DNA of 64,000 nucleotides from a virus (IMGVR_UViG_3300030060_007958:12109-76108), one strand, 5' to 3'; counted from the stretch's first letter, positions 1 to 64,000 are shown. Made by a program: numbers and translations. Notes: generated by a model not told the origin, from the sequence alone.

Positions 1-359
1 TTGTTAAGACCTCAGATGGCAAGTATCACATCTTAGATTGGAAGACCTGTTCTTGGGGTTGGGATGCTAGAAGAAGAGCAGACCCAATGGTAAATTATCA
101 ATTAACATATTATAAAATATTTTATGCTCAAAAATACCAAGTCGACTTAAAAGATATCGAAACGCATTTTTGTTTGTTAAAGAGAACGGCAAAAAAACAA
201 AATGTAGAATTTTTTAGAGTAACTAGTGGAAGCAGAAAACAAACTAACGCCATGGATCTATTAAATAAAAGCTTATTTAATATACAAAAAAAGAATTTTA
301 TTAAAGATAAGAGATCATGTGTTAAATGTGAATTTTATAGAACAGAACACTGTCCATAA
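1..359 (+). CDS. PD-(D/E)XK (Cas4/RecB-like) nuclease, C-terminal part
   Basis: The reading frame is open from the left edge (first full codon at base 3) to TAA at 357-359, so the N-terminus lies outside the window. The visible 118 residues hold an I-L-D-W-K-T stretch, which fits the D-x-K end of a PD-(D/E)XK active site. A Y-Q-L-x-x-Y helix follows, as in the QxxxY motif of RecB/Cas4 nucleases. The chain ends in a C-x2-C-x6-C cluster, which in Cas4/AddB-type enzymes helps bind an iron-sulfur cluster. A role in phage DNA processing or recombination is inferred. The internal ATG at 87 would remove the active-site residues and is not the start. The family call is by motif only, since the upstream half is missing. 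Confidence 0.6.
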   Translation, partial: VKTSDGKYHILDWKTCSWGWDARRRADPMVNYQLTYYKIFYAQKYQVDLKDIETHFCLLKRTAKKQNVEFFRVTSGSRKQTNAMDLLNKSLFNIQKKNFIKDKRSCVKCEFYRTEHCP

Positions 360-368
360 AGGAATACG

Positions 369-1634
369 ATGACATCAAAAAAGAAAAAAATATTTGTAAT
401 TTCAGACCACCCTCTTGCACCTTCGGGTGTAGGCAATCAAACAAGATATGTGATTGAGACATTGATCGCGACTGGCAAATATAAATTTGTTTGCTTGGGC
501 GGAGCAGTAAAACACGAGTCCTATGATCCACAAAAGATTGAAGGCTATGGAGATGATTGGATTGTGTATCCTGTTAAAGGATATGGATCACAGGAGATGA
601 TTCGATCTGCTTTGTTTAATGAGAGACCTGACATTATTTGGTTTATGACTGACCCAAGATTTTATGAGTGGCTTTGGGGTATGGAAAACGAAATCAGAGT
701 ACATTGCCCAATGGTTTATTATCATGTATGGGATAATTATCCATATCCAAATTATAATAGTAAGTATTATAATTCGACAGATGTAATTGCATCTATTTCT
801 AAAGTTACTCACGACATCGTAAATAATGTAGCACCAGAAGTGGAAAATCATTATATTCCACACGCGGTCGACTCTGAAGTCTTTTTTCCAATGTCTGATG
901 AGGATATAATTAGTTTGAAAAAGGATCATTTTGGTGATGGTGATGATAAGGTAACTTTTTTCTGGAATAATAGAAACGCTAGAAGGAAACTGTCCGGGTC
1001 TTTAATCTTTTGGTTTAACGAATTTGCGGAGGAAGTGGGCCCTGACAAAGTAAGGCTTTTAATGCATACTGATCCTAACGACCCACACGGACAAAATTTA
1101 ACACAAATTATTTCTAATTTGGGCATCGACGACGGTAGAGTTTTAATATCATCACAGAAAGTTTCCCCCCAAGTCTTATCTGCTTTATATAATATGGCGG
1201 ATTGTACTGTTAATATTTCAGATGCAGAAGGTTTCGGATTGGCGACGTTGGAGTCTCTGTCTTGTCAGACCCCAATCATTGTAAATATGACAGGCGGATT
1301 ACAAGAGCAGGTTACAGATGGAGAGGGTGAGTGGTTTGGAATTGGAATAGAGCCTTCATCTAAAGCAGTGATTGGCTCCCAAGGAGTGCCTTATATTTAT
1401 GAAGATAGAATTAGTAAAGAAGATTTTATCTCTGCTATGAAAACCATATACAATATGACACCATCAGAAAGAAAATTACTAGGAATGAAGGGTCGTAATC
1501 ACGTTATTAGAAATTATAATTTTTCATCATTTAAAAATAAATGGATTAATTTAATTGATTCAATCATTGAAAATCACGGATCATGGGAAACAAGAAAGGG
1601 ATATACACCTTGGGAAATTAAGGAGATTGTATGA
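369..1634 (+). CDS. GT-B glycosyltransferase (GT4-like)
   Basis: A 421-residue protein with the two-Rossmann layout of GT-B glycosyltransferases. The N-terminal strand is followed by a glycine-rich S-G-V-G-N-Q loop at about residues 19-24. The C-terminal half carries D-A-E-G-F-G-L-A-T-L-E at about 285-295, which is the E-x7-E sugar-nucleotide signature of family GT4. The enzyme should transfer a sugar from a nucleotide donor to a glycan acceptor in the cytoplasm; donor and acceptor cannot be read from the sequence. ATG 369 follows AAAGGA. It is the first gene of the glycan operon, and the next gene overlaps its end by 4 bases, so translation is coupled. Confidence 0.82.
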   Translation: MTSKKKKIFVISDHPLAPSGVGNQTRYVIETLIATGKYKFVCLGGAVKHESYDPQKIEGYGDDWIVYPVKGYGSQEMIRSALFNERPDIIWFMTDPRFYEWLWGMENEIRVHCPMVYYHVWDNYPYPNYNSKYYNSTDVIASISKVTHDIVNNVAPEVENHYIPHAVDSEVFFPMSDEDIISLKKDHFGDGDDKVTFFWNNRNARRKLSGSLIFWFNEFAEEVGPDKVRLLMHTDPNDPHGQNLTQIISNLGIDDGRVLISSQKVSPQVLSALYNMADCTVNISDAEGFGLATLESLSCQTPIIVNMTGGLQEQVTDGEGEWFGIGIEPSSKAVIGSQGVPYIYEDRISKEDFISAMKTIYNMTPSERKLLGMKGRNHVIRNYNFSSFKNKWINLIDSIIENHGSWETRKGYTPWEIKEIV

Positions 1635-2875
1635 GACAAAAAGTATTAATTAGGGGCCCGGTTTTATCACAAAGCGGATATGGAGAGCAATCTCGCTTTG
1701 CCCTTAGAGCATTAAGAAGTCGACAAGATATTTTTGATATTTATATTGCACCCATTGCTTGGGGTCAAACTGGGTGGATGAGTGAAGATACGGAAGAGAG
1801 GGCGTGGATTGATGAAAGAATTAAGCAAACTCATCTACACAGCCATCATGGTGGAACATTCGATATTTCTTTGCAAGTAACTATTCCAAATGAGTGGGAA
1901 AAGCTTGCCCCTATTAATATTGGATATACAGCCGGAATTGAAACAACACGAGTTGCTCCGATCTGGCTACAGAAAGCAAATGAGATGGATAAAATCATTG
2001 TAGTCTCAAATCACTCAAAAGAGGTATTTGAAAGTACCTCTTACGAGGCGCAGCACCCACACACTGGGCAGTTAGTAAAATTGTCGTGTAATACCGCCAT
2101 CGAAGCTGTTAATTACCCTGTTCGCGCTATAGGAAACAAAAAAATTAATTTAAATCTTGATTATGATTTTAACTACCTTGCGATTTCACAATGGGGCCCA
2201 AGAAAGAATTTTGATAATCTGATTAATTGGTTCATCGAAGAAAATAAAGATCAAGAAGTTGGGTTAGTATTAAAAACATCTATTAAGAATAATAGCATTA
2301 TTGATAGAGAATATACTTCTGAAAAGTTAAAAAATATTATTTCTAGACACGGAGACATTAAGTGCAAGGTTTATTTACTTCACGGCGATTTATCACCCGA
2401 AGAATTAAATGGATTATATACTCATAAGAAAATTAAATGTTTAATCTCCACAGCACATGGTGAGGGTTATGGTTTGCCGCTTTTCGAAGCAGCATATAAT
2501 GGACTACCAGTCATTGTTCATGGGTGGTCTGGCCAAAAAGACTTTCTATATATGCCACAGAAAAATGGAAAAATGAAACCAATGTTTGCATCTGTAGAAT
2601 ATGACCTCAAGCCAGTACAAAAAGAGGCAGTCTGGGAAGGTGTCATTCAGTCCGATTCAGAGTGGGCATGGCCAAGAGAAAAATCATTTAAAAAGAGATT
2701 AACTGAAGTAAAAGATCAATACTCTAGATTTAAAAGAAACGCCAATAAATTAAAAAAGTATCTGGTAGAAAATTTCACTGAAGAAGAGATGTATGAAAGA
2801 TTTTCATCAGCAGTTTTAAACATTCATGATTCTATATTAAAAGACATGGATTTAGATTTGGAAATTATTGAATGA
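1631..2875 (+). CDS. GT-B glycosyltransferase (GT4-like)
   Basis: A 414-residue protein with a GT-B fold. It begins with a short strand and S-G-Y-G-E-Q loop resembling that of the upstream gene, so the two may be paralogues. The C-terminal half has H-G-E-G-Y-G-L-P-L-F-E at about residues 275-285, the GT4 E-x7-E donor-binding motif, followed by P-V-I-V-H-G. Predicted to add a sugar in the glycan pathway built by this operon. The start overlaps the previous stop (ATGA-type, 4 bases), and its own stop overlaps the next ATG in the same way. No signal peptide or membrane segment is seen. Substrate is unknown. Confidence 0.82.
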   Translation: MRQKVLIRGPVLSQSGYGEQSRFALRALRSRQDIFDIYIAPIAWGQTGWMSEDTEERAWIDERIKQTHLHSHHGGTFDISLQVTIPNEWEKLAPINIGYTAGIETTRVAPIWLQKANEMDKIIVVSNHSKEVFESTSYEAQHPHTGQLVKLSCNTAIEAVNYPVRAIGNKKINLNLDYDFNYLAISQWGPRKNFDNLINWFIEENKDQEVGLVLKTSIKNNSIIDREYTSEKLKNIISRHGDIKCKVYLLHGDLSPEELNGLYTHKKIKCLISTAHGEGYGLPLFEAAYNGLPVIVHGWSGQKDFLYMPQKNGKMKPMFASVEYDLKPVQKEAVWEGVIQSDSEWAWPREKSFKKRLTEVKDQYSRFKRNANKLKKYLVENFTEEEMYERFSSAVLNIHDSILKDMDLDLEIIE

Positions 2876-4485
2876 AAAAGATAAACTACATTTCTGACTA
2901 TTTTTTAAATCAAATTCGAGGCGGCGCAGAGCTTGTAGATAATGAAATTGTTAATGAATTATCTAAAAAGGGATTTAATATAAAATGCATTAATAGCCGC
3001 AATGTTAAAAAATCAGACTTAGAATGTGAGTTAATTATTAGTAATTTTCTTGAATTAACAGAGGATATTAAAAAATTTATTCAAAATAATTGTAAATATT
3101 CAATTATGGAGCATGATCATAAATATATTATAAATAGGGATCCTTCTTCCTATATTAATCATATTATTCCTCCCGAAAATATTATCAATAAACAATTCTA
3201 TAAAAAAGCTTGTGTTGTTTTTGGGCAATCTAAAAAGCATTGTGAAATAATTTCAAAAAATCTTGGACTAAATAATGTAATTAATCTGTCGACAAGCATA
3301 TGGTCTTTAGAGCATTTAGATATTTTGGAAAAAAATATTAATAATGAAAAAGAAGATGTTCTGTCTATTTTGGATTCTAGAAATCCGATTAAAAACTCCG
3401 AGTTGTCACAATTATACTGCCAGAAAAAAAATATTAATTATAAATTAATACCTTCTGGAGATTTTGCTTCTGTTGTGAATTCAATATCTAAAAGTAAAAA
3501 ATTTATGTTTTTTCCGCAAATCTTTGAAACATTTAACCGCTTGGTTGTTGAGGCCAGAATGCTGAATTGTGAATTAGTGACAAATCCATCTAAGCTAGGT
3601 TGTGTTTCGGAGGAATGGTTTCATAAATATAAAGGAAAAAATTTAATTAATTTTTTGAGAAACTCTAGGGAAGGTTTTATTAATAAAATTATAGAAAAAA
3701 ATCAATTCTTTAAAAAAGAAATCCCAAAAGTATCAATAATCACTTCATTATACAGGGGAGAAGATAATATTTCCGGTTTTTTAGAAAATATAACTTCTCA
3801 ATCTTGTTTTGAAAATTGTGAATTAATAATCATAAATGCAAATTCGCCCGAAAAAGAAGATAATATAATATTGCCATATTTGAAAAAATTTAATAATATT
3901 AAATATGAGAAATTAGAAAAAGACCCCGGAATCTATGCTACTTGGAATTTGGCTATTAAAAAATCTACTGGAAAGTATATAACCAATGCTAACTTGGATG
4001 ATAGAAGGATTGATACAAACATACATCTTTTTGCGGATTATCTAGAAAATAATCCAGATATCGATCTCGTTTATGGCGAATGCTTAGTTACAGAAAAATC
4101 CAACGAAACATATGAAAAAAACAGCTCTAGTAATAAAAAATACCCTACATACGAATTTACTAAAGAAAATATGATAAAATGTCTTCCGGGATGCATGCCA
4201 GTTTGGAGAAGATCTATGCATGACAAAGCTGGATTATTTAATGAAAATTATAAGTATGCTGGAGATTGGGAGATGTGGTTAAGATCAGTTAGGGCCGACT
4301 CGAAGTTTAAGAAAATTTCTGGAACATATGGTTTATATCACTTTAATCCGGATGGCCTGTCGACGAGCAAGGAAAACGAAAAATCCAAATTTTTAGAAGA
4401 AAAAACAATCTTTAATGAATATCGAGATGTAATTGGGGAAAGAAATTATCAAAATTACAAAGGATATTTTAATAGTGGTAAATAA
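2872..4485 (+). CDS. two-domain glycosyltransferase: GT-B-like plus GT2
   Basis: A 537-residue protein that looks like two transferases in one chain. Residues 1 to about 270 resemble a GT-B enzyme: an early G-G-A-E loop near residue 19 and F-E-T-F-N-R-L-V-V-E-A near 218, an E-x7-E-like motif. From about residue 283, P-K-V-S-I-I-T-S-L-Y-R-G opens a GT2 (GT-A) domain with N-A-N-L-D-D-R-R near 370 as the DxD-type metal/nucleotide site and a G-D-W-E-M-W motif near 460, typical of GT2 acceptor ends. Two successive sugar transfers by one protein are plausible but inferred. It is translationally coupled on the 5' side and ends one base before the next ATG. The gene is distinctly AT-rich. Confidence 0.75.
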   Translation: MKKINYISDYFLNQIRGGAELVDNEIVNELSKKGFNIKCINSRNVKKSDLECELIISNFLELTEDIKKFIQNNCKYSIMEHDHKYIINRDPSSYINHIIPPENIINKQFYKKACVVFGQSKKHCEIISKNLGLNNVINLSTSIWSLEHLDILEKNINNEKEDVLSILDSRNPIKNSELSQLYCQKKNINYKLIPSGDFASVVNSISKSKKFMFFPQIFETFNRLVVEARMLNCELVTNPSKLGCVSEEWFHKYKGKNLINFLRNSREGFINKIIEKNQFFKKEIPKVSIITSLYRGEDNISGFLENITSQSCFENCELIIINANSPEKEDNIILPYLKKFNNIKYEKLEKDPGIYATWNLAIKKSTGKYITNANLDDRRIDTNIHLFADYLENNPDIDLVYGECLVTEKSNETYEKNSSSNKKYPTYEFTKENMIKCLPGCMPVWRRSMHDKAGLFNENYKYAGDWEMWLRSVRADSKFKKISGTYGLYHFNPDGLSTSKENEKSKFLEEKTIFNEYRDVIGERNYQNYKGYFNSGK

Positions 4486-5160
4486 ATGAAAAAAGTCATT
4501 TGCTTTAGTTTGTGGGGAGACAATACTAGGTATACTCACGGTGCATTAGAAAATATAAAACTCGCAAAAGAAGTATATCCGGAATGGATTTGTAGATTTT
4601 ATGTCGGCAAAAACACTCCCAAAGAAATTATTAAAAGTATTGATAATAACGAAAATACAGAAATAATTGTAAAAAATAATCCGGAAAATTGGACTGGAAT
4701 GTTCTGGAGGTTTGAGGCGTGTTCTGATCCTCTTGTCGACGTAATGATTAGTAGAGACTGTGATTCTAGATTATGGTACAGGGAGAAGAAAGCTGTTGAT
4801 GATTGGTTATCTGGAGAAAAATTTTTTCATATTATGAGAGATCACCAATATCATGGTGTCCCTATTCTGGGTGGTATGTGGGGCGCAAAAAAAGGAATAT
4901 TAAATAATATTAGTGATTTAATAGAAAAATATGATAAAGGAAATTATTGGCAAATTGATCAAAAGTTTCTAGCAGAGAAAATATATCCATTAATAAAAAA
5001 TAATTGTTGTGTTCATGATGAGTTCTTTGAAAATAAGAAATTTCCTGACAATAATCCAAGAAATCCTAGACATTTTGTGGGTCAGGCTTATTCTGGTGAT
5101 GGAACTATTTTAGATTATCCAGAAAATTTTCAAGCGTATAGAGAGAAATATGAAATATAG
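4486..5160 (+). CDS. GT-A-like glycosyltransferase, putative
   Basis: A 224-residue protein whose ATG directly follows the stop of the preceding gene. It starts with a short Rossmann-like strand (K-K-V-I-C-F-S-L-W-G). M-I-S-R-D-C-D-S-R at about residues 85-93 is a DxD-type motif of GT-A enzymes. An M-R-D-H-Q-Y-H-G and G-G-M-W-G-A-K stretch follows, seen in small capsular or viral sugar transferases. The length fits a minimal GT-A fold. Function as a sugar transferase in the surrounding glycan operon is inferred from the motif and from its neighbours. The last 11 bases overlap the next gene. Confidence 0.6.
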   Translation: MKKVICFSLWGDNTRYTHGALENIKLAKEVYPEWICRFYVGKNTPKEIIKSIDNNENTEIIVKNNPENWTGMFWRFEACSDPLVDVMISRDCDSRLWYREKKAVDDWLSGEKFFHIMRDHQYHGVPILGGMWGAKKGILNNISDLIEKYDKGNYWQIDQKFLAEKIYPLIKNNCCVHDEFFENKKFPDNNPRNPRHFVGQAYSGDGTILDYPENFQAYREKYEI

Positions 5161-6016
5161 AGTTCAAGCAAATGTGATGGTAAAAAACGAAGAATTTCTT
5201 TTAAAAAATATTTTACCTTTATGGGAAAAATATCCTATTGATGAATTTGTATTTTATAATGATAATTCTACAGATAATACAGCAGAGGTAATAAAAAAAT
5301 ATCTTGGAAAAAGAGCTACTATACTTGAGAATAAGCAGCAAAAAGTATTCAATGAATCTCATAATAGATCAATGATGCTTGAATATAGTAGAGAAAATAA
5401 AGCAGACTTTGTTATTAGTATTGATTCAGACGAGCTTATTTCTACAAATTTTGTACATAACTTCGAAAAAGTATTAGAAATGAATAAAAAATATGATTTA
5501 CAATATTATTGGTATAATGTAGTGAATGGAACATTATCTCAATATCGCCAAGATCCTATGTATAAAAATAATTACCGAACATTTGTTTTGCCTATCAAAT
5601 CTACGGGAAAATTTGATATGTCTCAATGGAAGTATCATACGCCTAGAACCCCTCCTGTGTTTCTTCCTAAAACGGCTGTAAGGGAAGTCGGGTTTATACA
5701 CCTTCAATCTTTGAATGTAAAATCATATGCCTTAAAGCAGTTGTGGTATAAGCATTACGAATATATCAACTATAACCATTCAGTAGAATATATCAACAAT
5801 AGATATGATCCGGTTGTAAATGGCTTATGTTTTGAAGAGGAAAAAACCCCTGCTAATATTATTCATGGAATTAATTTTTCTGAAGATATTAATATATGTT
5901 TCGATCAAATTTCTCACAACAAAGGGCATAGAGAATATATTCTAGAAAATTATGTAAAGGAATTGGTTACGTTCGGAGAAAAATTTCTAGCAGACACAGG
6001 AGAAGATAATGTTTAA
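5150..6016 (+). CDS. family 2-like glycosyltransferase
   Basis: A 288-residue protein. The N-terminus V-M-V-K-N-E-E-F-L-L is the opening of GT2/GT92-type enzymes that handle distant acceptors. F-Y-N-D-N-S-T-D-N-T at about residues 35-44 is the usual nucleotide-binding D-x-S-x-D-x-T stretch. I-S-I-D-S-D-E-L at about 91-98 is the DxD metal site. Predicted to act in the cytoplasm on a nucleotide-sugar donor; the donor is unknown. It overlaps both the previous gene (11 bases) and the next gene (8 bases), as expected for a tightly packed operon. Confidence 0.75.
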   Translation: MKYRVQANVMVKNEEFLLKNILPLWEKYPIDEFVFYNDNSTDNTAEVIKKYLGKRATILENKQQKVFNESHNRSMMLEYSRENKADFVISIDSDELISTNFVHNFEKVLEMNKKYDLQYYWYNVVNGTLSQYRQDPMYKNNYRTFVLPIKSTGKFDMSQWKYHTPRTPPVFLPKTAVREVGFIHLQSLNVKSYALKQLWYKHYEYINYNHSVEYINNRYDPVVNGLCFEEEKTPANIIHGINFSEDINICFDQISHNKGHREYILENYVKELVTFGEKFLADTGEDNV

Positions 6017-6629
6017 GGTAAAAAACATTTTAGCTTTATCTCCACATACTGATGACATTGAATTGGGCTGCGGTGGAACTCTATCAAAATTATCAGAAGA
6101 AGGATCCAATATATTTGTAGTAAATTTTTCAAGATCCAAAAATCACGAAACAGACAAGGGTGAACAGGTTGCTTATGAATTTAAAAAATCTATGAAAATG
6201 CTGGGTGCAACTTATGAAATGCTAGATATGCCAACCAGAAATCTTATGAGCCACAGACAAGAAATATTAGATTATTTATATAAATTAGGGCAAAAAATTA
6301 ATTTTGATGTAGTATTTTGTCACTCTTCTTTTGACACCCACCAAGATCATCAGGCAGTACAACAAGAGGCTTTCAGGGCTTTTAAGAACAAAACAATACT
6401 GGGATATGAATTGCCTTGGAATTGTATGCAATTCAGCACTGACTTTTTTATTAAGTTGGATGAGAAACATATTTCTAAAAAAATTAAAATGCTGGATTGT
6501 TATGAGTCTCAAGGACATAGGCCATTTTTGGGAAAACAATATGTAAGAGATATAGCTCGAACGAGAGGATTACAAATTAAAGAAAAATATGCCGAATGTT
6601 TTGAGTTTATCAGAGGAGTTTCATTATGA
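6009..6629 (+). CDS. PIG-L/LmbE-family deacetylase
   Basis: A 206-residue protein of the PIG-L (LmbE) zinc-dependent N-deacetylase family. The signature S-P-H-T-D-D-I-E-L-G-C-G-G spans residues 11-23, with His13 and Asp16 as zinc ligands. The downstream H-Q-D-H motif near residues 110-113 supplies the third ligand. Members remove N-acetyl groups from sugars such as GlcNAc in glycolipid, mycothiol or antibiotic pathways. Here it probably deacetylates a sugar intermediate of the surrounding glycan pathway, which is inference from context. Length and motif spacing are normal for the family. It overlaps the gene before it by 8 bases. Confidence 0.88.
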   Translation: MFKVKNILALSPHTDDIELGCGGTLSKLSEEGSNIFVVNFSRSKNHETDKGEQVAYEFKKSMKMLGATYEMLDMPTRNLMSHRQEILDYLYKLGQKINFDVVFCHSSFDTHQDHQAVQQEAFRAFKNKTILGYELPWNCMQFSTDFFIKLDEKHISKKIKMLDCYESQGHRPFLGKQYVRDIARTRGLQIKEKYAECFEFIRGVSL

Positions 6630-6639
6630 TGGGTGTAAA

Positions 6640-7212
6640 ATGATTATCTCGATACATCAACCAAATTTTATACCGTGGATTCCTTATTTTGATAAGATAA
6701 GAAAAGCAGATATATTTGTTATATTAAAAAATTGCCAGTTTGAAAAAAATGGATATCAAAACAGATTTATGATAAATAATAAATGGAAAACAATGAGCGT
6801 TAGAAAAAAGACGCAAAAAATATGTGAGAAAAATTACATTAATTATATGAAAGATTGGGAAAATATAAAAAAATCCACACCAGAATATGTGGATCAGTTG
6901 AAATTATTTGATGATATTATAAGCGAAGATTTATCAGAAACTAATACGAATATTATAAAGATAATTTGTGAAAAATTAAATATTAAAACCGAAATTACAT
7001 ATGATTTTGAGACAGATCTCGTTGGTACGGATAGGTTAGTTGATATTTGTAGGTACCATGGTGCAAAAAAATATATATCTGGAGTTAGTGGAAAAAAATA
7101 TCTTGATTTAGAATTATTCCATAGCAATAATATAGAAGTAGAATTTCAAGATATTTCTGATTTAAACAAAGGCAGTATTTTGAAAATTTTAAAAGGAGAA
7201 ATTTATGTTTGA
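6640..7212 (+). CDS. WbqC-like family protein
   Basis: A 190-residue protein beginning with M-I-I-S-I-H-Q-P-N-F-I-P-W, the near-invariant opening of the WbqC family (PF08889). This family occurs in O-antigen and amino-sugar gene clusters, where it is thought to help modify an amino sugar; the precise reaction is not settled. Start choice: an in-frame ATG at 6589 would add 17 residues lying inside the upstream deacetylase gene. ATG 6640 puts the conserved IHQPN block at the true N-terminus, as in relatives, though its ribosome site is weak. A WbqC protein next to a PIG-L deacetylase suggests the pair acts on the same aminosugar, which is inference. Confidence 0.8.
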   Translation: MIISIHQPNFIPWIPYFDKIRKADIFVILKNCQFEKNGYQNRFMINNKWKTMSVRKKTQKICEKNYINYMKDWENIKKSTPEYVDQLKLFDDIISEDLSETNTNIIKIICEKLNIKTEITYDFETDLVGTDRLVDICRYHGAKKYISGVSGKKYLDLELFHSNNIEVEFQDISDLNKGSILKILKGEIYV

Positions 7213-8011
7213 TAAAGTGATTGTAAGTACAAATGAAGATCCGCGCTTCATTGAGTTTTTACCCATCGTATCCGCCGCATGGAAAAAATTCTTTCCAGAA
7301 TGTGATTTACATGTCGCATATGTTACAGATCGGAATGAAGACGACCCACTTATTGAAAAAATGAATCTTTATGCTAATGTGCATTTATTTTCCCCAATTG
7401 AAGGTATTCCTACTCCAAATCATGCTAAAGTGGCTAGGCATATTCTTGCATCACAATTTGGAGATTCTGTATGTATGTTAGAAGATATTGATACAATACC
7501 CCTCCAGCGCGAATATTATGAAGAGAGAACTAGTCATAGAAAAAAGAATACTGTTTTAGCAGTTGGTGCAGAAGTCTTGAGAGGTACGCCTCATGAAGGA
7601 AAATTTCCTATGAGCACTATCACAGCAGAAGGACACGTATTTTCTAATTTATTAAATCCTCTAAATTTATCAACTGAAGAATTAATCAAGAGCTGGAAAG
7701 ATCTTGAAATTTTTGATCACAAGGAAGCTATCAATAATCCTCCAAATATTTTTTCCGATGAGTCCTTAATTAGGGCACTTATATATAAGTCTAAAGATAT
7801 TGGCGTTACTCATGTGGATAGAGCGGTAGATATTAAAAAAGACTGGATTGACAGGTCTTGGTGGTTTGTAAATACAGAAAGGCTTTTTTCCGGAGAATAT
7901 ATAGCTTGTAATTTTTTAAGACCATTTCACATATATTATGATAACATTGTCGACATCATTGAATATATTTATGGAGAAAAGCTAGAAAAGAATCAGGTAG
8001 TTTTGAGATGA
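7205..8011 (+). CDS. putative GT-A-fold sugar transferase
   Basis: A 268-residue protein with no clear family name. F-D-K-V-I-V-S-T-N-E-D at the N-terminus looks like a GT-A nucleotide-binding start. M-L-E-D-I-D-T-I-P-L at about residues 92-101 is a DxD-like motif preceded by a hydrophobic strand, as in GT-A transferases. Overlaps on both sides (8 bases upstream, 4 bases downstream) tie it to the glycan operon. A sugar-transfer role is inferred from motif and context. A good RBS, AAAGGAGAA, lies just before ATG 7205. Confidence 0.5.
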   Translation: MFDKVIVSTNEDPRFIEFLPIVSAAWKKFFPECDLHVAYVTDRNEDDPLIEKMNLYANVHLFSPIEGIPTPNHAKVARHILASQFGDSVCMLEDIDTIPLQREYYEERTSHRKKNTVLAVGAEVLRGTPHEGKFPMSTITAEGHVFSNLLNPLNLSTEELIKSWKDLEIFDHKEAINNPPNIFSDESLIRALIYKSKDIGVTHVDRAVDIKKDWIDRSWWFVNTERLFSGEYIACNFLRPFHIYYDNIVDIIEYIYGEKLEKNQVVLR

Positions 8012-8934
8012 GAATTTTAATTACCGGAGGCACAGGAATGGTTGGTTCTGCTTTTAATAATTTAAAAACAGAACACGAGTTGATACCAGTAGGCTCGTCA
8101 AAATATGATTTGGTTTCTTGGTATGACACTATGTGTATGATCGAGAATATAAAACCAGATGCAATTATACATCTAGCTGCAAAGGTTGGTGGAATTAGAG
8201 CAAATTTAGAAAATCAGGGAGATTTTTATACAATAAATACCATGATTAATACAAATGTGTTAAGAGCAGCAAAAAACTATAATGTTAAAAAAGTAGTTTC
8301 TCTTTTGAGTACATGCATATATCCAGATTTAGTAACATATCCCCTTACGGAAGATCAAATACATAGTGGCCCACCGCATAATTCTAATTTTGCATATGCA
8401 TATGCCAAAAGAATGCTTGATATACAATCTAGAGCTTATAGGGATCAATACGGTTGTAATTTTATAACAGCTGTACCAAATAATTTGTTTGGAAAAAATG
8501 ATAATTTTGATTTGCAAAACTCACATGTAATTCCGGCAATAATTAGAAAAGTTCATGAAGCAAAATTAGAAGAAAAAGATATAATATTGTGGGGAGATGG
8601 CAAGTCTATTAGGGAATTTACATATTCACAAGATTTAGCTAAAATACTTTTATTTTTATTAGAAAAGTATGACGAACCATATCCAATAAATATTGGAAAT
8701 AACGTTCAAATTTCAATAAAAAGTTTGGCCGAAATGATAGCGGATATTATGGACTTTGAGGGAAAAATAATCTGGGACACTTCTAAACCAAAGGGTCAAT
8801 ATAAAAAGCCATCTGATAATTCTAAATTGTTGGAACTTGGATGGGAAAAAAATAAATATACAAATTTGAGAAAAGCGTTGACAGATACATGCAAATGGTT
8901 TATAATTAATTATCCAAAAGTAAGGGGAGTATAA
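8008..8934 (+). CDS. fcl: GDP-L-fucose synthase
   Basis: A 308-residue short-chain dehydrogenase/reductase of the GDP-fucose synthase (Fcl/WcaG) type. It converts GDP-4-keto-6-deoxymannose to GDP-L-fucose by 3,5-epimerisation and NADPH reduction. T-G-G-T-G-M-V-G-S at residues 6-14 is the dinucleotide-binding loop. [10 protein letters not shown] and S-T-C-I-Y-P are family-specific blocks, and Y-A-Y-A-K holds the catalytic Y-x3-K pair. Length matches the family. It sits directly before gmd with a one-base overlap, so the two steps from GDP-mannose are encoded together. It presumably supplies GDP-fucose to the transferases upstream. Confidence 0.92.
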
Positions 8935-9896
8935 TGAAAACCGCGTTCATAACAGGTGTAACAGGACAAGACGGGTCTTATTTGGCTGAATTTTTATTAG
9001 AAAAAGGATACAGAGTAGTTGGAATGAAAAGAAGAACATCCTTAATTAATACTGATAGAATAGATCATATTATTGATAATAAAAATTTTCACTTAGTTTA
9101 TGGCAACTTAATTGATGTTGGAAACATATATAGGATATTGATGAAATTTAAACCTGATGAAATTTATAATCTAGGTGCCCAATCTCACGTAAGGGTTTCT
9201 TTTGATACACCAGAGGAGACGGCAGAAGTTGTGGCCATGGGTACTTTGCGTATTTTAGAAGCAATGAGAAATATTTGCCCAAATGCCAGATTCTATCAGG
9301 CTTCTTCTTCGGAGATGTTTGGAGATAATCCACAATACCCACAGAGTGAAACAACTAGACTTATGCCAGCTTCTCCTTATGCCTGTGCCAAGGTATTCTC
9401 TCATAATTTAGTTAGAAATTATAGGGAAAGTTACGGTTTGCATACATCTTCAGGGATTCTATTTAATCACGAGTCTCCTCGTCGTGGAGAAACATTTGTA
9501 ACTAGAAAAATAACTATGGCCGCTGCAAAAATTAAAAAAGGCTTACAAGATAAATTATATTTAGGAAATTTAGATGCAAAAAGAGATTGGGGCCATGCCA
9601 AAGAATATGTTGGTGTTATGTGGCTAATGTTACAGCAAGATACACCAGATGATTATGTTATTTCTACAGGAAAAACTTATAGTGTAAGAGATTTTTTAAA
9701 TATTGTTTTTGAACATGCCGAATTAGATGTCGACAAATACGTTGAGATTGATGAAAGGCTTTATAGGCCACACGAAGTACCAATATTGCTGGGAGATAGT
9801 AGAAAAGCAAAAGATAAATTAGGGTGGCAAAGTAAAGTATCTTTAAAAGAACTCGCAATAGAAATGTACGAAGAAGATTTAAAAAAAATAAAATAA
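8934..9896 (+). CDS. gmd: GDP-mannose 4,6-dehydratase
   Basis: A 320-residue GDP-mannose 4,6-dehydratase, the first committed enzyme of GDP-L-fucose and related deoxyhexose synthesis. [11 protein letters not shown] at residues 7-17 is the NADP-binding loop. A-S-S-S-E-M-F-G carries the active-site Ser/Glu, Y-A-C-A-K is the Y-x3-K catalytic pair, and N-H-E-S-P-R-R-G-E is diagnostic for this enzyme against other sugar dehydratases. It is about 50 residues shorter than the E. coli enzyme, which is common among short forms. It is the last gene of the glycan operon; the following 75 bases hold a promoter for the next operon. Confidence 0.95.
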
Positions 9897-9905
9897 TCAA
9901 GTTTT

Positions 9906-9938
9906 TTCCTTGACAATTAGCAAATTGCTTGTTATAAT
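9906..9938 (+). promoter_or_regulatory. consensus sigma70-type promoter with extended -10
   Basis: TTGACA at 9910-9915 and TATAAT at 9933-9938 are separated by exactly 17 bases, and TGT sits immediately before the -10 hexamer (extended -10). Both hexamers are perfect consensus. It lies in the only gap between the glycan operon and the sigma-factor operon, 33 bases upstream of ATG 9972, which has an AAGGAG ribosome site. It should be read by the host housekeeping polymerase. The block TTCCTTGACA and parts of the spacer are shared with the promoter at 41989-42021. Confidence 0.85.
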
Positions 9939-9971
9939 ATAAGTACATTTAATCAAAAGGAGATTAATTAA

Positions 9972-10184
9972 ATGCAATTATCAAATCAAGCAATTGGGGC
10001 TGTTATGATGGCTCTGCAAAAAGGGTTGTATCTAGCGGAATTGGGAAAATCCAAAGAAGAGTGCGATATTACAAGTATGATTAAAGAGTTTGTATTTTCA
10101 GAAACACCAGCTGGCCTAGTGGTCGACAATCCGCCTATTCTAGAATTGGAAGAGGAAGAGGGTCAATTGGATGCCGAAGTATAA
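9972..10184 (+). CDS. small conserved phage protein, unknown function
   Basis: A 70-residue protein starting at ATG 9972 behind a strong AAGGAG site 9 bases away. The N-terminal half is helical (Q-A-I-G-A-V-M-M-A-L-Q-K-G-L). The C-terminal third is acidic, ending in a run of Glu residues. Nothing in it identifies a domain. It is the first gene of the operon that also encodes the late sigma factor. By position and size it could be a small transcription accessory factor of the kind that pairs with gp55 (such as gp33), but no gp33 motif is recognised and this is speculation. Confidence 0.6.
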   Translation: MQLSNQAIGAVMMALQKGLYLAELGKSKEECDITSMIKEFVFSETPAGLVVDNPPILELEEEEGQLDAEV

Positions 10185-10428
10185 TTATTATTGTGATGAG
10201 TGCGATATATACTTCGAAATTGAACATTCAATGACTTCGGTAGTAGAAGAATGTATCGCTTGTGAGTCGCCTTCTTTTGTTAGGGTTCCTTCTATTCCAA
10301 TATATATACAAAATAACAAGACACCTAGTGAGAAAAAAACTGGAGATATTGTTAAGGAATATATAGAAAAGAATAAAAAGTCGGTACGCGAAGAAAAGAA
10401 AAGGCTAAAAAATAAAACTCACGAATAG
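10171..10428 (+). CDS. FmdB-like zinc-ribbon protein
   Basis: An 85-residue protein. The first 35 residues form a zinc ribbon with Cys8/Cys11 and Cys28/Cys31 and the typical opening P-K-Y-N-Y-Y-C-D-E-C, as in the FmdB family of small putative regulators. The C-terminal half is highly charged, rich in Lys and Glu, and probably helical or disordered. A DNA, RNA or protein-binding role is likely, but the family has no firm biochemical function. It overlaps the preceding gene by 14 bases and sits two genes before the late sigma factor, so a link to transcription control is possible, though only contextual. Confidence 0.75.
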   Translation: MPKYNYYCDECDIYFEIEHSMTSVVEECIACESPSFVRVPSIPIYIQNNKTPSEKKTGDIVKEYIEKNKKSVREEKKRLKNKTHE

Positions 10429-10439
10429 GATAAATTTTT

Positions 10440-10739
10440 ATGTTGATTAATATTATTTTTTTGCTATTATTGATTGTTTCTTTCTCAATTAATATCGGTC
10501 TTGTTTGGTTTGCATGGAAAAGTGTAAAACAAATTTCAGCTTATGACGAAGAATTGGTGAGTCTTATAGATATAATTAAAGACTTCACCAAACATTTAAA
10601 TTCGGTACATGAGTTGGAAATGTATTATGGTGATGAAACTTTAAGGCACCTGATGCGTCATGCTAGTGAAATTATTAATATTTTTGATACATACGACCTT
10701 TTACTGAAAGAAGAAGAGTATGCCGAAGAAAACGACTAG
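10440..10739 (+). CDS. small membrane-anchored protein, unknown
   Basis: A 99-residue protein with one strongly hydrophobic segment at residues 2-26 (L-I-N-I-I-F-L-L-L-L-I-V opening). A soluble, charged, helical tail of about 70 residues follows. It should be an inner-membrane protein with the tail probably in the cytoplasm, although the topology is not decided by the sequence. No recognisable domain is seen. The ribosome site before ATG 10440 is weak (GGATAAA). Its 3' end overlaps the sigma-factor gene by 20 bases. Confidence 0.65.
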   Translation: MLINIIFLLLLIVSFSINIGLVWFAWKSVKQISAYDEELVSLIDIIKDFTKHLNSVHELEMYYGDETLRHLMRHASEIINIFDTYDLLLKEEEYAEEND

Positions 10740-11433
10740 AAGAAGAATAAGAAGAAGTAAAAATTCTAAAAAATATTTCACTCAAGTACATGAAGATGCG
10801 ATTATTGAATATAATAATCCAGACACAACACATAGAAGAAAAGAAGAACTTTATGTGACTTTGCTTAGACCAACTTTCGACCAAATGGTCGACAAAATAG
10901 TTTTTACTTACAAATTTACAAATTTGCCAAACATTGATATGCTTCGACAGGAGTGTAAAATATGGCTGATAACAGTTTTGGATAAATTCAAGCCAGAAAA
11001 GGGCTCAAAAGCATTCTCTTACTTTTCAGTAATTACTAAAAATTGGTTTATTCAAAAAGTAAAAAAGAATAAAAAAGCAAATCAAAGAGAAATTGAGATT
11101 GGAGAAATTCCAAAAGAATTAGAATTGAAACATATTTCTGTGTTTAATGACTATGATGAAGAGCGAGAGAAAGATGAGTTCTGGAATTTTCTGTGGCAAG
11201 AAATTCAAACTTGGGACACCGATAAGTTAAAAGATAATGAGAAAAAAGTTCTTGAAGCAATAAAAATTTTATTAGAATCTCCGAATGATATAGAAATTTT
11301 TAATAAAAAAGCTATTTATTTGTACATGAGAGAAATTACCGGTCTCAATACCAAACAGATTGTTAATTCTCTCAACAAAATGAGAAAAAGATATAGGCTT
11401 TTTAAAGTCAAGTGGGATCGGGGAGATCTATAA
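10720..11433 (+). CDS. 55: late-transcription sigma factor, T4 gp55-like
   Basis: A 237-residue protein resembling T4 gp55, the sigma factor that directs host RNA polymerase to late promoters. K-G-S-K-A-F-S-Y-F-S at about residues 88-97, followed by T-K-N-W-F-I, matches the region-2 core-binding and -10-recognition block of phage late sigma factors. The N-terminus is very basic (R-R-R-I-R-R) and the C-terminus is a helical, basic segment. The start at ATG 10720 lies inside the previous gene, with a purine-rich AGAAGAAGAG stretch ahead of it. It implies a late promoter class in this genome; see the AAACTATTTAT elements. Confidence 0.8.
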   Translation: MPKKTTRRRIRRSKNSKKYFTQVHEDAIIEYNNPDTTHRRKEELYVTLLRPTFDQMVDKIVFTYKFTNLPNIDMLRQECKIWLITVLDKFKPEKGSKAFSYFSVITKNWFIQKVKKNKKANQREIEIGEIPKELELKHISVFNDYDEEREKDEFWNFLWQEIQTWDTDKLKDNEKKVLEAIKILLESPNDIEIFNKKAIYLYMREITGLNTKQIVNSLNKMRKRYRLFKVKWDRGDL

Positions 11434-11733
11434 GTGGAAAAGAAAGTCGACCAAATATTAAAAGAGGCCATAGATAACATAAGAAGTGATAGAGATGTGA
11501 CAAAAAGACTTCTAGATGATGTATTGGTATACCTTAGTAAGAGCGAAGAGCGACACCGAGAGGTGGGAATCACCGCCGCAAAGTATGTAGAAACCCTGCA
11601 GAGATCAAATGAACAGTTAGTTAAAATTTCAACTTTGTTGAAGAGGACGGAAAAGAAAGAGGCCGGACTTTCTGCTGATGATAAAAGAGATATCTTCGAT
11701 CTACTACAGGGAGAAAGCATGAGCGATGGCTGA
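11434..11733 (+). CDS. small helical protein, unknown
   Basis: A 99-residue protein starting with GTG directly after the sigma-factor stop (TAA then GTG). It is almost entirely charged and helical, with heptad-like spacing of Leu, Ile and Val from residue 5 to 75, so a coiled coil is likely. No family is recognised. Its last 8 bases overlap the M23 peptidase gene, linking the sigma-factor operon to the tail genes without a gap. It could be a small tail chaperone or assembly factor by position only. Confidence 0.6.
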   Translation: MEKKVDQILKEAIDNIRSDRDVTKRLLDDVLVYLSKSEERHREVGITAAKYVETLQRSNEQLVKISTLLKRTEKKEAGLSADDKRDIFDLLQGESMSDG

Positions 11734-13144
11734 TACTAAAGATAAAGTAATAAGAGAGATTGAACAAAGAGAAAAACCGGGCCAGTTTAATGACACGTCT
11801 AGGAAGCTGGGTGCAGTTCCTGAAAATGCCTCTTATGATGTATCTCCACTTGAAGAATATAAATCCCTATCAGATAGAGCAGTTATAGATTCCAAGGTTC
11901 AGAGAAGCACCGAAAGAGAATCCATGGTCGTTTCTGCTAAGAAGCCCATAAATTTTTATGAGGCTTTTAAATTATCTCAATTAACTGGAGATTCAATAAA
12001 GGACGTACAAGCTGCAAATGTAAATGTAATTACTAGATGTGCCGATGGGCCAGAGAGGATGACCCTAAGTCCTTTCTATTATGAGAACAATTCACAAGAA
12101 AAAAACGTTTTACTTCATATTCATCCAAGAGAATCTAAGCCTAGTTCTGGAGGCTGGTTTGGTCTTGGTTCAACACTTAAAGCTGGCGACGTAGTTAATC
12201 AGACTTATTTAAATACGGAAAAGAAAGATTTAAATATTACAAAAACAGTAAAATCTACTGCCAATACAGACATGGAAAATCAAAAAATTCCTCAACCAAC
12301 TGGAGGATCTTTGGAGGCTTTCTCTTCTGGCGATACTTATTTACCGGGCCTTGTATGGTCAGAATCAACAACAAGTAAAATGCCAGTCGCCAGTGAAATT
12401 CCAGACGATGTTGCAGAATATAAAAACAAAGAAAATTCGTGGAAACCAAAAATTTCACCATTAGCAGTTGGTACAAAATCATACAAAAAAATATCAGTAG
12501 GCAGTAAGTATGGTTGGCGACCAAACCCGAACGGCGGTGGTAAAAGAAAGTGGCATGGCGGTATAGACATGTGGGTAACTAGTATGGGCCCTATCACAGC
12601 AATTGCAGACGGCACAATTTCTTCGGTTATAACTCCAGAATCTGATATAGAGAAAAGAAAAAAAGGAGATCCCGTAGGTCTTGGGTCAAGAGGCGGCGCA
12701 CTAGTAGTGATAAAACATAAAGCTAATCCAGATGATAAAGAAACTGCTGCACAATCTTCCTATTGTCATATGGTAAAAATAGCAAGTGGCATAAAAAGGG
12801 GATCAAAGGTCAAGGCAGGTCAAATAATTGGATATGTTGGCGGAGGCGTATATGGATATACCGAGCCACACCCAAAAGACGGCGGCAAAAAATGGTACTG
12901 CGGCTGGCCCGGAGGTGGAAATACTACCGGACCACACCTTCATTTTGGATTAAAAATAAATATAAATGGCGAGCTTAAGCCCGTCGACCCCCTAGCATTC
13001 GATTATCCAGAATCTTTCATTTTATCTGACGAACAATATAAGAAAGAGCTTAAAAATATAAAAAAATATGTTGATTCTGTCAAAGAAGAGTTAGTCAAGC
13101 TCCACTTGCAAGGCTCCGGCGCAACCAAATTGAAGACGAAATAA
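11726..13144 (+). CDS. tail-associated M23 metallopeptidase
   Basis: A 472-residue protein with an M23 (lysostaphin-type) zinc peptidase domain in the C-terminal part, from about residue 255 to 435. The family motifs are present: H-G-G-I-D near residue 276 (H-x3-D zinc ligands) and H-L-H-F near 403 (H-x-H). These enzymes cut peptide cross-links of peptidoglycan. The N-terminal 250 residues are low in recognisable features and may attach it to the baseplate or hub. Encoded at the head of the tail cluster rather than with the lysis genes, it is more likely a virion enzyme for DNA entry than the endolysin. No signal peptide is visible. ATG 11726 overlaps the upstream gene by 8 bases. Confidence 0.85.
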   Translation: MADTKDKVIREIEQREKPGQFNDTSRKLGAVPENASYDVSPLEEYKSLSDRAVIDSKVQRSTERESMVVSAKKPINFYEAFKLSQLTGDSIKDVQAANVNVITRCADGPERMTLSPFYYENNSQEKNVLLHIHPRESKPSSGGWFGLGSTLKAGDVVNQTYLNTEKKDLNITKTVKSTANTDMENQKIPQPTGGSLEAFSSGDTYLPGLVWSESTTSKMPVASEIPDDVAEYKNKENSWKPKISPLAVGTKSYKKISVGSKYGWRPNPNGGGKRKWHGGIDMWVTSMGPITAIADGTISSVITPESDIEKRKKGDPVGLGSRGGALVVIKHKANPDDKETAAQSSYCHMVKIASGIKRGSKVKAGQIIGYVGGGVYGYTEPHPKDGGKKWYCGWPGGGNTTGPHLHFGLKININGELKPVDPLAFDYPESFILSDEQYKKELKNIKKYVDSVKEELVKLHLQGSGATKLKTK

Positions 13145-13155
13145 GGAACAATATA

Positions 13156-14106
13156 ATGCAAAAATTATTACCAAGCATATACAACTCTCCATACTCTAGA
13201 CAGGATCCTCTGGATTTTATGAATGAGTATCAGCTTGCACTATTAGATATAAATATTTCTGACAACAAAGAGTCATTTGGCAAGGGATATAATGGCTCTC
13301 ATGCAACTACATCTTATCCCAAATTCAACGCACCAGAAAATGCTAATATTATACAAAATACAAATTCTTATGTTGTGATGGGACCAGATGCCCCAGAAGG
13401 CCCCGGCACAGGAAAGAGTGCAAATGGATCTAGATGTTCCTCGATTGATATGGTTACTGGTAGATTATCTTCTGTGTCTTCTGCAGCAAAAAACAATAAT
13501 ATTTGGGTTAATAGCAATTTTAAATCCGACGCGGCAAGAATATATGTTAGTGAATTCACAGACTTGGATAAAGCGGCAGATCTTCCAGTAGCAAGCAATC
13601 AACCATTTGAAAATAGATCGGGCATCATTGCAATTGCAGATAATGTTGCTTTAAAGGGTCGTCTTGGTGTAAAAATAACGACATCTCCACATGGAGACCA
13701 CAATTCCAAAGGTGGTCAAATTTCATCTGGATCTGGAATTGAATTAATAGCCAACTCGGATGACACCGACGTACAACCTATAGTGAAGGGAGACAATTTA
13801 ATAAGTGCTCTAAATTCTATTTATGACCGAATGAATGAATTGGCAGATGCAATCGCAGACTTATCGTCCGAACAAACAAAATTAATGACTGCATTGGCAA
13901 CCCACACTCATGTTGGAAATTTGGGAGCACCAACAACCCCGTCAATTGATTTGCTTCCGACAATTATACCTTCTACAATTAAGGTTGTCACTGTTGGGTC
14001 TATAAACACTTTAAAAAATAAACTAAACACTCTGATGGATGAGATTAATTACACCTATTCTCTAGGATCAGAATATGTTAATAGTGACTTTAATAGGACA
14101 AACTAA
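13156..14106 (+). CDS. tail/baseplate structural protein, putative
   Basis: A 316-residue protein rich in Ser, Asn, Gly and Ile with alternating beta-strand patterns in its middle (A-L-K-G-R-L-G-V-K-I-T-T). A helical stretch near residues 225-255 (Y-D-R-M-N-E-L-A-D-A-I-A-D-L) precedes a T-H-T-H-V-G motif of the sort found in tail spike and baseplate proteins. It lies between the M23 peptidase and the very large baseplate gene. A role in the baseplate or spike complex is inferred. An AAGGA ribosome site precedes ATG 13156, and the stop overlaps the next ATG (TAATG). Confidence 0.55.
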   Translation: MQKLLPSIYNSPYSRQDPLDFMNEYQLALLDINISDNKESFGKGYNGSHATTSYPKFNAPENANIIQNTNSYVVMGPDAPEGPGTGKSANGSRCSSIDMVTGRLSSVSSAAKNNNIWVNSNFKSDAARIYVSEFTDLDKAADLPVASNQPFENRSGIIAIADNVALKGRLGVKITTSPHGDHNSKGGQISSGSGIELIANSDDTDVQPIVKGDNLISALNSIYDRMNELADAIADLSSEQTKLMTALATHTHVGNLGAPTTPSIDLLPTIIPSTIKVVTVGSINTLKNKLNTLMDEINYTYSLGSEYVNSDFNRTN

Positions 14107-17100
14107 TGAATTCATATAGAGACGTTATAGAAATTTTACCACCAGAGTGGATATCTGCCCCTCAAAATATAATTTATGTCAGTAATGATATGTATGTTTC
14201 TGTTATTATGGCTAATGAACAAGTGATAGATGTAGAAAGTGACACTGTTTTAGTGGATGATTACAAAGAAAAATTTTCAAATATGTGTCTTGATTATTTT
14301 AATAAAATATCCCCTTCTACATTAAATGTGAAAAAAATAGACGATTATATTGATCTGTTCCCAAATATCGGACACAGACTTCTTTTGGGAATTAAAATTT
14401 CAGATGTCGAATCCTTAAGCGATAAAGAGGTAGTAGTCGAGACATATGAAAATGAAGTAGTTTATAATATTGTTGATTATAAGAAAAAAATTAATTTTGT
14501 TATAGAAAAATTTAAAGCATTTCAGCAAGATATGCTTAGAGATCTGTATGATAAAAAAAGCACAGGGTACCAGAGTGCAGATTTTTCTTTAGAATCAGAA
14601 AATTTGCAAATCTTTAGCGATAATCTCACTAAATTATTTAATATTAATAAAATAGGTGAATCAGATTTTGAAAATATGAAGCTTTGTTACGACAAAGAAT
14701 TTTTAATTAAAAGAATATATCCATATTTAAATTCTACTGGTGAAGATTTAATTATATCTTTTTCGCAATTTCAGAAAACTCATCCCCAAAATAGAGCCGA
14801 GACAAACTATTTTGTATTTAACCTTGGAGAGGTTTATAGGGCCTGCAAAAACACTGAATTTACATATGAGGACGCTATAAAATCATTTTTCTATAAAAAA
14901 AGAAAAGTAATATCCGAACCGTCCAATATGATTAGCAGGGCACAAAAAAATTCAACATCATATGGTATAGATAACAAGTCAACAACTAACAATAAATCAT
15001 CGGCACAAAATATATCAAAAAGATTTTCAAAAGAAGTGCAAAGAATAGCATCGCAAAGCATCTACAATACTCCATGTTTGAGCAATGATGAAAAAAAGAA
15101 AAAAGATAAAGAATTAAAAGAAAATCAGAAAAATCAAGATGGGTTTGCCAAAGAATTAACTTATACAATAGGTGATACATTTATAGATAATCTACCCGGC
15201 ATTATGCAAAAAGTCGCTAAAAAACAAGGCAAAGACGCGGCTAATGCATTAGGAACAGAAGTCCTAAATAGGCTTGGTGTCTGCGGCCTCGGTGATATTG
15301 TGTCGTTGGTCGCTAATACAACATCAACATTTCTAAACGCAGAGGAATATAATAAAGAAGTTGCGTCATGCGCTCTTAAAAATCTAGATGATTCAAAATT
15401 AGAAAAGTTAGATTCTGTATTGGAAAAGCTAGGCCATGGCTATAAATCTATATTAGGATCTCCAGATATACTACCACCATGGAAGACCGGAGGATATAAA
15501 ACAGTTGATAATCCTCCACAGCCCCGACAAGCATCTGAAGAATTTTCTTTAAAATTAGAAAACCCTTCTGAAGGCGGAGATGATGTAGGTGCAAAAATAA
15601 CGTTTGAAGCTTATAAAGATTCTGTAATATTAGAGGTAAAAACAGAAGATTTGCTACAGGCACTAGTCTCCTCTTTCCCGGACGAGATGGGTTGGATATC
15701 ATTTTTTGCGGATAGTACAACGGCATTGTTAGAAAAATGTGCAGGAATAGGGACGGGAATTAATTCTGCATCTGCATTAAATAAAAATTTTTGCAAAGAA
15801 AAGAACTTTAAATTACCAAAAATATCAAATTTTGGAATGACTCCATCAGGTCCATTTTCACCATCTTCAATATCCAAGCAACTGCTGGAAGAAATAAAAA
15901 ATATAATCATCAACTTAATAGTTCAACTCATAACTTCAACAATGCAGCAATTATTTCAAATTATAGCAGCAGGTATGGCCGGAGATAAAAATTATTTCAA
16001 AAGACAAGATTATATACCAGATTTATTTCAAGATGAAGAATACTTTTTTAATGCATTTTGTGATAGAGCGTCAAATAAGAAGAGAGCAAAGAGTGATGTA
16101 ATGCCCTCTATTCGGCAAATGATGTACGATAGTACTTTATCAAATTCTTCAAAAGAAATTTCTTTGAACCAAGTCGACCAATTTTTAAAAGATGCTTCAG
16201 TTTCTCTCGGTGAATACGAAAAGATAGAACTCCTAAGAGGAAATGCTCCAGACAATACTTTTGAAAAATTAATATTTTTGGTATCGAAAAACGATTTAAC
16301 ACATATTTTTACTAATAAATCTGATATTGAAAAATTCTTTTTGGAAATGGGAAAAAGACTGGATGTTTCTGGCATGGAAGCGGATTACTTTGACGACATC
16401 TATAGTGAGGGTACTGTTTTTCCTTCCTTCTGTATCATAGAAAATGATATGCTAGAAAGAGCATATTTAAAAAATAAAGATGGGATATCCAGAGACCAAA
16501 TTGAAGATATGAAACAAAAGTTGAAAGATATACAAAAAGACAAGATATGTACAGCCGCACGTGCCATGGGGGATCCAAACGGACCAATTCTTGGCCAATT
16601 GGGTAAATTACTATTAGATAAATCCGGCCCTTTATTTAAAAAAGCAAATCAGCAAGAAGCAAAATACTTTATGGATGCTATGAAATCAAACATAAAAACA
16701 GTCGCTGCATCTTATCAGACAGGGTTATATATTAACAAGGGTGTTTATGATACAATGATGCAACCCGATGGAAAGTCATACAATACTTATCTTAAATTAA
16801 ATTTATTTAACACACCCTTAACAGGAAGTGTTTTGTCGGATTTCCCGATTAGCGAATCATTTGAAGTATCAGATGCCCCAGACCCAGATAACTTATTGGC
16901 AACATCTGCAGTGGAAGCTGGACTAAAAAGTGATTTTGGAGAAAATTACGCTTATTTTAAATCAAATATTTTTCCAAATTTAATTAATAATTATAACACA
17001 GAGTTTGGCAGTTCTTTGCAAGGGTATGATTTTGCAAAGTGGAAAACATCATATTCTAATTTTAATATGGACAATGATGGTATTGAATTAATTTCAAGTT

Positions 17101-18131
17101 TATTTGAACCTTCACTGCAGAAAATAAGTGATATATACGCAGAAATGCCTGATTTTAATTCTGGCAATGGCACTGTCCCATTTCATTTATTAAAGAATAA
17201 AAATGAATTAATAGAGAAATTTTCGTATATATCTTTTCTTGTGCAAATAACATATACGGATTATTTGTTTAAAACAATAACAATATTCTCAAATTATGAA
17301 AAAGATACAGATATAACGAAAAATGACCCTATTCAATACATTTACGAACAAATTCTTTCCGAAAGAGATGGTCTTTCAAATGCCATAACAAATACTATTT
17401 TTGATAATATGACCCAAATACTTTATAAAATCCAAGATGAAACAATCAACAGAAAGCCTATATCATCTTTTTTAAGTAAGTATAACTCTCGATTAAACTC
17501 CTCCATAGAAAGCTGGCTAGATGGTAGGTATGATAGTCATGAATCATTTTATCGAGATGTTCCTATGGAAGATTTAGCAAAAATATTTATAAATTTTGTG
17601 ATTGATAATTTTAGTCAAGATAAAATTAATAAACTTTCCGGAATAAATGCTGATAAAAATTTGGAATCTTTGATATTCTCCGGCGATGCAGAAGATCCGA
17701 GAACATCTGAAGAAATGAAATTATTAGATGTTAGTTCGCTACCAACATTTGTAAGTGAAAAATATTATGAGGGCGTAAATCCCGCAATTAAAATTTATGC
17801 TATTTATGAAGATCCAGATATTTCCAGTATTCCATCAGAGTATATTAGGCTATTATCTGACAAAAAAACACAAATTGTAGCACTTCCTCTAATTTCTCAT
17901 GTCGACCTTGGATCATCATCAAAAGATCAAGATATGTCTCGATGGACAGAAGATAGAATGAAGGAAGAACTGATATCTAGCGAAAATTTTAAAAAATATT
18001 ATTATCCAGCTATGAATATAGAACAGATATTATCTTTTTATACTAATTATTATATTGAGCAAGTTGAAAAAGTTGAAAAAGACTTTTTTAAGAGAACAAA
18101 AAAAGTTTTAAAAAAATTAATTAGAGGATAG
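14106..18131 (+). CDS. very large tail/baseplate structural protein, unknown
   Basis: A 1341-residue protein just upstream of gp25 and gp6 genes. It has mixed helical content, with long charged helices around residues 300-360 and a hydrophobic, helical segment at about 597-625 (N-I-I-I-N-L-I-V-Q-L-I). Several aspartate-rich loops are also present. No family is recognised. Length and hydrophobic patches would fit a tape measure or hub-related protein, but the sequence lacks obvious tape-measure repeats. Its position next to the M23 peptidase and wedge genes makes a baseplate or central-hub role the better guess. The start overlaps the upstream stop. Confidence 0.6.
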   Translation: MNSYRDVIEILPPEWISAPQNIIYVSNDMYVSVIMANEQVIDVESDTVLVDDYKEKFSNMCLDYFNKISPSTLNVKKIDDYIDLFPNIGHRLLLGIKISDVESLSDKEVVVETYENEVVYNIVDYKKKINFVIEKFKAFQQDMLRDLYDKKSTGYQSADFSLESENLQIFSDNLTKLFNINKIGESDFENMKLCYDKEFLIKRIYPYLNSTGEDLIISFSQFQKTHPQNRAETNYFVFNLGEVYRACKNTEFTYEDAIKSFFYKKRKVISEPSNMISRAQKNSTSYGIDNKSTTNNKSSAQNISKRFSKEVQRIASQSIYNTPCLSNDEKKKKDKELKENQKNQDGFAKELTYTIGDTFIDNLPGIMQKVAKKQGKDAANALGTEVLNRLGVCGLGDIVSLVANTTSTFLNAEEYNKEVASCALKNLDDSKLEKLDSVLEKLGHGYKSILGSPDILPPWKTGGYKTVDNPPQPRQASEEFSLKLENPSEGGDDVGAKITFEAYKDSVILEVKTEDLLQALVSSFPDEMGWISFFADSTTALLEKCAGIGTGINSASALNKNFCKEKNFKLPKISNFGMTPSGPFSPSSISKQLLEEIKNIIINLIVQLITSTMQQLFQIIAAGMAGDKNYFKRQDYIPDLFQDEEYFFNAFCDRASNKKRAKSDVMPSIRQMMYDSTLSNSSKEISLNQVDQFLKDASVSLGEYEKIELLRGNAPDNTFEKLIFLVSKNDLTHIFTNKSDIEKFFLEMGKRLDVSGMEADYFDDIYSEGTVFPSFCIIENDMLERAYLKNKDGISRDQIEDMKQKLKDIQKDKICTAARAMGDPNGPILGQLGKLLLDKSGPLFKKANQQEAKYFMDAMKSNIKTVAASYQTGLYINKGVYDTMMQPDGKSYNTYLKLNLFNTPLTGSVLSDFPISESFEVSDAPDPDNLLATSAVEAGLKSDFGENYAYFKSNIFPNLINNYNTEFGSSLQGYDFAKWKTSYSNFNMDNDGIELISSLFEPSLQKISDIYAEMPDFNSGNGTVPFHLLKNKNELIEKFSYISFLVQITYTDYLFKTITIFSNYEKDTDITKNDPIQYIYEQILSERDGLSNAITNTIFDNMTQILYKIQDETINRKPISSFLSKYNSRLNSSIESWLDGRYDSHESFYRDVPMEDLAKIFINFVIDNFSQDKINKLSGINADKNLESLIFSGDAEDPRTSEEMKLLDVSSLPTFVSEKYYEGVNPAIKIYAIYEDPDISSIPSEYIRLLSDKKTQIVALPLISHVDLGSSSKDQDMSRWTEDRMKEELISSENFKKYYYPAMNIEQILSFYTNYYIEQVEKVEKDFFKRTKKVLKKLIRG

Positions 18132-18137
18132 CAAATA

Positions 18138-18524
18138 ATGCCTTATGGATTTTCTCCAAAATTACCACTAACTTATGATAAGCATGATGGACCCTATAGA
18201 CTTACAAAAACTATTAAAGAAATGGGTACCCAAAATTTAAAAATGCTTGTTTTAACAAACCCCGGAGAAAGAATTATGAATCCAGATTTTGGAGTTGGGG
18301 TAAGCAGATATTTATTTGAGCAATCTGGAAATTTTAATAGGCAAGGTTTTGAGTCTAGGTTGTTTTCTCAAACTAAAAAGTATTTACCATATATAAACAT
18401 AACTAATTTAGAAATAGTAGATAACAATAATAATATTATTGGTTTATCTATTACATTTTTTATTGAGTCGTTTATGACAGAAGAAAAACTTTTTATAAAC
18501 CTTGAAGAAAATACACTAATATAG
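18138..18524 (+). CDS. 25: baseplate wedge protein, gp25-like
   Basis: A 128-residue protein of the GPW/gp25 family. N-L-K-M-L-V-L-T-N-P-G-E-R-I-M-N-P stretches over the most conserved part (about residues 33-49), followed by D-F-G-V-G-V-S-R-Y-L-F-E. In T4 and in contractile injection systems, gp25 sits at the base of the sheath, joins the wedges to the central hub and nucleates sheath assembly. The length is typical. The gene lies directly before the gp6-like gene, the order seen in T4-like phages. It is a strong marker for a contractile tail. Confidence 0.92.
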   Translation: MPYGFSPKLPLTYDKHDGPYRLTKTIKEMGTQNLKMLVLTNPGERIMNPDFGVGVSRYLFEQSGNFNRQGFESRLFSQTKKYLPYINITNLEIVDNNNNIIGLSITFFIESFMTEEKLFINLEENTLI

Positions 18525-18540
18525 GAGAAAGAAAAAAAAG

Positions 18541-20334
18541 ATGTCAAAAAAGAAGGTAGCAATAAATTATACAGCTAGAGACTTTAATAGTATTAAGGAA
18601 CAGCTGCTGGATTATACTAAAAGGTATTACCCGGAAACATATCAGGATTTTAGTGAAGCTTCTTTCGGATCTTTAATGATAGATACAGTTTCCTATGTAG
18701 GCGATATGTTGTCTTATTTTGTCGACTATCAGGCAAATGAATCTTTCTTACAAACTGCCTATGAAAGAGAAAATATTATTAGATTATCTAGACAATTGGG
18801 GTATAATTATCAAGATGTCTCCACTGCAACTGGAGAAGTTTTTATTTATGCTTTGATCCCGGCAAATGAATTGGGCCTCGGCCCGGATTCAAATTATATG
18901 CCAATTATTAAATCTGGAACCACCTTATCGGATCAATCCGATAACGGATTCATTTTGACCGAAGATATTAGGTTTGATGACCCAGCTAATGAAGTTGTCG
19001 TTGGTAGGGTGAATGAATCTACTGGCTTGCCAACATCGTATGCTGTTAGAGCATCTGGAAAGATTATTTCCGGCCAATTAGAGGAAATACAATTAGATAT
19101 CGGAGATTATGAAAAATTCTTAAAACTTGAAATTCCAGATACTAATGTGGTAGAAATAATTTCTGTAGTAGATTTGGAAGGAAACGAATATTATCAAGTC
19201 GACAATTTAACTCAAGATATCATTTATAAAACTTTTGCAAATGATGGAGAAAATTCAGACACAGTTAAAGAATATTTGAGACCTATATCAGCACCCAGAA
19301 GATTTACTTTTGAATATGATGGTGAAAATTATTTTTTACAGTTTGGTCATGGATCTGAAGAAACAATAGAAATCAATCAAGTCGCAGATCCTTCGGATGT
19401 TGCACTTCAGATGCATGGTAGGGATTACGTGGCCGATGTCCAAATCGATCCAACTAGGTTGTTGCAAACAGATAAGATGGGGGTATCTCCATCTTCGACC
19501 ACCTTAACAATTGTTTATAGAAAAAATACAAACGAAAACACCAACGCCGCAGCGGGTTCAATAAATAATTTTTCTGATTTAAATATAACATTTAAAGATA
19601 TATTATCTTTGTCTTCTTCTAAAATTTCTTCTGTAAGGGGATCTTTGGAAATAACAAATCAGAATCCCATTGTGGGAAGCTCCGTAAGCCCAACAGCTGA
19701 AGAAATAAAAATAAGAGCACAGGCCCATTTTGCAACTCAAAACCGCGCCGTAACAGAAAAAGATTATGAATCAATGATTTACTCTATGCCTTCCAAATTT
19801 GGATCAATCTCAAGGTGCAATATAGTCATTGATTCTGATGCATTTAAAAGAAATTTAAATGCTTATGTGCTAGGTACAGATAAAGATAATAAATTAACAA
19901 GATTGAATAATACATTAAAAGAAAATTTAAAAATTTGGATATCAAATTATAAAATGATAAACGACACCGTCGACATTATCGATGCAAAAATAGTAAATCT
20001 AGCTATAGAATTTGACGTTGTATCTGATCCAGACTTCAATAGTTCGGAAATATATGGCAAATGCATATCTGTATTGTCAGAAAAATATTCCAAAGCATTG
20101 CAAATGGGAGAACCGTTTTACGTCACTGATGTTTATTTTGCACTAAATAAAATATCCGGCGTAATCGATACAAAAAATGTAAGAATTATTAATAAAAATT
20201 CTTCAAGATATTCATCTACTTCATATAATATAGAATCTAATATGTCAAGTGATGGAAGATATTTGAGGTGTCCTACAAATGTCTGTTTTGAAATTAAATA
20301 TCCAAATGTCGATATTACTGGGGTTATAAGATAA
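18541..20334 (+). CDS. 6: baseplate wedge protein, gp6-like
   Basis: A 597-residue protein resembling T4 gp6 (baseplate J family). The N-terminus Y-T-A-R-D-F-N-S-I-K-E-Q-L and the following F-G-S-L-M-I-D-T-V-S-Y-V-G-D-M-L are the conserved opening of this family. R-A-Q-A-H-F-A-T-Q-N-R-A-V-T-E-K-D-Y near residue 395 is the second conserved block. gp6 dimers form the inner ring of the baseplate that holds the wedges together. The length is close to T4 gp6 (660 residues). The start follows a purine-rich GGAGAAAG site, and the stop overlaps the next ATG (TAATG). Confidence 0.9.
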   Translation: MSKKKVAINYTARDFNSIKEQLLDYTKRYYPETYQDFSEASFGSLMIDTVSYVGDMLSYFVDYQANESFLQTAYERENIIRLSRQLGYNYQDVSTATGEVFIYALIPANELGLGPDSNYMPIIKSGTTLSDQSDNGFILTEDIRFDDPANEVVVGRVNESTGLPTSYAVRASGKIISGQLEEIQLDIGDYEKFLKLEIPDTNVVEIISVVDLEGNEYYQVDNLTQDIIYKTFANDGENSDTVKEYLRPISAPRRFTFEYDGENYFLQFGHGSEETIEINQVADPSDVALQMHGRDYVADVQIDPTRLLQTDKMGVSPSSTTLTIVYRKNTNENTNAAAGSINNFSDLNITFKDILSLSSSKISSVRGSLEITNQNPIVGSSVSPTAEEIKIRAQAHFATQNRAVTEKDYESMIYSMPSKFGSISRCNIVIDSDAFKRNLNAYVLGTDKDNKLTRLNNTLKENLKIWISNYKMINDTVDIIDAKIVNLAIEFDVVSDPDFNSSEIYGKCISVLSEKYSKALQMGEPFYVTDVYFALNKISGVIDTKNVRIINKNSSRYSSTSYNIESNMSSDGRYLRCPTNVCFEIKYPNVDITGVIR

Positions 20335-22529
20335 TGGCTATAAAAAAATATTATGCTGACAAAGACAACACTATAACCAATGCCTTTAAGTCTAACTTGA
20401 CTACTAGAGGCACTGGTTCAAACATGGGGCTTTCTGATATTTTGGAAACTTTTTCAATTTATGGACAGGCAAGCTCCGGGTCAACAGAATTGGAAAGAAT
20501 TCTAATACAATTTCCAGTTAGTGAGATTTCTCAAGATAGGTCTCAAGGTTCCATTCCGGATTCCGGGAACGTTCAATTCTATTTAAATATGTATAATTGT
20601 GTCCACTCCCAGACAACACCTAAAAATTTAAAGTTGGCAGTTCTTCCAATTTCCGGATCTTGGGAAGAGGGTACTGGATTAGATATGGATAATTATTCAG
20701 ACACGACAGGTCAAAATGTTGGATCAAACTGGATAAATGCCGGAAAAGATGATAAGTGGGTTTTGGAAGGCGGAGATTATTATAGTTCTCCTGTATTTTC
20801 TCAAGAATTTCCCAATGGGTCCGAAAATTTAAAAGTAAATATAACTAGCCTAGTGGAAGAATGGATTGCCGGAACCAAGCCAAATCATGGAGTTGGAGTA
20901 CATCTGACTTCCAGTCAAGAAGCCTATTACACATCATACAATCCTCGTGAATCAGTCGAATTTGATCAGCAGGCATTTTTATCAGGTTCCGCACAGAATA
21001 TGCAATTAACCGGACCATCAACTGTATCAATTTGGGTATATCCGGATACGATTGGCTCCAGATACTTACTTTTTTGGCAGAATAAGGACGCAGACACATT
21101 TGGCCGCACCCTTAGAACTAGATCGGACGGAACAATAGCCTATCAGAGAAGCTATACTTCACAATCAACATACTTCTCTACCGAGACTATTTCCGCAGGT
21201 CAGTGGTCACATTTATTAATTACGGACGCAGGAAACAACTCTACGCCATCATTATATATAAATAATGCTTTGGCTAATTGGGACACAGCATCACCCGGTA
21301 CCGGCACAACGCCAACGACAACCTATGACATGTTTTCTATTGGGGGATCCCGAACGGGAGATGCAGCAAACTGGTTGGGAGAAATTGATGATGTGGCACA
21401 TTTTAATAAAGTCTTAACTGCCTCCGAAGTCGCCGAAATCTATAATGGCGGTTGCCCCGCACCAATAAAAGAAACATCTGTTTATGAAAATTTATTAAAT
21501 TGGTGGGTCCATGGAGATGACCCAAGAGATGAAATAAAATTGGGAACACCTCCAACAGAGGCAAGTATATTTGACAGAGCCGGCACATTAAATCTTTTTG
21601 CAACAGGATCCGGCAACATGACTATCGTAACTGGTGCCTGTTCGGGCCAAGACGGAACTATACCTATTAACAGCAACGAAATTATCAATACTTCAGGCGC
21701 AACAGAAACTTATTATACAAAGAAATTTTTTGGAAGAGGGTCAGAATTCTTCTTTAAAAGACCTACTATTGAGGCAGTATGGGATTCTTCCATAAAAGAT
21801 GATAGGGGCAATTTTTACGCAAGCTCATCACTGCTGCCAGCAGAAGAGAACACACGTACAATATATTTATACAACGCAATTAATGGCCGCCTAAGAAATA
21901 TTCCAGAAATTGGAACGGGAGAAATATATGTAAAAGTATATACATCTGCTTCGGCTGGTTCACTATTGACCCCAACAGCAATCACCGGTGGATATGTTTC
22001 TACTGGAATTTACTCCGCATCTTTTGATTTAGACACAACAGAAGAAACAATTCATGATAGGTGGTTTAACAACGGACTATCAACATGTTATCATACTGGC
22101 ACAATTGAAGTTAAAAGCCACCTAGCGTCAAACAACAGCCCTTATCCAAATTATGTTACAAATTTGACGAATTTAAAATCAACTTATTATACATATGAAA
22201 CAAATAGATTTAAATTTTATGTTCGACAAAAAGATTGGAGCCCAACTATTTATACAGTAGCAACCAAGAAAACAGATACCTTAATTATTGAAAGTGGTTC
22301 CTATCAGATCCACAGATTAACGGATGATTTAGTTGTTATTCCATATGATACGGGCAGCACAAAGGGAACAGAAATGTCTTTCGATGTTAGCGGAAATTAT
22401 TTCGATTTAAAAATGGACCTTCTTGAGTCTGGATATTCATATGGAATAAAGGTGTCATATTATGACGAAACCGTCGATAGTTATATCGAACAACCTTATA
22501 TGTGGAAATTCAGGGTAGAAGAAGTATGA
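20334..22529 (+). CDS. tail structural protein with inserted LamG-like domain
   Basis: A 731-residue protein in three parts. Residues 1 to about 200 form a beta-rich domain ending in G-V-G-V-H-L-T-S-S-Q-E. Residues about 205-375 form a concanavalin A-like (LamG) lectin fold: F-L-S-G-S-A-Q-N-M-Q-L, V-S-I-W-V-Y-P-D, G-Q-W-S-H-L-L-I and G-E-I-D-D-V-A-H-F are the usual blocks. From about residue 450, T-Y-Y-T-K-K-F-F-G-R-G opens a second structural domain. LamG folds bind glycans or proteins, so surface recognition is plausible. The lectin domain looks inserted into an older virion protein and is richer in G and C than the flanks. It is coupled to its neighbours by one- and four-base overlaps. Confidence 0.7.
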   Translation: MAIKKYYADKDNTITNAFKSNLTTRGTGSNMGLSDILETFSIYGQASSGSTELERILIQFPVSEISQDRSQGSIPDSGNVQFYLNMYNCVHSQTTPKNLKLAVLPISGSWEEGTGLDMDNYSDTTGQNVGSNWINAGKDDKWVLEGGDYYSSPVFSQEFPNGSENLKVNITSLVEEWIAGTKPNHGVGVHLTSSQEAYYTSYNPRESVEFDQQAFLSGSAQNMQLTGPSTVSIWVYPDTIGSRYLLFWQNKDADTFGRTLRTRSDGTIAYQRSYTSQSTYFSTETISAGQWSHLLITDAGNNSTPSLYINNALANWDTASPGTGTTPTTTYDMFSIGGSRTGDAANWLGEIDDVAHFNKVLTASEVAEIYNGGCPAPIKETSVYENLLNWWVHGDDPRDEIKLGTPPTEASIFDRAGTLNLFATGSGNMTIVTGACSGQDGTIPINSNEIINTSGATETYYTKKFFGRGSEFFFKRPTIEAVWDSSIKDDRGNFYASSSLLPAEENTRTIYLYNAINGRLRNIPEIGTGEIYVKVYTSASAGSLLTPTAITGGYVSTGIYSASFDLDTTEETIHDRWFNNGLSTCYHTGTIEVKSHLASNNSPYPNYVTNLTNLKSTYYTYETNRFKFYVRQKDWSPTIYTVATKKTDTLIIESGSYQIHRLTDDLVVIPYDTGSTKGTEMSFDVSGNYFDLKMDLLESGYSYGIKVSYYDETVDSYIEQPYMWKFRVEEV

Positions 22530-25500
22530 GTATAAAAGATCTTTTTAGTCAAAATAGAAATTATAAAATCTTTTCCGATAGTGATTCGGTAATAAGAAAA
22601 GATGCAGAATCAATAGATAACGTAGCCGAAACAAAAAAGAATCAAAGTTTATTTATTCCTACAGTGGATTTTTCTTTAGCATCGAACTTTGTTAATTATG
22701 GATCTGCAGAATTATATTATTCTGATGCCATCACTAGAATATATGAAGATTATCCATATGATGGATCTTCTAAAGAAAGGGAAGAGTTTTTAAATAAATC
22801 AACTTATCTGGATTTGTGGTTATTGGATAACAAATACCCGCGTACAAACGGATTTATTACTATTTCTGCTACAGGATGGGGATCTCTCTCAACAGCCCCA
22901 GATGCTACAACAGCATACTACGGAAATCCTTCTGATAAAGAGTATATATCTCTTTTTGGAGGCCCTCATACGGCCTCTGACGGCATGATTAATAAAAAAC
23001 TTAGCTCAACTTTCGATGATTCTAACAAGTATGACACTGATATATATAATAGCGAAGGTTTCGTTGGCACTGGTACAAGAGAAAGTAACTTAAAAACAAA
23101 TTTTGATAACGGAGTAACCGTAGAGTTCTGGTTGAAAAAAGAATCTTTTGACAACTCAAAAACGCAAAAGGAGGTTATTTTCGATTTATGGAACAATACA
23201 ACCTCTTCTGCTGCCTCATATGGAAGATTATTATTACAATTAACAGGCACAGCCGGCACATCGCCGTTTATTTTGACAATTCAGTCAGGCACATCAGCAC
23301 CTTATGAAGAAGCCTCTTTTGGGTCTTCTTTGACAACGGCATCTTTAGAAACATTCGGGCATTATGCTTTTAGGGTATATAAAGGAACTGATATGCCCCC
23401 CGAACTAAAAGTGGATATGTATAAAGATGGAAATCTTATTGAATCTAAGGCAGTACCTTCCGCTATTTCAGAAATAACAGGAGCACTACAGGCCAACATT
23501 GGCTCATTGACCAGTCCAGCTGTTTCTTCTTCGGCAGAATATGCAAATCTTGGGTGGGGTAAATTATCTGGCTCGATTGATGAATTTAGATTTTGGAAAA
23601 CAAAAAGAACTGCCGAAGAAATAGGTAGAAATTGGTTCACTCAAGTATATGGCGGAAGCAACACTGACGTTGCTAATACTGATTTGGGAGTATATTATAA
23701 ATTTAATGAAGGTATTACGGGAAATGACTCACTAGACTCGACGGTTCTTGATTATTCCGGAAGAATTACTAACGGCCAATGGACGGGGTATAATACTTCC
23801 GCTAGGTCAACAGAGTCAGCAATGGTTATTTCCAATGCAGCGACTTCAGAATTTAAAGACCCTATTATATATCAGTCACACCCGGATGTGGTATCCTTGA
23901 TTGCAGAAATGCAAACTTCTGGATCAAATTATGATGCAAATAATCATTCATCTATAATGAATAAATATCCAATTTGGATTATCGATGAAGACCATGCCAC
24001 CGGCGGCGACTTAAAAAGGATGACCCAGATCGTATCTAGCTTTTTAGACACATTGCATCTTCAAATACAAGAACTAAATAAACTTAAAGATATCGGATAT
24101 ACAGATAGTGCAAATAAAAACTTACCATTTTCAAATAGGCTATTATTAGATTACGGATTTGTGGCACCTGAAATTTTTGCCGATGCAGATCTTTTAAACA
24201 CGATTATGTCTCGCGGCGAAACAAAAGATTTTAAAGAAACACTGCCAGAAATAAAGAATACTATTTATAAAAATATTTATAATAATATTGTCTCTATTTT
24301 TAAATCAAAGGGAACACATAAGGCTTTTAGAAATCTTATTAGATGTTATGGGATTGATGATAAAATAGTTAGAGTAAATTCTTATGCAAACAATTTAACT
24401 TACGATTTAAAAGAAAACAAAAGATATTCAACAATAAAAAGGAAATTTATTGATTTTTATAGGGCAGATAATTTTTATGGCACAATTTATCAACAAACTT
24501 CATCTGCCAACCCACTTTCTACTTCTTTTATATCTGCCTCTCAAAGTTCCCTTGAAGATTATATTTCATTTACTTTAGAATCAGAAATTATAACTCCAAA
24601 AAAGAGAAAGAGAAATTCTAGAGATTTTTATGCCACTCCGTTTGTAACATCTTCTATCTTTGGTTTCCATACGGCTATACCAGCTACCCCAGCCGATTTA
24701 ACATGGGCATCTACAGATTATGACATTCAGGCTTATGCGATTCTTCCTCCTGATAACGGAAATAATAAGGCAGGATATTTTCTTTTAACAAGTTCATATT
24801 ATGGGATAGAGAAGAAAACATCTCTTATAGAAAATTTATATGATAATAAAAAATGGAATTTGTCGCTTACCTTAACTCCATCTAAAAAAGATGCAAACTT
24901 AGTTTCTGGATCTTCGATAACTGATTACGATATAAAATTGTATGGAATAAATACATATTCGGATGTTGAACAAACAGAATTTACACTAACAGATACCATC
25001 ACAACCAGTGGAGAAAAATTATTAACAGAGCCAAAAAGAATATACGCTGGAGCACACAGACAGAACTTTACAGGATCTGTAATTCACGGATCCGATATTA
25101 AACTTTCTTCTGTCAGATATTGGGTAAATGCCTTAGAAGATTCTGTAATAAAGAATCATTCTGAAAATTCTGATAATTTTGGTTCAAGACACCCACTAAG
25201 GAACGTCCACAACTTTGTAACTTCAATCGGAAACGTCGAAATTCCACAAATAGACACACTGGCACTGCATTGGGCGTTTAATCAAATAACAAGTTCAGAT
25301 GCCGGATCAGGAATTCCTTCAGTGGATGATGCCGGCTTTGATTTATTAGATATGTCATCCGGTTCATCGGATATACAAAGTAGATATAGTTGGCTTGGTA
25401 ATGTAGTGGGCACCCCACATACAGGCCGTGGAGACCTATTTTATCCAAATGATACTAGAATAGTAAATTCAGAATTTATACCAGTTGCGATTCAAGAAAA

Positions 25501-28500
25501 TCCAGAAGTCGTAGGTGCAGATAACACTGTAAAAGTATTGAGTGAGGCAGAGGAACAGCTTTTTAATAGGCAAACTAGGCCAACTACATTTACTTTTATG
25601 GCCGAAAAGAGCATGTATGCCGCCATCAGCGACGAAATATTGAATTATTTCTCGACAATACTTGATTTTAACAATCTTATTGGAGATCCTGTAAATAAAT
25701 ATCGACAAGAATACAAGGCCCTTGGTAAATTAAGATCTTTATTCTTTGAAAACGTACAAAACGAGCCAGATGTTGAGAGATACATTGAATATTACAAGTG
25801 GATTGATGATTCTCTTGGATATATGTTAATGGAGCTATTCCCAGCATCGGCAGATAAGCAGGAAGGCTTAAGAAATATGATAGAAAGCCATATTCTTGAG
25901 AGAAATAAATATTGGAATAAATATCCCACAGTTGATTTAAAGCAAGATATACCAACAGCAGGTATAAGAGGCATTAATGAATTGACGTATAATTGGGAAG
26001 AAGGACACGCTCCAGTAAGTTTATTACAAAATGAGAACTGTTTTTGGTGGAAAAATCGCGCAGAAAGAGATTCGGGCCCTCTTTCTTCCGGAATAAGTGG
26101 CGTAGACACAGCAAGACAAACAATTTTGTCTGTTGCGCTCTCTGCTTTGAACAGAAGTTACTCCAATCCGCTAAAATATACAGTAAAAAGGGAACAAATA
26201 ATATCATCCGGCGTAAATATTGACAACAATATTAAAGAAAACGTCAAAAAATCAGTAATATTTGGAAATAGTGATGGATTATTAATACCTTCGGCAGATG
26301 TGGAGGGGCTTAAAGACTGTTCCGACGACCTAGAGCTTCAAAATAAAAGAAAAGTACCCTTCAAGCTTGAAAATCAATTAGATCTGGACGATTATATGAC
26401 AGGAAAGGGAGATTTACTCTCTCCTTTTGTTGCAGTCTCATCTTCTGTCCAGCAAGGGTACCAAAAGCTAATAAATGACAATTTTAAGGAAGGATTCGGA
26501 ATAACAAATTTGCACAATGACTCATATGTTGAGAATAACGTGCCACTACAGGGCCCATTTACAGAAAAATTTGTTGGAGGAAATCAAAATAGGCATATTA
26601 AACTAAATCAGGGTTCTGACACGGCTGAAAACCGGCCAGAAGCATGGAAAATGGAGGTAAATGCATCTCCAAACACCCTAAAATTCATCCACCAGCCTAT
26701 AAATCAGCCACGAGCCATGCTATATCGAGGCTTAGTTGCAAAAAGCCCACTAAATATTGCCAATATTAAAACCGACACTGGTACTCACGGAGTTGGCAAT
26801 TACAGTAAGATTTATGAAGTGGTGCAAACAGTAGGAAGGACAATAAATAACTCTTCATTTACGAAAGCGGGTGGCTATTCTCCCGATGAAATTCCATCTA
26901 CATACGTCGCCGGCATGGAAGATTATGCAAAACCACAAAGAGGACGCAGCGCACACGTATTTGTTAATAGATTTTCTTGTCCCGGAGACCCAAATACCAT
27001 GGGCGACTCCAATGGAGGCCCCGGATTAGACATTGCAGCCGCCGAATATTCTCTTTATAATGATATAAACTACAGAAACTGGACAGTTAGGGAGCCACAA
27101 AGGTGGCTTTATGCATCTCATGTTAATCAGTTTGGTTTTTATTCTGATTCTTTCGCAAAAGGCAATGGACCTTCAGAAGTAAATTCATTAAATTACAACG
27201 GTACTGCAAGTATATATCAAGTCAACAGAAACACTATTCATCAAATGAAGGATTCTGGATCAACTACAGTAACAGCTTCTGTTTATGACAACTATTATGT
27301 GCAGCACCCGATACCAAGAACCGATTTACAATATTCTTGGCTGACTGCATCTGTTTTGTCTTATGACGCTTTTGGTTACCTACCATATGATGGAGAGGAA
27401 TCTTTGGTAACATTTTCCTCCGCTAGTGATTTTAGATCAAGAAGTAGATTTAGACCAACAGCTGCAGACTTTAAAGATATAAAATTTGGCAGAGACGTGA
27501 CAAAAATGGGAGGGCCTTTCGCGGCAAGTAGTTTTTATTTCACGTTTTTACCAACAGCTTACAATTGGTTAAATTTAAATACTCGCGAGCCACTAGAATA
27601 TATCAGTTCATCATTAGGATTCTCAGAAAACGACACCGATGTCGAGAGTTATTTGAATAGTAAATTAATTGTGGATGGATTGAATGATGACGGAAAAGCA
27701 TCCCTCCTTAACTCTATATTATTAAAAAGGAATGGTCCCTATCAACACCCAACGTGGAAGCAAATAAGAGGATATGAAAGCCCGCTGGTTAAGAAATGGA
27801 ATTATTCAAATCAAACCGCGTACAATCCGTTTGATAAGAAGATAGAAATATCTTCGCTAAAAGTACCAAGCAAATTAGATGAAAAATTATCCCCATCTCC
27901 ATCAAGTATTAGAAAAGTAAAGAGTGATCCTCCCGTGATATCAAAATACGGACCATCGCAAACACAATTGATTTCAATTGTTGGTGATATATCTTCTTCT
28001 ATTAAATTAAATAACACCTTTGGAAATGAAGTAACATTATTCGCAAATAGAGAAATATCATCAGATTTAAATATACTTTCACAGAATGACGAATTTCTTG
28101 AAAATGAATCAGCTCATGCAGCAGTAGTCGGATTATATGCAGATGGTGCCCTAGATGACAACAATAATCCAATAAAATCTATAAAATACTATGCATCTAA
28201 TGAGCAAATTTATCCTAGCTCTATAAACATGTATTCTAGAATTAATAGAGAAAGAGTTGGGTACAAAAACACATTTTGGAAAAATTCAAGAACAGAAAGA
28301 TCAGAACTTGGCACTGAAAAATTTGGTGGAACAAACTCCCAAGGATATTCTGTTTCACAATCCGCTTGGGCGTTAGACACTTCAGAGCAATTTGGTACTT
28401 CTGTCTCCACTTTCGTTGCTTCTGCATCAAACGATGGTAAGGCAGGAGAACTTCAGAACGATTATACTTTCGCCTACAGATTGATCGGGTCAGATTCGGG

Positions 28501-31500
28501 AAGTAGAGCCGACCTCAAGCCGGGACCTATATATAGTAGGAAATTTACTTTAGGACCATGCTTGGCAGCGGTGGATCCATTCGCGACCTATTCTTGGGTC
28601 GCCGGAACGAAAATATCCATCGGCGGCGGCTATTTTATTTATCCAGTTAAATCAACATTATCAGCATATACAACTTATTTATCAACTGAAGAACAACCCG
28701 GAACCACATCTTGGCCCGGTGGATTAAATAATACTCTTGGCCACCTATCTATTTTCGGCGGCAATGCACAATTTCAAGCTCACGAGCAAGCTGGCTACGT
28801 CGACACTGATGGCACCTTTATATCATCTCCATCTAATCCATTTTATGATAAGTACGAACTTTACAATCAGATCATGAGAGTAAAAAATAAGGACATGTCT
28901 ATAATACCAGAATATCGCATTAGTGATAACGTCGAAAAATATTTAAACAGTAGTGATGGATTTCAAACTAAAAATACGTCCTCTTATTCAATATTTGGCA
29001 TCAATAATAGTAATACGGAAACCGTAAATTACACTAAGAATGATGGAAGTACATCAACATATACAATACAAACATCTAGGGAAGCCCCTCAAAATAGTTC
29101 GAACGGTGAATTTTATAAAACTTACTCACACTCTGATTTTATAGAATATTTTGATATTGTGTCAGAAAAACACGACAAATTTGAAGATATGCCAAAAAAT
29201 TTAACTCTTAAATGTAGTGCATTGAAAAAGTTCATAGCTTATGATGGGTTTTACCCCGCAGAAAGAACTTTAGAAATTGGAAAGGCGTTCAAGGAAGTTT
29301 ATAATGATTCTATTGAGGGGGGTGCTACAACCGGCTCATCAGCCTCTGACGAATTAAAGATGAGGCCCATTTTAACACCCCTATTTTCTCCGGGTATTTT
29401 ATACAATACTATTAAATCAGGAATCGCAGTAGATTATCCAATATATACCAGCTCTTATGAAGTTGTCAGGTATGAAGATAACTCTAGTGGTATAACAGAT
29501 TATTATGCAATCGGTACAGCTAGTAATGATATAGGCCAGTGGCACCACAGAGTTCAGTTCGAGGATATATTAAATCCTTCTAATTTGAAGGATATATCAT
29601 TTTTTGATATGGAACCTCACCCATCATGTTCTTTAGGGTCGCCACGAAATGTTTCGCAAATCAGTGTCGGCCCGAAAAAAGAAAATAAATATAATCTTTC
29701 TATTAATAATTTTTTAGCCTCGACAGTCGATTTCTTTTTGGAAGATTCCGAATTGACAAAAATATCAAGCTTGCAGCAGTCTCAATTCAAGTCTGTTAAT
29801 TCTGGATCCTACTATGGCCTTAGAATAAAAATGAGAAGAAGCGCGAGGGGTCAAAAAAGAGAAGATTCTGATTGGCCAACTCCACAAGAATATTTTTCAA
29901 ATGCAAGCACAACTGCGTGGAAATTAAAAATCGTGCCCCTTGCCTCTCAAGCAACAATTGTAGATGAAGACTATAGAATGTTCACTACTAATATGTACTC
30001 TAGGCCATCTTCATTCGGACCTCCAATGGCGGGCTCTGGAAGTTTTGAAGTCTCCTCAAATGATAGAAATTTTTCATACGCGGCACTTTCTTCTTCGAAT
30101 CCGGCGGTCGAAACAACAATTTCCAAGCCACAAAATTGGATTTACGACGGCTTATATGGTTTCAATGTCTCGCACACTCCTCCTTATTATAACGGAGAAG
30201 CTTGGGTAGATATTATTTATAAGCCTACAACTAGTGGCCAGCCAACAATAGATGATATTGAGGCAAATTCAGAAATAGTTTGTTGGAGAATCGACGGATA
30301 TGATTCAGATACTTGGCCATCTGGAGACATCGGCGCATCTTCTTATCCAATGCACAGCGCAAGTGTTAATAATTATGCAATGCAATTAACTTCATCAATT
30401 AATATATTTAACAGATTGTTTATTGAATCTGATGAAAAGCCTTCCGAAAATAGTCCTGCTTGGTCAGTCCAAACAAAATTTGAAACCCCAGTTTTAAACT
30501 TCGGCCCTTTTGGAAAAGCAGATTATTCAGATAATATTGGAGAATCTACTAAAATATGGGATAACGTAACATTACCATATAAAGACAGTACCCCGTGGAG
30601 TGGTTCATCTGGACAGACAACGACACCAATGGGAATGTGGCACCAGTTTGGTACCATTCCTGACGAATTGGAAAATCAAGGAATCTTTTTAGAAGTTGAG
30701 GATATTCCATCAACTTGGCTAAACACCCGCGCCGCACAGGGAGATATCGCTGAAAAATATAATACCGGTCGTGTGTTTCCCTTATCAAATATCGTTGGCT
30801 TCAATAAAGTCAATAATTCAAAAAACATTGGCCGTTTGGCAAAAACAAAAACAATCTCCGAAGCTGTCGTTGCAGTGCCATTCTATATTGGTTTAAAAAG
30901 CGACACTATTACTGATGTAAATAATAAAACAAAGCAGTATTTTAAGTTAAGCTCGACAAAAGGAGATATTGAAAATGAATTGTCGGAGATGAGAGCCTTT
31001 ACAAATAATTTGGAAGACATGAAGCCGGAATTCATCTTTGGAGAAGATCAGCCTGCATTAAAAGAAAATTTCTTAAAAATAAGAGACAAATATGTTTTCC
31101 CGCCAGAGTTCGATTATTTTAGAAACCCAACAACATCACCAGTAGCTATGTATATTTTTGAATTCCAGCATTCGTTCGATAGAGATGATCTTTCATACAT
31201 CTGGCAAAATATAGCTCCAAAATTTGGAAAAGAAAAAGAAATTGCAAATTATTTTGGAGATATAGAAGATAATACTTCAATACAGGAGGCTGTTGTTAGT
31301 CATCAATTATTCACCGAAGGTAAACAAAATCTTGACGATATTCGAGGCCCAAATGGTGAAAAGGTACAATGGATGGTTTTCAAGGTCAAACAAAGGGCAA
31401 AAGCATCTTATAACAAACTGCTTTTAGCAAATAGCGCAGAAAAAACAAAAGTTTCTGAAAATACAATTAACTATAACTGGCCATATGATTATTTCTCTAT

Positions 31501-31651
31501 GATAGAATTTGCGAAAATAGATTCGAAAATCTCTTATGGCGAAGATCCCAACTTGATTTCAAATACGGGACTATATAAGACTGAAAATGTTGAAGCTGTT
31601 AAATCATACACAGAGGCCATATCACTGGCCAATACCGGAGATGAAGACTAA
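22526..31651 (+). CDS. giant virion protein (3041 residues) with LamG-like domain
   Basis: At 9.1 kb this is the largest gene of the window. The start is taken as ATG 22526, which overlaps the previous stop (ATGA); a non-ATG start 24 bases earlier is possible but less likely. Residues about 188-375 form a LamG/concanavalin-like domain (G-V-T-V-E-F-W-L-K, S-G-S-I-D-E-F-R-F-W-K). Around residues 590-625, N-I-V-S-I-F-K-S-K-G-T-H-K-A-F-R with L-I-R-C-Y-G-I resembles a block of tail proteins that join baseplate and fibre. The rest is mostly beta-rich, with long Ser/Asn/Tyr-rich stretches. A fibre, adhesin or peripheral baseplate role is inferred. No frameshift or internal stop is present. Confidence 0.7.
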   Translation: MSIKDLFSQNRNYKIFSDSDSVIRKDAESIDNVAETKKNQSLFIPTVDFSLASNFVNYGSAELYYSDAITRIYEDYPYDGSSKEREEFLNKSTYLDLWLLDNKYPRTNGFITISATGWGSLSTAPDATTAYYGNPSDKEYISLFGGPHTASDGMINKKLSSTFDDSNKYDTDIYNSEGFVGTGTRESNLKTNFDNGVTVEFWLKKESFDNSKTQKEVIFDLWNNTTSSAASYGRLLLQLTGTAGTSPFILTIQSGTSAPYEEASFGSSLTTASLETFGHYAFRVYKGTDMPPELKVDMYKDGNLIESKAVPSAISEITGALQANIGSLTSPAVSSSAEYANLGWGKLSGSIDEFRFWKTKRTAEEIGRNWFTQVYGGSNTDVANTDLGVYYKFNEGITGNDSLDSTVLDYSGRITNGQWTGYNTSARSTESAMVISNAATSEFKDPIIYQSHPDVVSLIAEMQTSGSNYDANNHSSIMNKYPIWIIDEDHATGGDLKRMTQIVSSFLDTLHLQIQELNKLKDIGYTDSANKNLPFSNRLLLDYGFVAPEIFADADLLNTIMSRGETKDFKETLPEIKNTIYKNIYNNIVSIFKSKGTHKAFRNLIRCYGIDDKIVRVNSYANNLTYDLKENKRYSTIKRKFIDFYRADNFYGTIYQQTSSANPLSTSFISASQSSLEDYISFTLESEIITPKKRKRNSRDFYATPFVTSSIFGFHTAIPATPADLTWASTDYDIQAYAILPPDNGNNKAGYFLLTSSYYGIEKKTSLIENLYDNKKWNLSLTLTPSKKDANLVSGSSITDYDIKLYGINTYSDVEQTEFTLTDTITTSGEKLLTEPKRIYAGAHRQNFTGSVIHGSDIKLSSVRYWVNALEDSVIKNHSENSDNFGSRHPLRNVHNFVTSIGNVEIPQIDTLALHWAFNQITSSDAGSGIPSVDDAGFDLLDMSSGSSDIQSRYSWLGNVVGTPHTGRGDLFYPNDTRIVNSEFIPVAIQENPEVVGADNTVKVLSEAEEQLFNRQTRPTTFTFMAEKSMYAAISDEILNYFSTILDFNNLIGDPVNKYRQEYKALGKLRSLFFENVQNEPDVERYIEYYKWIDDSLGYMLMELFPASADKQEGLRNMIESHILERNKYWNKYPTVDLKQDIPTAGIRGINELTYNWEEGHAPVSLLQNENCFWWKNRAERDSGPLSSGISGVDTARQTILSVALSALNRSYSNPLKYTVKREQIISSGVNIDNNIKENVKKSVIFGNSDGLLIPSADVEGLKDCSDDLELQNKRKVPFKLENQLDLDDYMTGKGDLLSPFVAVSSSVQQGYQKLINDNFKEGFGITNLHNDSYVENNVPLQGPFTEKFVGGNQNRHIKLNQGSDTAENRPEAWKMEVNASPNTLKFIHQPINQPRAMLYRGLVAKSPLNIANIKTDTGTHGVGNYSKIYEVVQTVGRTINNSSFTKAGGYSPDEIPSTYVAGMEDYAKPQRGRSAHVFVNRFSCPGDPNTMGDSNGGPGLDIAAAEYSLYNDINYRNWTVREPQRWLYASHVNQFGFYSDSFAKGNGPSEVNSLNYNGTASIYQVNRNTIHQMKDSGSTTVTASVYDNYYVQHPIPRTDLQYSWLTASVLSYDAFGYLPYDGEESLVTFSSASDFRSRSRFRPTAADFKDIKFGRDVTKMGGPFAASSFYFTFLPTAYNWLNLNTREPLEYISSSLGFSENDTDVESYLNSKLIVDGLNDDGKASLLNSILLKRNGPYQHPTWKQIRGYESPLVKKWNYSNQTAYNPFDKKIEISSLKVPSKLDEKLSPSPSSIRKVKSDPPVISKYGPSQTQLISIVGDISSSIKLNNTFGNEVTLFANREISSDLNILSQNDEFLENESAHAAVVGLYADGALDDNNNPIKSIKYYASNEQIYPSSINMYSRINRERVGYKNTFWKNSRTERSELGTEKFGGTNSQGYSVSQSAWALDTSEQFGTSVSTFVASASNDGKAGELQNDYTFAYRLIGSDSGSRADLKPGPIYSRKFTLGPCLAAVDPFATYSWVAGTKISIGGGYFIYPVKSTLSAYTTYLSTEEQPGTTSWPGGLNNTLGHLSIFGGNAQFQAHEQAGYVDTDGTFISSPSNPFYDKYELYNQIMRVKNKDMSIIPEYRISDNVEKYLNSSDGFQTKNTSSYSIFGINNSNTETVNYTKNDGSTSTYTIQTSREAPQNSSNGEFYKTYSHSDFIEYFDIVSEKHDKFEDMPKNLTLKCSALKKFIAYDGFYPAERTLEIGKAFKEVYNDSIEGGATTGSSASDELKMRPILTPLFSPGILYNTIKSGIAVDYPIYTSSYEVVRYEDNSSGITDYYAIGTASNDIGQWHHRVQFEDILNPSNLKDISFFDMEPHPSCSLGSPRNVSQISVGPKKENKYNLSINNFLASTVDFFLEDSELTKISSLQQSQFKSVNSGSYYGLRIKMRRSARGQKREDSDWPTPQEYFSNASTTAWKLKIVPLASQATIVDEDYRMFTTNMYSRPSSFGPPMAGSGSFEVSSNDRNFSYAALSSSNPAVETTISKPQNWIYDGLYGFNVSHTPPYYNGEAWVDIIYKPTTSGQPTIDDIEANSEIVCWRIDGYDSDTWPSGDIGASSYPMHSASVNNYAMQLTSSINIFNRLFIESDEKPSENSPAWSVQTKFETPVLNFGPFGKADYSDNIGESTKIWDNVTLPYKDSTPWSGSSGQTTTPMGMWHQFGTIPDELENQGIFLEVEDIPSTWLNTRAAQGDIAEKYNTGRVFPLSNIVGFNKVNNSKNIGRLAKTKTISEAVVAVPFYIGLKSDTITDVNNKTKQYFKLSSTKGDIENELSEMRAFTNNLEDMKPEFIFGEDQPALKENFLKIRDKYVFPPEFDYFRNPTTSPVAMYIFEFQHSFDRDDLSYIWQNIAPKFGKEKEIANYFGDIEDNTSIQEAVVSHQLFTEGKQNLDDIRGPNGEKVQWMVFKVKQRAKASYNKLLLANSAEKTKVSENTINYNWPYDYFSMIEFAKIDSKISYGEDPNLISNTGLYKTENVEAVKSYTEAISLANTGDED

Positions 31652-31652
31652 A

Positions 31653-32687
31653 ATGAAATTTATGGACAAAAAAGAACAAGTGCTGGATATTAAGCTAACA
31701 CCATATGGAAAGCACATGTTGGCTAAAGGAATAATGAAGCCCGTATATTATGCATTTTTTGATGATAATGTTCTTTATAACTCTGAGATGGCCGGAATTC
31801 AAGAATTACAAAGTGACGCTAAAAATAGAATTAGAAAAGATACACCGCAGCTAGAAACTCAAAGTAAATTTACTAGTGATGTTAAAAAATTGGAAGAAAT
31901 TAATTTTGGAGAAGGAGACAGTATATCTCCAACGGCAGCAATAAATAAAGCAGCACTATCTTATCCTCTCTCTAATGGAGAGATTGGTTCCCAAAAAATG
32001 CCATCGATAACATTGCAGATGTGGTCCGGAAATATAGATTCCTATAATGTTAGCTCATATGAGACTTCAGTTGGAAACAAATCAATTGACCAGATCAATA
32101 CAAAAATAACATTTAAAAATTCTGTTAAAAAAGTCGATTTAGAGTTCGAGGAGAAGTTGGCAATGGACACAATACAATTTCTTGAAGAAGCCATATCTCC
32201 TTCTACAAAAATAATACAAGGCCCAGCCGCCAACAGCGGAGAATATTTAGAAATAAAAACAGACTATATATTAGCCGATATATTTGAAAAAAATATAGAT
32301 TTTGATTTTGAGAATTTTGATGTAGAAGTATTTAGAGTCGTAGAGACCCCAACAGCATTTGGGTTTCCAAATAATGAATATTTAATGCCTTTAGTTTTCG
32401 CTATGAAAGAAAAAAATAATAACATCATAAATAATATTTTAATCGATGAACAAGAAGATTTTCAAGATATAATCCTTAATCCAAATAACGTTGAATATTA
32501 CTTTCATATATATTGCGATTCAGATATAGATGAAGAAATATTAGAAGAAAATGTATCAGAACTTAAGTCTAGGGGCTTTTTCACTGGCGAAGTATATAAG
32601 AATACAAATTTACCAAAAGTGGTGGAAGAAATATCTGATATATATGGAACTAACATCACCTCTGCCGACATAAAGGAGTGTGATTGA
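31653..32687 (+). CDS. virion structural protein with shared N-terminal module
   Basis: A 344-residue protein. Several in-frame ATGs are available (31641, 31653, 31662). ATG 31653 is the first after the preceding stop and sits 12 bases from a GGAG. The N-terminus M-K-F-M-D-K-K-E-Q-V-L-D, then K-L-T-P-Y-G-K-H-M-L-A-K-G and A-F-F-D-D, closely matches that of the protein at 37553. The remainder is acidic and lacks a known domain. Its location between giant fibre-type genes makes a tail-fibre or baseplate-periphery role likely, but this is inferred. Confidence 0.6.
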   Translation: MKFMDKKEQVLDIKLTPYGKHMLAKGIMKPVYYAFFDDNVLYNSEMAGIQELQSDAKNRIRKDTPQLETQSKFTSDVKKLEEINFGEGDSISPTAAINKAALSYPLSNGEIGSQKMPSITLQMWSGNIDSYNVSSYETSVGNKSIDQINTKITFKNSVKKVDLEFEEKLAMDTIQFLEEAISPSTKIIQGPAANSGEYLEIKTDYILADIFEKNIDFDFENFDVEVFRVVETPTAFGFPNNEYLMPLVFAMKEKNNNIINNILIDEQEDFQDIILNPNNVEYYFHIYCDSDIDEEILEENVSELKSRGFFTGEVYKNTNLPKVVEEISDIYGTNITSADIKECD

Positions 32688-35113
32688 TGACCTCGCCATT
32701 TAAATTAGAAAGTGTGTCCATATCAGAACACCCCACAGAAGACTCATCTGTTGTAGGATATACAGCAGAAGTTCACTTGTCTATAACAACTACAGCACCC
32801 CTGATAGTGCCTGCAGGCCAAAGAAGGGTTCCCAAAATTAATCTGGGAGAAGACTCAATATATTATGTTGCATTGATATATTCTAAAGAAAAGAAGTCTA
32901 AAGTATTCTCTCTTGAACAATCACCAAACACTGTTGTGGATATTTTGCCTCTTTCTCAAATAATTTATAACCAAGACGGAACCTTGTCAGAGGACATAAT
33001 ATCTGGGACACGTACTGGCGCAAATATTCCCATAAAATATAATTTTTTCTTCAAAAAGAATCTTGATGGACTCTATGGAGACACGTCGCCAGAAAATCTT
33101 AAAGTTGTGGCAGCACCATTTACGAGAAAAGAGGCTAAAAGACCTTCGTTCTTGCCCAAAGTGGAAAGCATCAATATCAAGCGCGGCCTTATAATTGAAG
33201 GCACTAAGGATTTAAGAAAAAAATACTATGAAAATCTTTTTGATATAAGCATGGCAGGTAAATCATCCTCTCCGCCCACATTTACAGACCTTTATACATC
33301 ATATGAGCAGGTCGACGGCGCACCAAAAACAAAATCAATGTTTGGCTTAGATAAAGGCTCGATTTTATCAAGAAGGAGCAACTTATCTTTCTTAATGAAC
33401 AGAAAAGGTATCCGGACCCGTAGGGGAGAAGTTTATAGGCGTTCAAATATAGAATCTTTAATCATTAAAAAACAAAAATTGAAAGATAATAAAATAGATT
33501 TAAATGCAATCAAAACAACCGTAGTATCTTCAAACGAAACAAACGGTATATTAAACTCAAACAATAGGCTGCAAGCCGGAAACGAGGTAGCAAAAATAGA
33601 ACAACTTGCCCCAACGATAGATCTAAACAATGGAACATACTATAAATTTATAATGTTTGAAGATTTAGAATTGGGTAACGATGGAATATATAAGTATTCT
33701 ATAGATATTTCTATGAAAGATGGTATTCGAGATCTTTTGCTTTTGTTCTTAGATAGGCTAGTAAAAGATATAAGCAAAATTGATATATATTACAAAGAAA
33801 AATATGTTCTCGGAAATTCAACAGCGACTCCAATCGATGAAGCAAATAGTATAGCCACCTTGGTATCTCAATTAAATGACGAGGCTTATGATTTGGGAGC
33901 TGATTTTAAGGATAATGTATTAAATCTTTTAAACTATGAAGAAAGTACGCTGAATCTGCTTATTTTTTCTAAAACTTTAGCCAAAAATTTAACAAGTATG
34001 CTGGCACCCCCTGTGATTTCCTTTGAAAAGTCTAAAAATTATACAAAAACGAATAGCGAAAGATCAATAATTTATGAAAATTTTGATTTCCAATCAAATA
34101 TTGATGTTTTGGAGGCAAAAAATATAAATTATGATTATCTAGGTGAATTAGATCCGAACAAAAATGTGGGGATTAATATTTTAACCGGAGAAGATCTAGC
34201 AAATAGGTTCTCTTTTGATTTCGCCAGATTGATAGATACTTCGGAATTCGAAATTATGGGTTATGACTTTGATCAATTGGAGCAGGATTTGATATTAGGC
34301 ACTTTTGGCAAGTCAGTTGGAAAAACATATGGCGGATATTTTAACTTAAAAGAAAATTTCTGCTCTTATTTGGCACCTATTAAAATTCACGATAACGAAA
34401 TAAACTTAACAAACTCTTTTGATCCGGAAGTTTTTAATAATATTCACTTTATAGAGGAAAGTGGCGGAGATCTTGACCCTCTGACATCTTTGGGATATAT
34501 AATGTCAGATAATGGGATATCTATCAGTGGTCAATTTTATAATGCTGCAGATTCTGGAATAAAAGTATCCAATTCTTCTTCCCCCTCTACTCCAAAATAT
34601 AAAAACTTTGACGGCACAATAGACATTAGAAAGAATTTTATACCCATGGCTAATTCTATATTGAAAAAAGAAGAAGAATGGTCTCTATCCTTGGAGGATT
34701 ATACATATTTATCTATACAGCAGGATTTTTATAAAGGAATGCCCAATCATTATAGAGTATTATATGGCGGCGTTGGAGCAACAGCCCTAAAAAATAATTG
34801 GAGAGCCTCCACAGTTGATTTTGTATCTAATCCAAACACATATTATATGATAAAGCAAAACTATACAAACCTTGTTTCAGTAAGAGTCGTAGAGCTTGAC
34901 AAAAAAGCATCTTTTTCTACAGCTTCTGGACCCAGATTATTAACCTTGGATGATTTAAGTGGTACAAAATCATTATTATGTTATTTAGAGACGTATAATA
35001 ACCCAAATTCAGATAAGGCAGGCGTTTTTTATAAAAGAAATTACAAAAACAAATTTTTTATTATTAAACCCACTAAAGATTTAGATCTAGAAACCATTCT
35101 AGACAATACTTAA
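32687..35113 (+). CDS. large virion structural protein, unknown
   Basis: An 808-residue protein. The start is ATG 32687, eight bases after GGAG and overlapping the previous stop; a TTG one codon earlier also lies in frame. The N-terminal 150 residues are beta-rich (S-V-V-G-Y-T-A-E-V-H-L-S-I). The middle part is basic and helical near residues 210-270, and the C-terminal part is mixed. There is no recognisable family. It sits in the run of large tail genes, and no signal peptide or membrane segment is seen. A baseplate or fibre component is the most economical guess. Confidence 0.55.
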   Translation: MTSPFKLESVSISEHPTEDSSVVGYTAEVHLSITTTAPLIVPAGQRRVPKINLGEDSIYYVALIYSKEKKSKVFSLEQSPNTVVDILPLSQIIYNQDGTLSEDIISGTRTGANIPIKYNFFFKKNLDGLYGDTSPENLKVVAAPFTRKEAKRPSFLPKVESINIKRGLIIEGTKDLRKKYYENLFDISMAGKSSSPPTFTDLYTSYEQVDGAPKTKSMFGLDKGSILSRRSNLSFLMNRKGIRTRRGEVYRRSNIESLIIKKQKLKDNKIDLNAIKTTVVSSNETNGILNSNNRLQAGNEVAKIEQLAPTIDLNNGTYYKFIMFEDLELGNDGIYKYSIDISMKDGIRDLLLLFLDRLVKDISKIDIYYKEKYVLGNSTATPIDEANSIATLVSQLNDEAYDLGADFKDNVLNLLNYEESTLNLLIFSKTLAKNLTSMLAPPVISFEKSKNYTKTNSERSIIYENFDFQSNIDVLEAKNINYDYLGELDPNKNVGINILTGEDLANRFSFDFARLIDTSEFEIMGYDFDQLEQDLILGTFGKSVGKTYGGYFNLKENFCSYLAPIKIHDNEINLTNSFDPEVFNNIHFIEESGGDLDPLTSLGYIMSDNGISISGQFYNAADSGIKVSNSSSPSTPKYKNFDGTIDIRKNFIPMANSILKKEEEWSLSLEDYTYLSIQQDFYKGMPNHYRVLYGGVGATALKNNWRASTVDFVSNPNTYYMIKQNYTNLVSVRVVELDKKASFSTASGPRLLTLDDLSGTKSLLCYLETYNNPNSDKAGVFYKRNYKNKFFIIKPTKDLDLETILDNT

Positions 35114-35129
35114 AATATAAGGCAAGAAA

Positions 35130-37472
35130 ATGTCAGTAGAAACAAAATTAAATAAAAAGAAATTTACATTAGTAGATAATTTTGAGTCCTCAGCCGACCC
35201 AATTAGGAACGATTTGGGAAATTATTATAAATTCTCAGAAAAGGAATCCGGAATATTTTTAGAATCTGCTAGAGGAGGCGAGGAAATCGCCGACCTAGAA
35301 ACAGGAGAGGGATCCATAATAAAATATTTTGGACAAAATGCATCCTACTCAATAAAATCAAGCGGATTTACTAATAAGGCGACGACCTCTTCGCCAATTA
35401 ACCCTTTGGTAGAGAAATTCAATATGTATATTGATTTTAAAACTCCCGGAAACGATTTCATATCTAGTGAGATATCTGACGGACCCATATACGACGATTC
35501 TTATTTTGATACAGGCGCGCCAATTGAATATATTTCAGATGTCGACAATAAAAGTTTATTAAGGGGTGATGTAGAATACAAATATAACTATGGATCTGCT
35601 TCTTATGAATCAATAATTGAAGCAGCAGAATATTCAGCTTTGCCTAATTTTTATGAAATACTTCCAAAATATTTTAAAAACAGAAGATATGAAGAAGTTG
35701 TCGGAGCAGAATCAGTAAAAGATTATATTATTTCAGAAACACAATATGTAAATTCTTCCGCAAAGCTAATAAATGCTGAAGATTTTCCTTTCTGTGTTAG
35801 TCTGACATTTGATAATCCTAAATTTTCTGAAGAAATAATAAAATCAAATGATCAAACAATACGAGATTCCATAGTTGAAAATGATCTATCGTGCTTATTT
35901 TGTGATGTTCTTAACACTCTACAATCTCAAACAAATCCAATGATTGATTCTGAAAACTATGAAAAAGATTTAGCATATGCAAACTCCGGGTTAATATCTC
36001 AATATAAAAGTGGTACAAGACAAGAAGAATTTATTGAAAATTATAATTCATCTCAAGTTGAAATAGAAAAAATAGATGTCTCATCTATGCTTGAATTAAT
36101 AAACAAAATGATAGATGATTTGGATTATTCGCAAGCCGATAAAGTAAAATCATTAAGAAAAATATATAGAGGCAATCTTGACAGTGAAAAAAATGTAGTT
36201 GATTTATTAACATCCGAACCAGATTCAACAAGGTGGGAGTACGCTGAAACTGTAAATTCCCTAAATGATTTAACGGATGAGCTGCAAAATGTTGTTAATG
36301 AAAAGTCTAGAAATATTTTAGACATTCTAAACGGAGTAAAGCCATATTCATCTGATGTTTTGTTTTATTCAATCGAAAAATCGGAAACACCATCTTCCAC
36401 CCCCTTGCAAAGATTTTGGATACCATCTTCCAAAATTTACACTGGATTAAGCTATATTGATACACAAATAAAATACGGAGATGAATACACATATCAAATT
36501 TATGCATATAAAATATGTTTAGATACAGAAATAAGATATGTGCCCGGATGGGAACCACCAATCGAATTACCTTTGGAGGAAACAGATGAAGCTGACCCCG
36601 GTTCGGGTAGTATGGCTTTGGGTAAAGTCTCCGAAGAAGAAGAAAAAAGCACATTTGATTTGGCTGTAGAATCCGGAAGAATAATTAAAAATTCAGTTAC
36701 AACTAAAAATTTCTTAAAATTGGTAAAAATCCCTTACTTTAAATCGGAAGGTATGATAATAGATAATCCTCCAATATCTCCAGATGTAGAATTTATAACT
36801 TATAGAGGAAAAAAGAACAGACTAAGTATATTTTTTAGATCTGGCCAAGGAAGCTTCACAACAGAACCAATAAAATTCACTCTTCAAGAAGAAGATTATT
36901 TTAAAAATCTTAGAAAAGCAAGAAAATTAAATGATTTTCAACCGATTGAGTTCGTTTCCGATGACCCTGAAAATTCAGCTAGGATTTTTGAAATCAGGAG
37001 GTTGGCTTCGGCACCTACTTCAATTGAAGATTTTAAAGAATCAACAAGAAATTCTGTGGCAACGCCATATGGTGATGGCCTTTTAGCAGATTCTGCATCG
37101 TTTAATGATGAAATAGAGTCCAACAGAAAATATTATTATATTTTCAGATCCATCGATAAGAGAAACAATTATTCAAATGCATCTTTTATCTATGAAGTTG
37201 AAATTGTCGAAAACTCCGGAGCCATTTACCCGATTATAAATCAATACCAGATTCCAGAAAAACAGAAAAATACAACAAAAAGTTTGAAAAGACTATTTAA
37301 TGTAGTGCCGAGATTAAAGCAAGTTTTGCCCTCTTCGTCCGAACCGCTTAAAATGGGTTCTGAAAAAGTGCCTTTATTTGGAAAAACTTTCAAGCTTAGA
37401 ATGACTTCTAAAAAGACAGGAAAGGTTGTTGATTTAAATATTGAATTTGTGGATGATAGGCCGATTAAATAA
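35130..37472 (+). CDS. large virion structural protein, unknown
   Basis: A 780-residue protein rich in Ser, Glu and Asp, with helical stretches around residues 300-400. Later beta-rich segments include one resembling a fibronectin-type fold (Y-G-D-E-Y-T-Y-Q-I-Y-A-Y near residue 450). No known family can be named with confidence. It closes a block of large tail genes. The 80-base gap after it is the longest in this part of the window and holds a candidate late promoter, so this gene may end a transcription unit. Confidence 0.55.
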   Translation: MSVETKLNKKKFTLVDNFESSADPIRNDLGNYYKFSEKESGIFLESARGGEEIADLETGEGSIIKYFGQNASYSIKSSGFTNKATTSSPINPLVEKFNMYIDFKTPGNDFISSEISDGPIYDDSYFDTGAPIEYISDVDNKSLLRGDVEYKYNYGSASYESIIEAAEYSALPNFYEILPKYFKNRRYEEVVGAESVKDYIISETQYVNSSAKLINAEDFPFCVSLTFDNPKFSEEIIKSNDQTIRDSIVENDLSCLFCDVLNTLQSQTNPMIDSENYEKDLAYANSGLISQYKSGTRQEEFIENYNSSQVEIEKIDVSSMLELINKMIDDLDYSQADKVKSLRKIYRGNLDSEKNVVDLLTSEPDSTRWEYAETVNSLNDLTDELQNVVNEKSRNILDILNGVKPYSSDVLFYSIEKSETPSSTPLQRFWIPSSKIYTGLSYIDTQIKYGDEYTYQIYAYKICLDTEIRYVPGWEPPIELPLEETDEADPGSGSMALGKVSEEEEKSTFDLAVESGRIIKNSVTTKNFLKLVKIPYFKSEGMIIDNPPISPDVEFITYRGKKNRLSIFFRSGQGSFTTEPIKFTLQEEDYFKNLRKARKLNDFQPIEFVSDDPENSARIFEIRRLASAPTSIEDFKESTRNSVATPYGDGLLADSASFNDEIESNRKYYYIFRSIDKRNNYSNASFIYEVEIVENSGAIYPIINQYQIPEKQKNTTKSLKRLFNVVPRLKQVLPSSSEPLKMGSEKVPLFGKTFKLRMTSKKTGKVVDLNIEFVDDRPIK

Positions 37473-37507
37473 ATAGAAAAATGTTTTTGAAAAATCAATA
37501 AAAGCAA

Positions 37508-37516
37508 ACTATTTAT
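37508..37516 (+). promoter_or_regulatory. candidate late promoter element ACTATTTAT
   Basis: AAACTATTTATTA lies in the 80-base gap, with 36 bases between the nonamer and ATG 37553. The same nonamer occurs at 55235-55243 and 55671-55679, also just upstream of virion genes. A weak sigma70-like reading (TTGAAA at 37487-37492, 17 bases, TATTTA at 37510-37515) overlaps it, so host-type recognition cannot be excluded. The reverse complement contains ATAAATAG, similar to T4 late TATAAATA, but no gene lies downstream on that strand. Confidence 0.45.
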
Positions 37517-37552
37517 TATATAAAAAACCGTTTTTTAAAAGGAAAATTTTTC

Positions 37553-38446
37553 ATGGCTTTTTTGGATAACAGTGGCGACATTATTTTAGACGCAGTATTA
37601 ACAGACGCAGGTAGAAAAAGGCTTGCAAAGGGCGATGGCTCTTTTAAAATTGTAAAGTTTGCATTAGGTGACGACGAAATCAACTACGAACTTTATAATA
37701 AAGATGATTCAAGGGGAACTCCGTTTTATGATTTAGAAATCATGCAAACTCCAGTATTAGAAGCTTTTACGAACAATACTGCCACAATGAAATCAAAATT
37801 AATTACAATTACTAGGAATGATGTTCTTTATTTGCCAGTAATAAAATTAAATTCTGATTCATCTGCAGGTGGTTCAGTGGGCATTTCTTCCACTGGAGGT
37901 CTAGCCAATTCTATTCCGGTTGCGGCTGATTCAAATACTTCTACAGCAGTAACTGCGGCCTACAATGCCGACAAGGGTGCTTCTAAAGCAATTACCGTAG
38001 ATCAGGGGCTTAACACAAGCGACATTTCAGCCGATAGAGCAATTGACTCCGATTTGTACGAGACACAATACTCAATCCAGATAGATAATAGGCTGTTGAA
38101 GATGACAGACGGCACAGCAGCTGCAAATTTAGTCGACGAATCTTTTATCGATGATGATAATATCGCAGTTTATAATGTCTCTGACCCCGCTCCGGGCCTT
38201 TTCCAAGACATCGGAAAAGGAAATCCATCCGTTCTGGCCGGCCCAAGAGGATCTAGGCTGTCTTTCGGCCTTTTGGCCACTACAGATACAAGTACTAGTA
38301 CTTATTTATTCACAACGCTGGGTACAACAGGCACAATTGACGGAATTTCTGGAACCTTTCATCATATCGACACAACGGTTAGAATTACCGGGCTTACAAC
38401 AGGGTATCGCATAGATATTCCAGTAAGACTTTTGAGAAAACAATAG
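37553..38446 (+). CDS. virion structural protein with shared N-terminal module
   Basis: A 297-residue protein with an AAAAGGAAAA ribosome site. Its N-terminal 75 residues share a clear pattern with the protein at 31653: F-[LM]-D, [IV]-L-D-x2-L-T, L-A-K-G, then a D-D-E-I-N-Y segment and T-P-x-L-E. The remainder is Ala/Ser/Thr/Gly-rich and beta-like, ending in R-I-D-I-P-V-R-L-L-R-K. It is the first gene after a gap that carries a candidate late promoter, so it may be made in large amounts. The exact role, whether tail tube-like, fibre or decoration, cannot be decided. Confidence 0.6.
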   Translation: MAFLDNSGDIILDAVLTDAGRKRLAKGDGSFKIVKFALGDDEINYELYNKDDSRGTPFYDLEIMQTPVLEAFTNNTATMKSKLITITRNDVLYLPVIKLNSDSSAGGSVGISSTGGLANSIPVAADSNTSTAVTAAYNADKGASKAITVDQGLNTSDISADRAIDSDLYETQYSIQIDNRLLKMTDGTAAANLVDESFIDDDNIAVYNVSDPAPGLFQDIGKGNPSVLAGPRGSRLSFGLLATTDTSTSTYLFTTLGTTGTIDGISGTFHHIDTTVRITGLTTGYRIDIPVRLLRKQ

Positions 38447-38458
38447 GACTTATAACAC

Positions 38459-39493
38459 ATGGCTACATCATTTAAGAATTTAGTATTAAGCAAAGACGTT
38501 GCGGTCACAAGAACGCTACTTCACGAAGCTATTCCCCTTACCGGATCTATCGTTTCCGGAACTTATTCCGAAGAGAATATCAAGAACTACGCTCATGGTA
38601 TGTTTCAATCAGTCTATGATTATCCCTACCTTAGTTCATCTGCAAATCACATTTTCGATATAACTGTTGGATATTCATCAGAGGTATCGGGCGCATATAC
38701 GCAGAACGCTAAAAAAATGAATATTTATAATCAAATGGCACAAGTTTTAGCTGGATATGACGAAACCGGAGCAATTAGAGCATTCGATAAAGACGGTGAT
38801 TATGCCACAACAGGCAGCGCAGATAAAATGAACCAGTGTGTATTTATTAATTTTTCTAGGCTCCTTGGCAAAGATGAAATTAAAAAACAATCGCTAATTA
38901 TGTCTTTCGCAACAGGCGGCACGCCTGCAGCCCCGGACTTTTCAAGTTTGAAAACAATTTCGGATTACGGCGCGCAAAATGATTATAGAGTCAATTCTCC
39001 ATCCGGAGAGTTTGGTATATTGTATTCAGGCTCTGCGGCAGTCGCCGGAACAGGAGTTGGTCTATTATATTATCAAGCAGGTATAGCAGTTTTGACGGCC
39101 TCTGTCTTTGATGGAACCTTTGGAGCCCCTGCTGCAACATATGATACCTCATCTATTGATGCGGTTCTAACCGGTTCAGAAATTTCTTCTTCATGTGACG
39201 GAATTCGTAATAGATGGTTTGACTGTGATTTTAACAACACAACAGAATTAAATTCATCAATCTACTTCTGTAGGGCCTCTACAAGTGAATTTAATTATAG
39301 TTCAAACCCAACATATCTAAGCGAGAGTCAAGTAAGAGTTAAAACACAATCAACCGATACGCCAGTTTCTTATGTTACTACAGTTGGCCTATATTCAGCA
39401 GATAATGAGCTTTTAGCAGTTGCTAAATTATCAGAACCTCTGAAGAAAGATCCAACTAATGAAATAACATTGCGCGTTCGTTTAGATTATTAA
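38459..39493 (+). CDS. virion structural protein, fibre-type, unknown
   Basis: A 344-residue protein, Ser/Thr/Gly/Tyr-rich and beta-like throughout, without a recognised family. Its C-terminal 45 residues (V-T-T-V-G-L-Y-S-A-D-N-E-L-L-A-V-A then P-L-K-K-D and a terminal R-L-D-Y) match the C-terminus of the next protein in pattern and length. This suggests a shared attachment or trimerisation module. Twelve bases separate it from the gene before. A small virion or fibre component is likely; the sequence does not show which. Confidence 0.6.
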   Translation: MATSFKNLVLSKDVAVTRTLLHEAIPLTGSIVSGTYSEENIKNYAHGMFQSVYDYPYLSSSANHIFDITVGYSSEVSGAYTQNAKKMNIYNQMAQVLAGYDETGAIRAFDKDGDYATTGSADKMNQCVFINFSRLLGKDEIKKQSLIMSFATGGTPAAPDFSSLKTISDYGAQNDYRVNSPSGEFGILYSGSAAVAGTGVGLLYYQAGIAVLTASVFDGTFGAPAATYDTSSIDAVLTGSEISSSCDGIRNRWFDCDFNNTTELNSSIYFCRASTSEFNYSSNPTYLSESQVRVKTQSTDTPVSYVTTVGLYSADNELLAVAKLSEPLKKDPTNEITLRVRLDY

Positions 39494-39518
39494 TTTTTTT
39501 AAGACTAATTAATATATC

Positions 39519-40685
39519 ATGTCATTAAAAAAGTTTGAACAAAAAGACATTATGTATAATGTTCTGGAAACAAATCCAAAACAAAAAATACAAGTTTATG
39601 ATTCTAAAATGTACCTGAATGACCAGAGGGAAATTTCTGGTTCTTTTACGTCTGAAGTTCCGAATGTACCTACGGGATTTGTATCATTATTTGAACTCAA
39701 TGTCGACAGGTCGGAATCACAAACCGGACTAATCTATCCTTTCGTCACAAAACAGGGTAGTGCAATCGGCATGAGAACCATTTCTACAACGACTTTTAAT
39801 ACAAATTACTCTTATGGCGATACTATAACAGGAAGCTATCCATTATCTTCCAGTATAAAAAGAGACTATTTTCACCTTGGTCAGTCAAGACCACAGATAA
39901 ACGCCTTAAAAAATACTTTAAATTATTATATACCATTAAACGGTAAATATGCCTACAGCTCATCATACGGCGATAAAGCAACACTGCCATTAAACTTAAT
40001 ATCAGTACCATCTATTATGTACGGAGAATCAATAAATAAGGGATCTTTAAAGATGGATTTCTATATATCTGGTACATTATTTGGAACTCTTGAGGATGAG
40101 AACCGCGACGGTGCATTAATCCAAACAGGCCCCGCTGGATCCCCCGGATCCGGCTCGGTAGCCGGCGTTGTATTATACAATGAGGGCTTCTTGGTTTTGA
40201 CAGGATCATGGAACCTAGACTCAACAACTAGGGATTATATAAATGACCCCACGGATTTACAAAATCCTTCATGGCTATTTTATGCTGTAGGGGCCAATGA
40301 CGGCATTCCTGCCGGCACGATACCTTCTTCAAGTTATTCTTTGGAGTTTGAGGGTATTAATAAAATACCAACTTTGACAATGTTTGCACATGCAGAAAAG
40401 GGTGAAATGAACACTTCAAACAATCCAACTTTTGTACAGTCAAATCAAAACAAATACGAAGCAACTTCGAGTAAAACATATAGCCAAAACGATAATTTGT
40501 TAATACAAAACATAGTAAGTTCATCATATTTGGGCTATGACGCGCCGTTTAAGCGCACTACATACATTTCAAAAATAGGTATATATGATGACAAGAAAAA
40601 TTTAATTGGAATAGCCACAACAGCCACTCCTGTTAAAAAAGAAGAAAATCAAAATTTTACTTTTAAATTAAAATTGGATATTTAA
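39519..40685 (+). CDS. virion structural protein, fibre-type, unknown
   Basis: A 388-residue Ser/Thr/Gly-rich protein. Its C-terminus (I-S-K-I-G-I-Y-D-D-K-K-N-L-I-G-I-A, then P-V-K-K-E and a final K-L-D-I) parallels that of the upstream gene, so the two are probably partial paralogues. The N-terminal half, L-K-K-F-E-Q-K-D-I-M-Y-N-V, differs. No enzymatic motif is seen. It has no clear Shine-Dalgarno sequence before ATG 39519, unlike most neighbours. The stop overlaps the RuvC-like gene (TAATG), so the tail and recombination blocks are joined by translation. Confidence 0.6.
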   Translation: MSLKKFEQKDIMYNVLETNPKQKIQVYDSKMYLNDQREISGSFTSEVPNVPTGFVSLFELNVDRSESQTGLIYPFVTKQGSAIGMRTISTTTFNTNYSYGDTITGSYPLSSSIKRDYFHLGQSRPQINALKNTLNYYIPLNGKYAYSSSYGDKATLPLNLISVPSIMYGESINKGSLKMDFYISGTLFGTLEDENRDGALIQTGPAGSPGSGSVAGVVLYNEGFLVLTGSWNLDSTTRDYINDPTDLQNPSWLFYAVGANDGIPAGTIPSSSYSLEFEGINKIPTLTMFAHAEKGEMNTSNNPTFVQSNQNKYEATSSKTYSQNDNLLIQNIVSSSYLGYDAPFKRTTYISKIGIYDDKKNLIGIATTATPVKKEENQNFTFKLKLDI

Positions 40686-41197
40686 TGATTCTAGGATTAG
40701 ATGTAAGCACGAGCATTATCGGCGTTTGTCTGCTTGATAACAATAAAATTGTCAAAGCCGACTATATTGATTTAAGGAAAACAACTGGCCTTCTTCATAA
40801 GGCACAAGTTGTTGAAGATTATATAACCAATAATTTAAAATCAGTGGAAATACAACACATTTTCATTGAGCAGGCCCTTATGTTCTTCAGAAAGGGAGGT
40901 TCTACAGCAAAAACAATGTCGATCCTTCAAAATTTCAATGGAGTTGTTTCTTGGCTGTGTTTTAAAATGTTGGAACTAGAGCCAAATTATGTAACCCCGA
41001 TTTCAGCGCGCTCAAAATGTGGCATCAAAGTTCCGCGAGGAAAAAAGGCTAAAGAGGTGGTAATGGAGCATTTTGTGGAGAGTGGAGAATTCCCAATAGA
41101 ATACACCAGATATGGTAATGTTCAAAAATATTGCTATGATATCGCAGATGCTGTGGTAGTTTCAAGAGCGGGATACTATTTATTGTTGGATGAATAA
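40685..41197 (+). CDS. RuvC-like Holliday-junction resolvase
   Basis: A 170-residue protein with an RNase H-like nuclease fold. G-L-D-V-S-T-S-I-I-G at residues 4-13 gives the first catalytic Asp (Asp6). F-I-E-Q-A at 60-64 gives the Glu (Glu62). Y-D-I-A-D-A near the C-terminus gives Asp152 and Asp155. These four acidic positions match RuvC-type resolvases, and the length is typical. Predicted to resolve recombination or replication branches before packaging, the job done in T4 by the unrelated endonuclease VII. The start overlaps the upstream stop by one base. Confidence 0.75.
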   Translation: MILGLDVSTSIIGVCLLDNNKIVKADYIDLRKTTGLLHKAQVVEDYITNNLKSVEIQHIFIEQALMFFRKGGSTAKTMSILQNFNGVVSWLCFKMLELEPNYVTPISARSKCGIKVPRGKKAKEVVMEHFVESGEFPIEYTRYGNVQKYCYDIADAVVVSRAGYYLLLDE

Positions 41198-41675
41198 TAT
41201 GTCAAAAAATATGAAACTCATAATGGAAAGTTGGAATGACTATTTGCTTCTTAATGAAAAGAAAGAAATAGAGACTATAGGTGATTTAAAGAAATTTTTT
41301 AAATTAACAAAGATGAAAAAGAAAGGAGGCCCAGCAGCAAAAGCGGCTTCTAAAGCACTATTGAGTTTCATTCCTCTCGCTGGTACCGCAATAGAACTTA
41401 TCGATCAGGCATCAGATATTAAAGGGGTCTTCTCTGCTCTATATCAAAAAGATGATAATTTCCAAACAAGTGATGCTTTAAGCAAAGTTAATGTGGATGA
41501 TGAGATTTCAAAAATTGTTGATGATCAAGTTGAAATAGATTTTTTAAAATATATTCTAGACCAATTTGGCAAATTACCTGATAACACGCCTTTAGAAAAA
41601 ATAGATATGACTGATCAGTTAAGGCAATATTTGGCAAAAACCTTTAAAGACAGAACAGTCACAGGAGACAAATAA
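41190..41675 (+). CDS. small protein with capsid-targeting-like N-terminus
   Basis: A 161-residue protein overlapping the resolvase gene by 8 bases. Three in-frame ATGs exist (41190, 41199, 41211). From the third, the sequence M-K-L-I-M-E-S-W-N-D-Y-L-L-L-N-E looks like a short amphipathic peptide ending in L-x-E, similar to T4 capsid-targeting sequences that are removed by the head protease. The rest has a basic patch (K-M-K-K-K-G-G), then A-A-K-A-A-S-K-A-L-L-S-F-I-P-L, a possibly membrane-active helix, and an acidic tail. Function unknown. An internal head or ejected protein is a hypothesis. Confidence 0.55.
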   Translation: MNNMSKNMKLIMESWNDYLLLNEKKEIETIGDLKKFFKLTKMKKKGGPAAKAASKALLSFIPLAGTAIELIDQASDIKGVFSALYQKDDNFQTSDALSKVNVDDEISKIVDDQVEIDFLKYILDQFGKLPDNTPLEKIDMTDQLRQYLAKTFKDRTVTGDK

Positions 41676-41984
41676 ATGAAAAAACTTACAAAATCAGCTC
41701 TCTTAGAACTTATAAGAGAACAAATTGATGATTTGGCAGGTTTAACTGGCACAATGACCAGAACTCAGCAAGCTGCAAAAGAATTAGAAAAGTCTAAAGG
41801 AATTCGTTCTGGTGGTTCCATGAAGGACGTAACTACCAGAGAAAGGTCTATTTTACAAAGTGTTGAAGATGCTCTTACAAAGGTTGCCGAAGAAGGCGAC
41901 TTAAATAAATATAGATCTCAATTGGAAACTTTACTCCAAAGAATGCTTCGCAATCTAACTTCTAAAGAAGGCGACCAAGAATAA
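41676..41984 (+). CDS. small protein with conserved N-terminal helix
   Basis: A 102-residue protein immediately after the previous stop, with AGGAG 8 bases ahead of ATG 41676. The first residues K-L-T-K-S-A-L-L-E-L-I-R-E-Q-I follow the same pattern as the proteins at 47547 (K-I-T-K-S-R-L-I-Q-I-I-K-E-E-I) and, more loosely, 54559. A glycine/serine-rich middle and a helical C-terminus follow. An [IL]-x-E site occurs at residues 13-15 (I-R-E), where a gp21-type protease could cut. No domain is known. Confidence 0.6.
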   Translation: MKKLTKSALLELIREQIDDLAGLTGTMTRTQQAAKELEKSKGIRSGGSMKDVTTRERSILQSVEDALTKVAEEGDLNKYRSQLETLLQRMLRNLTSKEGDQE

Positions 41985-41988
41985 AAAA

Positions 41989-42021
41989 TTCCTTGACACG
42001 TAGAAAATAGTATGTTATATT
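41989..42021 (+). promoter_or_regulatory. consensus sigma70-type promoter with extended -10
   Basis: TTGACA at 41993-41998 and TATATT at 42016-42021 are 17 bases apart, with TGT directly before the -10 hexamer. The block TTCCTTGACA and 11 of 17 spacer bases match the promoter at 9906-9938. It lies in the 44-base gap before the primase gene. Only seven bases separate the -10 hexamer from ATG 42029, so the predicted transcript would start at or next to the start codon. Confidence 0.75.
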
Positions 42022-42028
42022 AGTTAGT

Positions 42029-42967
42029 ATGAAAGAAAAGATTAACATTCTCAACAGCATACTTGGAAAATATTATTCATCTGGAGATGAACTTCTTTTT
42101 TCGTGTCCCTATTGCGATCATCACAAAAAGAAGTTTTCAGTTAATGTCGAGAAAAATGCTTATAAGTGTTGGATATGCGATACTAGGGGAAAAAACCTTT
42201 TTAATGTAGTTAAAAAATTTGGAAATTTTTCACAAAAAGAAAAGTGGAAAGAATTAACAGGAAATGTTCAAGATTTAAGTGAATTTGATAATATTTTTTC
42301 AAATGAAGAACAATCAGAAGAAGCTAGAGAAGAAATACTAATATTGCCAAATTCATTTATAACGTTGACTACAAACAATAATAATATACAATATAAGAAA
42401 GCGTTGAATTATTTAAGAAATAGGGGCATTACTAGGCAGGACATTTTGAGGTGGAAAATTGGGTATTGCCCACACGGTCAATTTGGAGGCCGAGTGATTA
42501 TTCCATCGTTTAATAATTCTGGAGATTTAAATTATTTTATAGCACGAACATACAAAGACGATTATAGAAGATATATGAATCCAAAGGTAAGTAGAAATAT
42601 AATATTTAATGAGTTATACTTAGATTTTGAAAAAGAAATAACAATTGTAGAGGGTGTTTTCGATGCCATTAAAGCAGGAAACGCTGTTCCAATTTTGGGA
42701 TCATCGCTACGCGAAAGTTCCAAATTGTTTAAAAAGATAGTACAAAGTAAGACACCAGTTATTTTAGCATTAGATCCAGACGCGATAAAAAAATCAAATT
42801 TTATCAAAAAAATGTTTTTAAAATATGGAATTGAAATAAGAGAATTAATTTATCCAGATGACCGCGATTTGGGAGATATGACAAAAGAAGAAGTCTCCGA
42901 GTTGAAGATAAATGCCCAGCCAGTAAGACAGCATGACAGTTTATTGAGTGCTATTGCCGCACTATAA
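42029..42967 (+). CDS. 61: DNA primase (zinc finger plus TOPRIM), gp61-like
   Basis: A 312-residue primase. An N-terminal zinc-binding domain has C-P-Y-C-D-H-H at about residues 26-32 and C-W-I-C at about 46-49. The TOPRIM catalytic core includes I-V-E-G-V-F-D-A near residue 205, which holds the catalytic Glu, and A-L-D-P-D-A near 247, the metal-binding D-x-D. It makes RNA primers for lagging-strand synthesis and in T4 partners with the gp41 helicase, which is not in this window. The start follows the promoter at 41989-42021 by seven bases without a Shine-Dalgarno sequence, and there is no later Met near the N-terminus, so a leaderless mRNA is possible. Confidence 0.85.
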   Translation: MKEKINILNSILGKYYSSGDELLFSCPYCDHHKKKFSVNVEKNAYKCWICDTRGKNLFNVVKKFGNFSQKEKWKELTGNVQDLSEFDNIFSNEEQSEEAREEILILPNSFITLTTNNNNIQYKKALNYLRNRGITRQDILRWKIGYCPHGQFGGRVIIPSFNNSGDLNYFIARTYKDDYRRYMNPKVSRNIIFNELYLDFEKEITIVEGVFDAIKAGNAVPILGSSLRESSKLFKKIVQSKTPVILALDPDAIKKSNFIKKMFLKYGIEIRELIYPDDRDLGDMTKEEVSELKINAQPVRQHDSLLSAIAAL

Positions 42968-42983
42968 TTATTAGGAGAGTGAT

Positions 42984-45900
42984 TTGAAGTTTGCCCATAT
43001 TGCTGATACTCATATCAAAAATTTGAAATATCATTATGAATATGGTGTTGTTTTTGAAAAGATGTACAATATTTTAAAGGAAGAAAAGCCCGATTATATT
43101 ATACATTGCGGAGATATCGCACATACAAAAACACAAATATCTCCAGAATTTGTAGAAATGTGCACTCATTTCTTTAGAAATCTGGCAGACATCGCACCAA
43201 CATATATTATTTTAGGAAACCACGATGGTAATCTTAAAAATTCTAGCCGACAAGATGCCCTAACTCCTGTGGCGGAAGCTTTAAATCATCCAGAATTATA
43301 TCTATTGAAAAACGCTGGTGAGGTTCATTTAAACGATTCTGTCGCAATTAATGTATTATCTGTTTTTGATGAAGATAATTGGGTGAAACCATCAGACCCT
43401 GAAAAAATAAATATTGCTCTATATCACGGCTCAATATCTGGAGTAAAAACCGATACCGGGTTTATAATGGAACATGGCGAGCATGCTATAGATATTTTCG
43501 AAGGCCATGATTATGGTTTTTTAGGAGATATTCATAAAACAAATCAAATACTGGATGAGGAAGGCAGAATTCGATATTGCGGCTCAACAGTCCAACAAAA
43601 CCACGGAGAAACAAACGATAAGGGATTTCTGATCTGGAACATACAAGATAAAGAAAATTATACTTGTCGACACGTCGAACTAAAAAACCCCAGACCTTTT
43701 GTAACAATTAATCTAACTCCAAAAGGAAAAATGCCCAAAGGCTTAGATATCCCCGAAAACAGCAGATTGAGATTAATATCGGAAAACAACCTTCCCTTGA
43801 ATGTGATGAAAAGGGCTAAAGAAATTGCAAAAAGAAGATTTAATCCGGAGTCCTTGTCATATTTGAACCGCGCCGCAGGCCAGAGAGGGGATGTAAGTGG
43901 GACAACAAATGGTTTGGGGATAGAAGATCTTAGGGACATTGAGATTCAAGAAAAACTAATTAAAGAATATTTGGAAGGTTTTGAGCTTGAGGCGGATTTA
44001 GAAAAGAGGGTTCTTGACTTAAATTTAAAATACAACAAGCTTGCCGAAGATAATGAAGAAATTGCCAGAAATATTAATTGGAAATTACATTCTTTAGAAT
44101 TTGACAACTTGTTTAATTATGGAGAAAAAAATAGTATAAATTTTGAAAACATGGAAGGCATTATCGGCATATTCGGTAAAAACTTTTCAGGCAAGTCTAG
44201 CATTATTGATTCTTTATTGTGGCTCATATTTAATTCAACATCTAAAAATGATCGAAAAACTCTAAATGTTATAAACCAGAATAAGGAGAGTTGTGGGGGA
44301 AAAGTAAAACTATCCATTGATGACTTAGAATATACAATTGATAGAAACGCTGAAAAATATACTAAAAAATTAAAAGGAGAAACGACTCTGGAAGCTCGCG
44401 CCGCCGTAGATTTCAAAGTTTATTGCCCAATGGATGAAGACCAACAGGGCTTAAATGGGAATACTAGGAATGAAACTGATAAAAATATTAGAAAAATTTT
44501 TGGAACTTTAGAAGATTTTTTATATTCTTCAATGGCTAGTCAACTAGATTCACTTTCTTTTATTAAAGAGGGTTCAACAAAAAGAAAAGAAATCTTAGCA
44601 AAATTCTTAGATTTGCAATTTTTTGAAAAAAAGTTCAAACTAGCTAAAGATGACGCTGCCGATACAAGAGGCGCACTTAGAAAGTTAGAAGATAGGGATT
44701 TTAACAACGAGATTTTAGAGGCCCGAATGGATCTCTCCGAATCGGAAGAGGTGCTTTCTAAACAAAAAACAAAATGCCAAGAAAGCCAATCAGCCTCTGA
44801 TTTATGTTCGAGAAGAATTGCCGAAATAGAATCAAAAATTAATGCCATACCAGCAGAAATTGTAGATGTAGTGTCCGTCAGGGGAAATCTAAGAGATAAA
44901 AATGAGCAGTTAATATCGATTCAGGAAGAAATAAAAGATTTAATTAAGCAAAAAGTAAAAGCAGAATCAGATTACAAAGATATCATTGAATTTCTAAAAA
45001 AATATGACAAAGAAGCATTGTTTGCCAAAAAACAGAAAATTGATGAATTGAATAAGAATGTAAAATCCGCTAGTGGTTTATTGAGAGAGGAAAACAATGA
45101 ACTTTCTAGAAATAAAAAGAAAGTAACTTTGCTAGACGGAATCCCATGCTCTACAGCACTGCACCCCAAATGTAAATTTATCAAAGACGCATATAGCTCT
45201 AAGGCTCTCATACCAATTAATGAAAATAGGGTCGAAGAATATCAAAGTAATTTGCAGATACTTAAAAAAGAAATAGAAGACATCAATCCCAGAAAGATAG
45301 AACAGACCATTAATGGGTATCTTAAAATAGTCAATGAAAAAGACAACCTTTCAAATCAGATAACCACCTATGGCCTAAAAATTGAAAAAAATAAATCTTG
45401 TGTAACTAATTTAAATAATGAAATTGAAAAATTAGAAAAAGAGTTAGAATTATATGAAGAAAATAAGGAGGCAATTGAAAACCTAGAAAGCTTAAATTCA
45501 GAATTAAGAAAAAATAAGATTGATCAAAGTAGGGCGAAGAAAAACGCAGAAGATTGTCATGTTAAAATTTTAAATTTATATAAAATAGTTGGATCTTTGG
45601 AGGAAAAAATAAAGAACTTAGAACAACAAAAGAGTTCTTTAGAAAATCTAAAAGAAGAATTTTCAGCTTATGACTTATATATGCAATGTATGCACCCAAA
45701 TGGTATAGCTTTCGATGTAATCAGAAAGAAGCTGCCTGTGATAAATGAAGAAATTGCAAAAATTTTGTCAAATATCGTAGATTTTGAAGTGTTTTTTGAA
45801 GATGACGGCAAACGTCTGGATATATTCATTAAGCACCCACAATATGATCCACGCCCCCTTGAAATGGGGTCCGGTGCAGAAAAAACAATTGCAGCCATGG

Positions 45901-46139
45901 CAATTAGATTATCTCTCTTGAGTGTGTCTAGCCTACCAAAGGGAGATGTTTTCATTCTGGACGAACCGGGAACGGCTCTGGATGAGGAAAACATGCAAGG
46001 TTTTTCTGATATCTTATCTATTATTAAAACTTATTTTAAAAAAGTACTATTGATATCACACCTTGATGCCCTTAAGGACTGTGTTGATATGCAAGTCACG
46101 ATTGATAAAAAAGATGGTTACGCATCTGTAAATATTTAA
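42984..46139 (+). CDS. fused Mre11/SbcD-Rad50/SbcC recombination protein (gp47-gp46 fusion)
   Basis: A 1051-residue single chain containing what are normally two proteins. Residues 1 to about 330 form an Mre11/SbcD (T4 gp47) phosphoesterase: I-A-D-T-H near residue 6, H-C-G-D-I-A-H, G-N-H-D-G-N and G-D-I-H-K-T hold the metal ligands. From about residue 365 the Rad50/SbcC (T4 gp46) ATPase follows: Walker A G-K-N-F-S-G-K-S near 397, long coiled coils, signature G-S-G-A-E-K near 961 and Walker B F-I-L-D-E-P near 990. The coiled-coil tip has C-S-T-A-L-H-P-K-C rather than the usual C-x2-C zinc hook. It should process DNA ends for recombination-dependent replication. The start codon is TTG with GGAG ahead. 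Confidence 0.9.
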   Translation: MKFAHIADTHIKNLKYHYEYGVVFEKMYNILKEEKPDYIIHCGDIAHTKTQISPEFVEMCTHFFRNLADIAPTYIILGNHDGNLKNSSRQDALTPVAEALNHPELYLLKNAGEVHLNDSVAINVLSVFDEDNWVKPSDPEKINIALYHGSISGVKTDTGFIMEHGEHAIDIFEGHDYGFLGDIHKTNQILDEEGRIRYCGSTVQQNHGETNDKGFLIWNIQDKENYTCRHVELKNPRPFVTINLTPKGKMPKGLDIPENSRLRLISENNLPLNVMKRAKEIAKRRFNPESLSYLNRAAGQRGDVSGTTNGLGIEDLRDIEIQEKLIKEYLEGFELEADLEKRVLDLNLKYNKLAEDNEEIARNINWKLHSLEFDNLFNYGEKNSINFENMEGIIGIFGKNFSGKSSIIDSLLWLIFNSTSKNDRKTLNVINQNKESCGGKVKLSIDDLEYTIDRNAEKYTKKLKGETTLEARAAVDFKVYCPMDEDQQGLNGNTRNETDKNIRKIFGTLEDFLYSSMASQLDSLSFIKEGSTKRKEILAKFLDLQFFEKKFKLAKDDAADTRGALRKLEDRDFNNEILEARMDLSESEEVLSKQKTKCQESQSASDLCSRRIAEIESKINAIPAEIVDVVSVRGNLRDKNEQLISIQEEIKDLIKQKVKAESDYKDIIEFLKKYDKEALFAKKQKIDELNKNVKSASGLLREENNELSRNKKKVTLLDGIPCSTALHPKCKFIKDAYSSKALIPINENRVEEYQSNLQILKKEIEDINPRKIEQTINGYLKIVNEKDNLSNQITTYGLKIEKNKSCVTNLNNEIEKLEKELELYEENKEAIENLESLNSELRKNKIDQSRAKKNAEDCHVKILNLYKIVGSLEEKIKNLEQQKSSLENLKEEFSAYDLYMQCMHPNGIAFDVIRKKLPVINEEIAKILSNIVDFEVFFEDDGKRLDIFIKHPQYDPRPLEMGSGAEKTIAAMAIRLSLLSVSSLPKGDVFILDEPGTALDEENMQGFSDILSIIKTYFKKVLLISHLDALKDCVDMQVTIDKKDGYASVNI

Positions 46140-46149
46140 GGAGAAAAAA

Positions 46150-46344
46150 ATGACTGAAATGGCAAGAGGTGCCGTCGACAAGGTTTTAGAAAAGGTAGTT
46201 TCTCGCAAACTTCTTGTCTGGGCCACAGCAACGGCACTTATGTTTAACGCAACGATTGATAGTAGTGATTGGCTTATTTTAAGTGCGCTTTATATTGGCG
46301 GCCAATCCGTTATTGACGCTATTGTCAAGCTAAAAGGTCTCTAA
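46150..46344 (+). CDS. small membrane protein, holin-like
   Basis: A 64-residue protein with a strong AAGGAG site. It has a hydrophobic segment at about residues 20-38 (L-L-V-W-A-T-A-T-A-L-M-F), a short polar turn around S-S-D, and a second hydrophobic stretch at about 42-58 (W-L-I-L-S-A-L-Y-I-G-G). Charged residues flank both. Size and two-segment layout fit class II holins, which form lesions in the inner membrane at lysis. The identification rests on topology and on the two membrane-associated coiled-coil genes that follow, not on sequence similarity. Confidence 0.55.
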   Translation: MTEMARGAVDKVLEKVVSRKLLVWATATALMFNATIDSSDWLILSALYIGGQSVIDAIVKLKGL

Positions 46345-46345
46345 G

Positions 46346-46747
46346 TTGATTAACGTCGATTTAGGCGAAGCATTTAAGGCAATCGGAGCTTTTGTAGCCA
46401 AAAACTGGCAAACATTGGCTCTGATCGCCTTTATTGTTTTCTTTTTTCTTTCCAAAAATGATTATGGCGCACTTAAAAAATCAATGGAAGTTATGACGGT
46501 TAGTTACCAAGAGCAACTTGCAACAATGGAAAGGCTACACCAGAAAGAGCTGAAGCTTCGAGAGGAATCAATTGCGAAGTACGAAAAGGAAATTGCTGAT
46601 CTGACAACAAAATATGACAGTGCTATAGAAGATCTTCAGAAATCTAAAGAAAGAGAAATTAATAGAATCGAGAGGGACTTCGAAGAGCAACCAGAACAGC
46701 TTGCAGAAGAAATAGAAAATCAATTTGGGTTTAGTTATGTTGAATAG
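46346..46747 (+). CDS. membrane-anchored coiled-coil protein, i-spanin-like
   Basis: A 133-residue protein starting with TTG one base after the holin-like gene. One transmembrane helix at about residues 22-41 (T-L-A-L-I-A-F-I-V-F-F-F-L) is followed by a long charged coiled coil at about 45-120 (Q-L-A-T-M-E-R-L-H-Q-K-E-L-K-L-R-E). This is the layout of Rz-type inner-membrane spanins. Its 3' end overlaps a second exported protein, as Rz and Rz1 genes overlap in many phages. The spanin role is inferred from architecture; there is no sequence signature to prove it. Confidence 0.5.
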   Translation: MINVDLGEAFKAIGAFVAKNWQTLALIAFIVFFFLSKNDYGALKKSMEVMTVSYQEQLATMERLHQKELKLREESIAKYEKEIADLTTKYDSAIEDLQKSKEREINRIERDFEEQPEQLAEEIENQFGFSYVE

Positions 46748-47171
46748 AATATTTTTATTTTTGTTTGTGCTGATTTGTTGTGATAATGCAGTTGCTTCCG
46801 AAGGAAAATTCACATTCATCCAGAAGGGAACTCAAGCACCCTTCACAGGCACCCTGTTTGACCCGACAGCAACGGCAAAAATCATGGCCAATAGGAAGTT
46901 CCTAAAAGAAGAGTTCGAGCTTAAGCTGGCCTTTGAGCTACAAAAAAGACAAAAACAATTTGATTTAGACCTTGCTCAAATCAATATTACTTTAAATACC
47001 GAAAGAGAAGGTTTTCAAAAAACCCTAGAAGTTAAAAATAAAGAGATCGAGCAACTAAATAGAATTATAGCAAAGAAGCCCGGAACCAACACATTAGTAT
47101 GGGGAATCATTGGCGGATTTGCAGTCGGCGTTGCAACAACTGTCGGGATAACTTACGCGGTGAACAAATGA
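46737..47171 (+). CDS. exported coiled-coil protein with C-terminal membrane segment
   Basis: A 144-residue protein. ATG 46737 is preferred over an in-frame TTG at 46725 because it gives a clean signal peptide, M-L-N-R-I-F-L-F-L-F-V-L-I-C-C, with an A-V-A cleavage site near residue 20. The mature part has A-P-F-T-G-T-L-F-D near residues 33-41 and a coiled coil at about 55-110. Close to the C-terminus lies a glycine-rich transmembrane helix (W-G-I-I-G-G-F-A-V-G-V-A). It overlaps the spanin-like gene by 11 bases. Together with the two genes before it, it forms a likely lysis cassette, but its exact role is unknown. Confidence 0.6.
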   Translation: MLNRIFLFLFVLICCDNAVASEGKFTFIQKGTQAPFTGTLFDPTATAKIMANRKFLKEEFELKLAFELQKRQKQFDLDLAQINITLNTEREGFQKTLEVKNKEIEQLNRIIAKKPGTNTLVWGIIGGFAVGVATTVGITYAVNK

Positions 47172-47560
47172 AGAAAGATTTAAATGAAATAGCCAGATAT
47201 GAAATGGCTATTTCCAAGAAATATGGAAAAGATGCAATTCAACATCCAAAGGTCAATTGGGATGAAGAAAAAGAGGCCGCATATCAACAACAAATCAAGG
47301 AATTATATAAAAAAGAAAAAAACATTTCTCAAAAAATAGAAAAAATAGAAATCGATGGAATTTTAATTTCTAAAAAACTATTTAATAAAGATAACAATAG
47401 AAATTGTCCTGTTTGTCAAACCTATTCTTTCGAATTAAGAGATGACGTATATATGGCAAAATTTGATTGTTGCTTTAAATGCTACATACAATGGGTCGAA
47501 GGCCGAGAGGCGCGGTGGAATACCGGATGGCGACCGGGAGATAAAAATGAAAATCACTAA
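47168..47560 (+). CDS. small zinc-binding protein, unknown
   Basis: A 130-residue protein. ATG 47168 overlaps the previous stop (ATGA). A longer in-frame ORF starting at 47099 would run inside the upstream gene and is not likely to be used. The N-terminal half is charged and helical (Y-Q-Q-Q-I-K-E-L-Y-K-K-E-K). The C-terminal half has C-P-V-C near residue 83 and a C-C-F-K-C cluster near 107, suggesting a zinc ribbon. No family is recognised. Its last 14 bases overlap the next gene. Confidence 0.6.
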   Translation: MKKDLNEIARYEMAISKKYGKDAIQHPKVNWDEEKEAAYQQQIKELYKKEKNISQKIEKIEIDGILISKKLFNKDNNRNCPVCQTYSFELRDDVYMAKFDCCFKCYIQWVEGREARWNTGWRPGDKNENH

Positions 47561-48140
47561 ATCAAGATTAATACAAATTATTAAAGAAGAAATTCAAGCT
47601 ATTCAAGAGCAACTTCCCCCCGAAGATGCTATGGATGCCTTTGGTCAGAGTCTGTCTGGTGGGACAGCCACTATTGACGGCGAAGAGTCGACCCTAGATA
47701 GGATAGAAGAGCCTGAAACTCAAGCGATTCTTGATATCATTGGATATTTAAAGGATCCCCAGTCAATTCCATCCTCGTCAGGCCCTCGCGCCCCAGAAGG
47801 CAAGGATTTGGTAGATCAGTATATCAAGCTAAACAAAATTGAGGGCGAAAAAGCAGATAAAATATATGACGACGTTATGGACGTACTTTCACAAATCGCA
47901 GAACCCTTCAGAAACTTAAAGCAGGGAGTTGATATTGGTGATACACCTTGGCCTTCATTCACTCAAGCACTCTATATGTTGAGGAGAAGAGCAAAAGGAT
48001 CTGCAATTGCTTTAGAACTAGCAAACCACGTAATTCAAACTATTACCAATCGAGCAGAAACAGCCGGTGACGCAGGTAAAGGAAATTACGGAGTTGGCGG
48101 CTCAGTGCCTCTTAAAAATATTGAAGGAGGCCTTTCATAA
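47547..48140 (+). CDS. small protein with conserved N-terminal helix
   Basis: A 197-residue protein starting at ATG 47547, six bases after GGGAG and inside the previous gene. A longer frame from 47442 lacks a ribosome site. The opening K-I-T-K-S-R-L-I-Q-I-I-K-E-E-I parallels the N-termini of the proteins at 41676 and 54559 and contains an I-K-E site. An acidic, flexible stretch (residues 20-90) and a helical C-terminal region (I-Y-D-D-V-M-D-V-L-S-Q-I) follow. The end overlaps the next ATG by one base. It could be an internal head protein; no family is recognised. Confidence 0.6.
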   Translation: MKITKSRLIQIIKEEIQAIQEQLPPEDAMDAFGQSLSGGTATIDGEESTLDRIEEPETQAILDIIGYLKDPQSIPSSSGPRAPEGKDLVDQYIKLNKIEGEKADKIYDDVMDVLSQIAEPFRNLKQGVDIGDTPWPSFTQALYMLRRRAKGSAIALELANHVIQTITNRAETAGDAGKGNYGVGGSVPLKNIEGGLS

Positions 48141-48649
48141 TGGCTACAACATTGGAAATTATTCAGGGGATTAATCAGGCTGCAGCAAACGCCTATGATG
48201 GCGCGCATGATCAGAGATTCGTTTCCGGAGACCCTAAAGAAATTGGCCTAAGCCGTGAAGAAGGCTGCTCCATTATGGACAGTAGAGTAATTGACGGATT
48301 TGGCGTAAAAATCATTGGCGACATGCTGCAGATAAATTATGAGGCCGACATTAAATTAAAAGATGTATATGCTAATGGTTTTGAAGAAGAATGTGAAAGA
48401 AGAATCGCATCAATTGCAGATTTCTTGAAAAAAGAATTTAAATTAATAGTGGGATCAACCCTAAGTCTAACTCCCCAAGGCGAGTGTAAGTGCTTGGTGC
48501 AAAACACATCCCGCGTCAGAACATTTGTTATAGCACACAGACTATATAAAATTAATGGCATGAAGGGAGTTGAAACGCTAGGGGAGTCCATCGTCGACCC
48601 GATTGATGTAAAGTATCAAAAATTTTTAAAAGAAGGCTCATTCAAGTAA
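48140..48649 (+). CDS. conserved phage protein upstream of terminase, unknown
   Basis: A 169-residue soluble protein with an alpha/beta pattern: T-L-E-I-I-Q-G-I-N-Q-A-A-A-N-A-Y-D at the N-terminus and a V-Q-N-T-S-R-V-R-T-F-V-I-A-H block near residues 120-133. It sits directly before the large terminase gene, where the small terminase subunit gp16 is found in T4. It has no helix-turn-helix or coiled-coil oligomerisation pattern typical of gp16, so a small-terminase call is not supported. GGAGG lies ahead of ATG 48140. Confidence 0.6.
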   Translation: MATTLEIIQGINQAAANAYDGAHDQRFVSGDPKEIGLSREEGCSIMDSRVIDGFGVKIIGDMLQINYEADIKLKDVYANGFEEECERRIASIADFLKKEFKLIVGSTLSLTPQGECKCLVQNTSRVRTFVIAHRLYKINGMKGVETLGESIVDPIDVKYQKFLKEGSFK

Positions 48650-48657
48650 GAAAATAA

Positions 48658-50247
48658 ATGTCCTACACACTATCCAAAAAAGAGATAGTAGCTGAAATAT
48701 TAAAATGCGGGAAAAACCCTGTGTATTTTATTGATAACTACGCCAGAATCTCTCACCCTATCGACGGATTGATACCTTTTAAAACGTATCCGTATCAGGC
48801 CGACTTACTGCAAGACTTTAACAATTATCGTTTTAACGTAATTCTTAAGGCGCGCCAGTTAGGTATCTCAACCATCGCTGCAGCGTATGTTGTGTGGTTG
48901 ATGCTTTTTCACCGCGACAAGAATATTCTTGTTATGGCTACAAAATTCAAAACCGCTTCTAACCTAGTTAAGAAAGTTAAGGCTATTATGAAAAACTTGC
49001 CAGAGTGGATTGTAATTTCTGAAATCTCCATCGACAACAGGTCTTCTTTCGAACTTTCTAATGGATCTCAAATTCAAGCAGCTTCTACTTCTGGCGATGC
49101 CGGTCGTTCAGAGGCTCTTTCTCTTTTGGTCATCGATGAGGCCGCCCACGTTGAAAACTTAGATGAGCTATGGGCAGGTCTTTATCCTACCATCTCTACG
49201 GGTGGTCGAGTTATCGCCCTAAGTACTCCCAATGGTGTCGGTAACTGGTTCCACAAGACATATTCAGAAGCTGCAGAAGGAACAAATGATTTTCATCCCA
49301 TAAATTTGCCTTGGGATGTGCATCCAGATAGAGACCAGCAATGGTTTGACAAAGAAACTCGGAACATGTCCCGACGCGAGATAGCCCAAGAGCTTGAATG
49401 TAATTTTAATACTTCTGGTGAATCAGTCATTCACCCTGACGACATCGCTTGGATAGAAAGCACAGTTTGTGAGCCAAAATATAAAACTGGTTTTGATAGG
49501 AACTTGTGGATTTGGGAACAATATCAGCCGGATTGTAATTATTTACTTGTAGCTGACGTTGCCAGAGGTGACGGAGCTGACTATTCAGTCTTTCATATCG
49601 TAAAATTAGAAACTATGGAGATAGTAGCGGAATATCAAGGTAAGCCTAACTTAGATATGTATGCAAATATTCTCATGCAATCCGGCAAAGAGTTCGGAAA
49701 CTGCCTGTTGGTTGTGGAAAACGTAGGCATTGGCATATCTATCTTAGAAAAGTTGATAGATCTTCAATATCCTAATATATATTACTCTGTAAAAGGTACT
49801 CATGAATTCATTGATGGCTATCAAGCCGAATCAAACAATTCAGCAGTGCCCGGATTCACCACGTCTTCCAAAACACGACCATTAATCGTCGCAAAATTAG
49901 AAGAATTCATTAGAAACAAACTAATTAAGGTATACTCGGTTCGTTTTTCGAATGAATTACGAACTTTTATTTGGCACAATGGCAAACCTCAAGCGATGAG
50001 AGGGTATAATGACGACCTAACAATGGCGTTAGCAATCGCATGTTGGGTCCGAGACACAGCACTCACCGTGAATCAAAGAGAAGCAGATTACAAAAAGGCA
50101 TGTTTAAATTCAATAATTAAAGTCGATACGAAAGTTAACACCACAATCCCCGGAATGCAGGGGTATAACAGAAAAGAAGCTCTAGACGATAAAATGTTTC
50201 AAGCCAAACAGGATTATTCAAAATATTCATGGCTAATTAAAGGATAG
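48658..50247 (+). CDS. 17: terminase large subunit, gp17-like
   Basis: A 529-residue packaging motor protein. The ATPase half has L-K-A-R-Q-L-G-I-S-T near residue 63 (Walker A-like), L-V-I-D-E-A-A-H near 158 (Walker B plus catalytic Glu) and L-S-T-P-N-G-V-G near 186 (coupling motif). The nuclease half shows V-A-D-V-A-R-G-D-G near 300 and D-D-L-T-M-A-L near 455, the acidic residues of the RNase H-like nuclease fold. It cuts concatemeric DNA and pumps it into the prohead through the portal encoded next. Arginine codons CGC and CGT are frequent here compared with the tail genes. Confidence 0.95.
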   Translation: MSYTLSKKEIVAEILKCGKNPVYFIDNYARISHPIDGLIPFKTYPYQADLLQDFNNYRFNVILKARQLGISTIAAAYVVWLMLFHRDKNILVMATKFKTASNLVKKVKAIMKNLPEWIVISEISIDNRSSFELSNGSQIQAASTSGDAGRSEALSLLVIDEAAHVENLDELWAGLYPTISTGGRVIALSTPNGVGNWFHKTYSEAAEGTNDFHPINLPWDVHPDRDQQWFDKETRNMSRREIAQELECNFNTSGESVIHPDDIAWIESTVCEPKYKTGFDRNLWIWEQYQPDCNYLLVADVARGDGADYSVFHIVKLETMEIVAEYQGKPNLDMYANILMQSGKEFGNCLLVVENVGIGISILEKLIDLQYPNIYYSVKGTHEFIDGYQAESNNSAVPGFTTSSKTRPLIVAKLEEFIRNKLIKVYSVRFSNELRTFIWHNGKPQAMRGYNDDLTMALAIACWVRDTALTVNQREADYKKACLNSIIKVDTKVNTTIPGMQGYNRKEALDDKMFQAKQDYSKYSWLIKG

Positions 50248-50250
50248 AAA

Positions 50251-52224
50251 ATGGCAGATAAGAAAAAAAACCCCAACAATCCCCAATCACAATTATTTAG
50301 AAGCCTAACGAGGTTATTCTCTGGTCCAATTGTTAATTGGCGAACCCAAATGAATAGGAAAATTCGAAGAACTTCATTGGATAAATATGCCACACAGTTT
50401 CGCTCTGCATCGGGACAACAGTTCAGAAGAGCGGAATATTCTCCGTTCGATGTAATGCAATCTAAAATAATGGCCCAGCAAAACCGAGCCGAGAGATATG
50501 TGGATTATGAACAAATGGAATATATGCCAGAAATCGCTTCCGCATTAGATATTTATGCAGATGAAATGACTACTCATTCGGCATTATCTCCAATGATGGA
50601 TATTGTTTGCCCAAATGAAGAGATAAGAGCCATTCTTAAATCTTTATATGAAAACGTATTAAATTTAGATCACAATCTGTTTGGATGGTGTCGATCAATG
50701 TGTAAATTCGGGGATTTTATACTTTATCTTGATATTGACGAGAGATTCGGAATCAAGAGTGTAATCCCGGTTCCCTTGAGGGAAGTAGAGAGGCTGGAGG
50801 GTGAAGATCCCACAAATCCAAATTATGTACAATATCAATGGAATTCCGCAGGAATGACATTTGAAAATTGGCAAGTGGCCCACTTTAGAATATTGGGGAA
50901 TGATAAATATTCACCATACGGAACTTCCGTTTTGGATGCATCTCGCCGTATCTGGCGACAATTAGTCTTAATGGAAGATGCAATGATGGCTTACAGGATA
51001 GTTCGCTCTTCAGAAAGAAGGGTGTTTTATATTGATGTTGGTAATATCGCCCCCCAAGATGTTGAAAATTTTGTTCAAAAAACCATAACTTCTATGAAAA
51101 GAAATCAGGTGGTTGATGCCAATACGGGAAGAGTCGACCTCAGATATAACCCGCTGTCGGTAGAAGAGGATTATTTCATTCCAGTAAGGGGTGGAGAATC
51201 ATCCAAAATTGATACCCTATCCGGAGGCCAATTTACCGGAGACATCGATGACGTGAAATATCTTAGAGATAAAATGTTTTCAGCATTGAAAATCCCAGCA
51301 GCATACTTATCTAATGGCGACGAGGGTGGCACTGAAGACAAGACAACATTAGCGCAGAAAGATGTGAGATTTGCTAGGACAATTCAAAGATTGCAGCGTG
51401 CAGTAATATCCGAGTTGGAAAAGATTGGCATTATTCATCTCTATACTTTGGGATTCACAGGGGATGATCTTGTTAGTTTTAGATTAAGGTTGAATAACCC
51501 TTCTAAAATTGCAGAGCTTCAGGAGCTTGAGCATTGGAAGCAAAAATTTGACATCGCAGGTGGCGCAACAGAAAATTTCTTTTCTAGACGCTGGATCGCG
51601 CAAAATATTTTTAGTCTTTCAGAAGAGGAATTTGTTAGAAATCAGAGAGAAATGTTCCACGATAGAAAATACGAGGCTGAATTGAATGCTGCCGCAGAAG
51701 CAGCAGGAGAGGCCGCAGCAGGACAATTCGGCGGAGAAGCCGATTCTGGCTTGGATTTGGGTGGAGATGACCCAACCTCCGATGAGGGAGGAGATCTGGA
51801 CCTTGGCGACGACGATGAAGGGGGATTAGACCTTGATCTCGGCGGAGACACTGACTTAGAAGATGCTCCGGCAGAAGACGAACCACTATTAGCAGCACCA
51901 GCCAAGAGAAGAGATGAGAGGGGAAGAACCATGACGACTACTGCAAAATCAAAGAGTTATTATACACCCAAGTCTCACGGTCGTGGCGGAGACAACAGGT
52001 CCGGAAGACAACAAAGTTATTTGTCAACAGCAATACCGAAGCCCAAAGACATCATCCCCGGAACATCTGACTTAAAAAGTCTTTCTAGAGGAATTTACGA
52101 GGAAAAACAGACTATTTATGATAAAGAGGAAAATGATATATTCCGCATTAGTAGCGAAGTCAGAAATTTAATTTCAGAACTAGAAGAAAAAATGGAGACA
52201 AAATTAAATGAAAATGAAGCATAA
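50251..52224 (+). CDS. 20: portal protein, gp20-like
   Basis: A 657-residue portal vertex protein, encoded three bases after the terminase. The conserved region includes Y-M-P-E-I-A-S-A-L-D-I-Y-A-D-E near residue 91 and the portal core blocks P-V-P-L-R-E-V-E-R and R-A-Q-K-type helices further on. The C-terminal part has a low-complexity Asp/Gly/Leu-rich run at about residues 505-550, followed by a basic Ser/Arg-rich stretch, both unlike T4 gp20. It forms the 12-fold ring through which DNA enters and leaves. Its 3' end overlaps the next gene by 17 bases. Confidence 0.92.
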   Translation: MADKKKNPNNPQSQLFRSLTRLFSGPIVNWRTQMNRKIRRTSLDKYATQFRSASGQQFRRAEYSPFDVMQSKIMAQQNRAERYVDYEQMEYMPEIASALDIYADEMTTHSALSPMMDIVCPNEEIRAILKSLYENVLNLDHNLFGWCRSMCKFGDFILYLDIDERFGIKSVIPVPLREVERLEGEDPTNPNYVQYQWNSAGMTFENWQVAHFRILGNDKYSPYGTSVLDASRRIWRQLVLMEDAMMAYRIVRSSERRVFYIDVGNIAPQDVENFVQKTITSMKRNQVVDANTGRVDLRYNPLSVEEDYFIPVRGGESSKIDTLSGGQFTGDIDDVKYLRDKMFSALKIPAAYLSNGDEGGTEDKTTLAQKDVRFARTIQRLQRAVISELEKIGIIHLYTLGFTGDDLVSFRLRLNNPSKIAELQELEHWKQKFDIAGGATENFFSRRWIAQNIFSLSEEEFVRNQREMFHDRKYEAELNAAAEAAGEAAAGQFGGEADSGLDLGGDDPTSDEGGDLDLGDDDEGGLDLDLGGDTDLEDAPAEDEPLLAAPAKRRDERGRTMTTTAKSKSYYTPKSHGRGGDNRSGRQQSYLSTAIPKPKDIIPGTSDLKSLSRGIYEEKQTIYDKEENDIFRISSEVRNLISELEEKMETKLNENEA

Positions 52225-53026
52225 TAAAAAGCGCAACACTGCTTTTATTTACGAAGCAATCATTCGCGAGTTGGCAAAAGCAATTCACGAAAATAATGAG
52301 ATAAAGAAAAAGACGATCATCAAACTCATTCGAGAGTCGTTTAGTTCTACAACTCTGATGGGGAAAGATCTAGATCTGTATAAATCAATATTGGAGACAA
52401 AAGACGTCGACAAATATACAGCTGAAAAAATAGTTTTTCAATCAAGAATTCAAAAAAATGCTCTAAATCACAAGAAGCTCTTTGTAGAACAAAGTGAATT
52501 TATCGAAACAATTAATAAAAATATATCTCCAGATGTTTTTTCTAATTTTGTCCCTAATTTTAAAGATTTGGCGACAATTTTTCAAATATTTCATCCAAAA
52601 ACTAAAACAAAAAATCGAGTTTTGCTGGAAAGCCAAGTTATCGAAAAGATGATATCAGGAACTCAACAAAAACAGTCAGATTTGAAGCCGATTGACAACC
52701 TGACATACAAAACATTTGTAAATAAGTTTAATGAAAAATATACTTCTGCATTAATCAAGGAACAGAAGGAGTTATTATCTAAATTTATTGGATCTTTTTC
52801 GGACAATGGGGTAGAATTAAAAATTTATCTTAATGAAGAAATACCGAGACTCTTTAGAATAATATCAGAGTCCAAAAACTCGCCGGAAATAAAGTCCGAC
52901 TTGGAAATGCTTAACAAGACAAACAGGGTTATTGAGATTCTTAAGAAGTTTGATCAGCGTCCTTTTGATAAAGAGATGATACATGACGTTCTAAGTATCC
53001 AAAGACTGGCTATGGAGTTGGATTAA
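52208..53026 (+). CDS. head-module protein, unknown
   Basis: A 272-residue, mostly helical and basic protein (K-H-N-K-K-R-N-T-A-F-I-Y-E-A-I-I-R-E-L at the N-terminus). ATG 52208 or 52214 are equally possible starts; both overlap the portal gene. It lies between portal and protease genes, the slot of the prohead-core genes 67 and 68 in T4, but it is much longer and not clearly related. A head-assembly role is inferred from position. The stop overlaps the next ATG by one base. Confidence 0.6.
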   Translation: MKMKHNKKRNTAFIYEAIIRELAKAIHENNEIKKKTIIKLIRESFSSTTLMGKDLDLYKSILETKDVDKYTAEKIVFQSRIQKNALNHKKLFVEQSEFIETINKNISPDVFSNFVPNFKDLATIFQIFHPKTKTKNRVLLESQVIEKMISGTQQKQSDLKPIDNLTYKTFVNKFNEKYTSALIKEQKELLSKFIGSFSDNGVELKIYLNEEIPRLFRIISESKNSPEIKSDLEMLNKTNRVIEILKKFDQRPFDKEMIHDVLSIQRLAMELD

Positions 53027-53577
53027 TGCCTATAACTTTAAAAATCGAGAAAGGAGAGCAAACCGAAGTTGTCACTCTGGAGATGAAGGCTCGAAAAACA
53101 CTAGATGGCAATATTATGATCTTTGATCATGAGGAGATGGACATTGTACTGATGCCAACAAAGAGTAAAATAGTTACTTTTGCCAAAAATGACTTTTCAG
53201 AAACGGTTTATAGCGCACAAAATAGATTATTTGAATTTTTAAAGAGAAAGGGTGTCGTAGATTTTCAATCAATTCAAGGAGGTAGTGTATATGGCTCCTT
53301 AGAGGGTATAATTCCTGTCTCAATGAATGAAAATATAAACTCAATTGATTACGCCATATACGGAGTATATAAATTTTTAAAAGAAGAGCGTCCATATTAC
53401 AATTACATGGAAGACTATGAGCAGATGCTGGATGATTACTTCACAGAACCAGACGAAAAAGACTCTACAGAGCTTGGCGAGGTTCCCCAAGCTTCCGAAA
53501 AGGGGTCTATCAGGCCGGGATATAATTATGAGCCTTATTGGATGAGCTACATGTTGGAAAATAAAGAGAGGAAGTAG
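53026..53577 (+). CDS. head-module protein, unknown
   Basis: A 183-residue acidic protein. The N-terminal half is beta-rich (L-D-G-N-I-M-I-F-D-H-E-E-M-D-I-V). The middle contains F-D-F-Q-S-type turns and Y-A-I-Y-G-V-Y-K-F-L, and the C-terminus is disordered and charged with a final tyrosine-rich stretch (Y-N-Y-E-P-Y-W). No family is recognised. It is coupled by one-base overlaps to the genes on both sides, so all three are probably made together. A head-assembly or virion role is inferred. Confidence 0.6.
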   Translation: MPITLKIEKGEQTEVVTLEMKARKTLDGNIMIFDHEEMDIVLMPTKSKIVTFAKNDFSETVYSAQNRLFEFLKRKGVVDFQSIQGGSVYGSLEGIIPVSMNENINSIDYAIYGVYKFLKEERPYYNYMEDYEQMLDDYFTEPDEKDSTELGEVPQASEKGSIRPGYNYEPYWMSYMLENKERK

Positions 53578-53876
53578 TGTCTCTACTCTATTTTATTTTA
53601 GCGTGCTACGGAATGACACAACTGCTTTGCTATGGAAGAATATTTCACAGAATTAGACCAAGAGGATACTTTTGGTCTTGTCCTATGTGCATCGGCTTCT
53701 GGGTAGGAGTATTTTTATGTGGCATTAATCCATTCACAGAACTATTTATATTTGAGCTTACAGTTGCAAACTTTTTGATTTGTGGTTGCATAAGTTCTGG
53801 AACATCATATATATTGAATATGATTTTTGCTGATTCGGGTATAAAACTCGATATAAAGGAAGGTAGACATGTTTAG
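53577..53876 (+). CDS. DUF1360-like small membrane protein
   Basis: A 99-residue protein starting with GTG overlapping the previous stop (TAGTG). C-P-M-C-I-G-F-W-V-G at residues 35-44 is the hallmark of DUF1360-type membrane proteins. Hydrophobic segments occur at about residues 3-18, 38-50 and 60-82, suggesting two or three membrane helices. The family has no known biochemical role but recurs in phages and in sporulating bacteria. A membrane protein amid head-assembly genes is unusual; it might act at the membrane during head assembly or lysis, which is speculation. Confidence 0.7.
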   Translation: MSLLYFILACYGMTQLLCYGRIFHRIRPRGYFWSCPMCIGFWVGVFLCGINPFTELFIFELTVANFLICGCISSGTSYILNMIFADSGIKLDIKEGRHV

Positions 53877-53922
53877 AAGATGGATGCTAAGAGGCGTAAG
53901 GCGTTGTAAAAACGGTTGCTGA
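53869..53922 (+). CDS. possible 17-residue peptide
   Basis: ATG 53869 lies inside the DUF1360-like gene end and is preceded by AAGGAAGG six bases away, a good ribosome site. The ORF encodes a strongly basic 17-residue peptide (M-F-R-R-W-M-L-R-G-V-R-R-C-K-N-G-C) and ends at 53922, before the protease gene. The Arg/Trp/Cys content is unusual for chance translation. It may be a real microprotein or a coupling leader for the protease gene. Confidence 0.35.
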   Translation: MFRRWMLRGVRRCKNGC

Positions 53923-53944
53923 CTACTTTAAGAGGAATTGAAAA

Positions 53945-54562
53945 ATGTCAAAAGTTTTATTAAGAGAGTATTATGCTCTATGCGAGGGTGGAGTCTGTCA
54001 AGACTTACTAACCGAAGCAGAAAAGAGAGATATTAAAGAAAATAATGCCATGTATCTTACTGGTTTAATGCAGCAATGCGAAGTAAAAAATGGAAACGGG
54101 CGAGTATATCCCGAAAAAGTTCTTATGAGGGAGGTAGAAACCTACAAAAAACTTGTAAAAGAGAAGAGGGCCCTTGGAGAATTAGATCACCCGGACGATT
54201 CTGTCATTAATTTAAAAAACGCATCTCACATGGTTACAAACATATGGTGTGAGGGTCCAAAGGTCATGGGCACTGTAAAAATTCTTGGTACTCCTTCTGG
54301 AAATATCTTGAGGTCTTTAGTTGAAAGCGGCTGTCAATTAGGCATTTCATCACGCGGGCTTGGATCAGTGAGAGAGGACATGAGTGGCGGGGTCGTCGTA
54401 GAAGAAGATTTTCAGCTTATATGTTTCGACTTTGTATCCGAACCATCCACTCCAAATGCATTTATGAATTTGCAAGAAGGCAAAACATATAATGAACCAA
54501 ATATTTTCACAAAAGCAGATAAAATCAATCGCGCACTAAATAATATTTTGAGGAACAAATGA
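53945..54562 (+). CDS. 21: prohead protease, gp21-like
   Basis: A 205-residue serine protease of the T4 gp21/herpesvirus assemblin clan. The catalytic His is His82 in L-D-H-P-D-D and the nucleophile is Ser135 or Ser136 in G-I-S-S-R-G-L-G-S. The N-terminal N-G-N-G-R-V-Y-P motif is the usual opening of this fold. In T4 it sits in the prohead core and removes peptides after [LI]-x-E from the scaffold, capsid protein and internal proteins. The length equals T4 gp21. It lies between portal and capsid genes in the conserved T4 order, and the AGAGGAA before ATG 53945 serves as ribosome site. Confidence 0.9.
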   Translation: MSKVLLREYYALCEGGVCQDLLTEAEKRDIKENNAMYLTGLMQQCEVKNGNGRVYPEKVLMREVETYKKLVKEKRALGELDHPDDSVINLKNASHMVTNIWCEGPKVMGTVKILGTPSGNILRSLVESGCQLGISSRGLGSVREDMSGGVVVEEDFQLICFDFVSEPSTPNAFMNLQEGKTYNEPNIFTKADKINRALNNILRNK

Positions 54563-54990
54563 AAAAAGAACAATTAAATAAACTTTTAAAACCTATGATT
54601 AAAGAGTGCATTAAGGAAGTTATTTTTGAGGACGGCGTTCTCTCCGGATTAATTTCCGAAGTTGTAACAGGCTTGTCTGCCGGACAAGTAATCGCGGAAT
54701 CAACAATACCCATGGAAGAAGCAGGCGGCTTTTCCAGACAAAGAGTGGAATTACAAAAAGAGGCTGCCATAGAACTTCAAAATAAGAGAAAAAAACTTGA
54801 AGAATCTTTGGGCGGCAAATTTCAAGGAATTTTTGACAACGTGGCCCCAATGACTTCGAGTCCTACGCCCACCAATAATGATAGTGGTCCCCAAGGCCCA
54901 TTATCTAGCTATTCGCCCACAGATTCTGGGGTTGATATTTCGGGCATCATGTCCCTTGGCTCTGCGAAGAGTTGGAAAAACATGATTTAA
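54559..54990 (+). CDS. prohead core-type protein, candidate
   Basis: A 143-residue protein overlapping the protease gene by 4 bases (ATGA). The N-terminal helix K-K-E-Q-L-N-K-L-L-K-P-M-I-K-E-C-I-K-E contains two I-K-E sites (residues 14-16 and 18-20) where a gp21-type protease could cut. It resembles the openings of proteins at 41676 and 47547. The middle is helical, and the C-terminal 55 residues are Ser/Pro/Gly-rich and likely disordered. By position it may be a prohead core or internal head protein; no family is recognised. Confidence 0.6.
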   Translation: MKKEQLNKLLKPMIKECIKEVIFEDGVLSGLISEVVTGLSAGQVIAESTIPMEEAGGFSRQRVELQKEAAIELQNKRKKLEESLGGKFQGIFDNVAPMTSSPTPTNNDSGPQGPLSSYSPTDSGVDISGIMSLGSAKSWKNMI

Positions 54991-55005
54991 TATAAAGAGG
55001 AAGAC

Positions 55006-55227
55006 ATGGCTAAAAAACCAGTAAATGTGTCCGTTTCTCCACGGGGGAAGAGAGATACCCAAGAAAGAATGATAAGAAGATTCATTCGAAAGTGCAAGAA
55101 ATTAAGAATTGTTGAACAAGTTCGTGAATTACAATATTACGAAAAGCCGTCAACTGTACGCAGAAAGGCAGCTAAAAAAAGAAGAAAAGTTTTAGATAAG
55201 CTAAAAATAAAAGAGCAGAATTCATAA
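55006..55227 (+). CDS. rpsU: phage-encoded ribosomal protein bS21
   Basis: A 73-residue, very basic protein that matches bacterial small-subunit protein bS21 along its length. M-I-R-R-F-I-R-K-C-K-K near residues 22-32 and Y-Y-E-K-P-S-T-V-R-R-K near 44-54 are the conserved blocks of the family. bS21 sits at the 30S platform near the 3' end of 16S rRNA and helps in initiation; bacterial cells can exchange it between ribosomes. A phage copy could replace or supplement the host protein and bias translation to phage mRNAs. It has its own GAGGAAG ribosome site and lies between prohead-core and virion genes. Confidence 0.85.
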   Translation: MAKKPVNVSVSPRGKRDTQERMIRRFIRKCKKLRIVEQVRELQYYEKPSTVRRKAAKKRRKVLDKLKIKEQNS

Positions 55228-55234
55228 AATAGTA

Positions 55235-55243
55235 ACTATTTAT
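55235..55243 (+). promoter_or_regulatory. candidate late promoter element ACTATTTAT
   Basis: AACTATTTATAA lies in the 38-base gap between the bS21 gene and ATG 55266, leaving 22 bases from the nonamer to the start. It is the same nonamer as at 37508-37516 and 55671-55679. TATAAG at 55241-55246 is a possible overlapping host-type -10, with no good -35. Function is inferred from recurrence in gaps only. Confidence 0.45.
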
Positions 55244-55265
55244 AAGAAAATGGAGCATTTAAAAA

Positions 55266-55619
55266 ATGTCAATTTATCAATACAAGGCTGGACTACAAAA
55301 TGCGGCCTCATATCAATCCTCCGGATCGCCCTATGTCACCGGATCTGCCAGTTTAACTGGGGTCATGGCGATTGAATTTCCAAATGTAACAAAAGAAATA
55401 ACAATCCGCGCCGCCTCTGGCACCGGGCATTTATATTTTCACACAGATGCACTCGATGAAAATAAAATGACATTTGGCACAACGGCCCTAACACTGGATG
55501 TCAAATGTCAAAGACTTTATGTTTCCGGATCTAGTTTGGACTTTAGAGTTTTCGCTTCCTTGACCGGAATTGAGAAGGCAGAAATGTTTAATTTAACCGG
55601 TTCTGGAATAACTGAATAG
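55266..55619 (+). CDS. small virion protein, unknown
   Basis: A 117-residue protein, beta-rich and Ser/Thr/Gly-heavy (Y-V-T-G-S-A-S-L-T-G-V-M-A-I-E-F), without Lys-rich or catalytic motifs. The fold would suit a small capsid decoration or head-tail protein, and its place between prohead core and scaffold genes supports a head role. This is inferred; no family is identified. It has its own preceding candidate promoter, and a gap of 96 bases follows. Confidence 0.6.
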   Translation: MSIYQYKAGLQNAASYQSSGSPYVTGSASLTGVMAIEFPNVTKEITIRAASGTGHLYFHTDALDENKMTFGTTALTLDVKCQRLYVSGSSLDFRVFASLTGIEKAEMFNLTGSGITE

Positions 55620-55637
55620 AAAACTATATAACCAACC

Positions 55638-55663
55638 TTTATAAAAATTTGTCTTTTTATAAA
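55638..55663. repeat. AT-rich inverted repeat
   Basis: TTTATAAAAA at 55638-55647 and its perfect reverse complement TTTTTATAAA at 55654-55663 are separated by six bases (TTTGTC). The arms could form a 10-base-pair hairpin, but the stem is all A-T apart from the loop and is followed by no T-run, so it is a poor terminator. It sits just upstream of the candidate promoter at 55671. Confidence 0.5.
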
Positions 55664-55670
55664 ATAATAA

Positions 55671-55679
55671 ACTATTTAT
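55671..55679 (+). promoter_or_regulatory. candidate late promoter element ACTATTTAT
   Basis: AAACTATTTATT lies in the 96-base gap before the scaffold gene, with 36 bases between the nonamer and ATG 55716. This is the same spacing as at 37508-37516 before ATG 37553. The match covers 12 bases with that site. It would be suitable for high late expression of scaffold and capsid genes. Confidence 0.45.
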
Positions 55680-55715
55680 TTTTGAGATAATTTTTTATAA
55701 AGGGAGTCTTTTTTT

Positions 55716-56732
55716 ATGTCTTCATTATTAGAACAAGCAATTATTGACGCAGCCGCACTAAAGGAAGCTGCTATCAAAAATGCAGAAACAGCAATATTAA
55801 ATAAATATTCTGCCGACATCAAGGAAGTTGTCGAGAACCTTTTCGAACAAGAAGAGGGGCTAGATGCAGAAGAGGGGGCCCAAGATGACCTCTCAAGTGA
55901 TGAATCCCCGGCTCTTGCCGACAGTATTCCCATGGGCTTGGAAGCACCAACGGCATCCGAAGAAACTGAAATAGTTTTGAGCATGGAAGAATTAAAAGAT
56001 ATGGCAGATGCACTGGCAGCAGCTGACGAAGATCTTATTGGGGAGCCAACTCCACATGAGGATTTGGCAAATGAAATATTGCCAGAACCCCCATCTCTTT
56101 CTGGGGAAATGGATGTACCAGAAGCTTCAATTGAAGCAACCCTTGAAGAAGAGGTTGAAATCAACGCCGAAGATCTTACAGAATTAATAGAAGAGTTGGT
56201 CGTAGATATCGATCCCAAAAAATCTGGATGGGCTGGCACTCCAGAATCCATAATGGACCATAAAGAACAATTAAGACTAGCTCAATTAGCAGCTACCAAG
56301 GCACATGAGGAAAACATGGAATTAGTAGCCGCCAGAGATAGACTTTCTGAACAAAATGAACAAATAGAGGGCAAAATGATTAAATTGAGTAAAGCCCTAA
56401 CAACCTTGAAAGAAACATTTGACAAAGTGAATCTTTCAAACGCAAGACTTTTATACACGAATCGAGTTTTAACAAACAGCTCCTTGAATGAGCGACAAAA
56501 ATCAAAAATTGTCGAAGCTTTGTCAAATGCCGATTCAATTAATGACGCAAAGGTTATTTTCGAAACTCTGGAAAGCGCAGTGGGTAGTGTAACGGGTAAA
56601 GCACAGCCACAATCACTCCGCGAGACAATCGAAAGACCTACTGCCACTTTACCCAGAAGAGAAGCCAAGACTCGCCTTTCTCCCGTAACGGACAGAATGC
56701 AAATCTTGGCTGGCATTAAAAAACTAAAGTAA
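55716..56732 (+). CDS. 22: prohead scaffold protein, gp22-like
   Basis: A 338-residue protein with a very acidic N-terminal half. It is rich in Glu, Asp and Ala, including E-E-G-L-D-A-E-E-G near residue 47. A long helical, charged region from about residue 185 follows, with coiled-coil heptads (R-D-R-L-S-E-Q-N-E-Q-I-E-G-K). This acidic, helical composition and its place between the protease and major capsid genes match the T4 gp22 scaffold, although sequence identity is not evident. It would assemble as the prohead core and be digested by the gp21-type protease. It has [LI]-x-E sites in abundance (L-L-E, L-K-E, I-K-E in the first 40 residues). AAGGGAG precedes ATG 55716. Confidence 0.7.
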   Translation: MSSLLEQAIIDAAALKEAAIKNAETAILNKYSADIKEVVENLFEQEEGLDAEEGAQDDLSSDESPALADSIPMGLEAPTASEETEIVLSMEELKDMADALAAADEDLIGEPTPHEDLANEILPEPPSLSGEMDVPEASIEATLEEEVEINAEDLTELIEELVVDIDPKKSGWAGTPESIMDHKEQLRLAQLAATKAHEENMELVAARDRLSEQNEQIEGKMIKLSKALTTLKETFDKVNLSNARLLYTNRVLTNSSLNERQKSKIVEALSNADSINDAKVIFETLESAVGSVTGKAQPQSLRETIERPTATLPRREAKTRLSPVTDRMQILAGIKKLK

Positions 56733-56749
56733 TTAAAGGAGATTTTAAA

Positions 56750-58462
56750 ATGTCAATTATTAATAAATTAACAGAAGGCATTGTTAGACGCGATCTCTCT
56801 AAGGAAGGAGCTGCTCTTCTCAATAAGTGGGAAAAGACAGGTCTCTTAGAAGGTCTTACTAATGATCGTACCAAGCATGGTATGGCTGCACTTCTAGAAA
56901 ATCAAGCAAAGGAGCTTCTTCGTGAGTCCTCTGCAATGGCCGCAGGTGATGTCGAAGGTTTCGCTTCCGTGGCTTTCCCAATCGTTCGTCGTGTTTTCGG
57001 CGGATTAATCGCTAACGATCTTGTATCTGTTCAACCAATGAGTTTGCCATCTGGCCTCATTTTCTTCTTGGATTTCACATATTCAGACGAAACAGGTAAC
57101 AGACTTGATTACCGCGCCGGACGTTCAGTCTACGGTGGTGGCAAGGTTGCTGCGGAAATTTCTCAAGGTATTACCCTGAGTGGTCATGATGCAGAGAGCA
57201 GTTTCTATGCTCTTAACAACGGTTATTCTTCACCAACCGCCTCTTCTCCAGTAGGCTGGCACGATCAAGCAGTTGGCGTAGCATCTGGTACTGTTGGTAT
57301 TGCAGGCGCAGACTGGACCGGTACAGCAGCCCTTATTGATGCTAATCCTGATAAGCTACTTCGCTTTGACCCGGATGTTGCTTCTGGATCATTCGCAGCA
57401 ATTTGGCAGGTACCGATTTCAACTTTCCCGAATTTGAACATGAAAGATTATATCACTATTTCTGCTCAAACTTCCGGAGGGACACGCTCTAATGATCAGG
57501 TTCGCCGCCTTACACTTGATGACCCAACAGACGCAAACAACGTTTTGATTGTTATTACTAGTGCTACTTCAGCTAATGCAGCTGCCGCACACGGTAACAC
57601 ACATAACTCTGCAAGTTATATCATCGACGATACATTCACAACTTCAGGTCTTGCACTCGGTGCTGTTAAAGGTACTGATCCATGGGGATTGGAAAATAAT
57701 TCAGCAATTCCAGAAATCGACATCAAAGTTGATTCAATTGCTGTTACAGCCAAGACCAAAAAACTTAAAGCTAAGTGGACACCGGAATTGGCTCAAGATT
57801 TGAACGCATACCACAACTTGGATGCAGAAGTAGAGCTAACTTCTATTCTTTCAGAGCATATTGCTCTTGAAATCGACCAAGAAATCTTGGAAGACCTAAT
57901 CGTCGACGCAACTGCAGGTACCCTTTACTGGTCACGTTTGCCCGGTAAATTCCTTAATCGCGAAACAGGCACTGCCCTTACTTCTTCTACAGCATTCCCA
58001 GACTTCACTGGCAATGTTTCAGAGTGGTACGAGACCCTTGTTGAAACAATTAATGATGTATCAGCACAGATCCACCGCAAGACTTTGAGAGGCGGAGCAA
58101 ACTTCATCGTGGTTTCACCAGAAGTTGCAAACCTTCTTGAATTCACCGCTGGATTCCGTGGAAGCGTCACTCATGACGACGACCGTGGCCAAGTTGGTGC
58201 TGTTAGAGTTGGTTCTTTGAGTAAGAAGTTCGACGTTTATGTTGATCCTTACTTCCCAAGAAACGTTGTACTCTGTGGTCGCAAAGGATCTTCTTTCCTT
58301 GAAAGCGGATATGTATATGCACCATATGTACCACTCCAAATGACTCCTACAATCTTCGGAACCGAGGACTTCGTACCTCGTAAGGGTGTCATGACTCGCT
58401 ACGCGAAGAAGATGGTACGTCCAGATATGTACGGATTGGTTGTTGTTACAGATTTAGTATAA
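56750..58462 (+). CDS. 23: major capsid protein, gp23-like
   Basis: A 570-residue major capsid protein of the T4 gp23 family. The conserved region F-A-S-V-A-F-P-I-V-R-R-V-F starts near residue 68. The preceding segment has [LI]-x-E sites (L-R-E near residue 61, V-E near 67) at the place where gp23 precursors are cut. N-E-R-type turns and G-S-F-L-E-S-G-Y near the C-terminus are also shared blocks. It forms the hexamers of the head. Codon use differs from most of the window: arginine is mainly CGT/CGC rather than AGA, as expected of a very highly expressed gene. AAAGGAGA precedes the start, and a strong terminator follows the stop. Confidence 0.95.
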   Translation: MSIINKLTEGIVRRDLSKEGAALLNKWEKTGLLEGLTNDRTKHGMAALLENQAKELLRESSAMAAGDVEGFASVAFPIVRRVFGGLIANDLVSVQPMSLPSGLIFFLDFTYSDETGNRLDYRAGRSVYGGGKVAAEISQGITLSGHDAESSFYALNNGYSSPTASSPVGWHDQAVGVASGTVGIAGADWTGTAALIDANPDKLLRFDPDVASGSFAAIWQVPISTFPNLNMKDYITISAQTSGGTRSNDQVRRLTLDDPTDANNVLIVITSATSANAAAAHGNTHNSASYIIDDTFTTSGLALGAVKGTDPWGLENNSAIPEIDIKVDSIAVTAKTKKLKAKWTPELAQDLNAYHNLDAEVELTSILSEHIALEIDQEILEDLIVDATAGTLYWSRLPGKFLNRETGTALTSSTAFPDFTGNVSEWYETLVETINDVSAQIHRKTLRGGANFIVVSPEVANLLEFTAGFRGSVTHDDDRGQVGAVRVGSLSKKFDVYVDPYFPRNVVLCGRKGSSFLESGYVYAPYVPLQMTPTIFGTEDFVPRKGVMTRYAKKMVRPDMYGLVVVTDLV

Positions 58463-58489
58463 TCAAATAATATAACCTAAATTTACATG

Positions 58490-58517
58490 CCCCTTCACAA
58501 TTTTGTGAAGGGGTTTT
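58490..58517 (+). terminator. intrinsic terminator after the capsid gene
   Basis: CCCCTTCAC at 58490-58498 pairs perfectly with GTGAAGGGG at 58505-58513 around a six-base loop. TTTT and further T-rich bases (to about 58522) follow directly. This nine-base-pair stem with a T-run is a textbook rho-independent terminator. It lies 28 bases past the capsid stop codon and is the only clear one in the window, suggesting an abundant separate capsid transcript. Confidence 0.88.
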
Positions 58518-58527
58518 GTGTTTGTAG

Positions 58528-58539
58528 AAACTACTTAGT
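58528..58539 (+). promoter_or_regulatory. degenerate copy of the AAACTATTTATT element
   Basis: AAACTACTTAGT matches 10 of 12 bases of AAACTATTTATT. It lies just past the capsid terminator and 19 bases before ATG 58559. A promoter here would restart transcription of the neck genes after the terminator. The evidence is only similarity and position. Confidence 0.3.
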
Positions 58540-58558
58540 GCTAGGGGGAGGAATTTAA

Positions 58559-59827
58559 ATGGCATTCCCAACATTAACACCAGCCAGTCAAATGAGCAAA
58601 TCAGTTTTGCCTCCTACTGGCGCAGCCTCATCGGTAGCAGAAACCCTACCTTTACAGGTTTATTCTACGTCGACTGAATTTTTGTCCGGCGCAGCAGATC
58701 AAGTTGCTTATACATTTAGGAAGCTTGGCGGCGATGTATTAGACATCGAACTAAAAGAGCAAAATGTTTATGCAAATTATCAAGAGGCATGCCTAGAATA
58801 TAGCTATCTTGTTAATTTACATCAATCAAAAAATATATTATCCGATGTATTAGGTCAGGCAACCGGAACTTTCGATAGGGATGGAGAAATATTAACAGGG
58901 CCTGAAGGCGTTAATTTAAAATTCCCAAGAGTAATGTTCGAATATGCCCGCCGGGTATCCGATGGCTTCTCTTTCGAAGCCAACGTGGGGGGTACAATAC
59001 CTATCTACTCGGCCTCATTCGCACTTCAAGCCGGCCAACAAGATTATGATTTACAGGCCATTATATCTTCTTCTGCAGCCTCTGGCGTAGATCCCATAGG
59101 ATTAAACGTACCATATGCCGGGAAAGTGGGTGACAAGAGAGTACTCGTAAAAAAAGTTTATTATAAGACCCCCAGTGCAATGTGGAGATTTTTCGGATAT
59201 TTTGGTGGATTGAATGTTGTAGGTAATTTAAATTACTACGGACAATATACCGACGACTCTACTTTCGAATTAATTCCAACTTGGCAGAACAAGCTTCAAG
59301 CTATGGCGTTTGAAGATAATCTTTATACCAGATTATCTCACTATTCATACGAACTAAAAAATAATAAATTAAGAATATACCCAGAGCCGGCCCTTTTGGG
59401 TACATATCTATATATGTGGGTTGATTTTTCTGTAGTGCCGGCCCCTTGGGAAGATAATGAAGAATTTAATAACGGAACAGATGGCATTAACAACATGAAT
59501 ACCATCCCGTTTGATAATATACCATATAAAAACATTAATGCCATTGGCAAGCAGTGGATTAGGAGATTCTCTTTAGCCTTGTCTAAGGAGACACTAGCTC
59601 AAATTAGGGGTAAATTTCAAACAATTCCGATACCGGGGGAGTCAGTAAATTTAAATTCTTCAGAATTATTATCACAAGCTAAAGATGAGCAAGATAAATT
59701 AAGACAAGAGTTGAAAGAAGTACTGGATCAACTTACATATACGGAAGTGGCAAAATCAGATGCAGAAAAGGTAGAAGCAGTCGAAAATGTACAAAAGAAA
59801 GTGCCAATGCTTATTTTTCAAGGATAA
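58559..59827 (+). CDS. neck/head-completion-type virion protein
   Basis: A 422-residue protein with a strong GGGGGAGG ribosome site. The N-terminal part includes a helical block Y-A-N-Y-Q-E-A-C-L-E-Y near residue 73 and is followed by beta-rich segments. Near residues 375-400 is a charged helix (K-D-E-Q-D-K-L-R-Q-E-L-K-E). Encoded right after the capsid gene, it is in the place where neck proteins (T4 gp13/gp14 class) or head vertex proteins are often found. No exact T4 counterpart can be named by reading. A virion role is likely; the assignment to the neck is inferred. Confidence 0.6.
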   Translation: MAFPTLTPASQMSKSVLPPTGAASSVAETLPLQVYSTSTEFLSGAADQVAYTFRKLGGDVLDIELKEQNVYANYQEACLEYSYLVNLHQSKNILSDVLGQATGTFDRDGEILTGPEGVNLKFPRVMFEYARRVSDGFSFEANVGGTIPIYSASFALQAGQQDYDLQAIISSSAASGVDPIGLNVPYAGKVGDKRVLVKKVYYKTPSAMWRFFGYFGGLNVVGNLNYYGQYTDDSTFELIPTWQNKLQAMAFEDNLYTRLSHYSYELKNNKLRIYPEPALLGTYLYMWVDFSVVPAPWEDNEEFNNGTDGINNMNTIPFDNIPYKNINAIGKQWIRRFSLALSKETLAQIRGKFQTIPIPGESVNLNSSELLSQAKDEQDKLRQELKEVLDQLTYTEVAKSDAEKVEAVENVQKKVPMLIFQG

Positions 59828-59830
59828 AGT

Positions 59831-60700
59831 ATGAGTAGTAGAAAAAAACAATATGATGGATTTCGTCCTTATTTTCAAGATAAAAAACCCGGTGATTCTA
59901 CGCCGGGTCTCAAAGAAATTACTTTTATGCCCTCCACAATCGAAACAATAGATACAGCCTTATATCAGTGGCTTGATGAAGAGCTTAATATTTCTTGCAA
60001 AACAAACGAGGGATTTAAAAAGGTGCCCTTAATTTGGTCAATGCCAGAAAGATCATTCCAAACTAAAGACAATAAAGATCTAAGAAATAAAGATATTTTT
60101 GTTTTACCTGCGATTAGTATAGAAAGGGTATCCATGCAAAAAGATCCTAATTTTAAAGGTGTCGCTTGGTCATTTCTGCCAAGAATTAATGATGCTAAGG
60201 GCGGAGCAATCACGGTTGCAAGGAGAATAAATCAGAAAAAAACTTCTAATTTCGCAAATGCTTCGGCAAAAAAGAGATTTAATCAAAAAACTTTTCCTTT
60301 CAAAAACGAAAAGGTTGTATATGAAACAATAACAATGCCAGCCCCAACATATGTGGCTGTCGACTATAAATTAACAATTAATACAGAATACCAACAGCAG
60401 ATGAATGACATCATTACTCCGTTTATAGCTTACACTGGACAAATTAATAATTTTTCTATGAAATATAACGGTCATAAATTTGAAGGTTTCGTCCAAGGAG
60501 ATTTTTCTCTAGAGAATAATTCTTCAAATCTTTCTGAAGAAGAGAGAAACTTTAAAGCAATGATTAATTTAAAAATACTGGGATATCTCGTCGGATTGGG
60601 CCCAAATGATGAACAACCTAAATTAACGGTTAGAGAATCCGCAGCAGAATACAGACTAATGCGTGAGCGTGTTATAGTCGACGACAAGAAGGATTATTAA
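59831..60700 (+). CDS. virion protein of the neck/tail-completion region
   Basis: A 289-residue basic protein with the helical block I-E-T-I-D-T-A-L-Y-Q-W-L-D-E near residue 38. Beta-rich segments follow, including K-V-P-L-I-W-S-M-P-E-R-S-F-Q and V-A-V-D-Y-K-L-T-I-N-T-E-Y-Q. No catalytic motif is visible. It lies between the capsid-following gene and the connector-type gene, three bases after the former. A neck or tail-terminator role is plausible by position only. Confidence 0.55.
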   Translation: MSSRKKQYDGFRPYFQDKKPGDSTPGLKEITFMPSTIETIDTALYQWLDEELNISCKTNEGFKKVPLIWSMPERSFQTKDNKDLRNKDIFVLPAISIERVSMQKDPNFKGVAWSFLPRINDAKGGAITVARRINQKKTSNFANASAKKRFNQKTFPFKNEKVVYETITMPAPTYVAVDYKLTINTEYQQQMNDIITPFIAYTGQINNFSMKYNGHKFEGFVQGDFSLENNSSNLSEEERNFKAMINLKILGYLVGLGPNDEQPKLTVRESAAEYRLMRERVIVDDKKDY

Positions 60701-60701
60701 T

Positions 60702-61529
60702 ATGTCTGAAGATAACAAGTGGACAAAACCTTCAAATCCCCCTCCTCCTCTATTTCTGGGAGAAAAAGAAAGAAATCTAGTAAAGCAGGTAAATGATGAG
60801 CTTTTAGAGAGGGTTGTCGGACAACAAATAGTGTATTTACCAATATCTATGGAATATACAAATTTTCACCCAATATATGGGGAGGCAATAGAAAAGTCTT
60901 TTCTACCTCCTGTAAGGGTTTATGCTTTGGTTGAATTTGACGGCATAAAAACAACAACCGAGAACTATGGTCTGGATAAAGAAAAATCTATAACTGTTAA
61001 ATTTCACGAAAGAAGATTGCACGAAGATCAAGACCTTATGTTAAGAGAGGGTGATTATGTTCAATATGGCGACTCTTTTTATGAGATTGTATCTCTAACG
61101 GAAGACAGACAACTTTTCGGGCAAATTGATCACATCTTCCAAATATCTGCAAAATGTATCAGAACCAGACGTGGGATAATGGACATGTCTGTCTTGTCCG
61201 ATGACGTTTTGTCTTCTTTAGCTGATGTGGCACAACAGGACACTGTTTCCGGGCCATATCACGAACATGAGCCAAGTATCGTGCGCGTTATATATGTTCA
61301 TGATGTGACGGGAAGCCCTATTTCGGCAGATACTAATTTAAATTCAATTTTGGGAGTAACAGGTCCAGTTGTTCTTGCCGCCGCCGCAATTTTTCAAAAT
61401 GGCCAGAGACAAACTCTAGGATCCGATCCTTCTACAGGGGAATATTATGTCCAAGAGGGCTTTATTCGTAATTCTTATGTGGTCGGAACAAGCAACAGAA
61501 TTCTTTTAGAGGTTTTAACAATAGTATGA
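60702..61529 (+). CDS. head-tail connector-type protein, possibly gp14-like
   Basis: A 275-residue protein. A proline-rich N-terminus (S-N-P-P-P-P-L) is followed by the blocks F-H-P-I-Y-G-E-A near residue 55 and F-H-E-R-R-L-H-E-D-Q-D-L near 101, then R-E-G-D-Y-V-Q-Y-G-D. These resemble a neck protein family of T4-like phages (gp14 class), but I name it only tentatively. The C-terminal 90 residues are a beta-rich domain. Its stop overlaps the DUF444 gene start (ATGA), so the first gene of the YeaH-SpoVR pair is translationally coupled to this virion gene. Confidence 0.5.
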   Translation: MSEDNKWTKPSNPPPPLFLGEKERNLVKQVNDELLERVVGQQIVYLPISMEYTNFHPIYGEAIEKSFLPPVRVYALVEFDGIKTTTENYGLDKEKSITVKFHERRLHEDQDLMLREGDYVQYGDSFYEIVSLTEDRQLFGQIDHIFQISAKCIRTRRGIMDMSVLSDDVLSSLADVAQQDTVSGPYHEHEPSIVRVIYVHDVTGSPISADTNLNSILGVTGPVVLAAAAIFQNGQRQTLGSDPSTGEYYVQEGFIRNSYVVGTSNRILLEVLTIV

Positions 61530-62734
61530 GTATTTTTAGAGAACATAAAACAAATGCAGACCGATCTGCGGCAGACAGAAAGAGGCATAAACAGAAAATT
61601 GATAAGGCCCTGAAAGAAGGTCTTAAAGATGTTGTGGCAGATGAGTCAATTATTGGTCAAGATGGTAAGAAAAAAATAAAAATCCCCGTAAAAGGTATTA
61701 AAGAATATCAATTTGTCTATGGAGAAAACCAAGACAATAAGAAAGCGGGAAGTGCCGGCGATAAAAAAGTCAAAAAAGGCCAAGTTTTAAGAAAGGGCCA
61801 GAAAAAGAAAAAGGCACCCGGTAAAAAAGGATCTAATGAAAAGGGCGACGAATATTATGATGTTGAAGTGACTCTGGATGAGCTGGCAGAATATCTTTTT
61901 CAGGACTTAAAGCTGCCCGATTTAGAAAAAAAGAAATTTAGGTTTATAAAAGACTACAAACCAAAAAGAAGTGGTTTTAGAAAAAAGGGTATGAGATCCA
62001 GACTATCCAAAAAAGAAACCATTAAGAGAAAAATTAGAAGAAAGAAGATGGCCGAAGCCTCTGGTACGTGGGATCCGGAATCTGGAGAAAGATTCCCCTT
62101 TCACAAAGATGATTTAAAATACAAACATATAAAGCTAAAACCCCAGCAAAATAATTCAGCAGTTATTTTTTTCTTAATGGATGTATCTGGCTCAATGGGT
62201 AAAGAAAAAAAATATATGGCAAGAAGTTTTTATTTCTTATTATATCAATTTTTAAGATACAAATACGAAAATATAGAAGTTGTGTTTATATCTCATAGCA
62301 CAGAAGCAAAAGAAGTTAATGAAGATGATTTTTTTAAACGCGGTACTATGGGTGGTACGGTCATGTCAACTGCTCTTGAATTGACAAAAGAAATCATCAA
62401 TAAAAGGTATCATCCATCCATATGGAATATATATACTTTCTATTCAGGAGATGGTGAGAATTGGTCTTTTGATGATCCCAAGACAATAAAGTTGTTTGAA
62501 GAATTAAAAGAAATAAATCAAATGATGTGTTATGCTGAAATTGACCCACTATCACATCCAGAGTCAGATTTGTCAATATTAACAAAATCTTTTAATTACA
62601 ATCAAAGCGAATCAACAAATTTGTGGCAAAAACTAACAAAAATTGTAGATAAAAGCTTTAAGAGAGTAAAAATATCAAAACCAAGCCACATTTGGCCCTC
62701 GTTCCAACACTTATTTGGAGGAAGTAAAAAATGA
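61526..62734 (+). CDS. yeaH: YeaH/YhbH (DUF444) family protein
   Basis: A 402-residue protein of the YeaH/YhbH (DUF444) family, close to the bacterial length. The N-terminus D-R-S-A-A-D-R-K-R-H-K-Q-K-I and the block V-V-A-D-E-S-I-I-G-Q-D-G-K-K-K-I (residues 37-52) are the family hallmarks. A Lys-rich linker follows, and a von Willebrand A-type domain from about residue 210 has the metal site D-V-S-G-S-M-G. In bacteria, YeaH is expressed with the PrkA kinase and SpoVR/YcgB under stress or nutrient limitation; its biochemical role is unknown. Here the gene overlaps the neck gene before it and the SpoVR gene after it by 4 bases each. No PrkA gene is visible in the window. Confidence 0.92.
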   Translation: MSIFREHKTNADRSAADRKRHKQKIDKALKEGLKDVVADESIIGQDGKKKIKIPVKGIKEYQFVYGENQDNKKAGSAGDKKVKKGQVLRKGQKKKKAPGKKGSNEKGDEYYDVEVTLDELAEYLFQDLKLPDLEKKKFRFIKDYKPKRSGFRKKGMRSRLSKKETIKRKIRRKKMAEASGTWDPESGERFPFHKDDLKYKHIKLKPQQNNSAVIFFLMDVSGSMGKEKKYMARSFYFLLYQFLRYKYENIEVVFISHSTEAKEVNEDDFFKRGTMGGTVMSTALELTKEIINKRYHPSIWNIYTFYSGDGENWSFDDPKTIKLFEELKEINQMMCYAEIDPLSHPESDLSILTKSFNYNQSESTNLWQKLTKIVDKSFKRVKISKPSHIWPSFQHLFGGSKK

Positions 62735-64000
62735 AAGACTGGACAATAAAAGAACTGCAAGCTTGGGATGACAAAATTTGTCAAATCGGCAAAGAAAAAT
62801 ATAACCTAGATTGGTTTCCCATCGAATATGAGATACTAAATTATCACGAAATGATTGGCGCAATGGCATACACTGGATTACCTACACATTATCGTCATTG
62901 GTCATTTGGAAAATCTTTTGAAAGAACAATAACAAGATATAATCTGGGCATGGAAGGACTCCCATATGAAATGATAATCAATTCAAATCCATCAATCGCG
63001 TATTTAATGCTTGAAAATCCTATGAGCACTCATTTGTTAACAATGTCTCACTGTGTGGGTCATTCCGATTTCTTTAAAAACAACAGAATGTTTAAGCATA
63101 CGGATCCGGATAATGTGTTATCTCGATTTAAATCAGCCGCAAAACGGGTTCAGGGGTATGTAGAGGATCCCAACATAGGCATAGATCTTGTTGAAAGAGT
63201 GCTCGATGCATGCCACGCAATTCAATATCAAATCCCCAGAACACCCGGCATTTCTAGAATAAGCCAGAAAGAAGCAAAAATGGAGCTTATGAAAAATGTC
63301 AAAGGAAAATTGGATATAGATATCGGATTGGTTCAAAAAGATTATAATTTGCTGGGTTTTATTAAAGAAAACGCCAGAGATCTAGAAGACTGGCAAAAAG
63401 ATTTAATAGAAATGGTTGAACGAAGATCAAAATATTTTGTACCACAAGGTCAAACTAAAATTATGAACGAAGGCTGGGCAGTCCTTATCCATGAAAAAAT
63501 TATGTATGATTTAGAATTGCCAGATAAATATCATTTAGCTTTTTTAAAGACCCATAATCAAGTGGTTAGGCCAATTGTTGGCAGAGTTAATCCATATCAT
63601 CTTGGATATACAATATTTAAAAATATCGAGAAAAAATATGGATTTGAAGAATGTTTATTAGTTAGAGAAACACACGACGACGAGTCATTTATAAGAAAAT
63701 ATTTGACAGAAGAAATCTGTCATGACCTCAATTTATTCAGTTATTCTTATGAGAAATTTTCCGGAAATTACTCAATAAAAGAAATTTCTGACAAAGAAGG
63801 GTGGAAAAGCGTTCGTGACGCTCTAATTAGCAATGTAGGACTTAATTCAGCTCCTATTGTTTATGTTGAAGATTTTGAGAGAAAAACAAATACTCTCTTT
63901 ATAAGGCACGAACATGATGGGAGGGATTTAGAACTATCGTATGCAAATAAAGTATATGATCAAATATGTTATTTGTGGAACGACAACGTAGAATTTATAA
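62731..64000 (+). CDS. spoVR: SpoVR family protein, 5' part
   Basis: The reading frame runs from ATG 62731 to the right edge with no stop, giving 423 residues of a protein that is about 470-510 residues in bacteria. Family blocks include H-W-S-F-G-K-S-F near residue 56, H-C-V-G-H-S-D-F-F near 105 and R-R-S-K-Y-F-V-P-Q near 231. T-K-I-M-N-E-G-W-A near 242 and V-R-E-T-H-D-D-E-S-F near 311 complete the set. SpoVR is needed for spore cortex formation in Bacillus, and its homologue YcgB belongs to a stress operon with YeaH and PrkA in enterobacteria; its biochemical activity is unknown. The start overlaps the DUF444 stop (ATGA). The conserved histidines suggest an intact, metal-binding or catalytic protein. 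Confidence 0.93.
   Translation, partial: MKDWTIKELQAWDDKICQIGKEKYNLDWFPIEYEILNYHEMIGAMAYTGLPTHYRHWSFGKSFERTITRYNLGMEGLPYEMIINSNPSIAYLMLENPMSTHLLTMSHCVGHSDFFKNNRMFKHTDPDNVLSRFKSAAKRVQGYVEDPNIGIDLVERVLDACHAIQYQIPRTPGISRISQKEAKMELMKNVKGKLDIDIGLVQKDYNLLGFIKENARDLEDWQKDLIEMVERRSKYFVPQGQTKIMNEGWAVLIHEKIMYDLELPDKYHLAFLKTHNQVVRPIVGRVNPYHLGYTIFKNIEKKYGFEECLLVRETHDDESFIRKYLTEEICHDLNLFSYSYEKFSGNYSIKEISDKEGWKSVRDALISNVGLNSAPIVYVEDFERKTNTLFIRHEHDGRDLELSYANKVYDQICYLWNDNVEFI

Follow-up and report, generated by a model that had tools for sequence, protein, structure and literature searches.

A T4-type myovirus encodes a complete, predicted PrkA–YeaH–SpoVR system that keeps a fixed gene order in a large phage group

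Introduction

PrkA, YeaH and SpoVR are widespread in bacteria, and their joint biochemical function is a long-open question. Why would a phage carry these genes next to those for its virion? The question is raised by a viral record of 79,606 bases, of which we analysed bases 12109–76108 (the window, 64,000 nucleotides) together with the next 3.5 kb, read as L002. A sequence-only reading of the window had described an intact DUF444 (YeaH) gene and a SpoVR gene fused by translational coupling to a virion operon, and had suggested that a PrkA gene might lie just downstream.

In E. coli, adaptation to sustained nitrogen starvation needs both YeaG (the PrkA homologue) and YeaH, and in long nitrogen starvation yeaG promotes a metabolically inactive subpopulation (PMC4664914). 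In Rhizobium etli, no gene responds more strongly to induction by ppGpp than prkA, the first gene of the same three-gene operon (PMC3188799). YeaH/YcgB have been linked to antimicrobial-peptide resistance (PMC2375023), and SpoVR affects spore cortex formation and cross-links to RNA (PMC12456014). The kinase activity of PrkA is disputed, having been reported for E. coli YeaG (PMC4664914); Bacillus anthracis PrkA forms ATP-dependent oligomers with no detected kinase or protease activity (PMC13001217), so little weight should be put on the label 'kinase'. Of the sporulation-type genes carried by viruses of the Eastern Tropical North Pacific oxygen minimum zone, spoVR was reported as the most abundant, and Jurgensen et al. 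suggested that viral 'sporulation' genes favour host persistence (PMC8940887).

Results

The carrier phage and the locus

The carrier phage is a T4-type myovirus, with a Gp23-type major capsid protein (MCP), TerL, portal, head protease and baseplate genes in the window. Coordinates are on the window scale (L002 coordinate + 59891):

18541, baseplate wedge gene, farther upstream
48658, TerL gene, upstream of the triad
50251, portal gene, upstream of the triad
53945, head maturation protease gene, upstream of the triad
between the head maturation protease and capsid genes, scaffold region
56750–58462, Gp23-type MCP gene, directly 5' of the neck genes
58489–58514, + strand, intrinsic-terminator-like hairpin after the MCP gene, 11 bp stem and T-rich tail (consensus match only)
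58559–59827, + strand, neck or head–tail adaptor-like gene, first of the unit, with a weak match to phrog_211, head–tail adaptor Ad2 (E 3e-10)
59831–60700, + strand, neck-region gene that adjoins the MCP gene in relatives with and without the triad
60702–61529, + strand, neck-region gene directly 5' of YeaH, with an ATGA overlap
61526–62734, + strand, YeaH/DUF444 gene, 402 aa (PF04285, E 1.8e-107, nearly the full profile)
62731–64032 (L002:2840–4141), + strand, SpoVR gene, 433 aa (PF04293, E 4e-115), whose final 32 nt are cut by the window edge
64034–65977 (L002:4143–6086), PrkA gene, outside the window (PF08298, E 6e-148; PF06798, E 2e-78)
66011–66038 (L002:6120–6147), predicted intrinsic terminator after PrkA, 12-bp hairpin and T8 tail
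3' of that hairpin, gene for a LamG-domain protein, cut off by the end of the contig

Among 50 related records searched, Gp23 was present in 13, all 13 of at least 114 kb, and a tail sheath was detected in large relatives, in 8 records above the family cut-off and in 6 more with a weaker match. No lysogeny genes were found among the proteins scanned here. The gene preceding YeaH had been called neck-type. Its position and its neighbour at 58559–59827 support this description, although the protein of 60702–61529 itself, like that of 59831–60700, has no family match. Residues 1–161 of the 60702–61529 protein are common to triad-less relatives; the remainder was seen only in triad-bearing ones.

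Three intact genes

The DUF444 gene is intact and lies where it had been placed. It encodes a full-length protein with an intact MIDAS (D219xS221xS223, T278 and D309), whose residues are invariant, E. coli YeaH included. The AlphaFold2 model of phage YeaH adopts a VWA fold, and among the structures it matches are NorD, from the NorQD complex, and the MIDAS domain of Mdn1, both of which are partners of AAA+ machines.

SpoVR follows, as had been read, and is likewise full length, spanning positions 1–404 of the 407 in the PF04293 profile, with 61 columns invariant over 30 viral sequences. No solved structure was a confident relative of its AlphaFold2 model (pLDDT 80.7). The HxxxH and NEG..H motifs raised the idea of a metalloprotease, which we do not uphold: the best fold match, an M61 aminopeptidase, reached only E 0.1, and the HxxxH spacing in E. 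coli YcgB is one residue longer.

The following 3.5 kb confirmed the suspected PrkA gene. Its ATG (L002:4143) lies one base past the SpoVR stop, a longer alternative start being the GTG at 4122, and its product has both the AAA_PrkA and the PrkA C-terminal domains, with an invariant Walker A motif, GPVGAGKS. Structures of a PrkA relative have been solved (9xip, 9xiq and 9xir; 30 chains in three entries). The three genes are thus clustered and co-directional; their order is not a defining feature of the system, being variable in bacteria.

Conservation of the triad

A phmmer search of viral loci gave, after dereplication, 57 with all three genes. The order YeaH–SpoVR–PrkA, nearly gapless, is found in 56 of them, the sole exception (L115) having the bacterial gene order. 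That order is mostly PrkA–YeaH–SpoVR, with YeaH–SpoVR–PrkA in four Bacillota metagenome-assembled genomes (MAGs). In a wider PrkA scan of IMG/VR, 323 stretches fit phage-type patterns, some of which may be other than this phage group. Many SpoVR residues are, like the Walker A and MIDAS residues, invariant with E. coli included. Values of dN/dS for the triad genes against close relatives were 0.01–0.09, from few pairs and with dS saturated in most comparisons. These substitution patterns show the triad to be under strong purifying selection.

The locus might instead be an artefact, with bacterial sequence misjoined to that of a phage, or a functionless chance capture. The record is a 79.6-kb fragment, and another phage record, LAU1, does carry a host yeaG–yeaH at its end; it has only these two genes, near-identical to those of the host, and we rejected LAU1 as a phage triad. 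However, many independent contigs show the same MCP–neck–YeaH–SpoVR–PrkA junctions, which rules out the misassembly that the sequence-only reading had named as a risk. The genes are also strongly diverged yet intact, have low dN/dS and form their own clade. We give an artefact almost no credence.

Predicted transcription unit

Both ATGA overlaps, at 61526–61529 (neck gene/YeaH) and 62731–62734 (YeaH/SpoVR), are real. However, 4-nt overlaps are ordinary here, occurring at 7 of 43 junctions in the window, and the neck/YeaH overlap is found in 5 of 14 relatives (start codons chosen by us). These counts overrule a conserved ATGA coupling as a special feature, and to call the genes fused to the virion operon was an overstatement.

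No hairpin terminator was detected immediately 3' of the neck genes, YeaH or SpoVR, and the hairpin after the MCP gene is likely to be the upstream limit of a neck–triad unit. Across 54 loci, a hairpin lies within 120 nt of the PrkA stop in 13, against about 0.4 expected from base shuffling, and after SpoVR or YeaH in 0. Most of the post-PrkA hairpins belong to the sub-clade of the window; their stem sequences differ yet still pair, which argues that they are real. Because predicted terminators follow MCP and PrkA with none between, the neck genes and triad are probably co-transcribed, forming one late unit in this sub-clade. The triad, at the 3' end of this predicted unit, is therefore probably made late there. 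The T4 late-promoter motif TATAAATA showed no excess in the window (14 against 10.1 expected). The link that had been drawn to late structural genes thus survives as probable co-transcription with the neck genes, but only one sub-clade has the triad adjoining virion genes.

Genomic position and a possible role in virion assembly

MCP and neck genes lie just 5' of the triad in the window's sub-clade only. Other clades have different neighbours for the triad: either a DinG-like helicase with a NUDIX-like gene (the latter assigned by sequence inspection), or a PALP-family (cysteine-synthase-like) enzyme, or PhoH with a tubulin-like gene. Gene-order comparison thus rules out linkage to virion genes as a general property of the triad. 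In relatives whose capsid proteins are 58–68% identical and whose neck genes are the same, no triad lies close by. Twenty of the records of these relatives, three of which span 157–185 kb, contain no SpoVR at all. A separate gene for a DUF2201 metallopeptidase–VWA protein (DUF2201_N) is present in 18 of 24 records, triad-less ones included, and in one relative (L043) it is preceded, at a distance of about 0.4 kb, by an AAA_5 gene.

These observations bear on the possibility that the triad is a virion-assembly chaperone, in which PrkA and YeaH would form an ATP-driven pair acting on neck, tail or fibre proteins and SpoVR would be an adaptor. Consistent with this, the triad ends the neck unit in the window's clade, lies between the portal/minor head genes and TerL in Thermus phage Lalka8, and is near TerL and the tail sheath gene in phiYS40. 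There is also a precedent, as an archaeal virus depends on a MoxR–vWA pair to assemble its tail, and such a pair has been proposed to act in jumbo phages (PMC7824862). However, in most clades the triad sits beside non-structural genes, phages with the same MCP and neck genes do without SpoVR, most of the phages already have a separate VWA-metallopeptidase of the proposed assembly type, and the bacterial homologues have no virion to assemble. The clade positions, the relatives without SpoVR and the separate DUF2201 VWA gene weaken an assembly role for the triad; the virion role that had been read from the neighbourhood does not generalize, and we consider it unlikely.

Origin and descent

The sequence-only reading had asked whether these genes cluster with a bacterial clade or form a phage clade. 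In the PrkA, SpoVR and YeaH trees alike, the viral group is one clade (support 99–100). Its sister is a rare, divergent proteobacterial operon, here termed type-2 (support 99 for PrkA, 85 for SpoVR and 77 for YeaH), which turned up in 11 of the 369 genomes sampled from one class and in 11 of the 385 from a second (about 3% of alpha/gamma), the classes (gamma and alpha) being assigned from named MAGs at the centre of the genome samples. The type-2 operon is single copy, has the order PrkA–YeaH–SpoVR and shares 55–58% PrkA identity with the phages; canonical E. coli-type proteins are only 33–38% identical to the phage ones. These trees show that the triad was captured from the type-2 operon or has a common source with it. 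One contig filed as a Methylococcaceae MAG (L145) carries phage genes and falls in the phage clade.

Other viruses acquired the genes independently. The megaphages LR745206, LR756502 and LR756504 group with canonical YeaG, and separate branches outside the main phage clade hold the Thermus phages, megaphage LR756511 and L115. This placement means at least four separate viral captures as judged from the trees, in which long branches leave the precise position of the Thermus phages and of LR756511 uncertain. Such repeated capture by unrelated phages suggests that the triad helps infection.

Capsid and PrkA divergence are correlated across 14 phages (rho 0.79; no value as high in 2000 permutations), so that the triad was for the most part inherited along with the phage core. 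Nevertheless, the triad label must change at least three times on the MCP tree, and one record, G019, is placed differently on the MCP and PrkA trees. Losses or phage-to-phage exchange must therefore have occurred, and a strict single gain with purely vertical descent is ruled out.

Discussion

Our comparisons show that a T4-type myovirus encodes a complete and intact PrkA–YeaH–SpoVR system, which in a large phage group has a fixed order and mostly vertical descent. That the block is kept under strong selection in the phage lineage suggests one functional unit that benefits infection.

What this unit does may be proposed from its bacterial counterpart, if the three phage proteins cooperate during infection in the manner of the host system. 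AAA+/VWA pairs would then serve as the model, with PrkA as a ring-forming, ATP-driven remodeller or motor and YeaH as a metal-dependent VWA adaptor; SpoVR would be the effector, possibly acting on RNA or cell-wall regulation. Extra, phage-made copies could keep an arrested or starved host alive and its envelope sound in late infection, and virion production would then not be cut short. We count in favour of such host preservation the complete triad, its intact motifs, the block order in 56 of 57 loci, the 323 stretches in IMG/VR, the single phage clade next to type-2 in all three trees, the joint divergence of MCP and PrkA, the low dN/dS and the terminator-bounded unit, as well as the separate captures, the stress roles in hosts and the match of the YeaH model to AAA+ partners.

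Several observations weigh against it. The host function is itself unsettled, given the conflicting reports on YeaG and B. anthracis PrkA, and sister phages manage without the triad. Late timing may not be general, because the triad lies away from late genes in other clades. Overall, we propose that the phage makes an AAA+/VWA/SpoVR machine late in infection, which would keep a growth-arrested host viable until its virions are complete. We rate the chances of this at somewhat less than even and nonetheless judge it the most likely explanation; virion assembly comes next, followed by imposed dormancy and then by envelope protection or counter-defence.

Equally, the module might bring about quiescence, since loss of yeaG raises metabolic activity in E. 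coli. The triad would then push the host into a pseudolysogeny-like or slow infection, in line with the inactive subpopulation that yeaG promotes in long nitrogen starvation (PMC4664914) and with the suggested role of viral 'sporulation' genes in host persistence (PMC8940887). The late, neck-linked expression predicted in the window's clade fits poorly with imposed dormancy, as does the lack of lysogeny genes among the proteins scanned, and we think it improbable. Alternatively, the triad might alter the cell surface or wall so as to block competitors, membrane attack or suicide defences, amounting to envelope protection, counter-defence or superinfection exclusion. The connections of YeaH/YcgB with antimicrobial-peptide resistance (PMC2375023) and of SpoVR with the spore cortex (PMC12456014) are consistent with this idea, to which we assign a rather small probability.

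A broader form of the host-preservation proposal, that the triad is a convergently captured module (at least four captures) that sustains productive infection in growth-arrested hosts, is put forward tentatively, and we hold it to be doubtful as a whole. If true, compact and naturally selected phage versions could expose what a widespread bacterial machine does. Because Thermus phages with the same triad are cultured, the question of the host operon becomes testable. Our results also put in question the reading of viral spoVR in ocean viromes as an isolated 'sporulation' auxiliary gene, because here it is part of a stress system that is present also in non-sporulating bacteria.

Phage use of the module had been thought undescribed. 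This holds for its function, but phage copies of the triad genes have been annotated in Thermus phages, SpoVR and PrkA in a Ralstonia phage (PMC8504454) and spoVR in ocean viruses (PMC8940887). For the complete triad as a conserved phage module, and for its repeated capture, we found no description in the open-access papers that the search covered.

Comparison with known systems

A close counterpart is the bacterial prkA–yeaH(DUF444)–spoVR(ycgB) stress operon, exemplified by E. coli yeaGH with ycgB and R. etli CH02817–02815. It shares with the phage triad the full-length families, the Walker A and MIDAS motifs and the co-directional block, but has the order PrkA–YeaH–SpoVR, whereas the phage version runs YeaH–SpoVR–PrkA, ends a neck-gene unit and is 31–33% identical to the E. 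coli proteins. The type-2 proteobacterial operon is the sister in all three trees and differs in being chromosomal, rare and in the PrkA–YeaH–SpoVR order.

Among viruses, the Thermus phages phiYS40, TMA, phiLo, MN1 and Lalka have the same DUF444–SpoVR–PrkA order in the three examined, with an additional gene inside the triad in phiYS40; they differ in their PrkA identity of about 34% and their separate branch, which points to a separate capture. The uncultured megaphages LR745206, LR756502 and LR756504 also carry SpoVR, PrkA and YeaH, but their PrkA is 62–65% identical to that of E. coli and the genes are dispersed or in the order PrkA–YeaH–SpoVR. Ralstonia jumbo phage RsoM2USA has SpoVR and PrkA; it is known here from its paper alone (PMC8504454) and stands outside our trees.

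MoxR AAA+/VWA pairs (ATV tail assembly, jumbo phage group 2.2 and NorQ–NorD) resemble the triad in combining an AAA+ ATPase with a VWA/MIDAS partner. The AAA_5 and DUF2201 pair of L043 resembles the MoxR–vWA system proposed for jumbo phage virion assembly (PMC7824862). The AAA+ protein of the triad is instead of the PrkA type, a different AAA+ family distinguished by a C-terminal domain of its own, and has a third partner in SpoVR.

The triad and its neighbours in this and other records

The neck-region protein encoded next to the YeaH (DUF444)-SpoVR-PrkA triad (window 60702-61529) is 275 aa long in triad-bearing phages. Relatives that share the capsid and neck genes but lack the triad match only ~161 aa of this protein, so that the triad-bearing phages have an additional C-terminal part, and the neck gene order of these relatives differs from that of the triad-bearing phages. 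On the other side, several relatives carry a tubulin/FtsZ-like gene downstream of the triad, identified by a weak PF00091 match below cut-off, for example:

L060 (a relative's locus) 9585-10781, tubulin/FtsZ-like gene

A phage-type triad is also present, together with phage genes, on a 305-kb contig filed as a Methylococcaceae MAG (TMED69; NHDW01000006.1, L145), which is therefore probably a wrongly binned phage. In the megaphage LR756502.1, PrkA-YeaH and SpoVR lie ~245 kb apart, at 273885 and 519986 (L226, L233), so the triad can be split. Bacillus phage CM1 encodes a lone DUF444-like 'sporulation protein' (LC785692.1:104535-105452, L234), and neither SpoVR nor PrkA was found in the stretch examined. 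The record of Enterobacter phage LAU1 opens with yeaG, 97.7% identical to that of E. coli, and yeaH (MN688132.1:1-3308, L232). We rejected this pair as a phage module and regard it as host flank or transduced DNA.

In bacteria, the divergent type-2 PrkA-YeaH-SpoVR operon is the sole copy in ~3% of two proteobacterial classes (L146, L147, L235-L245, L265-L284), and apparently constitutes an uncharacterised orthologous lineage.

Other genes of the phage record

The window and the region upstream of it in the same record (L003) contain further genes:

Window 369-9896, clustered glycosyltransferases, GDP-mannose 4,6-dehydratase and epimerase
Window 22502-31651, single ORF of 3049 aa with a LamG-like domain
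L003 132-686, ORF at the contig start with ~7 copies of an NMWGSxVH motif
L003 7074-7685, ClpP-like protease gene

The first cluster comprises surface-sugar genes carried by the phage, and the LamG-like ORF probably encodes a giant tail or receptor-binding protein. Near L003 12100, at the left edge of the window, a translated ORF contains X residues, a sign that the sequence there has either ambiguous bases or a short gap in the scaffold.

A second AAA+/VWA module

In the T4-like relative L043, an AAA_5 ATPase gene has a DUF2201 metallopeptidase-VWA gene ~0.4 kb downstream of it, and a further locus is noted in L109:

L043 835-1890 and 2279-3523, AAA_5 ATPase and DUF2201 metallopeptidase-VWA gene
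L109 250-1479, locus assigned to the same module

The observation also covers records G001, G002, G004, G011, G015, G017, G808, G820 and others, and DUF2201_N was found in 18 of 24 T4-like records, both triad-bearing and triad-less. AAA_5 and DUF2201 form a second AAA+/VWA module, which is probably the MoxR-vWA-like chaperone put forward for virion assembly in jumbo phages.
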